A stretch of DNA of 39,364 nt from Bacteroidaceae bacterium. GTDB lineage: Bacteria; Bacteroidota; Bacteroidia; Bacteroidales; Bacteroidaceae. The position numbers were made by a program, and so were the translations under genes. The DNA is taken from contig JAFVSR010000002.1 in the NCBI GenBank assembly GCA_017503645.1, positions 1 to 39,364 on the forward strand. The letters run 5' to 3'. How positions within the stretch are numbered: position 1 is the stretch's first letter; each line of letters begins with the position of its first letter. Under the pieces are notes generated by a model. That model was not told the DNA's origin. It saw only the letters and a program-made list of their open reading frames with translations, and ran no database searches. Positions 1-39,364 of the stretch are shown piece after piece.

Positions 1-128
1 GGTGCCGCGTGGGTTGCGAAAAGCGAGTGTTGTCAATTTTACTATCAGAATCGACAATGCGAGCAGCAAAAGGTCACGCGAAGCGCCGCGCCAGTGGTGC
101 CGCGTGGGTTGCGAAAAGCGAGTGTTGT
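1..128. repeat. 33-bp exact direct repeat at left edge
   Basis: The same 33 bases occur at 1-33 and 96-128, a period of 95 bases. The segment between them contains a short inverted pair (TTGTC near 30, GACAA near 54). The first copy starts at the window edge, so the array may continue to the left. No convincing gene lies in 1-193. Confidence 0.85.
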
Positions 129-171
129 ACAACACCCCCGGAAGCACCTCGATTATAGGCGGTTTCGGGGG
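122..171. terminator. Palindrome and GC-rich hairpin downstream of higA-like gene
   Basis: A perfect 14-bp palindrome (GTGTTGTACAACAC, 122-135) runs into a stem of CCCCCG (135-140) and CGGGGG (166-171). The plus-strand side is followed by a T run, so it best fits a terminator for a gene entering from the left. It may also end the antitoxin transcript, whose stop is at 194. The function is inferred from shape only. Confidence 0.4.
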
Positions 172-193
172 AGTTTTTCTCCTTATTTGCGTA

Positions 194-559
194 TCACAAC
201 ATACAGGCCCATCCGAATTTGCGGGCAATCTCTTTGAGTAAATTACGGTCTTTAACGGGAATTATCACCTCCACTTTTTCACTTTCGTTGCCACGAGTAG
301 CAATGTTGGCCATATCCAAGTCATACTGTGTCTGCATATTCATCCAGACATCAGCCGGAATTCCGAGTGCCTTCTCAAGAGCAACTGCAACATTCAATGA
401 AACAGAACGCTTGCCGTTAATTGTCTCACTCAAAACAGATGCTTTGATTCCGGTTTGTTCTGCCAACTGCTTTTGTGTCATTTTTCTCTCTTTCAACTCA
501 TCCTTAATCATTTCTCCCGGGTGAGTTGCCACAAACGGTGTCAAACTTTCCTTATTCAT
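194..559 (-). CDS. HigA-family antitoxin with XRE-type helix-turn-helix
   Basis: This is a 121-residue protein with the pattern of HigA/VapI antitoxins. An N-terminal H-P-G-E-M-I segment is followed by a helix-turn-helix at about residues 27-60 (M-T-Q-K-Q-L-A-E-Q-T-G-I, then S-V-L-S-E-T-I-N-G-K-R-S) and the typical L-E-K-A-L-G-I-P-A-D-V-W-M-N-M-Q. Proteins of this family neutralise the toxin and repress their own promoter. The start at 559 was chosen because ATGAATAA there overlaps the end of the upstream toxin by 8 bases, the usual translational coupling. An in-frame ATG at 577 would need a longer overlap and adds unconserved residues. Toxin-first order is the normal HigBA arrangement. Confidence 0.85.
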   Translation of the reverse strand: MNKESLTPFVATHPGEMIKDELKERKMTQKQLAEQTGIKASVLSETINGKRSVSLNVAVALEKALGIPADVWMNMQTQYDLDMANIATRGNESEKVEVIIPVKDRNLLKEIARKFGWACML

Positions 560-869
560 AATGTTTCGATATTTCAAACAATAATGCGTTAACTACTATA
601 CCCTCTTCATTAGGAGAACTATTGAATAACAAACGATACTGCCTATTTATCCAAACTGCATCAACACCTTTCAAATCTCCTTTTTTCTTCTCGTAATGAA
701 GGGATTTGATGCAATAGAGGTCTTCTATGCGACGGGCAGCCCTTATATAGTTCACAACCTTTACATATTGCTTTACGACATCCTTTGCCAATTTACGGTA
801 GCGGCTGTCCGTTGTTGCGCCACTTATATATAGTTCCTCTAATGCGACATCTTCAAAATATATTTTCAT
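552..869 (-). CDS. HigB/RelE-like toxin of a toxin-antitoxin pair
   Basis: The 105-residue basic protein directly precedes the antitoxin and overlaps it by 8 bases. Its length, its position and the segment R-A-A-R-R-I-E-D-L-Y followed by L-H-Y-E-K-K-K-G-D-L-K-G and W-I-N-R-Q-Y-R-L-L-F fit HigB/RelE-superfamily ribosome-dependent mRNA interferases, where the conserved W-R-L-x-F-type strand lies near the C-terminus. The start at 869 gives M-K-I-Y-F-E-D. An upstream in-frame ATG at 914 would place the start across the promoter-like box, so it is not favoured. The role as a toxin is inferred from family and operon order. Confidence 0.8.
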   Translation of the reverse strand: MKIYFEDVALEELYISGATTDSRYRKLAKDVVKQYVKVVNYIRAARRIEDLYCIKSLHYEKKKGDLKGVDAVWINRQYRLLFNSSPNEEGIVVNALLFEISKHYE

Positions 870-900
870 TGTAATAACAAATCTATCTGCAATCCTACTG

Positions 901-935
901 CAAATATAATACACGTTTTTTGAATTATTCGCAAA
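901..935 (-). promoter_or_regulatory. Promoter for the toxin-antitoxin pair
   Basis: Read on the minus strand, 908-901 is TATATTTG, an exact TAnnTTTG Bacteroidetes -7 box. A TTTG (935-932) lies 23 bases upstream, slightly farther than the usual -33 spacing. Confidence 0.5.
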
Positions 936-984
936 AGTGATAATTTTAATTTATAAAATAAATAAGGCGTTGTAAACAAAAAGG

Positions 985-1110
985 TATGCACATTTCTGCA
1001 CACACCTCTCTACCGTAAACAATAAGCCCGCCTCGGCTACAGCCGGGGCGGGTGCATAAATGTATGTTTTAACGTGTTATTTACTTATTCCAAACATTGC
1101 CCCACGCCCC
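985..1110 (-). repeat. Operon-tail repeat, copy 1, with hairpin terminator
   Basis: About 99 bases (985-1083) match 7941-8041 almost base for base, and the similarity continues into the 3' end of the small gene at 1081. Inside is a hairpin, 1027-1038 with 1041-1052 (CCCGCCTCGGCT / AGCCGGGGCGGG), with one mismatch when read on the minus strand. It is the likely transcription stop of the GH123-GH33 operon, although no long U run follows. Nothing else was seen in 915-1080. Confidence 0.75.
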
Positions 1111-1242
1111 ACGTTTTTCATTTGCGAACGATTGTTCAGCACTGGCTTCACCTTCGCCAATTGTAATAGAAGCTGCGACCGCTACATAAGGGCCTATTTT
1201 GATAATCTCCACATCCGGAGCAATATATAATCTTTTGCTCAT
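1081..1242 (-). CDS. Small 53-residue protein ending WGNVWNK
   Basis: This gene starts 18 bases after the stop of the GH123-GH33 gene and should be on the same transcript. It encodes M-S-K-R-L-Y-I-A-P-D-V, then A-V-A-A-S-I-T-I, an acidic spacer, and the C-terminus R-G-A-W-G-N-V-W-N-K. It is clearly related to the 51-residue protein at 8039, which also follows a sialidase gene. The shared features are the Y-x-x-P start, A-A-S-I-x-I middle, E-Q, and G-x-W-G-N-x-W-N-K end. There is no signal peptide or membrane segment. The function is unknown. Similar short proteins with a Y-x-x-P start are common in Bacteroidales, but I do not know their role. Confidence 0.75.
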   Translation of the reverse strand: MSKRLYIAPDVEIIKIGPYVAVAASITIGEGEASAEQSFANEKRGAWGNVWNK

Positions 1243-1260
1243 AGTTTTAAAAAGCGACAG

Positions 1261-4200
1261 TTACTTAACAATTTTTTTACCATTCACAATATACATACCC
1301 TTGCCGATATTCTTCACACGGCGGCCCATAAAGTCGTATATGAGCGCAGGCTTCTCTGAATCGAGTTCGATACCTTCGATGCTTGTAGTGCCATTTGCAA
1401 AACTTATACTTATAGCCTGCTGTGCACTCTCAAGCTGTAGGTATGACTTGTTAGCAGACAATGTTCCACCCGAACAACGGTAGAAACCTACTCCTTGTGC
1501 TCCATTAGTCAGCAAGTATGCGTTGGCAATACCATTCATCGATTTGTCTGCGCCTGCCGAGTGACCAAAGAGGTTGGTGCCGATAGAGGCAGCTGTTTCG
1601 CCTGCTGCAGGGAGCATAACTGCATTGCCGTTTTGTTCAGCTATAAGAATTACGCCGGTATTAGCGGGGATAGATTCTTCTGTGCTAATCGCATTAAGGG
1701 TTACATACTCATTCTCTTTTGTTGCATAGTATGCAGTTACGCCCTCGGGTGCAACAGTGGGAAAAGGCGCACTGAATGTAGCCATATAGGTGTTATGCAG
1801 GTCTTCTGACAATAGTTCGCCCTGACCCACGCTGTTGAGTTTGGGAGTGTTGGCATAGGTGGCTTCCTCCATAATGATTGCAGAAGAGTATGCGTCGGTA
1901 TAGTAAGGAGCACTTGATTTGTCAAAAGACAAATCGCTCTTCTTGATGATAACGCAACCATCACCGTTGGCATTACGGCGAGCATAGATATTTACATAGC
2001 AAGTATTGGTGAGGTCGCCTGTAATATTGCTGCCTGTTGTCATCTTTGATATAGTAACATCGGTGTACGCAGCAGTTGTGGCGTCGTACGCTTCTCTAAC
2101 GCCTGTATTACCCGAGTCTCCACCACGCCAGGTCATATATTTGCCGTCGTTGCACACGAATACATATTTGCCATTCTGCAATAAGCGGCACACGAAAGGT
2201 GTTGCATTGGCCTCTGTGGTTGTGGCTTCTATAAGTCCGCTTGAAGGATTATAGGTGAGCCAGCATACGGTTGTACCATCCTTCTGTACATTTTTGAATG
2301 TATATGCCTTACCGCTTACGGGCATATTACGCTCTGTAGAAGCTAATATAGCAGCCTTTGCTGTGGCAATTTGTTCAGCAGTCATAGCAGCGGCGGCAGC
2401 CTCCTTATAGGTAGCGATAACAGCGTCGGTGTAGTAACCAATTTTACCGGCCTCTGCATCGAAAGCTGTGAGATCTGATAGCTTGGCAGCCTCCACAAAA
2501 CCAAAGTTACAACCTGAATCGTTCTTGCGGGCTCCTGTACCATCGCCAAGACTGTTATAACCCCAGTTTGTGAGTGCTTTGGTCTTCAAGGCGTGCATCT
2601 GACAGGGTACAGAGCCGTTGAATATTACTTGCAAACCCTCGGTCTCTGAGTCTTCGATGCTCCAAGCAGCAGAAGACTGTGTTGTGCTTGTGGTGATACT
2701 ACTCGCAGGTACCAGATATTTTCCGGTTTTGCTTATGATATGGAACGTCCCCTCTCCTGTGGGTATCTTTCTCCACAGCTGGGTGTCGCTCTTTAACTGT
2801 GTATCCGAAAATTGAAGGTTATCACCAAGATAAGCCCAAGAATTTACTGCGAAATTAGAGCCACTGCGTTTTTCTTGAAAACGGATGTAATACCAAGCCT
2901 CGTCACCCTCCTCTGCAACAGCCTTAAGGTTGTAGAGGTAGTCAATCTGCTGTGTTGTGGGCTCGGGGCTGAGAGCATCGAGGGCGTTAGCCATCGCTGC
3001 CTTTATTTCATCGCTTGCATCTGCTGTAATCGCAGTAAAGTAGTTTCTTATATAAGTACGACGGTCTACGTTACGTTTGATGCTGTATGCACCACCTGTG
3101 AGGTATTCAAGGTCGTAAGCTACATAAATGTTATCGAATCCGTCGAAGTTGTGCTGTCCCTCGCCATTGGGGAAACAGGTTGATACAGGGTTGTCTCTTT
3201 TGCCCCAACTTGTGAGAGTCTCCTCGTAAATGAAGCCGATGCGGTTGTCGGCCTGCAAATCCATAGAGCTGTATGCCGATGATTTGGTGGTTACCTCAAA
3301 GAAACCATCCCATCCTGTAGCCAAAGCACTTACGCTATTTATATCAGAGGCATCGGCGAGTTCCTTGTAGAAGATACCGACATTGCTACGGCCACCACCT
3401 GTGGGGAGTGACTGCAGAGCAAGGTACATCTCGCTATTGTCGCTATTACGTACAACGGGCACGATAAGCATCTCACCGTTGGTTGAGTTGCTACCGGCAG
3501 AGTGACCTGCACCTTCGAATGTGCTCATCACATCACCCTCCCACGAGCCCTCGGCTGTGAGAGTATTTGTGTATGTATATATGTTATAGATGCGTCCACC
3601 TGTTACGCGGCTCGAAAGTATCACACGGCCGTCGGGCAGCTCCTCACATTTGGGCTCGTCACCACCAGGCGCGGGAAGAGCCGACGCTCCACCAAGAGCG
3701 TGCCAAGTACGGCCAAAGTCATCAGAATAGATGACGCGATTACCATTGGGGCGGGCACACATAGCTGCATAGAGACGATAATATCGGTCCTTTCTTACGA
3801 TGCGGCTCTGAAATACCTTACCACCACCCACAAAAGCCGCCTGCATAGGATTGCCACTGTCGAATAGGCTGTAAATGGGCTCGGTTACATCGACAGGGGT
3901 TCCCCAAGTGTTACCGTTGTCGGTACTATGAATGGTGGCAATCATGTTTGGGTTCTGACGGGTAGTGCGGCTGTTACCATATTGAGTACATCCGGCAACA
4001 GCAATAACCAAAACCTCACTGCTGGTGCGGTCGGCTACGATAGCAGGGTCACCAAAAGCTGTCTCGAAAATATTACGTTCTGCCGACTCCTCTCCTGTAC
4101 CCACAGCCACCTCAATCATATCGCTCCAGGTCTCACCGTTGTTGTCGCTGGTACGGCACACAACATCCACCTGGCCAAAACCTGGGTCGGTACCACATAC

Positions 4201-7200
4201 AAGACGAGCTGCAGCCGTGATGAGACGACCGTTGTTTGCTGTTGTGATACCGGGAATACGGTAAGGGGGGATTACACCGTCGCCCTTACTGGTGTTGTAA
4301 AGGTCTTGTTTTACAATGCGAGGTTTTACGCCTGTGAGGGTAATGGTATTGCCCTCGATAGTAATACGTGCACCGTCTTTGAGGTCGTTACCTACGATAG
4401 CACCCGAAAGCTGTGCCTCTGTGATAGCTCCATCGGTAATAAAGAAACCGCCATTAAAAGCGTTCTGCACTGTTGTGCCATTGTTATATACTACATATCC
4501 GTCTGCGTGGTCAATCTCCACCTGATAGATAGTCTTGCCCTCGACGTTTACAGGCTCGAAGCGCCATAGGTTGTCGTTTGCTGTTGCAGGACCTGCCGCC
4601 CAGGTTGTGAGGTGATGTACGCCACTCACGCTGTATGAGCTGTTTGCACAGTTAAGTGCCGAATCGAAATAGTAGTAGCATACACCATCGGTTTCTTGTG
4701 TGCTGGCGATGGTGAGCTGGGTGTAAGAGCCCATAAGGGATGCACCGCTACCACCTGCCACGATGGGGTTACCATCTCCGTTCTTGATGCCAACCTTACC
4801 ACCTCCGAGAGAAGTAATATACCAAATACCGTTGTTTGTGTTTACCATTGCATCGGACTGCAATGTTAAGCGATTGCCGTTACCCGAGAGTGTCGCATCG
4901 TTATAAAGGTGCTCACGGCGGTCGGTAGCCTTGCTAATCATATGATAATAGCCAGTTGCGATAGTGGGAGCTGCGGGCACCTCAACATCTACACCATTGA
5001 GGAACGCCTCAAGGTCATCGACAATGGCTGCACACTCCTCTCCTGCAACATTTGCAGCATCGAAGCGATTGAGAAGGGTGTTCAGTGTATAGGTCTTGTC
5101 AAGGTCGTTGCTATACTCTTCACGCAAAATCTGAATTTTCTCATATTGGTGAATACCCTCGATAAGACGCTCAAAACGTATGCTTGAACGATTACCAGGA
5201 TAGTAGCAGTATGTGTCGCCTGAACCAAACTTGCGGAAACGGCTGTCGGTCAAGGGGTGTTCGTCCCAGTTCATCCAAGCCCAGTGGAGGTATCCGTCGA
5301 GGTTCATCTTGGCTGCGTAGATAGGCAAGAAGGCTGCCTCTGCGGGGTATGAGTTTGAATAGATGTTGGGCTCATCATTTGCGCAGCTTGTGTACAAGGT
5401 GCTTACCCAGCCTTTTGCTTTGCGGTCGGCAAGCTGGGCGGCAGTGAATTGGCCCTCTTGACCAAGCTGTACACACAGGTCTCTGAACTTGTCGCACAAC
5501 GAGCTGTGATAGTTACCTGCAAGAGCCATATTGAAGCCTAACGCATTCGCTATATTATAAGCGTTGAGCATATCTGCCTCTTGACGCTCGTCAAGAGCGA
5601 TGTTTGTCTTCTCAAACCAACCTTTCTCAACGAGGTGTGCTTTGAAGGCTGTGAGGAAGTTGCTCCACAAGTCGCGATACTCCTCCGTAGATGTGGTTGT
5701 AGTGAGGCTGGTGTAGCTCTCGCTCTCCTCGTCCCAGTAACGGAAGCTCATATCCCAGGGAACCATAGAGAAACAGTTGATGTACTTGTCTATGCCACAT
5801 TCTGCACAGAGTTCTACATATTTGTCAAATACAGTGTAGTCATAATCCCAAGAGCCGTCAGCCTTTTTGATGGTCTCAACCATAGGGTCAAAGAGGTCGT
5901 GTGTCTGCTCTCCCCAAGGCTCATAGAAAAGAATCGTAGATACGACACGCTGGCCTGCACGACCAAGAGCCTTCAGGTAGGGGCGTAGAGCCTCAATGTG
6001 CTCATCGCTCCAACGCTTTGCACTATAGTAACGGCTTACCGCATAAGGCTGTTGCCAGAAGTCGAGGTGGAATTTCTGCTCCGCAACTATGGGGAGTGAG
6101 TGGCTGTCCACAACGATTGTGAGCGCAAGGCTCTTTACTACGTTACCTTCCTCGTTCACAACCTCGAGTGCTGTGGTGTACTCGCCGGCAGCAATCTCGC
6201 GGGGAACCTCGATAGTACACCACACAGGGCGTGTCTCCATAGCAGGAACAGCGTGAGGCTTGTCCTGGTCTATAACATCTGCCACAAGCCAAGTAGGATA
6301 ACTCATACTATGGTTGCCGCACGAAGCGAAATCGTCGGTAATCACGTAATTTACAAAACGTGCATCGCCCGCTTTGTCGATACCTGTGGCAGCCCCATTC
6401 TTTTTCCATTCGGTCATACGAACCGAGAGAGTGCCCTGGTCTGTCTTGCTGTAAAGCACAGCCTGTATGTTTGCACGCTCGCCTTTCCACGCTCTCAATG
6501 TAGCAGCATCCTGCTGTACGTGCTCGGGTACTTCGTGCAACTTGTAATGAATGTCGCGTGAGCCCCACGAAGCAATGAGGCCGTCAGGCAGGGCGTTCCA
6601 CGATGCGGCATCGGGTGTAGTACCTACGCGAGGTTCGGTGTACTCATTAATAGGGTATTCATACAAATCGTCACCGCTTGCAATGCCTGAAATTTTCAAT
6701 GTAACATCGATGATAGAAGCTCCGTCGGAGATATAATTTGCATAGCTTGCTCCTGTGGGGTCAATGCAGTTCCACATAATACAATATCGCATACGATATG
6801 TAGAACCCACCTCAAGGCCTTCGGGCACGCGGAATGAACCGGGAGTCAGGACATCGCCACTTACAGCGAGACCTGCACTATTCCAGCCCGAGTTTCCGTT
6901 GCCACCTTTGTCATAAAGCGACCAACACATAAGCTCATTGCCATTTCCCTTGATGTAGGGGCCATCGCCTGTGAGATTTACATCAAACAGTCCATTCTCA
7001 TTCCAATCGACATATACATATCCGTGCATAAAACTGCCGTTGATTACGATTTGGGGAGTTACTGTTTCGCCACTTTTTACCTCAAATACGATGTCGGTTT
7101 TGTCAAAGTAAGCCTGGCAGCGGGGAGCCGAAGCGATGTTGTTTATCGCCTGCTGGTCGCCACGCACATTGCTTACGCCCACCATGATGGGGTAATGTTG

Positions 7201-7329
7201 ATTGTGATTCACAGTCACATCCGCACCATGCTGAACAAAGTAGTTGCCCTGTTCTTGAGCCCGAGCAACAAAAGCCATTGCCATTACGAGGAGGCAAAAT
7301 AGGCTTCTCATGATTGTTTGTTGTTTCAT
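1261..7329 (-). CDS. Secreted GH123 beta-N-acetylgalactosaminidase / GH33 sialidase fusion
   Basis: This is a 2022-residue exported protein. Signal peptide about 1-25; a GEVED-like beta domain (about 75-215) and a GH123 N-terminal-type domain (about 225-410). A GH123-like catalytic barrel (about 415-780) carries the adjacent Asp-Glu pair D580-E581 in I-A-L-D-E-R, which matches the substrate-assisted catalytic pair of this family. A ricin-like beta-trefoil follows (about 790-925). The GH33 sialidase propeller (about 1010-1415) has Y-R-I-P with R1024, a likely acid/base D1048, Asp boxes at 1061, 1135 and 1202, candidate arginines R1241 and R1314, and Tyr1368-Glu1369 as nucleophile pair. Helical and beta modules lead to a type IX-like tail (about 1980-2022). 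Expected activities are removal of beta-GalNAc and alpha-sialic acid at the cell surface or outside. It is first in a two-gene operon with the 53-residue protein. Module calls rest on motifs, not a search. Confidence 0.82.
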   Translation of the reverse strand: MKQQTIMRSLFCLLVMAMAFVARAQEQGNYFVQHGADVTVNHNQHYPIMVGVSNVRGDQQAINNIASAPRCQAYFDKTDIVFEVKSGETVTPQIVINGSFMHGYVYVDWNENGLFDVNLTGDGPYIKGNGNELMCWSLYDKGGNGNSGWNSAGLAVSGDVLTPGSFRVPEGLEVGSTYRMRYCIMWNCIDPTGASYANYISDGASIIDVTLKISGIASGDDLYEYPINEYTEPRVGTTPDAASWNALPDGLIASWGSRDIHYKLHEVPEHVQQDAATLRAWKGERANIQAVLYSKTDQGTLSVRMTEWKKNGAATGIDKAGDARFVNYVITDDFASCGNHSMSYPTWLVADVIDQDKPHAVPAMETRPVWCTIEVPREIAAGEYTTALEVVNEEGNVVKSLALTIVVDSHSLPIVAEQKFHLDFWQQPYAVSRYYSAKRWSDEHIEALRPYLKALGRAGQRVVSTILFYEPWGEQTHDLFDPMVETIKKADGSWDYDYTVFDKYVELCAECGIDKYINCFSMVPWDMSFRYWDEESESYTSLTTTTSTEEYRDLWSNFLTAFKAHLVEKGWFEKTNIALDERQEADMLNAYNIANALGFNMALAGNYHSSLCDKFRDLCVQLGQEGQFTAAQLADRKAKGWVSTLYTSCANDEPNIYSNSYPAEAAFLPIYAAKMNLDGYLHWAWMNWDEHPLTDSRFRKFGSGDTYCYYPGNRSSIRFERLIEGIHQYEKIQILREEYSNDLDKTYTLNTLLNRFDAANVAGEECAAIVDDLEAFLNGVDVEVPAAPTIATGYYHMISKATDRREHLYNDATLSGNGNRLTLQSDAMVNTNNGIWYITSLGGGKVGIKNGDGNPIVAGGSGASLMGSYTQLTIASTQETDGVCYYYFDSALNCANSSYSVSGVHHLTTWAAGPATANDNLWRFEPVNVEGKTIYQVEIDHADGYVVYNNGTTVQNAFNGGFFITDGAITEAQLSGAIVGNDLKDGARITIEGNTITLTGVKPRIVKQDLYNTSKGDGVIPPYRIPGITTANNGRLITAAARLVCGTDPGFGQVDVVCRTSDNNGETWSDMIEVAVGTGEESAERNIFETAFGDPAIVADRTSSEVLVIAVAGCTQYGNSRTTRQNPNMIATIHSTDNGNTWGTPVDVTEPIYSLFDSGNPMQAAFVGGGKVFQSRIVRKDRYYRLYAAMCARPNGNRVIYSDDFGRTWHALGGASALPAPGGDEPKCEELPDGRVILSSRVTGGRIYNIYTYTNTLTAEGSWEGDVMSTFEGAGHSAGSNSTNGEMLIVPVVRNSDNSEMYLALQSLPTGGGRSNVGIFYKELADASDINSVSALATGWDGFFEVTTKSSAYSSMDLQADNRIGFIYEETLTSWGKRDNPVSTCFPNGEGQHNFDGFDNIYVAYDLEYLTGGAYSIKRNVDRRTYIRNYFTAITADASDEIKAAMANALDALSPEPTTQQIDYLYNLKAVAEEGDEAWYYIRFQEKRSGSNFAVNSWAYLGDNLQFSDTQLKSDTQLWRKIPTGEGTFHIISKTGKYLVPASSITTSTTQSSAAWSIEDSETEGLQVIFNGSVPCQMHALKTKALTNWGYNSLGDGTGARKNDSGCNFGFVEAAKLSDLTAFDAEAGKIGYYTDAVIATYKEAAAAAMTAEQIATAKAAILASTERNMPVSGKAYTFKNVQKDGTTVCWLTYNPSSGLIEATTTEANATPFVCRLLQNGKYVFVCNDGKYMTWRGGDSGNTGVREAYDATTAAYTDVTISKMTTGSNITGDLTNTCYVNIYARRNANGDGCVIIKKSDLSFDKSSAPYYTDAYSSAIIMEEATYANTPKLNSVGQGELLSEDLHNTYMATFSAPFPTVAPEGVTAYYATKENEYVTLNAISTEESIPANTGVILIAEQNGNAVMLPAAGETAASIGTNLFGHSAGADKSMNGIANAYLLTNGAQGVGFYRCSGGTLSANKSYLQLESAQQAISISFANGTTSIEGIELDSEKPALIYDFMGRRVKNIGKGMYIVNGKKIVK

Positions 7330-7373
7330 TTTGTGATGGTTTTTTATAATATTGATGATATTTTATTAAAACA

Positions 7374-7381
7374 CAAATATA
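7374..7381 (-). promoter_or_regulatory. -7 promoter box for the GH123-GH33 gene
   Basis: On the minus strand this reads TATATTTG, an exact TAnnTTTG box, about 45 bases upstream of the start codon. No clear TTTG -33 box is seen; only a TTTAG about 20 bases farther upstream. Confidence 0.5.
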
Positions 7382-7530
7382 TATAATTTAGGCATATTTT
7401 TTGCTAAAATTTGCATTTTTTGTCTACAGACAAAAAAATATCCCCACACACACGAAACGCAGTCCAATCCCGCCCAAACCCTAATAGGTGAAATCTTAAA
7501 AAACAAAGATGATTATTTATTGAGGACCTG

Positions 7531-7749
7531 ATGGCTGCTGCTGGTTATGTGGATGGAGATAAATACAGCCTAAAATCCCCAGTGATACTACACAGGGACA
7601 ACAACCCCACCAACTTTCAAAGCGACAATCTTGAGTATGTAGAAGCTACCGATACACGTTATATTGAGTACCAAAAGAAGGTCAAAGAGTGGAAGCACCA
7701 AAGGAATGTTGAACTGAACCCAGGAAGAGCATTGCATCCCGGGTGGTAA
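7531..7749 (+). pseudogene. HNH-endonuclease-like fragment
   Basis: A 72-residue reading frame contains I-L-H-R-D-N-N-P-T-N-F-Q-S-D-N-L-E-Y-V, which resembles the second half of phage-type HNH homing nucleases (H-x-D-x-N-P-x-N-N-x-x-x-N-L-E). This is followed by R-Y-I-E-Y-Q and a basic tail. The first half of the nuclease (the V-H-x-L-V region with the first HNH histidine) is missing, and an in-frame stop lies 18 bases upstream of the ATG. It is best read as the remnant of a mobile or phage gene; it could also be a short expressed protein. It is the only plus-strand coding signal between the two sialidase operons. Confidence 0.5.
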
Positions 7750-7940
7750 ATAAACGAGAGAGAACTTTTTATGGTTCTCTCTCTATTTCTTTTCGGGTTA
7801 GATTATTTCTCCGCTCCAAAGCATTTTAAAGAAATCAAGCAGATAAATCATTCCTATTTTGTTTACTTCTAAATATGCTTGAAAATCCGAATTACAAATG
7901 CTTATTTTGATTAAATATCCGAATTACAGGTGCAAATATA
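7750..7940. other. Non-coding spacer
   Basis: This AT-rich stretch holds no gene. The 12-base word ATCCGAATTACA occurs twice (7885-7896 and 7917-7928), 32 bases apart. Near 7756-7800 an AGAGAGAAC ... GTTCTCTCT inverted repeat (GAGAGAAC, about 7757-7764; GTTCTCTC, about 7774-7781) could terminate transcription from the HNH-like fragment. Confidence 0.5.
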
Positions 7941-8066
7941 TATGCACATTTCTGCACACACCTTTCTACCGTAAACAATAAGCCCGCCTCGACTACGTAG
8001 TCGAGGCGGGTGCATAAATGTATGTTTTAACGTGTTATTTACTTATTCCACAAATTGCCCCAAGTG
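7941..8066 (-). repeat. Operon-tail repeat, copy 2, with perfect hairpin terminator
   Basis: Positions 7941-8041 are near-identical to 985-1083. The hairpin here is a perfect 28-bp palindrome, 7983-8010 (CCCGCCTCGACTAC and its complement). Compared with copy 1 both arms have changed, so the stem is kept while its sequence differs. It is the likely end of the 1554/2368/51-residue operon. Confidence 0.8.
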
Positions 8067-8194
8067 CCTTGCTGCTTGTTTGTAAGTTGCTCTTCGCCTG
8101 AGCTATTCTTGTCTATTGCAATGCTTGCTGCAATAAGAGTTTCGCAATCAATGTTCAAACACACCATAACAGGTGTCAAATAATACTTCTTCAT
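8039..8194 (-). CDS. Small 51-residue protein ending WGNLWNK
   Basis: The ATG at 8194 lies 7 bases after the stop of the 2368-residue sialidase gene, so the two are tightly linked. The protein reads M-K-K-Y-Y-L-T-P-V, then L-I-A-A-S-I-A-I, a polar stretch with E-E-Q, and ends Q-G-T-W-G-N-L-W-N-K. It parallels the 53-residue protein at 1081 in start, middle and end. No signal peptide or hydrophobic segment long enough to span a membrane is seen. The function is unknown; position suggests a role tied to production, secretion or signalling of the sialidases. Confidence 0.77.
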   Translation of the reverse strand: MKKYYLTPVMVCLNIDCETLIAASIAIDKNSSGEEQLTNKQQGTWGNLWNK

Positions 8195-8201
8195 AGCTAT
8201 T

Positions 8202-11200
8202 TTAATAAATTACCTTTTTGCCGTCAATTACATATATTCCCTTTGTGGGGCTCTGCACGGGGCGACCGAAGAGGTCGTACACGCGGCCATCGCCTGCACC
8301 CACTGCCTCAAAGCTGTCAATGCCGGTTGTGCCGGGGAAACGGAAGTTCAGTGCCGAGGCTTGTGCATCGCTTATGCTCATATACATTTTAAAGCCGTTG
8401 ATGTTTGTACCGTTGTACTTGCGCATAACCACGCCGGTTGCTGCTGTAACATCGGTTTGCAGTGTGTAGGGGTTATCCACACTGCTTGTGGCAATCTTCT
8501 TTGTTGTGCCTAACAGGTGATTCTCGCCTGTGAACTCTACATCTGCGGTGATGGTGAAATTGTATGTGTTTGCATCACCTTGGAGTATCACAGCCTGGCC
8601 GGCAGGAATTGTGCCCTCGAAAGCGTGTAGGTCGATGTAGTCGCCGTTTATAACTGCACGGTATGCAGTAACGCCATCGGGTATCTCCACTGCTACAGGG
8701 GCATAGAATGTTGAATAACCTACCAAGCCGATAGTTACGGGGAGAGAGGTCACTTCGGTAATCACCCAATTATGCGCTGCGCCACAGGTATTGTTTGTAC
8801 AACGATTCACATATCTGTCGCTGCTGTGCAACCAGCGGTCGGCCGATTTTATATTACATTCTCCTACATTTGCGCTTACGGCAAACGTGATTTCCGAAAT
8901 ATCGTTGGAACCTACAGCCTCAAAAGCCCAATCATTTGCATTCAGGCCTATATACTGACCGTTGCTGTATGAGAGCAGATGATTCCCATCGAGATAGAAA
9001 ATTGCAGCTGCCCGATTGGTGGTGTTCATTGCTATCTTGCCATCGTTTGTTGTCGCGCCTTGGATATAGTTGCCATTATTACTTATGGTATAGAATTTTC
9101 CACCTGTTGGCAATACCGGCTGAACTGAATATGTTCCCATATATGCGGTAAGGGCATCTTGTATTGTTTGCAGATCGGCCGATGTTGTAGCCTGTGCCAA
9201 TGCTTCCTCCACATCGGCAGTGGTGTTGTATTTTGTCACATAGCTACCTATGGCAGCACCCTCGGAGCCTGCATTAACTTCAGCGGCTATTTCGGGGAGC
9301 TTGCCTGCAAGCGCTTGTGCCTCTTTCACACGGGCAGCATTGAACTTATCGCTGTCCACCTCATCGCTTCCGCCTGTGAGCCAGTTGAGCGAGAAGCGTA
9401 CATAACGCATCTGATAACCACCTTCAAGAGCATCTTCTTCGAGGTACATACCGATTGTTCCATCTTCGAGCACGGTCATAGTAGAATAGGCCGAGCCGCC
9501 GGGGCATATGCTCTTCTTCACGGGCCACGTTTCAGCCTCGTCGGTACTCAAATATACTGTTACGTTTTTGCGCGAGGTCGCATCGGGTACAGAAAGGAGC
9601 AAACGGTTTGCACCCTCGTCCTTGCCTGTTGATGTAAGGCGTATTATATCGCCGTTGCAACCCGGGTCGTAAACTCCGGCGAATTGTGCGCGGGGAGTCC
9701 ACGTTTTGCCGTCGTCATCGGATATTGCGTAATATACATTACCACCACCCTGCTTGCGCGACTTAACGAGCAAGCGGCCGTCGTTGAGCTCTACAATCTT
9801 CGACTCGTCGGCATCGGTGAGCGCGGGTACTGCGTTACAGGTCCAGGTCTTTCCGTGGTCCTCGGAACGCATAATATGCGCCTCGAACAGCGAGTGGCTG
9901 AAATTACTTGTTGTTGCCACAGGAGCTACGCACATAAGCGTTCCCTTGCTTGTCTGCAGGGCTGCGCCCGAACTGAAGAACATTGAATACCAGTTCTTGC
10001 GCACAGGGTCGCTGCATCCGCTGCCATAAATCTGGTCGGTGATATCAACGGGAGCATCCCAAGTGAGACCGTTGTCGTGGCTTATGATGCATTTGAGGCG
10101 GGTGGGATCATCGGGTGTTCCCGAGTAGAAGCCCTTCTTCGATGTTACAAGAACGATGATGTCGCCTGTGATGCGGTCGGTAACAATTGCGGGATCGCCG
10201 TGACCGTAATCGCCACCGAGCTCTGCTGTTCCGGCAATGGTAACGGGCTCGGTCCAGGTCTTTCCGTTGTCCTTGCTCACGCGTGCTACAACATCAATAT
10301 TGTTGGGGAGGTCGTTTATGCTGCCAAAGCGCTTGTCGGCAACGGCAACCAACCAGCCGTTCATTGCTGTTGCAATGGCAGGGATGCGGTAGTAACGCGA
10401 ATCGTATGTATTGCAATACTCAACGGTGCTTGTTGTGAGGAACACCGTGGTGCTGTTTGCGGGGTTGCCTGCGCTCTCAAGAACAGTTCCACCGTTAATG
10501 GTGTAGCTTGTTATTGCTGCATCGATTACGGTGCCCTCTGCTGCTTCCTCGCTTATGTCTGCAACCAACCAATAGTAGGGCGAGTTGCCCAAAGGCAATG
10601 TCTGTGCATTGGTAAATGCGATATCGAACGAGCCGTCAGCGGCAGGTGTTGCCTCGCCCATAAGGGTGGCATCTGTTCTATCCTTGCGGTATTCATATAT
10701 ATCGGCTACCGAATAGATATAGAGTTTCTCTACTGCACTGCTGTTGGTGATTGTACCCTTGATGTTCTGTAGTGTTGCATAACCATTAAGGCCTGTAACT
10801 GTCATACCAATGCGCAACAAGGGCTCTTTCTCGTTGCCGATACCAGTGGCGGTGAGGCCAAGCTGTACGGTTGTAGAAGAGAGCTGCGCAGTTGAAGCAA
10901 TATCCTCGGCTGCGAGAGGCTCGAAAGACCAGAGCGATGCGCCGTTGTCGGCTGCCGCCCAAGTAACAATGATTGAATTTGCATTTTGTGCGTGCAACGG
11001 GTTGCTACTTGCATCCGATTGGATAGTGAAGCCCTTGTTACCAAGTGAAGTTCCACTCCAAGCGGTTATGGTGTAGTTGTATGCAGCAGTTTCGGTAATA
11101 CCTGCTGCGGCATTGCCGTTCTCCTGCGACTTCGAGATGTAACCGCCGGCGTAGTTGCAGATGGCCACTTTGCCGTTGCTGCCCTTCTCGAAACGCCACA

Positions 11201-14200
11201 CCATATTGGGGTCGAGCTGTTTAGTGCCGAATGTGAGCGGGCCGCTTGCATTCTTCTTCATTGCCTTACCTGTGCAATAATCGTTGGTTGCAGCCGACAG
11301 TATGTAGTACCACACAGGGTTATCTGCAGTTGAGTACTGTACCTCGCAACGGGCTGCCTCGTAAGTTGCAATGGCAGCTTCAAGAGCTGCTACAGCAGCT
11401 GTAACCTCGTCGTCGGTGAGGCCGTCAGTTGCATTCTTTATTATTGCAGCATCTATTGCCTCTTGCAATGCTGTGCGGCTCGCGGTGGTGAAGTGGCCCG
11501 GGTTAGTGCCTTCGGTTGTTCTGCCCAAAAGGTTGGTTGCATCGTTTATGGCAACCGTGAGGGCGGGATAACCGATAGATGCCTTGGCAACCGAAGTGAG
11601 TATATAATCGGAGCACCAAGTGCCGTTGTTTATTGCGCTGCTTGTCTGGTTGAAACTTGCACCGGTAGCGGCCATAACCATATATTTACCGCCTGTTGAG
11701 GTGGGGTTGTAGAGCGACATTGCGCCCACGCCTGTGTGTACTGCATCGTTCTTGAACTGGAAACTGTACTCGCTGTCGGCAACCTTGAGGCTTGTGCCGG
11801 CGTATGAGAGATACTTACCGCTGCCGTTCTTCAGGTAGTAGGCATCGGTGCCGTTAAGTATGAGCGACCATTCGTAGTTGGCATTATCGAGTTCATAGCC
11901 TTCGGCATTGGCAAGATTGCTGCCATTTACATAGAGGTAACGGTCGATGTATGTACCGTCGCTCTGCTTGGTGTTGGCAGCAAAGAAGTATTTGCTTGCA
12001 GGGTACTCGATAGACGCTATCTCGTCGGTAGTCAATGCTCTGTCGAAGAACTGCACAGTGTGTATCTTGCCCTGGAATACCTCGAAACTGCTATTGTTGC
12101 TTGTTACACCACCACCAATGTATATTTTCGCATTATCGTTATCGGCAAGTTTTTTGAATGTCTGCAGAACGTAGCCAACTACGGGGAATGCCTGCTCCTG
12201 ATGAAGTGTGCCATCGACATATACTTTGTAATTGTTGTTTGTCTGGTCCACAACAATAACCACCTTGCTCACGGTGTTTGCTGTGAGTGATGCCAATTTT
12301 GTGGTAAAGCGGTCGCCACCATTTGACGATGCCAGGTATGCTACATTTGCGCCATAATGGCCATAGGCAAAATAGGGGGAATTGTCCTTTGTGGCGGTAG
12401 ATACCGCTGCCTGTGTGGGGTCGCCTGCACTGATGAATGCACGGCGGCCGTTGAATGATGCGGGCATTGTAACCTCCATTGCAATGGTAACGTCGGTGGT
12501 TGCAAACAGTTTGGCAGCATCGCTCTTTCTTAACTCATAGGGATATGTTGCAAAGGTGAGGGCATCGACGGTTACTATAGGTTCAAGTTCAGTGGGCACT
12601 GCTACAATGAGTCGCTTGCTGCTTGTATCAACAGTCATCTTCAACCCTGTGGGAACGGTGAAGTCGCTTGCCACAGGAACGGTGCCTGTGGGGAAGAAGA
12701 AGTATCCGTTATTGAACACTTTTGATATACCGCCAATGGCTGCGCTGCCTGTGTAGGTCACAGAGGGGTCGCTGCCAATTTCGGTCGCATTCTCCACGCC
12801 GCTTATAGATACGGTGTATATATCGTATGCGGCAAGCTCACTCGCGCTCACGGGAGCAAAAGCATATTTGTGGCTGGTGCTTGATGCCTTGCCCACATAT
12901 GGTTGCTCGGTGTTTGCTCCGGGGTTGTAGTAACTCCACTTATCAACGGTAGTAAAGCCGCCGTAACTCATAGTGAGAGTGGTATTACCGCTTTCCAACG
13001 AGCGTGTAGCAGTACAGGGCTCCAATATGCCCAAGCCGCTTATTGCCTGAATAAGATATTTGTTACCTATCTTCTTCACTTTCAACCAAGCAGTTGCAGG
13101 CTTTTCTGCGTCGTAAGCACCAATCTTCAAGGGATAAAAGTTGCTTGCATTTTGGCGATAGGCTGTGTTTGCATTCAAAATATTATTATTGCCTGCGGTT
13201 ATATAGCCTTGCATAGTAGCATCGGAACCTGTTACAACACGCATTTTGTACCAGCCTTCGGTGAGACTGTTAAGGTCGGTAATAACATTTTGGAAGTTAT
13301 CGTCCGTGGGAACAACGGGTTCCACCTCGGGGTCGCCTGTGTAGAGCGCTATTTTGTACTGGCAGCCTGTATCGGCACGGTCTGTACCGCTATTACCGCT
13401 GCTCCAATTGTAAATCTTGTAGCTTTGTCCACTGCCGGTTTGGTTAAGCTGCACTATTCCGCTGTGAACGATGAACAGACCTGCGGTATTCGAGTAACTC
13501 AGTTCCCAACCGTTTTCGGGCTGTTCTGTGCTTGTGGTAATCTGGTTGTTGTATGCTGCAGTAGGGGCAAGGTATGAATTGTCCTCGCGGTTTATAATGT
13601 CGAGCTTGCCATCGGTGCGGGTAACGAATTTCCACATTGTGCGGGCATAGGTGTTAGCTGTCATACCTATTGCACCTTCACCGGCTCCATTACTTGCAAG
13701 GTAACGGTTTTCGCGGTTGGGCGTGTAGAGCTGATACCACGATGCGGAATTTGCATCGCTGGTTACCGGCATGTTTATTTGGGGCAACAATTCGGTTGTT
13801 GCAGTTGAGAGGTTCGTTTTTTCTGTGGTAAACACATCGCTTGATGTTGTAGATGCTGCAAGGGCTGCATATGCTGCTGCAATCTTCTCCTTTACAGCCG
13901 CAAGGTTGGCAGTGGTGTATTCGCCCACTCCGTCGCCTTCGGGAAGGCTTGCCGCTGTAACAATGGCTGTGCCAAGTGCTGTGCGGTTGGTGAAACGGGT
14001 GTAAAGGCTGTTGGCCTCGTCGTCGGTGATTGCGGTGATGCCCTGCTCATTGATAGCGGCAGCAATTTTTTGTGCTACTTTAACATAGCCTTTGCCATAG
14101 AGATAGTTGCCGGTGAAATATACAGTGTTGGCAACATTGTTGCTCACAAAATCGGTATAAATGTCAAGGTACTCAATATTGTCGGCTGTACTCTCGGCTG

Positions 14201-15308
14201 CATATGCAGAAAGCAGTTCGTTGAATGGTACCACTCTGCCTGTATTTGTTGCCGCAGTTGCTGTGGGCTGCAGGCTCATAAGGGTAATCTTTGTATTGGG
14301 AGAATATCCCTGTATCTTAGTAACAACACTCTTGTAGCTTGCAAGAACGGTTTCAAGAGCTGTGCTGCCGTTCACATCGCTCACGCCTGCATAGAGAAAC
14401 ACCTGCGCGGGTGTGCCACCGCCGGCAAATATGGCATCTACCATCTTCAGCATATCGGCAAGCGATGGGCCGGGATAACCCCAAGTGGTTCCGCGGTTCT
14501 TTATCTTGTTGCTTTTGAGCAGTTCGTGCCACTCGCCGCCGTTAACCATCTCGTCACCTATGATGAGAATGTCATCACTGTTCACGGGCAACTTACTAAA
14601 TACTGTGGCGCGCATTCCGTTGGCACCACCCAAGCCACCGTTGGCTTGTGCCTCTGTACCATAAACCGATGTAGCATTATCATCGTCCATTACATAGGGC
14701 GCAATAATGTTGCACCAGATTTTGTACCCGTCCGATGTAAGGTGCAGGTTGTCATAGGAAAGGGTGTTGTTGGTAATACCCTGCATCGCCTCCCATAGGT
14801 CGATGTATGTTGCGCCCTTTTCGGTACACATAGTCTTCAAAGCCGTATTTGCCGCACTCAACGCATCGAGAGTGCGTATTCCGCTTGTGCTGGGCAGTAT
14901 GCTTTGTACATAAATTTCAGTATTGGGCGATGTCTGCTTGAAACGCTCTACAATCAATGTTATATTGGTGAGAACATGTTCGGTTGTGTTTATACCCGAT
15001 GTTCCCAAGTCGTTTGTTCCGAGCATAATGAACACCTTCTTGGGCTTTCCGGCAGCAATAGCCTCGATGTTGGCAAGAGCTTCATCGGTAACTGCACCCG
15101 AAACGCCTCGGTTTACTACGTTGTGATTGCCAAAGGCCTCCCACCATTCGTGCATATTGGTAATACTGTTTCCAATAAACACTATCTGCTCCGAATTTAC
15201 GGGCAACACCTTAAAGGCGTCGTACCTGTGATTACGGAACGGCCCGTCGGCAAACGAGATAGCTGTTGTCAATAGGGCGACAGCTAACATAAAAATTTTT
15301 CTTATCAT
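8202..15308 (-). CDS. Giant secreted SGNH esterase / LamG / GH33 sialidase-like protein
   Basis: This 2368-residue protein has a signal peptide (about 1-20). SGNH esterase domain 1 (about 21-207) has G-N-S-I-T with Ser48, G-T-N-D 97-100, and D186/H189 in D-N-L-H. SGNH-like domain 2 (about 230-420) has G-D-E-M with Glu253 in place of Ser and no D-x-x-H. Helical segment and beta-trefoil-like modules follow (to about 830), then a LamG/ConA-like lectin domain (about 915-1100), further trefoil and helical modules, and a BNR-associated N-terminal domain (about 1470-1625). The GH33 propeller (about 1630-1975) has Y-R-I-P with R1641, Asp boxes at 1688, 1743, 1815 and 1863, and R1851 and R1913. At the expected nucleophile it reads M-Y-L-E-E, so Leu1956 sits where Tyr is expected. 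The type IX-like tail is about 2328-2368. Expected role: sialate O-deacetylation and sialoglycan binding or cleavage outside the cell. It is second in the operon, 46 bases after the 1554-residue gene. Confidence 0.82.
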   Translation of the reverse strand: MIRKIFMLAVALLTTAISFADGPFRNHRYDAFKVLPVNSEQIVFIGNSITNMHEWWEAFGNHNVVNRGVSGAVTDEALANIEAIAAGKPKKVFIMLGTNDLGTSGINTTEHVLTNITLIVERFKQTSPNTEIYVQSILPSTSGIRTLDALSAANTALKTMCTEKGATYIDLWEAMQGITNNTLSYDNLHLTSDGYKIWCNIIAPYVMDDDNATSVYGTEAQANGGLGGANGMRATVFSKLPVNSDDILIIGDEMVNGGEWHELLKSNKIKNRGTTWGYPGPSLADMLKMVDAIFAGGGTPAQVFLYAGVSDVNGSTALETVLASYKSVVTKIQGYSPNTKITLMSLQPTATAATNTGRVVPFNELLSAYAAESTADNIEYLDIYTDFVSNNVANTVYFTGNYLYGKGYVKVAQKIAAAINEQGITAITDDEANSLYTRFTNRTALGTAIVTAASLPEGDGVGEYTTANLAAVKEKIAAAYAALAASTTSSDVFTTEKTNLSTATTELLPQINMPVTSDANSASWYQLYTPNRENRYLASNGAGEGAIGMTANTYARTMWKFVTRTDGKLDIINREDNSYLAPTAAYNNQITTSTEQPENGWELSYSNTAGLFIVHSGIVQLNQTGSGQSYKIYNWSSGNSGTDRADTGCQYKIALYTGDPEVEPVVPTDDNFQNVITDLNSLTEGWYKMRVVTGSDATMQGYITAGNNNILNANTAYRQNASNFYPLKIGAYDAEKPATAWLKVKKIGNKYLIQAISGLGILEPCTATRSLESGNTTLTMSYGGFTTVDKWSYYNPGANTEQPYVGKASSTSHKYAFAPVSASELAAYDIYTVSISGVENATEIGSDPSVTYTGSAAIGGISKVFNNGYFFFPTGTVPVASDFTVPTGLKMTVDTSSKRLIVAVPTELEPIVTVDALTFATYPYELRKSDAAKLFATTDVTIAMEVTMPASFNGRRAFISAGDPTQAAVSTATKDNSPYFAYGHYGANVAYLASSNGGDRFTTKLASLTANTVSKVVIVVDQTNNNYKVYVDGTLHQEQAFPVVGYVLQTFKKLADNDNAKIYIGGGVTSNNSSFEVFQGKIHTVQFFDRALTTDEIASIEYPASKYFFAANTKQSDGTYIDRYLYVNGSNLANAEGYELDNANYEWSLILNGTDAYYLKNGSGKYLSYAGTSLKVADSEYSFQFKNDAVHTGVGAMSLYNPTSTGGKYMVMAATGASFNQTSSAINNGTWCSDYILTSVAKASIGYPALTVAINDATNLLGRTTEGTNPGHFTTASRTALQEAIDAAIIKNATDGLTDDEVTAAVAALEAAIATYEAARCEVQYSTADNPVWYYILSAATNDYCTGKAMKKNASGPLTFGTKQLDPNMVWRFEKGSNGKVAICNYAGGYISKSQENGNAAAGITETAAYNYTITAWSGTSLGNKGFTIQSDASSNPLHAQNANSIIVTWAAADNGASLWSFEPLAAEDIASTAQLSSTTVQLGLTATGIGNEKEPLLRIGMTVTGLNGYATLQNIKGTITNSSAVEKLYIYSVADIYEYRKDRTDATLMGEATPAADGSFDIAFTNAQTLPLGNSPYYWLVADISEEAAEGTVIDAAITSYTINGGTVLESAGNPANSTTVFLTTSTVEYCNTYDSRYYRIPAIATAMNGWLVAVADKRFGSINDLPNNIDVVARVSKDNGKTWTEPVTIAGTAELGGDYGHGDPAIVTDRITGDIIVLVTSKKGFYSGTPDDPTRLKCIISHDNGLTWDAPVDITDQIYGSGCSDPVRKNWYSMFFSSGAALQTSKGTLMCVAPVATTSNFSHSLFEAHIMRSEDHGKTWTCNAVPALTDADESKIVELNDGRLLVKSRKQGGGNVYYAISDDDGKTWTPRAQFAGVYDPGCNGDIIRLTSTGKDEGANRLLLSVPDATSRKNVTVYLSTDEAETWPVKKSICPGGSAYSTMTVLEDGTIGMYLEEDALEGGYQMRYVRFSLNWLTGGSDEVDSDKFNAARVKEAQALAGKLPEIAAEVNAGSEGAAIGSYVTKYNTTADVEEALAQATTSADLQTIQDALTAYMGTYSVQPVLPTGGKFYTISNNGNYIQGATTNDGKIAMNTTNRAAAIFYLDGNHLLSYSNGQYIGLNANDWAFEAVGSNDISEITFAVSANVGECNIKSADRWLHSSDRYVNRCTNNTCGAAHNWVITEVTSLPVTIGLVGYSTFYAPVAVEIPDGVTAYRAVINGDYIDLHAFEGTIPAGQAVILQGDANTYNFTITADVEFTGENHLLGTTKKIATSSVDNPYTLQTDVTAATGVVMRKYNGTNINGFKMYMSISDAQASALNFRFPGTTGIDSFEAVGAGDGRVYDLFGRPVQSPTKGIYVIDGKKVIY

Positions 15309-15354
15309 ATTTTATTATATTTAGTTGACTTGTAAAAATCTATTTCGCTTGTGC

Positions 15355-18300
15355 TTAATATACAACCTTTTTGCCGTTGATGATATATATACCTTTTGTG
15401 GGGTTCTCCACAGGACGGCCAAAAATATCGTATATGCGGCCATCGCCTGCCGATGTACCCTCTGCCTCAATGCTATCCACGCCTGTGGTGTCGGCTGTAG
15501 ATTTAATGGGTTTGAAGGGAGCCTCATCGGTGAACTTGTATTTGCCGCCACTTGCCCAGTCGAGCGAGAAACGCACGAAACGCATTGTGTAGCCGCCAAA
15601 CAGGCCGTTCTCCTCGTAATACACGCCAAGGGTGCCATCGGGCAGAACAACTGCTGCGCTGTAGGCCGAGCCTCGGGGGCATATTGTTTTAGGGCTGCCG
15701 AAAGTGGCACCCTCGTCGGTAGAGAGTGCGATGCTTACATTTTGACGGCTGCCGCTGTTGGGCAGTGTCTGCAATGCGATATCCCAGGGGTTACCCTCCA
15801 ATGTGGAACACCACACCATATACTCGCCGTCGCAAGCATTACCACTGATACCGCTTGTGAAACGTGTCTGCGAGGGGTTATGCCAAGTGGCACCGTTGTC
15901 CGATGTGTAGTTGTAGTAGTTGTAGCCGCTTGCACGCACGCTGATGGCGAGGTCGCCGTTGTTGCGCTCAAGTGTTTTGGGTTCATCGGCAGACTTTGTT
16001 CCGCTTGTGCCACTCACATACCAATTTTTACCACCGTCGTCACTCATAAAGAAGTAGAAATTCTGGCTGTTGTCGGCCTCGCGGTTCACAAAGCTCGACA
16101 CGAGTGTGCCATCGCGTTTCTGCAATGCGGCACCCGAGCCCGAGAAGCCGCTCTTCCAGGAGTTCGTGTTGGGGTTCGAGCAGTTGGCACCAAATAGGTC
16201 GTCGGTGTGGTCCACGGGTGCTTCCCAGGTGAGACCACCGTCGCGGCTGGTAATTGTTTTCCAACGGGGAGGCTCGGCTGCTGTTCCTGCAAAGAAGCCG
16301 TGACCATATGTGCCGGCACTGGTCATAATACCCACAATCTCGCCATTGTCGCGGTTGGTAACGATTGAAGCATCGCCGTGACCATAGTTGCCACCGGTGG
16401 TGGCTGTACCTGCTACGGTTACGGGGTCGCTCCAAGTTTTTCCAAGGTCCTCGGAGTACTGCGCCACAAGGTAGCAGTGCGAGGGAAGGTCGCTGTTGTG
16501 CCCCTTGCGGTCGTCGGTAAGGGTTACAAGGCGTTTGCCGTCGCGTGTCACGGTTATTGCGGGAATACGATAGTAGAGCGAGCCCTTGTCCATAGGCATA
16601 AGCACGGCACCTTCGGATAGGAATATTGTGACTGCGTGGGCGGGGTTGCCTATTGCCTCTTCTATCTCATTGCCATCGACGGTATAGCCCAGAATTTCTG
16701 CATCCACAGTGTTACCCTCTTTGGCATCGGTTGCGATGTCGTATGTTATCCACAGGTAGTGGTCACCGGGGAGCAATTCCTTGCTGCCGGTTATGGTGAA
16801 TGTGCCGTCGCTTGCGAGGCTCACTGCTTCGCCATACTGCTCGCCGTTCTGTTCGCGCCACGTCATCTTGTTTTCTGCATCTATAAACAGTTCGCGTGCG
16901 TTTGTGGCAAAGTATGCCTTCACGTTGGTAATGTCGGCACTGTTGGTACCTATGAACTTACCTTTGACACCCTGAAAATCGCAGCTGCCTGTGAGGCCGC
17001 TCACGCGTATGTTTGAGCGCACGATGGGTTGGTTCACATTACCTATACCGGTGCTCACTTTACCTTGCTGCACGGAGGTATTGGACACCATGGCTTCGGG
17101 AGAACTTACATCCACCTCGTCGAATCTCCACAACGAGGCATTGCCTGCCGCCGAACCCCAGCGCACAATCACCTGGCCCGCCTCCTGTGCGTGCAACTCC
17201 ACGCCGGTATCTTTTATTATAAAGTAGTCATATGCACTTTGTATGGTGTATATGTGGTTGGCACCTGTTGCAATGCCAAACGCGGTGCTTCCGCCTGTAC
17301 CACCGCCTGCAGTACCTATGTATTCGCCACGGTAGTTCTTAATGGCAAGTTTGCCGTCTTTCTCCCAGAAACTCCAGACGCGGTCGGCACTGAAGGATTT
17401 GTCACCAAATCGCATACGCTCCGCTTCGCGGTCGTAGTAGATTACCTTATCCTTGCAATAGGTGTTTGTGGCAGCACTTGTAATGTAGTACCAATATTGG
17501 TTCTCCTCGGTGCTCACTTGGGGTTTTTCCTGCTTGTCCTCCTTTACCTTAACGGTAAAATCGGTGAGTACAACGCCATTGCCGTTGGCACCGGACAGCG
17601 TGAACGACACGCTTGAGAGTTTCTGTTTGGTAGCACTCAGAGTTTTTGCCACGGTGCTTGTGGTGTAGGCTTTGCCGTCGCTCATTGTGAGTGAGAGGCC
17701 TGTGCTGTGGCCGTTGTTGGCAAATGTGAAGCTATACTCCTCTATCACATAGCCCGCAGGGGGTGCGAGGGTGTAGGTTGATGTTGTGGCCGAGCCGGTC
17801 ATCATCTGCACGTTGTTGCCCTGCCAGTTCATATTGTTGGCACCGCAAGAGAACTGCAGCTGCGGAGTAGCATTGCTCTTCCACGCGCTGTTCCACGCCT
17901 GGTTGGCCGATGTGCCGCGGTAGAGGTTACCGTTGGCCTTGTCAACCACATACTCGATGGATGCGGGGGTAGATGGGCGCTCGGCGGGCTCGGGTGCCAC
18001 GGTTATCTTCAGTTGGCAGCCCTGGTCGGCACGGTCGGTTCCCTTGTTGGCATTTGCGCTCCAGTTGTAAAGGGCATAGTTCTGGGGCGAGCCTGTCTGG
18101 TTCAGCTGCACCTCGCCCGAAGATATGATATAATAGCCCATTGTGTTGGCATAGCTCACTGTCCATCCCTTTGTGGGGCGTGCGGTGGCTGCGAACAGCT
18201 GTGTGTTGTAATTGGCTACAGGGTTCAAATAGGTATTGTACTCGCGGTTCACAATGTCGAATGTATTGTCGCCACGGCTCACGAATTTCCACATAGAACT

Positions 18301-20019
18301 TGCATATTGGCCCTCGGTGAGCGAGCCCACGATGCCCACGTCACCTTTGCCCTCGGGAGCAATGTAGCGGTCGGCCGAACGGAGCGATGTCAGTTGGTAC
18401 CAATGCTCGGCACCATCGGTGCTGGCGGTGGGCATAGACAAGGCTGTCAACAATATGTTGTTGATGGCTGTTGCCTGCGCACTTGCCTCGTCGGTTGATA
18501 TTTCGGCTTTGGCAAGCAGGGTGTTGGCTTTTGCTGCCTCTGTTGCAAAGGCAGCCATCTTGGTTGCATCGTATTGGCCCACCTCGGTACCCTCTTCAAC
18601 CATAAGGCCCTTTGCTATAGCCTGCGATACCTGGTTGCGCAAACCGGCCTGGGTGTGGCGCTTTGCAGCCTCATCGTCGCTAATCACGCTTAATGCAAGC
18701 GAGGGGAAGTCGGCCTCAAGAGCTGCCTTCATCTGCGCTGCCACCTTTACGTATCCCTTACCGCCCAAATAGTTGTTGGGGTAGAAATATGCAGTGTTGG
18801 CTACAGTGCCGTTGAGCAATGGAGTGTATATATCTACATATCCTATCTTGTCGCTTTCGCCTGCAATGGACTCCATATAAGCGTTGAGCACCGAAATGCG
18901 GTTACTGTTGTCGTCGGCATTGTTCGTGGGGCAGAGGCTCATCAAATAGAGTTTTGATGTGGGCGACTTCTCCACTATCTTATCGACCAGCGCCTTGTAG
19001 TTGGCTTTTACGGTCTCCAAGTCGGTGGTGCCGTTGGCATCGGCTGTACCTGTGTACAGGAATATGGCCTTTGCATCGGTCTTTGAAGCACCGGTTTGGG
19101 CATATGTGGCATCGACCAACTTGGATGTAGTTGCAATGTCGCCGCCATAACCCCAGGCTGTTCCACGGTTCTTTATATTGAGATTGCCAAGCAACTCCTG
19201 CCACTCGCCGTTTTTCACCATTTCATCGCCAAATACAAGAATGTCATCGGCAGCAATGGGCATCATACTGAAGTATGTGGCACGCATACCGTTTGCACCA
19301 CCAAGCCCACCATTGTTCTGCACCTCGGATGTGTTGGCAGCATACACGGTTTCAACCTTGTAATCCTCGCCCTCCTCGAGATTTTGGCAGATGGTTTCGC
19401 ACCACACCTTATAGGCTGCGGCAGTAAGATGCAGATAGTCGTAGCTCCACACACCACCGCTTGCAATGCCTGTGAGCTTGGCATAGAGGTCGATGTATGT
19501 GACATTCTCACTACCCTCGGCATAAGCCTTCACCAGCTCGTTGGTGTGCAGCCAACGCTCCTGCTGACGGTTCGACGTGTTATTGTTGAGAATACTGTAG
19601 AGATAGATTTTTGTATCGGGGTAACGCATTTGTATGCGCTCCACAATGCTCTTTACATAAGCAAGAATCTGCTCTCCCGTAAAATTAAGGCCACCACTCG
19701 ATGCAAGGTCGTTTGTACCTATCATCATAAAGACCTTTTTAGGTTTATTGACCAAATAACTCTCCAAATTATTACTCTGCTCGGTGGAGTATGTTCCCGA
19801 AACGCCACGGTTCACAATGGGCAGATAGTTGCCCTCGGAGGTTTTGAAGGCCTCGGGCCAGCAATGCATATCCGTAATGCTGTTACCCAGGAACAAGATG
19901 CTGCCCTCAGCAGGTGCAAGCACCTTGAAAGAATCGAAGCGATGATTACGGAAAGGTTCATCGGCCCACACGCACACGGCGCACACAAGGGCCAGTATCA
20001 CAAGTAACTTTCTTCTCAT
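15355..20019 (-). CDS. Secreted SGNH sialate esterase / GH33 sialidase fusion
   Basis: This 1554-residue protein is a shorter paralog of the neighbouring 2368-residue protein and lacks its LamG block. Signal peptide about 1-19. SGNH domain 1 (about 21-215) has Ser47 in G-N-S-I-T, G-T-N-D at 101-104, and D194/H197. SGNH-like domain 2 (about 240-435) has G-D-E-M with Glu266 instead of Ser. Next come a helical region, a beta-trefoil (about 537-675), an unassigned beta domain (about 685-827), a second trefoil (about 840-966) and a BNR-associated domain (about 970-1135). The GH33 propeller (about 1140-1490) has R1151 in Y-R-I-P, D1177, Asp boxes at 1189, 1258, 1326 and 1373, R1362, R1425, and Tyr1468-Glu1469. 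The type IX-like tail is at the end. All sialidase catalytic positions appear intact, so it should remove O-acetyl groups and then sialic acid. It is first gene of the operon. Confidence 0.85.
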   Translation of the reverse strand: MRRKLLVILALVCAVCVWADEPFRNHRFDSFKVLAPAEGSILFLGNSITDMHCWPEAFKTSEGNYLPIVNRGVSGTYSTEQSNNLESYLVNKPKKVFMMIGTNDLASSGGLNFTGEQILAYVKSIVERIQMRYPDTKIYLYSILNNNTSNRQQERWLHTNELVKAYAEGSENVTYIDLYAKLTGIASGGVWSYDYLHLTAAAYKVWCETICQNLEEGEDYKVETVYAANTSEVQNNGGLGGANGMRATYFSMMPIAADDILVFGDEMVKNGEWQELLGNLNIKNRGTAWGYGGDIATTSKLVDATYAQTGASKTDAKAIFLYTGTADANGTTDLETVKANYKALVDKIVEKSPTSKLYLMSLCPTNNADDNSNRISVLNAYMESIAGESDKIGYVDIYTPLLNGTVANTAYFYPNNYLGGKGYVKVAAQMKAALEADFPSLALSVISDDEAAKRHTQAGLRNQVSQAIAKGLMVEEGTEVGQYDATKMAAFATEAAKANTLLAKAEISTDEASAQATAINNILLTALSMPTASTDGAEHWYQLTSLRSADRYIAPEGKGDVGIVGSLTEGQYASSMWKFVSRGDNTFDIVNREYNTYLNPVANYNTQLFAATARPTKGWTVSYANTMGYYIISSGEVQLNQTGSPQNYALYNWSANANKGTDRADQGCQLKITVAPEPAERPSTPASIEYVVDKANGNLYRGTSANQAWNSAWKSNATPQLQFSCGANNMNWQGNNVQMMTGSATTSTYTLAPPAGYVIEEYSFTFANNGHSTGLSLTMSDGKAYTTSTVAKTLSATKQKLSSVSFTLSGANGNGVVLTDFTVKVKEDKQEKPQVSTEENQYWYYITSAATNTYCKDKVIYYDREAERMRFGDKSFSADRVWSFWEKDGKLAIKNYRGEYIGTAGGGTGGSTAFGIATGANHIYTIQSAYDYFIIKDTGVELHAQEAGQVIVRWGSAAGNASLWRFDEVDVSSPEAMVSNTSVQQGKVSTGIGNVNQPIVRSNIRVSGLTGSCDFQGVKGKFIGTNSADITNVKAYFATNARELFIDAENKMTWREQNGEQYGEAVSLASDGTFTITGSKELLPGDHYLWITYDIATDAKEGNTVDAEILGYTVDGNEIEEAIGNPAHAVTIFLSEGAVLMPMDKGSLYYRIPAITVTRDGKRLVTLTDDRKGHNSDLPSHCYLVAQYSEDLGKTWSDPVTVAGTATTGGNYGHGDASIVTNRDNGEIVGIMTSAGTYGHGFFAGTAAEPPRWKTITSRDGGLTWEAPVDHTDDLFGANCSNPNTNSWKSGFSGSGAALQKRDGTLVSSFVNREADNSQNFYFFMSDDGGKNWYVSGTSGTKSADEPKTLERNNGDLAISVRASGYNYYNYTSDNGATWHNPSQTRFTSGISGNACDGEYMVWCSTLEGNPWDIALQTLPNSGSRQNVSIALSTDEGATFGSPKTICPRGSAYSAAVVLPDGTLGVYYEENGLFGGYTMRFVRFSLDWASGGKYKFTDEAPFKPIKSTADTTGVDSIEAEGTSAGDGRIYDIFGRPVENPTKGIYIINGKKVVY

Positions 20020-20107
20020 AAATTAATTTTTAACGGTTAGTTCTAAGTTTTATCGTTTATATCTCTTTCTGCTTGGAACAGTTGCAAAGGCAAACTACTC
20101 CAATTTA

Positions 20108-20115
20108 CAAATATA
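20108..20115 (-). promoter_or_regulatory. -7 promoter box for the esterase-sialidase operon
   Basis: The minus strand reads TATATTTG, an exact TAnnTTTG match, about 90 bases upstream of the start at 20019. That predicts a fairly long leader. A TTTAC about 19 bases upstream is a weak -33 candidate. The rest of 20020-20222 is AT-rich with no gene seen. Confidence 0.45.
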
Positions 20116-20222
20116 TAAATTATGATATATTAAGTAAATTTTTTGCAGGCATTTTAAGGATAAATAGAACTTTTTATGATATATATACAACTTGCAACAC
20201 ATATAATGTATGTATATACAAT

Positions 20223-20247
20223 AAAAGCAGGGCTTGGCCCTGCTTTT
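20223..20247. terminator. Bidirectional hairpin terminator
   Basis: Perfect 11-bp stem (AAAAGCAGGGC / GCCCTGCTTTT) with a 3-base loop, with A and T runs on either side. It lies 24 bases after the stop of the NagB-like gene, so it should end the sulfatase operon. Confidence 0.85.
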
Positions 20248-20270
20248 ACCTGTTTAATATTATCAAACCT

Positions 20271-22193
20271 TTACAGCAACTTCACAAACACCTCAATTGC
20301 CTGATACTCGGCCAAGCCGATTTTATCGAACAACTGCGCAGTGCCCTGCATACGATCCTCGGCACGTTGCCAGAACTCGCGTGCATCCTCGCCGGGGAAG
20401 GGAACAATATCCTTCTGCGACAGGTGGCGGAAGATGGCATGGCGCTTGCGTATCATCTCCTCGGGGCTCAACGGCACTGCCATATCGGCAACTGCCAAAT
20501 CCCACTCCTGCCAAGCACCGCGGTAGAGCCAGATGTGGCACTCCTTGGCCCAATCCTCGTCTTTAACCTCTTCCCAGGCACGCAGAACGGCCTCTATGCA
20601 TACACGGTGTGTTCCGTGAGGGTCGGTGAGGTCGCCGGCGGCGTAAATCTGGTGGGGCTTCACCTGGCGCATAAGAGCCTTTACAATCTCAATGTCATCG
20701 TCGCTCAACTGCCCTTTCTTTATGCCGCCCGTCTCGTAGAATGGGAGGTTAAGGAAGTGAGCGTTTGTGCGGTCGTCGAGACCGATGGAGCGGCAGGCTG
20801 CGCGTGCCTCGGCACGGCGTATGGCACCCTTGAGGTTGAGCAGAGCGCGCGGCTCGGGCTCGCCGGGCTTTTTGTTGGCAATGATTTCGCGTATCTCGTC
20901 GAACTTGTCGCCAAAGCCCATTTCGCGGGCTGTGTCGATGTTCTGCAACACCACATCGTCGTAAACGGCCACGTTACCCGATGTCTGATATGCAACGTGC
21001 ACATCGTGCCCCTGCTCTATGAGGCGGTTGAAGGTGCCACCCATTGAGATAACATCATCGTCGGGGTGCGGCGAGAATATTATCACGCGTTTGGGGAAGG
21101 GTGTAGATGAGACGGGGCGTGTGCTGTCGTCGGCATTAGGTTTGCCACCGGGCCAACCCGATATTATATGCTGCAACTCATTAAACACTCTGATGTTTAT
21201 CTGGTCGTAGGTATCGACACGCTCCAGGAGGTCGGACAATGAGTTTTTGATATAATCCTGATAGGTTAATTTAAGGATGGGTTTATCTACCACCTGGCAG
21301 AGCCAGATAACAGCCTTGCGTATGAGCTTGGAGGTCCACTCTGTGGGTGGTGCAACAAGCCACGGCTCCTTGACGCGGGTGAGTTCCTGCGCCGCAGCCT
21401 CGTCTATCACCACCTGTATGTTGCGGTGCTCCTGCAGGTATGTTGCCGGATAATTTTCGGACACAACGCCCTCGATAAGTTCTTTTGCTATGGCGGTTTT
21501 CTCCTCACCCCACATCATAAGCACCACCTTTTTGGCACTCATTATGGTGTCCATACCCATAGTGATTGCTGTTTTGGGCACATCGTTGGGATTTGAGAAG
21601 AACTTGTTTTGTGTGCGGCGCGAATTGTAGCTCAATTGCACAAGACGGGTTGTGGATTTTGAGTATGTACCGGGTTCGTTGAAACCAACCTGGCCAAGCT
21701 CGCCCACGCCCATAATCATCAAATCAACCTTGCCACGCACCATCTGCTCATACTTATTGCAATACTCATTCACCTGCTCGCGAGGTACTGTGCCGTCGGG
21801 GAAATGTACATTCTTGGGATCTATATCTACATACTTGAGGAAATCCTCGTACACGCGGTGATTGCGGCTCTGGGGGTTTTCGGGAGTCATAGGATAGAAC
21901 TCGTCGAGGCTGTAAACCTCCACGTTCTTGAAACTCACCTCGCCCGCCTTGTAGCGGTTAACCAACTCGGTGTAGAGGCCCAACGGAGTGCGGCCCGTTG
22001 AAAGACCTAACACAAAGAGACCGTCAACCTTGTGGTTGTTTATCGCTTTTACCACCATATCGGCAGCGCGCTGCGCACCTTCGGCAGCTGTGGGTGATAT
22101 AATGGTGGGCACCTTCTCGAATTTGCATATACTCTCGAGTGATGCAGAGACAGGCAACTCGCCTATCTTTGGAAGTACAAATTTTGGGTTCAT
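20271..22193 (-). CDS. NagB-like glucosamine-6-phosphate deaminase / PIG-L deacetylase fusion
   Basis: This 640-residue cytoplasmic protein has two enzyme folds. Residues about 25-290 are NagB-like, with L-G-L-S-T-G-R-T-P (sugar-phosphate loop), S-L-D-E-F-Y-P (Asp97, the position of the catalytic base D72 of E. coli NagB), and G-V-G-E-L-G-Q-V-G-F-N-E-P at 162-174. In this last motif the E. coli D141 and H143 equivalents are Leu166 and Gln168, while Glu173 (E148) is kept. Residues about 370-560 are PIG-L/LmbE-like, with S-P-H-P-D-D-D (376-380) and D-P-H-G-T-H-R (524-530) as zinc ligands. Long NagB-PIG-L fusions are known in Bacteroidetes. The likely role is in amino-sugar phosphate metabolism, but the altered active site makes classical deamination uncertain. 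It is third in the operon, 44 bases after the sulfatase-maturase gene. Confidence 0.8.
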   Translation of the reverse strand: MNPKFVLPKIGELPVSASLESICKFEKVPTIISPTAAEGAQRAADMVVKAINNHKVDGLFVLGLSTGRTPLGLYTELVNRYKAGEVSFKNVEVYSLDEFYPMTPENPQSRNHRVYEDFLKYVDIDPKNVHFPDGTVPREQVNEYCNKYEQMVRGKVDLMIMGVGELGQVGFNEPGTYSKSTTRLVQLSYNSRRTQNKFFSNPNDVPKTAITMGMDTIMSAKKVVLMMWGEEKTAIAKELIEGVVSENYPATYLQEHRNIQVVIDEAAAQELTRVKEPWLVAPPTEWTSKLIRKAVIWLCQVVDKPILKLTYQDYIKNSLSDLLERVDTYDQINIRVFNELQHIISGWPGGKPNADDSTRPVSSTPFPKRVIIFSPHPDDDVISMGGTFNRLIEQGHDVHVAYQTSGNVAVYDDVVLQNIDTAREMGFGDKFDEIREIIANKKPGEPEPRALLNLKGAIRRAEARAACRSIGLDDRTNAHFLNLPFYETGGIKKGQLSDDDIEIVKALMRQVKPHQIYAAGDLTDPHGTHRVCIEAVLRAWEEVKDEDWAKECHIWLYRGAWQEWDLAVADMAVPLSPEEMIRKRHAIFRHLSQKDIVPFPGEDAREFWQRAEDRMQGTAQLFDKIGLAEYQAIEVFVKLL

Positions 22194-22237
22194 ATTATTT
22201 CTTTTTGTTAGTTATACATTATATATATGTTATTCTT

Positions 22238-23482
22238 TTATTTTTCGCGGTTCATAACAAGTGCCGGCGACTCTCCTTTGTCGAGCATTGTTTTCATATA
22301 ACGCATTGCCGAATCGCTGTGTTTGAAAAACATTTTGTAACCCTCACACAGCACATTCATATATGGTTCGCCGTTCTTTGCATAGCCAAAGCGGTGCTTG
22401 GGGCACTCGCCCTTGCACAGGAAATAGTAGTTGCAACGCTTGCACTCCATAGGCAATGCCTCGCGCTTGTCGCGGCCGAATGCCTGTTGCTCCTCGCTCC
22501 TGTACATATCCACCAAAGGTTTCTCGGTGATGTTGCCCAAGCGGTATTCGGGATATACGAAGTGGTCGCACGAATAGACATCGCCGTTGTGTTCCACCAC
22601 AAGGCCGTCGCCACACACGTCGCAGAAGGCGCAAAGCGATGGCGGCACACCGTACCAGTTGGAGAGTGTAATATCGAACAGCTGCACAAAGTAGCTGCCC
22701 ACGTCACGTTTTATCCATTCATCGAACACATCGCACATAAAGCGGCCGTAGCCGAGGGCCGACACCGACCAAGGAGCCTCAACGGCATCCTCCTCGTCGG
22801 GCGAAACTATGAGCGGCCTGCGCCCCTCACGCAGCTTCACATATTCCACCACGGGCAGGAATTGCATAAAGTGGTTTATGGAACGGAGGAACTTATATAC
22901 TTCGGCTCCACGCCCCTCGCTGCGTTTGTTCACGGTGGATAGCAAATTGAACTCCACGCCACGCTGTGTAAACAACTCGGCCGCCTTCATAACGCGGGAG
23001 AAGGTGGGGGCACCGCCGCAGTCGCGGCGAAATGCATCGTGTATATCCTCGGGACCGTCGAGCGAGAGGCCCACAAGGAAATTGTTGTCGGCAAAAAAGC
23101 GGCACCAATCCTCGTTCACCAGTATGCCGTTTGTCTGCAAGGTGTTCTCTATTGTCTTGTCGCCTGCATATTTCTTTTGCAGCTCCATTGCCTTCTCAAA
23201 GAAGGGAAGGCCCGCCATAAGCGGCTCGCCACCGTGCCAACAGAAACTTATATTCTGCTGCGATGCGCCCTCTATGTACTGCCGTATGTACGTTTCGAGC
23301 AGTTCGTCGCTCATCTTGGGCATAGAGCCGTTGTATATGTCGGCCTTGTCGCGGTAGTAACAATAGTTGCAGTCGAGGTTGCACGCCGAGCCTATCGGCT
23401 TTACCATAGTGCCGAAGGCCGGTGCGCGCCTCATCTTTGCAACATCGACGAGGTTCAAATTGTTCCTCTTGTTACTCTTCAT
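22238..23482 (-). CDS. Anaerobic sulfatase-maturating enzyme (radical SAM)
   Basis: The 414-residue enzyme converts the active-site Ser or Cys of sulfatases to formylglycine. The radical SAM motif is C-N-L-D-C-N-Y-C (Cys34, 38, 41), with G-G-E-P at 84-87. A C-terminal SPASM-type region carries the cysteines of two auxiliary Fe-S clusters: C284, C287, C290, C305, then C347, C350, C356, C360 and C379 (pattern C-x2-C-x5-C-x3-C). Length matches the anSME family. The gene begins 6 bases after the sulfatase stop, so the enzyme and its substrate are made together. The neighbouring sulfatase carries a Ser-type site, which this class, unlike the aerobic FGE, can modify. Confidence 0.92.
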   Translation of the reverse strand: MKSNKRNNLNLVDVAKMRRAPAFGTMVKPIGSACNLDCNYCYYRDKADIYNGSMPKMSDELLETYIRQYIEGASQQNISFCWHGGEPLMAGLPFFEKAMELQKKYAGDKTIENTLQTNGILVNEDWCRFFADNNFLVGLSLDGPEDIHDAFRRDCGGAPTFSRVMKAAELFTQRGVEFNLLSTVNKRSEGRGAEVYKFLRSINHFMQFLPVVEYVKLREGRRPLIVSPDEEDAVEAPWSVSALGYGRFMCDVFDEWIKRDVGSYFVQLFDITLSNWYGVPPSLCAFCDVCGDGLVVEHNGDVYSCDHFVYPEYRLGNITEKPLVDMYRSEEQQAFGRDKREALPMECKRCNYYFLCKGECPKHRFGYAKNGEPYMNVLCEGYKMFFKHSDSAMRYMKTMLDKGESPALVMNREK

Positions 23483-23488
23483 TACGTT

Positions 23489-25063
23489 TTATTCTTGTAT
23501 GAATTGCTGCTCGCCATACATTATCTGCAGGTTGCGCAATTTTGCTTTAAGGCTGTCGGTAAGCTGTTCTGTGCCGGCTTGGCCGTAAATATTGTTCAAT
23601 TCGTTCTTGTCTGCAGCAAGGTCGAAGAGCTCCCACTCGCTGTAATTCTCGCCATAGAAATGGATGAGTTTGTACTGCTCGGTGCGCACACCGTAATGCG
23701 GGCGCACTGCGTGCTCGGCGGGATATTCATAATAGTGGTAGTATAGAGCGTCGCGTTTGGGGTTCCACTGCTCGCCTTTCAGGAGCGGCAGCAAAGACTC
23801 TCCCTGAATATCGGCGGGCACGGGAACACCGGCAGCCTCCAATATTGTGGGCGCATAGTCGATATTCTGCACAAGCTGTGTCACATCGCCCTTCACGCCA
23901 CCGGGAAGGCGCATAAGCAACGGAGTGCGGAAGGACTCCTCGTACATAAAGCGCTTGTCGAACCAGCCGTGTTCACCCATATAAAATCCCTGGTCCGATG
24001 TATAGACGATGAGGGTGTTGTCCATAAGGTCGTTGGCCTCAAGATAGTCGAGCACCACACCAATGTTTCTATCTACCGAAGTAATCACACGCAGATAGTC
24101 GCGCATATATTGCTGGAATTTCCAGGCATCGAGTTCCTTGCCCTTGAGCCCGGCAGCCTTAAAGGCAGCTATCACCTTGTCGTAGTGGGCATCCCAGGCA
24201 GCCTTCTGTTCGGGGTCCATAGTGCGATACATACGGCGGCCCCACTCCTCGAGGTCGGCACGCGAGTGTATTGTGCTGTCCTTGTCGGCCATCTTAAGGT
24301 CGTATATTATATCCATATCCTTGGAGATGGACATCTTTTGCTCCGAAGCGGCACGGCGGCCCTTGTAGTCGTCGTAGAAGGTTTCGGGCAACGGGAAGTT
24401 GGTGTCGGTAAAGAGATCGAAGTCACAAGTATCGGGCATCCAGGTGCGGTGGGGCGCCTTGTGATGCAGAAGCAGACAGAACGGTTTGTTCTTGTCGCGC
24501 TGCGAAGAGAGCCACTCGATGGCAAGGTCTGTGGTGACATTGGTTGCATAGCCCTTGCGCTGCACCTTCTCGCCATTGCATATAAACGTGGGGTTGTAGT
24601 AGTCGCCCTGCCCTATGAGGATATCCCAATGATTGAAGCCTGTGGGGTCCGATGTGAGGTGCCACTTACCTATGACGGCTGTTTCGTAGCCCTGCTGCTG
24701 CAACAGCTTGGGGAATGTTTGCTGGCTGCCGTCGAACGAAGAGCTGTTATCGGTGAAACCGTTGGTGAAGCTATGTTTGCCGGTGAGCATACAGGCACGC
24801 GAAGGGCCGCTTATGGAGTTGGCCACAAAGCTGTTTGTAAAACGCACGCCGTCAGCCGCTATGCGGTCGATATTCGGGGTTTGTATGTAGGTTGTGTCGT
24901 AGGCGCTAATTGTCTTGTAGGAGTGGTCGTCGCACATAATATAAAGAATATTCAAGGGCTTTTGCTCCTTCACCTGTTCACTACACCCTGCAAAAGGCAT
25001 TACCGCTGCACCTGCCATTGAGAGGCACAGCATCTGCTTGGTTTTGTCAAAAAAATCATTCAT
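23489..25063 (-). CDS. Ser-type sulfatase lipoprotein, likely N-acetylglucosamine-6-sulfatase
   Basis: This 524-residue sulfatase of the S1 (alkaline phosphatase-like) family has a signal sequence ending in P-F-A-G-C (Cys27), which suggests a lipoprotein. The metal-site aspartates are in M-C-D-D-H (about 43-47). The formylglycine site is S-G-P-S-R with Ser85, followed by M-L-T-G-K. D-Q-G-F-Y-M-G-E-H-G-W supplies C-terminal metal ligands. The overall pattern (D-Y-L-R-V-I-T-S-V-D-R-N-I-G, F-M-Y-E-E-S-F-R-T-P) resembles mucin-desulfating GlcNAc-6-O-sulfatases (subfamily S1_11), but the substrate is inferred. It is first in the operon with the maturase and the NagB-like fusion. Confidence 0.87.
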   Translation of the reverse strand: MNDFFDKTKQMLCLSMAGAAVMPFAGCSEQVKEQKPLNILYIMCDDHSYKTISAYDTTYIQTPNIDRIAADGVRFTNSFVANSISGPSRACMLTGKHSFTNGFTDNSSSFDGSQQTFPKLLQQQGYETAVIGKWHLTSDPTGFNHWDILIGQGDYYNPTFICNGEKVQRKGYATNVTTDLAIEWLSSQRDKNKPFCLLLHHKAPHRTWMPDTCDFDLFTDTNFPLPETFYDDYKGRRAASEQKMSISKDMDIIYDLKMADKDSTIHSRADLEEWGRRMYRTMDPEQKAAWDAHYDKVIAAFKAAGLKGKELDAWKFQQYMRDYLRVITSVDRNIGVVLDYLEANDLMDNTLIVYTSDQGFYMGEHGWFDKRFMYEESFRTPLLMRLPGGVKGDVTQLVQNIDYAPTILEAAGVPVPADIQGESLLPLLKGEQWNPKRDALYYHYYEYPAEHAVRPHYGVRTEQYKLIHFYGENYSEWELFDLAADKNELNNIYGQAGTEQLTDSLKAKLRNLQIMYGEQQFIQE

Positions 25064-25111
25064 AGCTATATAGATTTATAATAAATTTTGTCAAAAACAC
25101 ATTTCCATAGG

Positions 25112-25119
25112 CAAATATA
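25112..25119 (-). promoter_or_regulatory. -7 promoter box for the sulfatase operon
   Basis: The minus strand reads TATATTTG (TAnnTTTG), about 50 bases upstream of the sulfatase start. No clear -33 box is seen. Confidence 0.5.
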
Positions 25120-25195
25120 AGATTTTTTATATAATAGAGGCCACGGCAACGCGTTTTTTTAATATTATATATAGTTTTTTTATGATACAATACAA

Positions 25196-25222
25196 AATTA
25201 GGCGGGCAAGGCCCGCCTAATT
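25196..25222. terminator. Hairpin terminator after the ROK kinase gene
   Basis: Perfect 12-bp stem (AATTAGGCGGGC / GCCCGCCTAATT) with a 3-base loop, 22 bases past the ROK stop. Confidence 0.85.
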
Positions 25223-25244
25223 AACCAATATTTACGAAAAAACA

Positions 25245-26207
25245 TTATTCTTTCCAACCGAGAGCAGAAGCACCAAGAACGGCAGCATCGGCACCGGGGA
25301 GCGAAGATTTAAGCACTTTCACCTTGTCTTTCCACAAGAACACCACATTTTCGTTCATACGTTTACGAATGGGTTCAAGCAATAAGTCGCCGGCGTTGGC
25401 AAGACCGCCGAAGATCACAATAGCCTCGGGAGCCGAGAAGGCGATGAAGTTGCAGAAGGCATCGCCAAGCACGTGGCCTGTGAATTCAAAGATTTCCTTG
25501 GCAAGTTCGTCGCCGGCCATGGCTGCATCGAACAACATTTTGGATGTGAGTTCGTTTATGCAGATGCTGCGCAAGGTGCTGGGTTGGTCGCGCTCCACAA
25601 GCCATTTCTTTGCTGTGCGCACGATACCTGTAGCCGATGCGTATGTCTCCAAACAATCCACACGACCACAGCCGCAAGCGCGGCCCTCGAGCACGGGAGC
25701 CGTAACGTGACCAAGCTCACCGGCAAAGCCGTCGTGACCGTAAATGAGCTGTCCGTTGGCAACAATACCGCTACCTACACCTGTACCAAGTGTGATATAG
25801 ACAAAATCCTTCATACCCTGTGCAACGCCATATTTCATTTCGCCAATGGCTGCTGCGTTGGCATCGTTTGTTACTTTGGTGGGGATTCCCGTTTTACTCT
25901 CTATGAGCCAGCCCAGGGGCACAATGCCCTTCCAGGGAAGGTTTGCAGCGTTTACAATCTCACCGGTATAGTAATTTGCCATAGGCGCACCTATACCTAT
26001 ACCCTCTATTTTTCCCTTTACATCGCACTCGGTGGCAAGTTTGTCTATCACGCGTGCAATGGTATCGGTGTACTCCTCAATCTCGGGGTGTGCCTGTGTT
26101 TTTGTAGTGTCATCTTTTGCAAGGATGTGACCTTTTGCATCTACAAGACCTATCACGGTGTTCGTACCACCAAGGTCGATTCCAATTACATACTTTTCGT
26201 TAAGCAT
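25245..26207 (-). CDS. ROK-family sugar kinase
   Basis: This 320-residue cytoplasmic ATP-dependent sugar kinase has the phosphate-binding loop G-I-D-L-G-G-T-N-T (Asp11), the catalytic N114-D115 in T-N-D-A-N-A, and a second glycine-rich loop G-T-G-V-G-S-G (141-147). E-L-G-H (164-167) and C-G-C-G-R-V-D-C-L-E (178-187) form the zinc site of ROK proteins. The family includes glucokinases, N-acetylglucosamine kinases and N-acetylmannosamine kinases, and the sequence alone does not decide. Bacteroides RokA phosphorylates hexoses including GlcNAc, which would suit a locus that releases GlcNAc and sialic acid. It is a single-gene unit, divergent from the GH20 gene. Confidence 0.88.
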   Translation of the reverse strand: MLNEKYVIGIDLGGTNTVIGLVDAKGHILAKDDTTKTQAHPEIEEYTDTIARVIDKLATECDVKGKIEGIGIGAPMANYYTGEIVNAANLPWKGIVPLGWLIESKTGIPTKVTNDANAAAIGEMKYGVAQGMKDFVYITLGTGVGSGIVANGQLIYGHDGFAGELGHVTAPVLEGRACGCGRVDCLETYASATGIVRTAKKWLVERDQPSTLRSICINELTSKMLFDAAMAGDELAKEIFEFTGHVLGDAFCNFIAFSAPEAIVIFGGLANAGDLLLEPIRKRMNENVVFLWKDKVKVLKSSLPGADAAVLGASALGWKE

Positions 26208-26256
26208 ATCGTTATTGTTTTAAGTTATAAGTTCTTTTCCAAAAGTTTCAACTTTG

Positions 26257-26264
26257 CGAATATA
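26257..26264 (-). promoter_or_regulatory. -7 promoter box (TTCG variant) for the ROK gene
   Basis: The minus strand reads TATATTCG, about 50 bases upstream of the start. It differs from TAnnTTTG only by C in the seventh position. Confidence 0.4.
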
Positions 26265-26323
26265 TAGAAAAAAAAGAACAAGTGGTATAAAATAGTGACA
26301 AAAAAACAAAAAACAGGTTTTAT

Positions 26324-26355
26324 TTTGCCTTCTTTGAGGATTTGGAGTATCTTCG
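26324..26355 (+). promoter_or_regulatory. Promoter for the GH20 gene
   Basis: A -33 TTTG (26324-26327) lies 20 bases before a -7 TATCTTCG (26348-26355), 35 bases ahead of the ATG. This is the best-formed promoter in the window. Confidence 0.6.
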
Positions 26356-26389
26356 CCAACAAATTATAAAAAACAAAATATACAACAAT

Positions 26390-28024
26390 ATGAAGAAAGT
26401 TCTATTATCACTGCTTGCCGTCATACTTGCGGCAAACATTCACGCACAAATCACCGATGCACCAAGCATCTTGCCCAAGCCCACAAAAACGACAATGGGG
26501 CTTGCAAATTGTTTTTTTGAGCTCACCCCCGATACAAAAATCGTGAACCTGTTGGGCGACAGCGATGCAAAAAGCATAACCAAAGAGGTCAACCGCATAG
26601 TACAGGAGCTGCTTGGCGAGAAACTTAAGACGGCAACAAGCGTAAAAGGTGACAACAACATCATCATCAGAAAGAACAACTCGCTTGCAACAGAGGGTTA
26701 TATATTGGATATTGCGCCCGAGAACATTATTATACAGGCAAAAAGCGCCGCAGGAGCATTCTACGCATTGCAGACTCTGAAGCAGATTATTCCCGTACAG
26801 GCTTTTGAAACACCTATAGACCTGGAGGTGGTGAAACTGCCCGCTATGAAGGTTGAGGATGCGCCCCATTTTGCATACCGCGGATTTATGCTCGACTGCT
26901 CACGCCATTTCTGGAGCGTAGAGACCGTGAAGGAGGTTATAGACATAATGGCTATGCACAAGATGAACCGCTTCCACTGGCACCTCACCGAGGACCAGGG
27001 CTGGCGCATTGAGATAAAGAAATATCCATTGCTCACCGAAATTGGCAGCCTGCGCGAGCAGACCACCACAGGGCACAACGAGGGGCTCGACGGAATACCT
27101 TACGGCGGATATTACTCGCAGAAGGATATCAAGGAGATTGTAAAATATGCTGCCGAGCGCTTCATAACAATAATCCCCGAGATTGAGATTCCCGGACACT
27201 CTTTGGGAGCGCTGTGCGCCTACCCCTGGCTCGGTTGCCGCGGCGAGGAGGGCAACTACAAGACCTGGTCGTACTGGGGAGTATCGCCCCAGATTGCCTG
27301 TGCAGGAAAGGAGAGTACCTTCAAATTCTGGGAGGATGTTCTGGGCGAGGTGATAAAACTGTTCCCCGGCGAATATATACACATAGGCGGCGACGAAGCA
27401 CCACGCGACGAGTGGAAGGTGTGCCCGTTGTGCCAACAGCGCATAAAGGAGAATGGTTTGAAGAACGAGGCCGAACTGCAGTCGTATGTGACACACCGCA
27501 TAGAGGAATATTTGAACAAGCACGGCCGCAAACTTATCGGTTGGGATGAGATTCTCGAAGGCGGAGTGAGCCAAAGCGCCACCATTATGTCGTGGCGAGG
27601 AGCATCGGGCGGTATTAAGGCTGCACAAAAAGGCAATTATGCCATAATGACACCCAATGATTTCTGCTACCTCGACTATTTCCAGACCAAGGACCGCAAA
27701 GACGAGCCCGATGCCATAGGCGGTTACGTACCCCTTGCAAAGAGCTACTCGCTAAACCCATACGACAAGCTCACTGCCGAGCAGCAGAAATACATATTGG
27801 GTGTACAGGGCAACCTGTGGTGCGAATATATCCCCACCCCTATGCAGTTGCAATATATGGCACTGCCCCGCTTGGGCGCCCTTGCCGAAATCGGCTGGAG
27901 CAACCCCGCACCCGAGAAGAAGGACACAAATGAGTTTATAGAGCGCGCCAAGCATCTGTCGCGCTATTACGCAGTGTTTGGCTGGAATTTCGCCAAACAT
28001 TTCTACGATGGCGTTGAGGAGTAA
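26390..28024 (+). CDS. GH20 beta-N-acetylhexosaminidase
   Basis: This 544-residue exported enzyme removes terminal beta-linked GlcNAc or GalNAc. Signal peptide about 1-19 (ends I-H-A-Q). A GH20b-type domain (about 25-150) is followed by the TIM barrel (about 160-530), with F-H-W-H-L-T-E-D-Q-G-W-R (about 195-206) and the catalytic H-I-G-G-D-E pair Asp335-Glu336. Substrate-assisted catalysis is the rule for the family. The start at 26390 was chosen over an in-frame ATG at 26342 because it begins the signal peptide and lies downstream of the promoter. It is divergent from the ROK kinase and most likely acts after sialic acid and sulfate are removed. Confidence 0.92.
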   Translation: MKKVLLSLLAVILAANIHAQITDAPSILPKPTKTTMGLANCFFELTPDTKIVNLLGDSDAKSITKEVNRIVQELLGEKLKTATSVKGDNNIIIRKNNSLATEGYILDIAPENIIIQAKSAAGAFYALQTLKQIIPVQAFETPIDLEVVKLPAMKVEDAPHFAYRGFMLDCSRHFWSVETVKEVIDIMAMHKMNRFHWHLTEDQGWRIEIKKYPLLTEIGSLREQTTTGHNEGLDGIPYGGYYSQKDIKEIVKYAAERFITIIPEIEIPGHSLGALCAYPWLGCRGEEGNYKTWSYWGVSPQIACAGKESTFKFWEDVLGEVIKLFPGEYIHIGGDEAPRDEWKVCPLCQQRIKENGLKNEAELQSYVTHRIEEYLNKHGRKLIGWDEILEGGVSQSATIMSWRGASGGIKAAQKGNYAIMTPNDFCYLDYFQTKDRKDEPDAIGGYVPLAKSYSLNPYDKLTAEQQKYILGVQGNLWCEYIPTPMQLQYMALPRLGALAEIGWSNPAPEKKDTNEFIERAKHLSRYYAVFGWNFAKHFYDGVEE

Positions 28025-28035
28025 CCAACACCCAC

Positions 28036-28089
28036 ATATAAAAAAGAGGCAACCGACACTCGCGAGTGTCGGTTGCCTCTTTTTTATAT
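28036..28089. terminator. Perfect 54-bp palindrome, shared terminator
   Basis: Positions 28036-28062 and 28063-28089 are exact reverse complements (27 bp each arm, no loop). The arms end in A and T runs, so the hairpin can stop transcripts of the GH20 gene from the left and of the small lipoprotein gene from the right. Confidence 0.9.
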
Positions 28090-28099
28090 GCCAAGTATT

Positions 28100-28432
28100 T
28101 TACTTTTGGGCATCCAATATTTTGCGGCGCATTGCTGCTGCTTTTGCATTTACCGCGTTAGAGGCTCTCAAACGACGTTGACAAATTTCATATGCATCCT
28201 CATCGTCCATATTAAGGGTTTTGTATTTTTCGGCCTCCTCGGGGTACTCCTCGTTGAGCTCCCGTATATCGCTTCTCATCTGCCTCATAATACTCATTAT
28301 CTCCTTAACCGACGAAGCGGCCTCTACCTGCTCTTTTGCATCGCTGCAAATGGCCTCATACTCCTCTATGTAGGAGTTGCCGCAAGAGACAAGCAGCAAT
28401 GCCGCTGCGGCAATAAAAAATAACTTTTTCAT
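28100..28432 (-). CDS. Small predicted lipoprotein, function unknown
   Basis: This 110-residue protein has a clear lipoprotein signal, L-L-L-V-S-C with Cys17. The rest is strongly charged and helical (E-E-Y-E-A-I, R-Q-M-R-S-D-I-R-E-L-N-E-E-Y) with no motif that I recognise, and may form a coiled coil. It converges on the GH20 gene and shares its terminator. It is a single gene; any link to glycan use is only by location. Confidence 0.8.
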   Translation of the reverse strand: MKKLFFIAAAALLLVSCGNSYIEEYEAICSDAKEQVEAASSVKEIMSIMRQMRSDIRELNEEYPEEAEKYKTLNMDDEDAYEICQRRLRASNAVNAKAAAMRRKILDAQK

Positions 28433-28576
28433 CTATATATGTTTTTAGAATTTATATTTCCAATGGGCAAATATATTATTTTTTTACTTACACTGCACAA
28501 AAAAGAAGTTCTAAATTTACACATTGAAAATAGAGAAAACATCACCCCTGCTATTTTTTTCTTTCCGCAATAGTAT

Positions 28577-28584
28577 TATCTTCG
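28577..28584 (+). promoter_or_regulatory. -7 promoter box (TTCG variant) for the acetylesterase gene
   Basis: TATCTTCG, 21 bases ahead of the ATG. The same word precedes the GH20 and TRIC-family genes. The expected -33 region is a T run without TTTG. Confidence 0.45.
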
Positions 28585-28605
28585 CAAAAACAATAATACA
28601 AGACA

Positions 28606-30687
28606 ATGAAACGTACACTGCTACTCACTCTGCTGCTTGCCGTTACGCTTGCAGTCGGCGCACAAGAGAAGATAAAGGTTGCTTGCATCGGCAACAGTGT
28701 CACATATGGTTACGGGCACAGCAACCCCGCCAAGACATCATACCCCACACAGCTGGGCACACTGCTTGGCGATGGCTACGAAGTGGGCAATTTTGGTAAA
28801 TCGGAAGCTACCCTGCTAAACAAGGGACACCGCCCGTACACCAAGCAAACCGAATATAAGGCGGCACTCGATTTTGCCCCCGACATTGCCATAATACATT
28901 TGGGCCTAAACGACACCGACCCTCGCAACTGGCCCAACTACCGCGACGAGTTTATCCCCGACTATTTGTCACTCATAGACACGCTGCGCAACATAAACCC
29001 CGATGTTAAAATATGGGTGTGCCGTATGACGCCCATATTCCATTGGCACAAACGATTCAAGAGCGGCACACGCGACTGGTATGCACAAATCCAAAAAGCC
29101 ATAGAGGATGTGGCCGAGCTTGCCGAGGTTGAACTCATCGACCTGCAGGAGCAGCTGTACCACCGCCCCGACCTTATGCCCGATGCACTGCACCCCAACG
29201 AACAAGGAGCCGGCATCATAGCAAAAAGGGTATATTCGGCCATTACGGGAGATTTCGGTGGCCTTTCGCTGCCCGCCATTTACAGCGACAATATGGTTAT
29301 TCAACGCGGGGTGCCGTTTGTTCTCAAAGGCACAGCCAATGCAGGCGAGAAGGTTACCGCGCGCATAGGCAGGCAGAAGATTAAGGCCAAAGCGGCAACA
29401 GATGGCAGTTGGCAGGTACGTTTCAAGCCAATGAGAGCCGATGGCAAGAGCCATACTCTGACCATTGAGTGCGGCAAGGAGAAGATTGAGTATAAGAACA
29501 TTGCTGTGGGCGAGGTGTGGCTCTGTTCGGGGCAATCCAATATGGCGTTTATGGTGAAAGAGAGCTCGCACGCTGCCGCAAGCCTCGAGGGTTGCGAGAA
29601 GAAAGAGGTGCGCCTCTACGATATGAAACCACGTGTAGTAACCGACAATATAGAGTGGCCTGCCGAGGAGCTTGTGAAACTTAACGAGCACGATTATTAC
29701 CTGCCCACAAAGTGGCAAAAGGCCGACAAAGAGAGTGTAAACGACTTCTCGGCCGTGGCATACCATTTTGGCGCAATGCTTGCCGACTCGCTTGGTGTGC
29801 CTGTGGGCCTTATATGCAACGCAGTGGGTGGCGCGCCGGCCGAGGCGTTCATTGCGCGCAACACGCTCGAATGGCATCCCCGTCTGTTGGAGATTCTCTA
29901 CAACTGGCGCAACAACGATATGATACAGGAGTGGTGCCGCGGCCGAGCATCGCAGAATATTAAAAAGAGCAACAACCCCCTGCAACGCCATCCCTACGAG
30001 CCCACATATCTGTATGAAACCGGTATAGCCCCCATTGCATCGTACCCCATAAAGGGCGCAATATGGTATCAGGGAGAATCCAATGCCCACAACGTGGAAC
30101 TGCACGAGGAGATATTCCCCACCCTTGTCGATTGTTGGCGTCAAACGTGGGATAACCCCTCAATGCCCTTCTATTTTGTACAGCTGTCGAGCATAGAGCG
30201 CCCCACCTGGCCCCATTTCCGCGATTCGCAACGCCGCTTGGCAGGCAGCATAGAGAATTGTGCTCTTGCAGTGTCGAGCGACAAGGGCGACCGATGGAAC
30301 GTGCACCCCACAGACAAAAAGCCTGTTGGCGAGAGGCTTGCAAGGCAGGCCCTGCACAACACATACGGGATGAAGCACGTAACACCCGCCGGCCCCACAA
30401 TAGAGAAAGCAGAGAGAAAAGGCAACAGCCTTATACTCACCTTCTCCAATGCCAACGGCCTTGCAAGCAGCGACGGCCTGCCCCTGCGCACATTTGAGAT
30501 TGCAGGAGAGAGGGGGAGCTACCTGCCTGCCGAGAAGGTGGAGATTATGGGCAACAAGGTGCGCATAAGGAACTGCGACATTGCAGTGCCCTACCGCGCC
30601 CGCTATGGCTGGCAACCCTACACCACCGCCAACCTTGTGAACAGCGAGGGGCTGCCGGCAAGCACATTTGAAATTTCCGTGGAATAA
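28606..30687 (+). CDS. Two-domain sialate O-acetylesterase (SGNH plus SASA)
   Basis: This 693-residue exported esterase has a signal peptide (about 1-19, ending G-A-Q). Domain 1 (about 22-215) is SGNH, with C-I-G-N-S-V-T (Ser31), L-G-L-N-D (Asn102) and D-A-L-H-P (Asp193, His196). Domain 2 (about 220-690) is the sialate O-acetylesterase (SASA) fold, with C-S-G-Q-S-N-M (Ser311), I-W-Y-Q-G-E-S-N (Glu491) and N-V-H-P-T-D (His567). Both catalytic sets look intact. Similar dual-domain esterases (for example EstA of Bacteroides vulgatus) remove 9-O-acetyl groups from sialic acids so that sialidases can act. It is a single gene ended by the hairpin at 30710. Confidence 0.88.
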   Translation: MKRTLLLTLLLAVTLAVGAQEKIKVACIGNSVTYGYGHSNPAKTSYPTQLGTLLGDGYEVGNFGKSEATLLNKGHRPYTKQTEYKAALDFAPDIAIIHLGLNDTDPRNWPNYRDEFIPDYLSLIDTLRNINPDVKIWVCRMTPIFHWHKRFKSGTRDWYAQIQKAIEDVAELAEVELIDLQEQLYHRPDLMPDALHPNEQGAGIIAKRVYSAITGDFGGLSLPAIYSDNMVIQRGVPFVLKGTANAGEKVTARIGRQKIKAKAATDGSWQVRFKPMRADGKSHTLTIECGKEKIEYKNIAVGEVWLCSGQSNMAFMVKESSHAAASLEGCEKKEVRLYDMKPRVVTDNIEWPAEELVKLNEHDYYLPTKWQKADKESVNDFSAVAYHFGAMLADSLGVPVGLICNAVGGAPAEAFIARNTLEWHPRLLEILYNWRNNDMIQEWCRGRASQNIKKSNNPLQRHPYEPTYLYETGIAPIASYPIKGAIWYQGESNAHNVELHEEIFPTLVDCWRQTWDNPSMPFYFVQLSSIERPTWPHFRDSQRRLAGSIENCALAVSSDKGDRWNVHPTDKKPVGERLARQALHNTYGMKHVTPAGPTIEKAERKGNSLILTFSNANGLASSDGLPLRTFEIAGERGSYLPAEKVEIMGNKVRIRNCDIAVPYRARYGWQPYTTANLVNSEGLPASTFEISVE

Positions 30688-30709
30688 AACAATTGCTATT
30701 CACAACAAA

Positions 30710-30752
30710 AAAATGAGGCTGACTAAAAAGTATTTTTTAGCAGCCTCATTTT
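30710..30752. terminator. Hairpin terminator after the acetylesterase gene
   Basis: Arms AAAATGAGGCTG and CAGCCTCATTTT with a further CTAAAAA / TTTTTTAG extension and one bulged base. It stands 22 bases past the esterase stop and between convergent genes. Confidence 0.85.
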
Positions 30753-30854
30753 GCAGGGAGATGAATAAAAAGATGTAGTTTAAGGCTTGCGCAGCCTGAA
30801 AAACCGCAGTTTACTGGGCGTAAATGAGGATTTTGAAGGCAAGCGTAACGCAAA
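30751..30854. repeat. Dispersed structured repeat, copy 1
   Basis: About 104 bases match 39259-39364 at most positions, including a shared 14-base core (CGCAGTTTACTNNGCGTAAATGAG in which two bases differ). It can fold: GCTTGC (30785-30790) with GCAAGC (30839-30844), and inner CCT/AGG and CGC/GCG stems. Both copies follow a terminator hairpin. Confidence 0.75.
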
Positions 30855-30896
30855 AATACACTTTTTAGTCATCTTCATTTTGTATATGAGTGCATT

Positions 30897-32087
30897 TTAC
30901 TTTATCACGCCAAGCTCCTTACCCACCTTGATGAAGGCTGCAATGGCCTTATCCAAGTGCTCGGGCTCGTGAGCGGCCGACAACTGAACACGAATGCGTG
31001 CCTGACCTTTGGGAACCACGGGATAGTAGAAACCGGTTACGAAGATACCCTCCTCGGCCATCTTCTGTGCAAACACCTGCGACAGAGGAGCGTCGTAGAG
31101 CATTACGGCGCAGATTGCCGACTGTGTGGGCTTGATATCGAAGCCTGCGGCAAGCATCTTGTCGCGGAAATAGTTCACATTGTTCTGCAACTTGGTGTGC
31201 AATGCATCGCTCTCGGCAAGCATCTTGAACATCTCGATAGATGCACCAACCACCGAAGGGGGCAATGAGTTGGAGAAGAGATAGGGGCGCGAACGCTGGC
31301 GCAACATATCTATAATCTCCTTGCGACCTGTGGTGAAACCACCTACTGCACCGCCAAACGCCTTACCAAGTGTACCGGTGAAGATATCTATGCGGCCATA
31401 GCAATCGAACTGCTCGGCCACGCCGTGGCCTGTAGCACCCACAACGCCTGCCGAGTGGCTCTCATCTACCATAACAAGGGCATCGTATTTCTCGGCCAAG
31501 TCGCAAATTTTATCCATAGGTGCCACGTTTCCGTCCATAGAGAAAACGCCATCGGTTACTATAATGCGGTAACGCTGTGCCTGTGCCTCTTGCAAGCAAC
31601 GCTCAAGGTCGGCCATATCGGCATTGGCATAGCGGTAGCGCTGTGCCTTGCACAAACGCACGCCGTCGATGATTGATGCGTGGTTCAGCGAGTCGGATAT
31701 AATGGCATCCTCGGCTGTAAAGAGGGGTTCAAAAAGACCGCCATTGGCATCGAAACAGGCAGCATAGAGGATGGTATCCTCGGTTTTGAAATAATCCGAC
31801 ACTGCCTTTTCGAGCTGCTTATGGTAGTCCTGTGTTCCGCAAATGAAACGTACCGACGACATACCAAAGCCACGCTCCTCCATTGCCTCCTCGGCAGCCT
31901 TTATGAGGCGGGGGTTGTTTGAAAGGCCCAAATAGTTGTTGGCACAGAAGTTCAATGCCTTTGAACCATCCTCGAGAGTAATCTCGGCAAACTGCTGCGA
32001 GGCTATATTGCGCTCTCTTTTGTACAAGCCGGCTGCATCTATTGCGGCCAACTCATCTTTTAGGTGTTGTTGAAATTTACCGTACAT
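30897..32087 (-). CDS. Glycine C-acetyltransferase (2-amino-3-ketobutyrate CoA ligase)
   Basis: The 396-residue PLP enzyme cleaves 2-amino-3-ketobutyrate with CoA to glycine and acetyl-CoA, the second step of threonine breakdown. The alpha-oxoamine synthase features are visible: N-Y-L-G-L (about 51-55), S-L-N-H-A-S (His136), V-D-E-S-H-S-A-G (Asp208, His211) and G-T-L-G-K-A-F-G-G with the PLP lysine Lys242. The length is that of E. coli Kbl. It is divergent from tdh across a 330-base gap, so both steps are encoded together. Confidence 0.94.
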   Translation of the reverse strand: MYGKFQQHLKDELAAIDAAGLYKRERNIASQQFAEITLEDGSKALNFCANNYLGLSNNPRLIKAAEEAMEERGFGMSSVRFICGTQDYHKQLEKAVSDYFKTEDTILYAACFDANGGLFEPLFTAEDAIISDSLNHASIIDGVRLCKAQRYRYANADMADLERCLQEAQAQRYRIIVTDGVFSMDGNVAPMDKICDLAEKYDALVMVDESHSAGVVGATGHGVAEQFDCYGRIDIFTGTLGKAFGGAVGGFTTGRKEIIDMLRQRSRPYLFSNSLPPSVVGASIEMFKMLAESDALHTKLQNNVNYFRDKMLAAGFDIKPTQSAICAVMLYDAPLSQVFAQKMAEEGIFVTGFYYPVVPKGQARIRVQLSAAHEPEHLDKAIAAFIKVGKELGVIK

Positions 32088-32130
32088 TTTTTATCTTTTT
32101 TATAATTTCACTATTCGTTTTTCGAACACG

Positions 32131-32164
32131 CAAATGTACCTCTTTTTATTATAAAATTCACAAA
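32131..32164 (-). promoter_or_regulatory. Promoter for kbl
   Basis: On the minus strand, TTTG (32164-32161) is followed 22 bases later by TACATTTG (32138-32131), an exact -7 match. It lies about 44 bases ahead of the start. Confidence 0.55.
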
Positions 32165-32417
32165 TTTCACAAATAAATATCGGTGCAGATTGTAATATAT
32201 CTGAAAATGGTATATCGCGGACAGGGAACGTACAAGCGCTTTTTTACATATATTTGGAATAAAATTTCACAATCTTTTCAACTATGAAAATAATAGTGAA
32301 GCACAGAGCGTTTTTTAACTAAAAAAAGCAAATAAAGAGGGGTATAAAAGAAATTTTAGATGTATATTCGCAGTGGTTTAACATTATGCAAACAGATAAA
32401 GCTAATATAGTATAATT
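32165..32417 (+). promoter_or_regulatory. kbl-tdh divergent region with tdh -7 box
   Basis: An AT-rich non-coding stretch. TATATTCG at 32363-32370, about 47 bases ahead of the tdh ATG, is a likely -7 box of the TTCG variant. No gene or clear operator was seen. Confidence 0.4.
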
Positions 32418-33374
32418 ATGAAAAATGTTCTTGTTATCGGTTCCACAGGACAGATAGGTTCCGAGCTTACGATGACACTGCGCAAGCAGATTCCCAATGG
32501 CAACATTGTTGCCGGTTACATACCCGGTGCCGAGCCCAAAGGTGTGCTTTTGGAGAGCGGCCCTGCAGCCATTGCCAATGTGTGCGATGCCAAGCAGCTT
32601 GCCGAGGTTGTGGAGAAATATGAGATTGATACCATATATAACCTTGCAGCCCTGCTGTCGGCAGTAGCCGAGTCGAAGCCTTTGCTTGCGTGGGATATTC
32701 AGATGAACGGCCTTATAAACATATTGGAGATTGCCCGCGAAAAGAAATGTGCGGTATTCACACCCAGCTCCATTGGCTCGTTCGGCCCCAACACACCACG
32801 CGACAACACGCCCCAGGACACCATACAGCGCCCCAAGACAATGTATGGCGTAACCAAAGTGGCTACCGAACTTTTGAGCGACTACTACTTTACAAAATAT
32901 GGCGTTGATACCCGTGCGGTGCGTTTCCCCGGCCTCATTTCCAACGTGACACTCCCGGGCGGCGGCACCACCGATTATGCCGTGGAGATTTACTATGCAG
33001 CCGTTAAGGGCGAGGATTTTGCCTGCCCCATTCAGGCCGGCACATTTATGGATATGATGTATATGCCCGATGCCCTAAAAGCAGCCATTGACATTATGAA
33101 CGCCGACCCTGCGCGCCTCATTCACCGCAATGCTTTCAACGTGGCATCAATGAGTTTCGACCCCGAAATCATAAAGGCCGCCATTCAAAAGTATATCCCC
33201 GACTTCAAGATGCACTATGAGTTCGACCCCGTGCGTCAGGCCATTGCCGACTCCTGGCCCAACAAGATGGACGACTCTTGCGCACGCAACGAGTGGGATT
33301 GGAAGCCATCGTATGACCTCGATTCTATGACCGTGGATATGATAAACACACTGCGCCAACGCTTTGGCAAGTAA
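32418..33374 (+). CDS. L-threonine 3-dehydrogenase, short-chain (epimerase-like) type
   Basis: This 318-residue NAD-dependent enzyme oxidises threonine to 2-amino-3-ketobutyrate. The N-terminal Rossmann motif G-S-T-G-Q-I-G is at 8-14; the catalytic Y-G-V-T-K gives Tyr143 and Lys147, with the Ser/Thr in T-P-S-S-I-G (about 115-120). The length and F-P-G-L-I-S motif fit the SDR-type threonine dehydrogenases rather than the zinc type. It is paired with kbl on the opposite strand, which supports the call. It is ended by a perfect palindrome. Confidence 0.9.
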   Translation: MKNVLVIGSTGQIGSELTMTLRKQIPNGNIVAGYIPGAEPKGVLLESGPAAIANVCDAKQLAEVVEKYEIDTIYNLAALLSAVAESKPLLAWDIQMNGLINILEIAREKKCAVFTPSSIGSFGPNTPRDNTPQDTIQRPKTMYGVTKVATELLSDYYFTKYGVDTRAVRFPGLISNVTLPGGGTTDYAVEIYYAAVKGEDFACPIQAGTFMDMMYMPDALKAAIDIMNADPARLIHRNAFNVASMSFDPEIIKAAIQKYIPDFKMHYEFDPVRQAIADSWPNKMDDSCARNEWDWKPSYDLDSMTVDMINTLRQRFGK

Positions 33375-33383
33375 CAGCGCACA

Positions 33384-33437
33384 ATAGATAAAAAAGGATT
33401 GGCGATGCAGCTGCATCGCCAATCCTTTTTTATCTAT
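33384..33437. terminator. Second perfect 54-bp palindrome, shared terminator
   Basis: Positions 33384-33410 and 33411-33437 are exact reverse complements, 27 bp each, with AT-rich outer ends. It lies between tdh (stop 33374) and nadA (stop 33448) and would serve both. The size equals the palindrome at 28036 although the sequence is different. Confidence 0.9.
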
Positions 33438-33447
33438 ATCCTTTATA

Positions 33448-34437
33448 TTATTTCAAGTTCTTTGACAACTCGAGCATACGCTCTATGGGGCGCAAGGCAT
33501 CGGCACGCATAGCCTCATCGAGCTCCACGAAGGGCCACTCATACTTAAGACAGTTGTATAGCTTGGGCAGAGTGTTCAGGCGCATATAATTGCACTCGTT
33601 GCAGGCGCAAGGGCCTGTGGTGGGAGGCACTGGGATAAACGTTTTTTGCGGGCAACATTTAACCATTTCGTGCAGAATACCGCTTTCGGTGGCCACAATA
33701 AACTCCTGCGCATCGCTCTCCTGTGCATATTTCAGGATATTGGCAGTGGAGCCAATGTAGTCGGCCAGCGCAAGCACACCGCTCTTGCACTCGGGGTGCG
33801 CAAGTACTTTGGCATCGGGGTGCGTGGCTTTGAGCTCCACAATCTTCTCAATGGAGAATTGTTCGTGCACGTGGCAACCACCGTTCCACAGCTTCATACT
33901 GCGGCCTGTTACAGCATTCAAGTAGCCACCAAGGTTCTTGTCGGGGGCAAACAGAATTTTTTCATCCTTGTCGAAGGAATCTACTACCGCACGGGCGTTA
34001 GAAGATGTCACCACAATGTCGGTGAGCGCCTTGACCGCAGCCGATGTATTTACATAGGCCACCACCTTGTAGTCGGGATGCTCGCGTTTGAAGGCGGCAA
34101 GTTCCTCGGCAGGGCAGCTGTCGGCAAGAGAGCAACCGGCATTAAGGTCGGGCAGAAGCACCAATTTATGGGGGCAGAGGATTTTATTGGTTTCGGCCAT
34201 AAAGTGCACACCGCACATAACTATGATGTCGGCCTCGGTCTTTTCGGCCTGCTGTGCAAGGGCAAGGCTGTCGCCCACAAAATCGGCAACGTCCTGTATT
34301 TCGCCCTCGGTATAATAATGGGCCAGAATAACCGCATTCTTCTCTTTACACAGTTTGCGTATCTCGGCTTTGAGGTCAATGCCTGCGGGAACAGCCTCAT
34401 CGACAAAGCCTTTATCTTTCCATTCCTGTTTTATCAT
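33448..34437 (-). CDS. Quinolinate synthase NadA
   Basis: The 329-residue enzyme condenses iminoaspartate with dihydroxyacetone phosphate to quinolinate for NAD synthesis, using a [4Fe-4S] cluster. Likely cluster cysteines are Cys75 (M-C-G-V-H-F-M-A-E-T), Cys188 (G-G-C-H-V-H) and one of the C-terminal group in P-C-A-C-N-E-C-N-Y-M (277-282). Also seen are H-Y-Y (40-42) and H-P-E-C-K-S-G. The start at 34437 was preferred over an in-frame ATG at 34494 because the family begins just before K-I-x-x-L. No nadB or nadC is adjacent. Confidence 0.93.
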   Translation of the reverse strand: MIKQEWKDKGFVDEAVPAGIDLKAEIRKLCKEKNAVILAHYYTEGEIQDVADFVGDSLALAQQAEKTEADIIVMCGVHFMAETNKILCPHKLVLLPDLNAGCSLADSCPAEELAAFKREHPDYKVVAYVNTSAAVKALTDIVVTSSNARAVVDSFDKDEKILFAPDKNLGGYLNAVTGRSMKLWNGGCHVHEQFSIEKIVELKATHPDAKVLAHPECKSGVLALADYIGSTANILKYAQESDAQEFIVATESGILHEMVKCCPQKTFIPVPPTTGPCACNECNYMRLNTLPKLYNCLKYEWPFVELDEAMRADALRPIERMLELSKNLK

Positions 34438-34546
34438 ATTGCAAATATTTCTATCCTCTATTTGAGATTCCCAACCCAAAGTTCGGAATGACAAATAGAC
34501 TTATATTTATTACCTGTTTTATTCCAAAGGTGCAACCTATTTTTGG

Positions 34547-34554
34547 CAAAGGTA
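34547..34554 (-). promoter_or_regulatory. -7 promoter box for nadA
   Basis: The minus strand reads TACCTTTG, an exact TAnnTTTG match, about 110 bases ahead of the chosen start. Confidence 0.4.
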
Positions 34555-34597
34555 ATATTTTTCGTCTATAAAATACTCTAACACCTCTTAAACTTAA

Positions 34598-35143
34598 TCA
34601 AAAGTTCATTGAAAAATAGAATGCAGGGGCACCATCGGGGGTAAAGGCAGGGGCCACAACCAAATTATGCTCCCGTGCAAAAGGGCGGGTATAGATATAT
34701 GCACTGCCCACGCCTATTGCCGCGCCTGCGAGAACATCCCAAAAGTCGTGCCGTTTGGCATAGACTCGCCCCCACGCAACGTAGGCACCCACTGCGTAGG
34801 CCGGTGCGCCCCACTCCCAGCCATAGCGGCGTTGCAAATAGGCTGCACCCGCAAAGGCTGCTGCCGTGTGGTTGGAGGGGAAGGATTTATTGTCGCTGCC
34901 ATCGGGGCGTTTCTTATGAACGGTATATTTTAATAGGTACGATGCAGCCACCGCCGTGGCACCGCTACCTGCAAGCTGCCAAAAGCCCTTGGTGTCGTTT
35001 TTGAGCAGCGACACGCCCGCACCCACAGCACCCGGGAGAAACATCAACACATCGGTGGAGGTTTCCACGGCACTGCGACTCTGCGCGTGGGCAGGTGCGA
35101 GCAATGCAAAGACAAGCACTATAGACAATACAATTCTATTCAT
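34598..35143 (-). CDS. PAP2-family phosphatase, exported
   Basis: This protein of about 181 residues (185 if the ATG at 35155 is used) has an N-terminal signal or anchor (about 5-25, A-P-A-H-A-Q). The three PAP2 motifs are K-x6-R-P (K76 to R83-P84), P-S-N-H (93-96) and G-R-x5-H-x3-D (R130, H136, D140), numbered from the longer start. Members of the family dephosphorylate lipids such as undecaprenyl pyrophosphate or phosphatidic acid at the cell envelope. It is last in a three-gene operon, 4 bases after the NUDIX gene with the start used here. The substrate is not known. Confidence 0.85.
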   Translation of the reverse strand: MNRIVLSIVLVFALLAPAHAQSRSAVETSTDVLMFLPGAVGAGVSLLKNDTKGFWQLAGSGATAVAASYLLKYTVHKKRPDGSDNKSFPSNHTAAAFAGAAYLQRRYGWEWGAPAYAVGAYVAWGRVYAKRHDFWDVLAGAAIGVGSAYIYTRPFAREHNLVVAPAFTPDGAPAFYFSMNF

Positions 35144-35147
35144 ATCT

Positions 35148-35774
35148 CTATTCAAACACCGGGCCCTCGGCAGGGTTGTTATATACTCTCAAACATAGTT
35201 CCAGTTCCTCGCGCGTGCATTTTTCTTCGGCAAGCGGGGGCAAAGCATCTATGGAGAAATAGCCGCTGGCCGTAGTTTCGTTGTTAGGTTCAAATGCACC
35301 GCCTTTAACCTCGCACAAGAAGAACACCTTGCACACGTTATAGGGGAACGGTGGCTTGTGATGGCGATTGCGCTCGAGCAGTGCCAGCACGCGCACGGGC
35401 TCCACCACAAGGCCCGACTCCTCGCGCACCTCCTTCACCACATTTGTGGCAGCGGTTTGGTTTGCATCAACCCAACCACCGGGCAGGCTCCACGCACCGT
35501 TCGATTCTTGCACAAGCAAGAACTTGCCGTTCTCTATTATCACTCCGCGCGAATCCATTTTGGGAGTTTGGAAACCCACCTCGTTGCAAAACAATGCTTT
35601 TACTTTTTCGAGCGACAGACCACTTTTTGCACTCATAATCTCGGCCGAAATTTCACGCACACGTTCAAAGCGCTCGCGGTCGAACTTATCCTTGCAGTAT
35701 GCAAGTGCCGATTGCGCTATGAATTGCAGTTCTTTGGCCCACGAGAGCCACAGTTCCTCACTTTTATCAACCAT
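35148..35774 (-). CDS. NUDIX hydrolase with N-terminal helical domain
   Basis: The 208-residue protein has an N-terminal helical domain (about 1-65) of the type found in some NUDIX pyrophosphatases and a NUDIX domain (about 70-200). The NUDIX box at 100-122 reads G-W-V-D-A-N-Q ... K-E-V-R-E-E-S-G-L. Compared with the consensus G-x5-E-x7-R-E-U-x-E-E-x-G-U, the first Glu is Gln106 and the Arg is Lys114; the metal-binding E-x-x-E-E core is kept. The substrate cannot be assigned. It is the middle gene of the AKR-NUDIX-PAP2 operon, 12 bases after the AKR gene. Confidence 0.86.
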   Translation of the reverse strand: MVDKSEELWLSWAKELQFIAQSALAYCKDKFDRERFERVREISAEIMSAKSGLSLEKVKALFCNEVGFQTPKMDSRGVIIENGKFLLVQESNGAWSLPGGWVDANQTAATNVVKEVREESGLVVEPVRVLALLERNRHHKPPFPYNVCKVFFLCEVKGGAFEPNNETTASGYFSIDALPPLAEEKCTREELELCLRVYNNPAEGPVFE

Positions 35775-35786
35775 ATAGAATAATAT

Positions 35787-36791
35787 TTAGAACACTTTAT
35801 TTCCATACAAAGGCAAATCGGCAAGCCCATCGGGGAATACATTCAGGCTATAAATACTTTGCGACAGTTGCTCCACGCTGCGTGCCCCCACGAGAACAGA
35901 TGTTACGCCTTTTTGGGAAAGTACCCAAGCAAGCGACATTGCCGCGAGCGGCTCGCCACGTTTTTCGGCTATTGCACTCAATTCTTTGAGATAGGCGAGC
36001 AACTCGGGGGTTAATTTATCGGGCGTGAGCGAACCATTTTTTGCCATTCTTGACTCCTGCGGTATTCCATTGAGGTAACGAGGGGTGAGCAGCCCCTGCG
36101 CCAATGCCGAAAAGGAGATGAAACCAATGCCGTTCTCGGCACAATAGTCGCAAATACCCTCCTCGGCCACAGCCCTGTCGAGCAGATTCAAACGCCCCTG
36201 ATATATCAACGGCGGAACATCGCGTGAGCGCAAATAGTCGTTAGCATATTTAAGTGCGTGAAGCGGCCAACGCGAAATACCTATGTAGAGGGCTTTACCG
36301 GCACGCACAATATCTACAAGCGCTTGCAAAGTTTCGTCAAGCGGTGTTACGGGATCGTAGCGATGAGTGTAGAACAAATCTACATAATCGAGCCCCATTC
36401 GTTGCAGACTTTGGTCAATACCGGCCATAATGTGTTTACGAGAGCCCCAACTGCCATAAGGCCCCTGCCACATATCGTACCCCGCCTTTGTGGCTATGAA
36501 CAATTCGTCGCGATACGACGAAAAATCCTGTTTTAAGATTTGGCCCAACACCCTTTCGGCACAGCCCGGGGGAGGGCCGTAATTATCGGCAAGGTCGAAA
36601 TGGGTGATTCCGTTATCGAAAGCGTATCTTAATATTTTACGGCAATCATCAATAGGAGTGTCAGCCCCAAAATTTTGCCATAATCCAAGACTTATTGCGG
36701 GTAAAAGCACACCACTGTTACCACAACGCCTGTACAGAGCACTGTTCTGCGAATATCTATCTTCAGAGGCCGAATATTCGTGCATAGGCAA
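35787..36791 (-). CDS. Aldo/keto reductase (YghZ-like)
   Basis: This 334-residue NADPH-dependent reductase has the AKR catalytic tetrad Asp66, Tyr71, Lys102 and His143. The text around them (F-D-L-A-D-N-Y-G-P-P-P-G, T-K-A-G-Y-D-M-W-x-G-P-Y-G-S-W-G-S-R-K) closely follows the YghZ/L-glyceraldehyde-3-phosphate reductase group. The C-terminal cofactor site V-L-V-G-A-R-S-V-E-Q-L is near 304-314. The likely role is detoxifying aldehydes such as methylglyoxal. It is first in the operon. The start could be 36791 or 36785, three residues apart at most. Confidence 0.9.
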   Translation of the reverse strand: MPMHEYSASEDRYSQNSALYRRCGNSGVLLPAISLGLWQNFGADTPIDDCRKILRYAFDNGITHFDLADNYGPPPGCAERVLGQILKQDFSSYRDELFIATKAGYDMWQGPYGSWGSRKHIMAGIDQSLQRMGLDYVDLFYTHRYDPVTPLDETLQALVDIVRAGKALYIGISRWPLHALKYANDYLRSRDVPPLIYQGRLNLLDRAVAEEGICDYCAENGIGFISFSALAQGLLTPRYLNGIPQESRMAKNGSLTPDKLTPELLAYLKELSAIAEKRGEPLAAMSLAWVLSQKGVTSVLVGARSVEQLSQSIYSLNVFPDGLADLPLYGNKVF

Positions 36792-36816
36792 ACTATTTAA
36801 GAAGAGTTCTTACGGA

Positions 36817-36840
36817 CAAATTTATATCTCACCAAAGATA
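36817..36840 (-). promoter_or_regulatory. Two candidate -7 boxes for the AKR operon
   Basis: On the minus strand TATCTTTG (36840-36833) and TAAATTTG (36824-36817) both fit TAnnTTTG. Neither has a clear -33 partner. Confidence 0.4.
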
Positions 36841-36908
36841 GAGAGTTTATTTTATTTATCCCTTAATTTGCGGGATTTTAGATATAAATTAGTGTTAAAA
36901 AAGTTTTA

Positions 36909-36943
36909 TTTGGTAAAATATCGGGCAGCAATGATTATGTTTG
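36909..36943 (+). promoter_or_regulatory. Promoter for the transglutaminase-like gene
   Basis: TTTG (36909-36912) and TATGTTTG (36936-36943, exact TAnnTTTG) are 23 bases apart and lie about 50 bases ahead of the ATG. Confidence 0.5.
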
Positions 36944-36991
36944 TAAATAATATTTTTCACAATAGAGAATAATTTCAAAACTACAATTTAT

Positions 36992-38194
36992 ATGAAACAT
37001 TTTTACCAATTATTTGCATTGCTATTTACAGCAACACTTTTTTTGAATTGCAACGACGACAGCAATATGGGCATAGGCTCCATAGACGAGCCCGTTGCAA
37101 CCAAATCTTTTGCCGAGGATGATGGCTCAACCGACCTGTCAAAAAGAACCAACGGATACAAAGTTTTTAAGTTGCTGCAAGCAGCCGGCCCCGAAATTGG
37201 GCTTTCACTTACCGATGTAAACATAACCAATGAGCAATATGCCGAAATTAAAGCATTTACAGACGAGCTTGTGGCCGGTTGCACCACACACGAGGAGATA
37301 CACAACGACGTGCACGGTTGGTTGGTGAAAAATATAAGATACGACTATGGGTACGACCAAGACCCCTACCCCGTATTCAAGAACAGAGTAGGCATATGCC
37401 AAGGATATGCCAATCTTATGAAAGTAATGTTACACACACAAGGCGTTCCCTGCGTGTTGACCAATGGCTATATCCCCGCAGGTGGCCACGCTTGGTGCAA
37501 TGTATATTTCAACGACCGTTGGTATGCAAGCGACCCCACAAATAACCACTACTTCAGGAGCTCGGCATATTCGAGCAACAGCCAATACGAGCCGACATCA
37601 ATTAGCGTGCCACTATTTGAAGATGAGTATTGCACATACACATACTACGAAGCACAACTAAATGTAAACAGCATTAAAGAGGGTGCAGAGTCGGTAACCA
37701 TACCCTTCAGTGCCGGAGGTTTCATAGTATCGAACCTAAACCCCGTGAAGGTTGCCGCAAGCGTAAAGGAGATTTATGTTGGCACAAACATTGCCTCCTT
37801 TGGCGAAGGAATGGTGGGATTAACAAAGTATTCAGTAATAGAGAGCATTTACATTGACCCCGAGAGCACACATTTCGAATCATTCTCAACGGGTGTATAT
37901 GACAAGGCAGGGAATCTAAAATTTATTGCGCCCTATGCAAAACATCTGGAACTGAAGCCTATAGCACTGTTCGACAAAGAGTGTGTAATCAAAGACCTCC
38001 CCAATTTGGAGACCATCACATTTGTTCCCGGCACAGCCAAAATAGACGCTTGGGCCGTGGAGCGCTGCCCCAAACTGCACACCGTATATATGCCACAGGA
38101 AACTATGGTCAACAGTTCGGCGTTTACCGGGGTTTCCGGCGCTTTTCGCATTGTTCGTGGTAATTACACCAACATACCACAGATAAAATTTTGA
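36992..38194 (+). CDS. Transglutaminase-like lipoprotein with leucine-rich-repeat-like tail
   Basis: This 400-residue protein starts with a lipoprotein signal (F-L-N-C, Cys20). A transglutaminase-like cysteine-peptidase fold (about 85-190) carries the triad Cys136 (G-I-C-Q-G-Y-A), His166 (G-H-A-W-C-N-V) and Asp181 (A-S-D-P-T-N). The C-terminal part (about 230-400) has short repeats of the BspA/LRR_5 kind (V-K-E-I-Y-V-G-T-N-I-A-S-F, L-E-T-I-T-F-V-P-G-T-A-K-I, L-H-T-V-Y-M-P). Such proteins are surface-facing and may act as proteases or adhesins; the activity is not known. It is a single gene with its own promoter and terminator. Confidence 0.84.
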   Translation: MKHFYQLFALLFTATLFLNCNDDSNMGIGSIDEPVATKSFAEDDGSTDLSKRTNGYKVFKLLQAAGPEIGLSLTDVNITNEQYAEIKAFTDELVAGCTTHEEIHNDVHGWLVKNIRYDYGYDQDPYPVFKNRVGICQGYANLMKVMLHTQGVPCVLTNGYIPAGGHAWCNVYFNDRWYASDPTNNHYFRSSAYSSNSQYEPTSISVPLFEDEYCTYTYYEAQLNVNSIKEGAESVTIPFSAGGFIVSNLNPVKVAASVKEIYVGTNIASFGEGMVGLTKYSVIESIYIDPESTHFESFSTGVYDKAGNLKFIAPYAKHLELKPIALFDKECVIKDLPNLETITFVPGTAKIDAWAVERCPKLHTVYMPQETMVNSSAFTGVSGAFRIVRGNYTNIPQIKF

Positions 38195-38222
38195 GGTTTC
38201 CTGCAATAAAGAAATAACTACC

Positions 38223-38248
38223 ACCGCCGACGGCAACCCGTCGGCGGT
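38223..38248. terminator. Hairpin terminator after the transglutaminase-like gene
   Basis: 11-bp stem ACCGCCGACGG / CCGTCGGCGGT with a CAAC loop followed by ATTTTAT. Confidence 0.88.
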
Positions 38249-38340
38249 ATTTTATGTGGCAAAGAGGAATAATCAATAAAAAACGTATTTGTTGGAAGTT
38301 GTTTATATTTATCTCGCCAGGTTTTTTATAGAGCAAGAAT

Positions 38341-38409
38341 AGGATGTCTGTTTTTTGTAGGGCGCATAGCGGGCTATGCAACTGCAGAAGAAGAAAGGAA
38401 CAGACATTT
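38341..38409. other. Intergenic structured element of unknown role
   Basis: An outer pair of 9-base arms, ATGTCTGTT (38344-38352) and AACAGACAT (38399-38407), encloses a hairpin GCATAGC / GCTATGC (38364-38379). No gene was seen between 38249 and 38508. Confidence 0.5.
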
Positions 38410-38508
38410 TTGAACATAAAAAAAGCAAAACAAGCGTTATGACCTCTATAAGAGAACATTTTTATAAATTTAAGCCGCTTCTTGATACCACGATATTTTT
38501 TTTATCTT

Positions 38509-38516
38509 TATCTTCG
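38509..38516 (+). promoter_or_regulatory. -7 promoter box (TTCG variant) for the TRIC-family gene
   Basis: TATCTTCG, 22 bases ahead of the ATG, identical to the boxes before the GH20 and acetylesterase genes. Confidence 0.45.
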
Positions 38517-38538
38517 CTGCGCAAAAAAAGGAAAAGAT

Positions 38539-39204
38539 ATGGTTTTTTCATTTATCACTGCAATAATAGACTATTTTTCGGCACTTAAAATGCCCACTAT
38601 TTTTGAGTTTGTGGGAACATTTGCATTTGCCATAAGCGGTATACGCCTCGCATCGGCAAAACATTTCGATTGGTTTGGCGCCTATGTTGTGGGTGTGGCC
38701 ACGGCCATAGGCGGCGGTACATTCCGCGATATGATGCTGGGCGTTACCCCGTTTTGGATGACCGACCCCATTTACCTTTGCTGGTCGGGCTTGGCATTGC
38801 TGTGGGTAATACTCTTTGGAAAATGGCTCATACATATGCACAACACCATATTTATATTTGACGCCGTGGGGCTTGCCCTGTTCACGGTGGTGGGTATTCA
38901 AAAGAGTATAGATTGCGGTTTCCCGCTATGGGTAGGTATTGTAATGGGAACTATGACGGGCGCAGCCGGCGGCGTTATTCGCGATGTATTCATAAACGAG
39001 ATACCGCTTATTTTCCGCAAGGAGATTTATGCTATGGCCTGTGTAATAGGCGGTATTGCATTCGGTATATGTATGTGGGCCGGTGCCGACGTGCTTGTCA
39101 CCCACACCATTTGCGGTATTGCGGTATTCCTTACACGCTTGCTTGCGGTCAAATATCATATATGCCTGCCTACACTTAAAGGGAGTCACGTGAAAGATGA
39201 GTAA
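38539..39204 (+). CDS. TRIC-family (UPF0126/YadS-like) inner-membrane channel
   Basis: This 221-residue protein has about seven hydrophobic segments and an internal duplication: each half has a glycine-rich motif followed by R-D (A-I-G-G-G-T-F-R-D-M at about 55-64 and G-A-A-G-G-V-I-R-D-V). These are the signatures of bacterial trimeric intracellular cation channels. The start at 38539 gives M-V-F-S-F-I-T and follows the promoter; an in-frame ATG at 38482 lies upstream of that box. It is ended by the hairpin at 39224. The transported ion is not known from the sequence. Confidence 0.9.
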   Translation: MVFSFITAIIDYFSALKMPTIFEFVGTFAFAISGIRLASAKHFDWFGAYVVGVATAIGGGTFRDMMLGVTPFWMTDPIYLCWSGLALLWVILFGKWLIHMHNTIFIFDAVGLALFTVVGIQKSIDCGFPLWVGIVMGTMTGAAGGVIRDVFINEIPLIFRKEIYAMACVIGGIAFGICMWAGADVLVTHTICGIAVFLTRLLAVKYHICLPTLKGSHVKDE

Positions 39205-39223
39205 AAGCATTGTAAACAGATAG

Positions 39224-39256
39224 GTGGGTGACCCAAAAGTGAAATGGGTCACCCAC
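39224..39256. terminator. Hairpin terminator after the TRIC-family gene
   Basis: 12-bp stem GTGGGTGACCCA / TGGGTCACCCAC with a 9-base loop, 19 bases past the stop. Confidence 0.85.
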
Positions 39257-39258
39257 GT

Positions 39259-39364
39259 TTGTAGGGAGGTTGGATAAAAAGAGCTATTTTTAGGCTTGCG
39301 AAGCCCGAAAAAACGCAGTTTACTAAGCGTAAATGAGTATTTTTCGGGCAAGCGTAACAACAAA
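39259..39364. repeat. Dispersed structured repeat, copy 2, reaching the window edge
   Basis: Matches 30751-30854 along its length. Pairing is stronger than in copy 1: GCTTG (39294-39298) with CAAGC (39349-39353), and CCCGAAAAA (39304-39312) with TTTTTCGGG (39340-39348), around an inner ACGC / GCGT. The element may extend beyond the window. Confidence 0.75.

Follow-up and report, generated by a model that had tools for sequence, protein, structure and literature searches.

The window, a stretch of 39,364 nucleotides from a Bacteroidaceae bacterium, encodes a single protein chain in which a GH123 domain is followed by a GH33-type sialidase domain, and this fusion is a conserved gene. We read the product as a secreted bifunctional exo-glycosidase resembling SiaBb3 of Bifidobacterium bifidum in design, most likely stripping Sda/GM2-type ends from colonic mucin O-glycans and glycolipids, and give this reading a probability of roughly 70%. 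What is new here is the conserved Bacteroidales fusion, a separate fusion with the domain order reversed and a possible third kind in the same family. The two-enzyme design is already known, and the protein is thus no longer new as an idea. The interpretation given in an earlier note on this DNA is partly supported.

Results

Positions 1261..7329 of the minus strand, on which all features below lie, form one open reading frame (ORF) of 2022 amino acids with an ATG start, exactly as delimited in the earlier note; its identification as a GH123-GH33 two-enzyme gene draws on the ORF, the domain matches and the relatives. The chain begins with a putative signal peptide, judged by eye (residues 1-26; 7252..7329), and an accessory region (residues 27-235; 6625..7251) whose weak GEVED match stays below the Pfam cut-off (E 0.0016, 19.6 against 24.4 bits). 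This region is 59-75% identical to that of relatives with a window-type fusion (type A) that possess one. A GH123 N-terminal domain (residues 255-391; 6157..6567; PF22680, E 4e-35) precedes the GH123 catalytic domain (residues 425-735; 5125..6057), which aligns over the full length of PF13320, GH123_cat (1-324 of 324; E 6.7e-93), and scores 312 bits, where the cut-off is 23.1; a search across the order returned identical boundaries for it. The span of 400-790 proposed earlier for this module does match GH123, but about 250-760 describes it better. Solved relatives of the GH123 part are 5l7r, a GH123 enzyme (E 4e-125), and 5fqe (E 1.4e-56), presumably BvGH123 and CpNga123, respectively.

An inter-enzyme region of 225 amino acids (residues 776-1000; 4330..5004), without a Pfam match and mostly strands in the structure model, leads to the sialidase domain (residues 1007-1372; 3214..4311), which lies within the proposed 1000-1420. 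This domain is recognized by the NCBIfam model NeuramTDE0471 (E 3.2e-72, 244 bits), as a partial match for which the full-length equivalog cut-off is 900, and the generic Pfam BNR_2 stays below threshold (23.3 against 31.4 bits). Its closest solved relative is 10qf, the Treponema denticola TDE_0471 sialidase (E 3e-60). Solved sialidases come first in both lists of structural relatives obtained; in one of the two, the comparison covers mainly residues 175-646 of a structure model (13-sequence input, 891 residues, mean pLDDT 66.8, with model residues 704-891 below 50). Both enzymes named in the earlier note are hence confirmed in one polypeptide.

The C-terminal tail (residues 1931-2022; 1264..1539) resembles a type IX secretion tail. 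Segments of it are repeated at other places in the genome, among them the ends of both neighbouring large genes, and SprA is present too; curated tail profiles, searched up to E 0.1, gave no match on the protein. The protein is putatively exported by type IX secretion.

All residues singled out previously (D580, E581, R1024, D1048, R1241, R1314 and Y1368) are located where claimed. The Asp-Glu pair D580/E581 (5587..5592) aligns with that of 5l7r and 5fqe and is present in 97/97 dereplicated GH123 sequences. Among 94 dereplicated GH33 sequences, the putative carboxylate triad is close to invariant, with R1024 (4258..4260) in 93 and a gap in one, and both R1241 (3607..3609) and R1314 (3388..3390) in all. 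D1048 (4186..4188), the probable acid/base, is found in 91/94 and aligns with the Asp mutated in 10qi (D165A) and 8t26 (D219A). These role labels for GH33 residues come from alignment and from general sialidase chemistry. The catalytic Tyr is more likely Y1353 in the motif SSAYSSM (3271..3273; 94/94), with E1225 (3655..3657; 94/94) as its probable partner by alignment, than Y1368 (3226..3228), which is Tyr in only 75/94 and Val in the aligned Porphyromonas gingivalis sialidase. A counter-hint comes from SiaBb3, in which the one single mutant reported as fully dead in the available text is Y1574A, 16 residues past Y1558 (PMC12856340). Y1368 sits much alike, 15 residues past Y1353, and by this analogy a Y1368 mutant may well be dead too.

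Several Asp boxes are present, as expected of a GH33 sialidase, although they follow the strict motif at 1135 and 1202 only, with a degenerate third at 1061. Together with the large accessory parts, which suggest binding roles, this could mean that one module is catalytically dead and now acts in binding or targeting. We consider that very improbable, given that both modules have, as judged from the alignments, intact catalytic residues and that SiaBb3 is active with three of five complete Asp boxes (PMC12856340).

Within the genus, 24 of 44 genomes carry the fusion as one match; it is also present in 45 of the 73 named loci of one scan of genome contigs, all carrying Bacteroidota names except two titled just 'bacterium'. 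Carriers are mostly ruminant-gut Bacteroidales, and the close relatives come from the guts of grazing animals, mostly the ruminant hindgut. The draft genome that holds the window consists of 108 contigs, which could suggest that assembly fused two genes, but the fusion recurs with 69-82% identity in numerous other assemblies, and this rules out an artefact for practical purposes. GH123 itself is uncommon, with matches in 40/295 genomes across the order, 12/345 across the phylum and none of the 14 control genomes used in both searches. All eight other ORFs of at least 770 amino acids from the order-wide search were examined, and they include one further type A fusion (L052, genome G549) and one GH89-GH123 fusion (L051). 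The matches from the 345 genomes of the phylum include no ORF longer than 635 amino acids except that of the window.

Comparison of 28 loci with the genes of the window, together with profiling of nine flanking proteins of four loci, revealed no conserved gene cluster surrounding the fusion. The flanks examined in relatives consist chiefly of housekeeping genes, and a GH20 or another sialidase adjoins only some.

Besides type A, a separate fusion with reversed domain order (type C) occurs in three genomes, and one draft genome carries what may be a third kind (type B); all lie within the same family. Type C is rare, with both domains in a single ORF in 2/120 genomes of its main genus. In constrained quick trees, joint clades were rejected for A and C (GH123, p 6.4e-6; GH33, p 5.6e-4), for A and B (p 4.2e-6 and p 1.6e-59) and for B and C (p 5.7e-5 and p 0.008). 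These rejections rule out, for trees of this kind, a single origin of the Bacteroidales fusions; judged on them, this domain pair was fused on at least one separate occasion. Type C comprises three rows, among which the unfused sialidase L164 falls in the GH33 tree. Type B is possibly an artefact because it is a single row, taken from one draft genome, and its GH33 branch is very long. The type A label requires three changes on the GH123 tree and nine on the GH33 tree, so type A itself may be more than one event, with gains and losses indistinguishable.

Discussion

The preferred target, on glycolipids and on the O-glycans of colonic mucin, is the GalNAc-beta-4(sialic acid-alpha-3)Gal end. The GH33 module would act first, taking the sialic acid via R1024/R1241/R1314, D1048 and Y1353/E1225. 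The GH123 module would then remove the exposed beta-GalNAc by substrate-assisted catalysis via D580/E581, leaving a bare galactose. We infer that both modules are active, in this order and on Sda, and the proposal of an Sda/GM2 substrate seems well aimed in light of SiaBb3, which removes Sda and GM2 ends, sialic acid before GalNAc (PMC12856340). A fixed geometry of the two modules would seem unnecessary, given that the inter-enzyme region is shrunken or absent in the fused relatives L037, L038, L107 and L115, and far shorter in the last two than the 225 amino acids seen here. As for the host, no paper was found that shows Sda on ruminant colonic mucin; B4GALNT2 expression was checked in sheep intestine in one available report (PMC3784507), and cultured bovine endothelial cells are described as without B4GALNT2 expression in another (PMC6158069).

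A less specific explanation, which we regard as unlikely but worth serious attention, is that two general host-glycan exo-enzymes share one secreted scaffold that merely holds both at the mucus, with Sda one substrate among many. The sialidase would then take most mucin sialic acid and the GH123 module other beta-GalNAc, such as that of asialo-GM2 and Gb4; LacdiNAc-type ends are our guess for a further target. Gb4- and GA2-type glycans are indeed cleaved by other GH123 enzymes, and sialidases appear to pair with several partners, given that one GH33 belonging to the same clade occurs as a fusion with a GDSL esterase (L042) and that a neighbouring gene at L045 combines a sialidase with a partial GH20 match. 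The SiaBb3 sialidase also cleaves non-Sda sialyl glycans, including sialyl core 1, and on simple substrates prefers 6'-sialyllactose over 3'-sialyllactose (PMC12856340), which makes the earlier description of the window protein as a dedicated enzyme an overstatement. Against the general-enzyme explanation, GH123 is uncommon and yet appears to have been combined with GH33 more than once, by separate events, with either domain coming first. Points counted against the Sda/GM2 reading include the non-conserved neighbourhood, the rarity of the reversed fusion, the variable length of the inter-enzyme region, the failure to find a paper with Sda on ruminant colonic mucin and the 6'-sialyllactose preference of SiaBb3.

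A bolder idea, for which the odds are a little short of even, is that, beyond the published proteins of Bifidobacterium and Allobaculum, GH123 and GH33 were brought together on two or, probably, three or more occasions within Bacteroidales alone, in either order, for removal of the branched Sda/GM2 cap, which would make this cap a distinct and contested food source of the mammalian hindgut rather than one step among many. If the Bacteroidales fusions act like SiaBb3, Sda use extends across several genera of Bacteroidales from ruminants and horses, the ability to remove Sda has been assembled more than once, and the Sda cap becomes testable as a selective nutrient. Nature would then supply designs with either domain first, with linkers of different length and with the two enzymes on adjacent genes, which would allow one to ask whether linkage speeds removal of the branched cap and would offer enzymes for laboratory trimming of Sda and GM2 glycans.

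The earlier note knew of no description of the pairing, but it was published with activity and mutants in December 2025 for SiaBb3, the one assayed enzyme of this design found in the literature, in a paper stating that whether gut microbes can use Sda had been entirely unknown (PMC12856340). No GH123-GH33 protein of Bacteroidota was described in the literature searched, in which subscription journals were thinly covered. The solved GH123 enzymes 5l7r and 5fqe match the window protein in sequence, including the Asp-Glu pair, but their chains of 578 and 610 residues are too short for an added sialidase, and T. denticola TDE_0471 (10qf, 10qi) is a 531-residue chain without GH123. Allobaculum mucolyticum belongs to another phylum, which we take to be Bacillota. 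Its Allo_01388, listed in 2021 as a putative GH123,GH33 enzyme, combines both families in one 1765-residue protein with a signal peptide, a likeness taken from a table entry rather than from sequence (PMC8409761, Table 1). SiaBb3 of the human gut bacterium B. bifidum JCM 1254, compared through the available published description rather than by sequence, is closest in design: a secreted single chain of comparable length with GH123 ahead of GH33, an Asp-Glu pair (D617/E618), an incomplete Asp-box set and a Glu-to-Tyr spacing of 128 residues. It differs in being bifidobacterial and sortase-anchored with about 470 residues separating the domains, whereas the window protein is from Bacteroidales and has a type IX-like tail and accessory regions of its own.

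Results

The window protein (1261-7329, minus strand, 2,022 aa), in which a GH123 domain precedes a GH33-type sialidase domain (type A), is a real, conserved two-enzyme protein. Of the 44 genomes in its genus, 24, counting that of the window, have one match across both domains (69–78% identity outside the window's genome); partial or split matches come from five more (G005, G011, G032, G036 and G040), and among the matches listed a type A match is absent from 15 of the 44. The fusion also occurs in genera g11, g16 and g30 (family search) and in genome G549, from a different family of the order (order search). A scan of named genomes, seeded with type A sequences and giving no measure of how rare other types are, found 268 stretches encoding a relative, of which the best 80 were retained as 73 loci. 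Both domains lie in a single ORF at 45 of these loci, two of which (L077 and L080) share one genome, and many of the genomes overlap the genus search. The titles of the fused loci name Bacteroidaceae bacterium (31), Bacteroidales (6), Prevotellaceae (5) and, once each, Alistipes sp., Candidatus Physcousia equi and Candidatus Equimonas faecalis. Where a title gives the source, it is mostly sheep, goat, buffalo, yak, cattle or deer, sampled at the rectum, colon or caecum; horse faeces and rumen also occur. No other phylum appeared among the best 80 stretches obtained with these seeds. The gap between the two domains in type A ranges from about 230 aa down to 16 (L107, L115).

Alignment to solved GH123 enzymes bears out the catalytic Asp-Glu pair proposed in the earlier note, D580 and E581, which is conserved in 97/97 dereplicated GH123 sequences. 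The sialidase residues named in that note stood in part. The Arg triad (R1024 in 93 of 94 dereplicated GH33 sequences, with one gap; R1241 and R1314 in all 94) and D1048 (91/94), the aligned counterpart of the Asp changed to Ala in mutants 10qi (D165A) and 8t26 (D219A), were upheld. Y1368, by contrast, is Tyr in 75/94, and the P. gingivalis sialidase has Val there; Y1353 is invariant, together with E1225 (94/94). Y1353 and E1225 fit as the candidate Tyr-Glu pair of the window sialidase, and presumably have the role of that pair. They are 128 residues apart, the same distance as between E1430 and Y1558 of SiaBb3, a GH123-GH33 enzyme of B. bifidum; in the available text of the SiaBb3 report those two are taken as the likely pair from comparison with NanI (PMC12856340). 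The same text gives, for single Tyr mutants (n = 3), full loss for Y1574A, 16 residues past Y1558, and for E1430A/Y1558A a loss of activity that is the double mutant's (PMC12856340). The Y1574A result counts against the Y1353 reading and, because that mutant is fully inactive, changing Y1368 in the window protein may by analogy abolish activity too.

Two other arrangements were found among the ORFs compared over the family and order. Type C, GH33 then GH123 in about 960–1,000 aa, is present in three genomes of the window's family (L047:5008-7881 in G369, the genome of L047/L140; L050:6180-9059 in G398; L163:6695-9700 in G1151) and is rare, at 2/120 genomes of its main genus. Type B, GH123 then a sialidase that shares 27% identity with that of the window protein, comes from one draft genome (L041:5698-9597, G068). 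In the domain trees (54 GH123 rows, 65 GH33 rows) the types lie apart with unfused relatives in between, and one-clade tests reject the joining of any two; because of this, at least two GH123-GH33 fusions are, judged by sequence, of separate origin, with type B a probable third. The unfused counterpart also exists, as adjacent sialidase and GH123 genes on the same strand (L132:3942-10023, L132/L177) or divergent (L122:3098-7367), and at L130 a sialidase piece adjoins GH123 at a contig end.

Several related ORFs differ in layout. At L160:5861-8733, L161:7531-10403 and L162:1625-4497, close type C relatives (94–99% identical), the halves are two consecutive ORFs, possibly a broken fusion, a sequencing error or a natural split. 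A window-type copy at L092:2928-6098 has the N-terminal region, GH123 and middle region, with GH33 absent from the same ORF and the next 5 kb. L051:4590-8492 encodes a GH89 (NAGLU)-GH123 fusion of 1,301 aa, and L138:1743-10076 (2,778 aa, with InlB-type repeats) and L139:1266-10442 (3,059 aa) carry a GH33 domain 69% identical to the window's.

The window gene is set in a host-glycan cluster with a NagB-like gene, a ROK kinase, GH20 and a GDSL-SASA gene. This cluster is local to the window, since the flanks in the relatives examined consist largely of housekeeping genes, and GH20 or a further sialidase lies alongside in some. Two large tandem neighbours (8202-15308 and 15355-20019), one with a LamG domain, combine a GDSL esterase with a sialidase and possibly strip O-acetyl groups and sialic acid together. 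At 22238-25063 a radical SAM/SPASM protein abuts a sulfatase, arranged as for an anaerobic sulfatase-maturing enzyme. Beside the type A fusion of L045, a 2,167-aa protein (12065-18565) has a partial GH20 match and LamG, F5/8 and sialidase domains.

Discussion

The repeated fusion is most simply read as selection for making the two cuts at a single site, in keeping with a cap whose two sugars share one galactose; as indirect evidence, short of proof, it suggests Sda as a substrate. Reports on the host side, in the parts available, cover sheep intestine examined for B4GALNT2 expression (PMC3784507) and cultured bovine endothelial cells without it (PMC6158069); a limited literature search found no report of Sda on ruminant colon mucin.

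The earlier note knew of no description of the GH123-GH33 pairing. Both the pairing and the substrate idea were already known, since SiaBb3 and Allo_01388 are in print, the latter entered as GH123,GH33 in the accessible part of a 2021 paper (PMC8409761). As described in the available text by Katoh and colleagues, SiaBb3 (1,753 aa; GH123 281-757, sialidase 1229-1607) converts GM2 to LacCer and takes Sda off mucin, sialic acid first; its authors call it specialised for Sda, and it likewise cleaves non-Sda sialyl glycans (PMC12856340). The window protein most likely works as SiaBb3 does and removes Sda/GM2 ends, a prediction that we put at a probability of roughly 0.7. Added interest comes from a separate fusion in Bacteroidales that joins these two enzymes in the reverse order. 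Set against SiaBb3 and Allo_01388, the window protein is a further example of the published GH123-GH33 kind, from another phylum.
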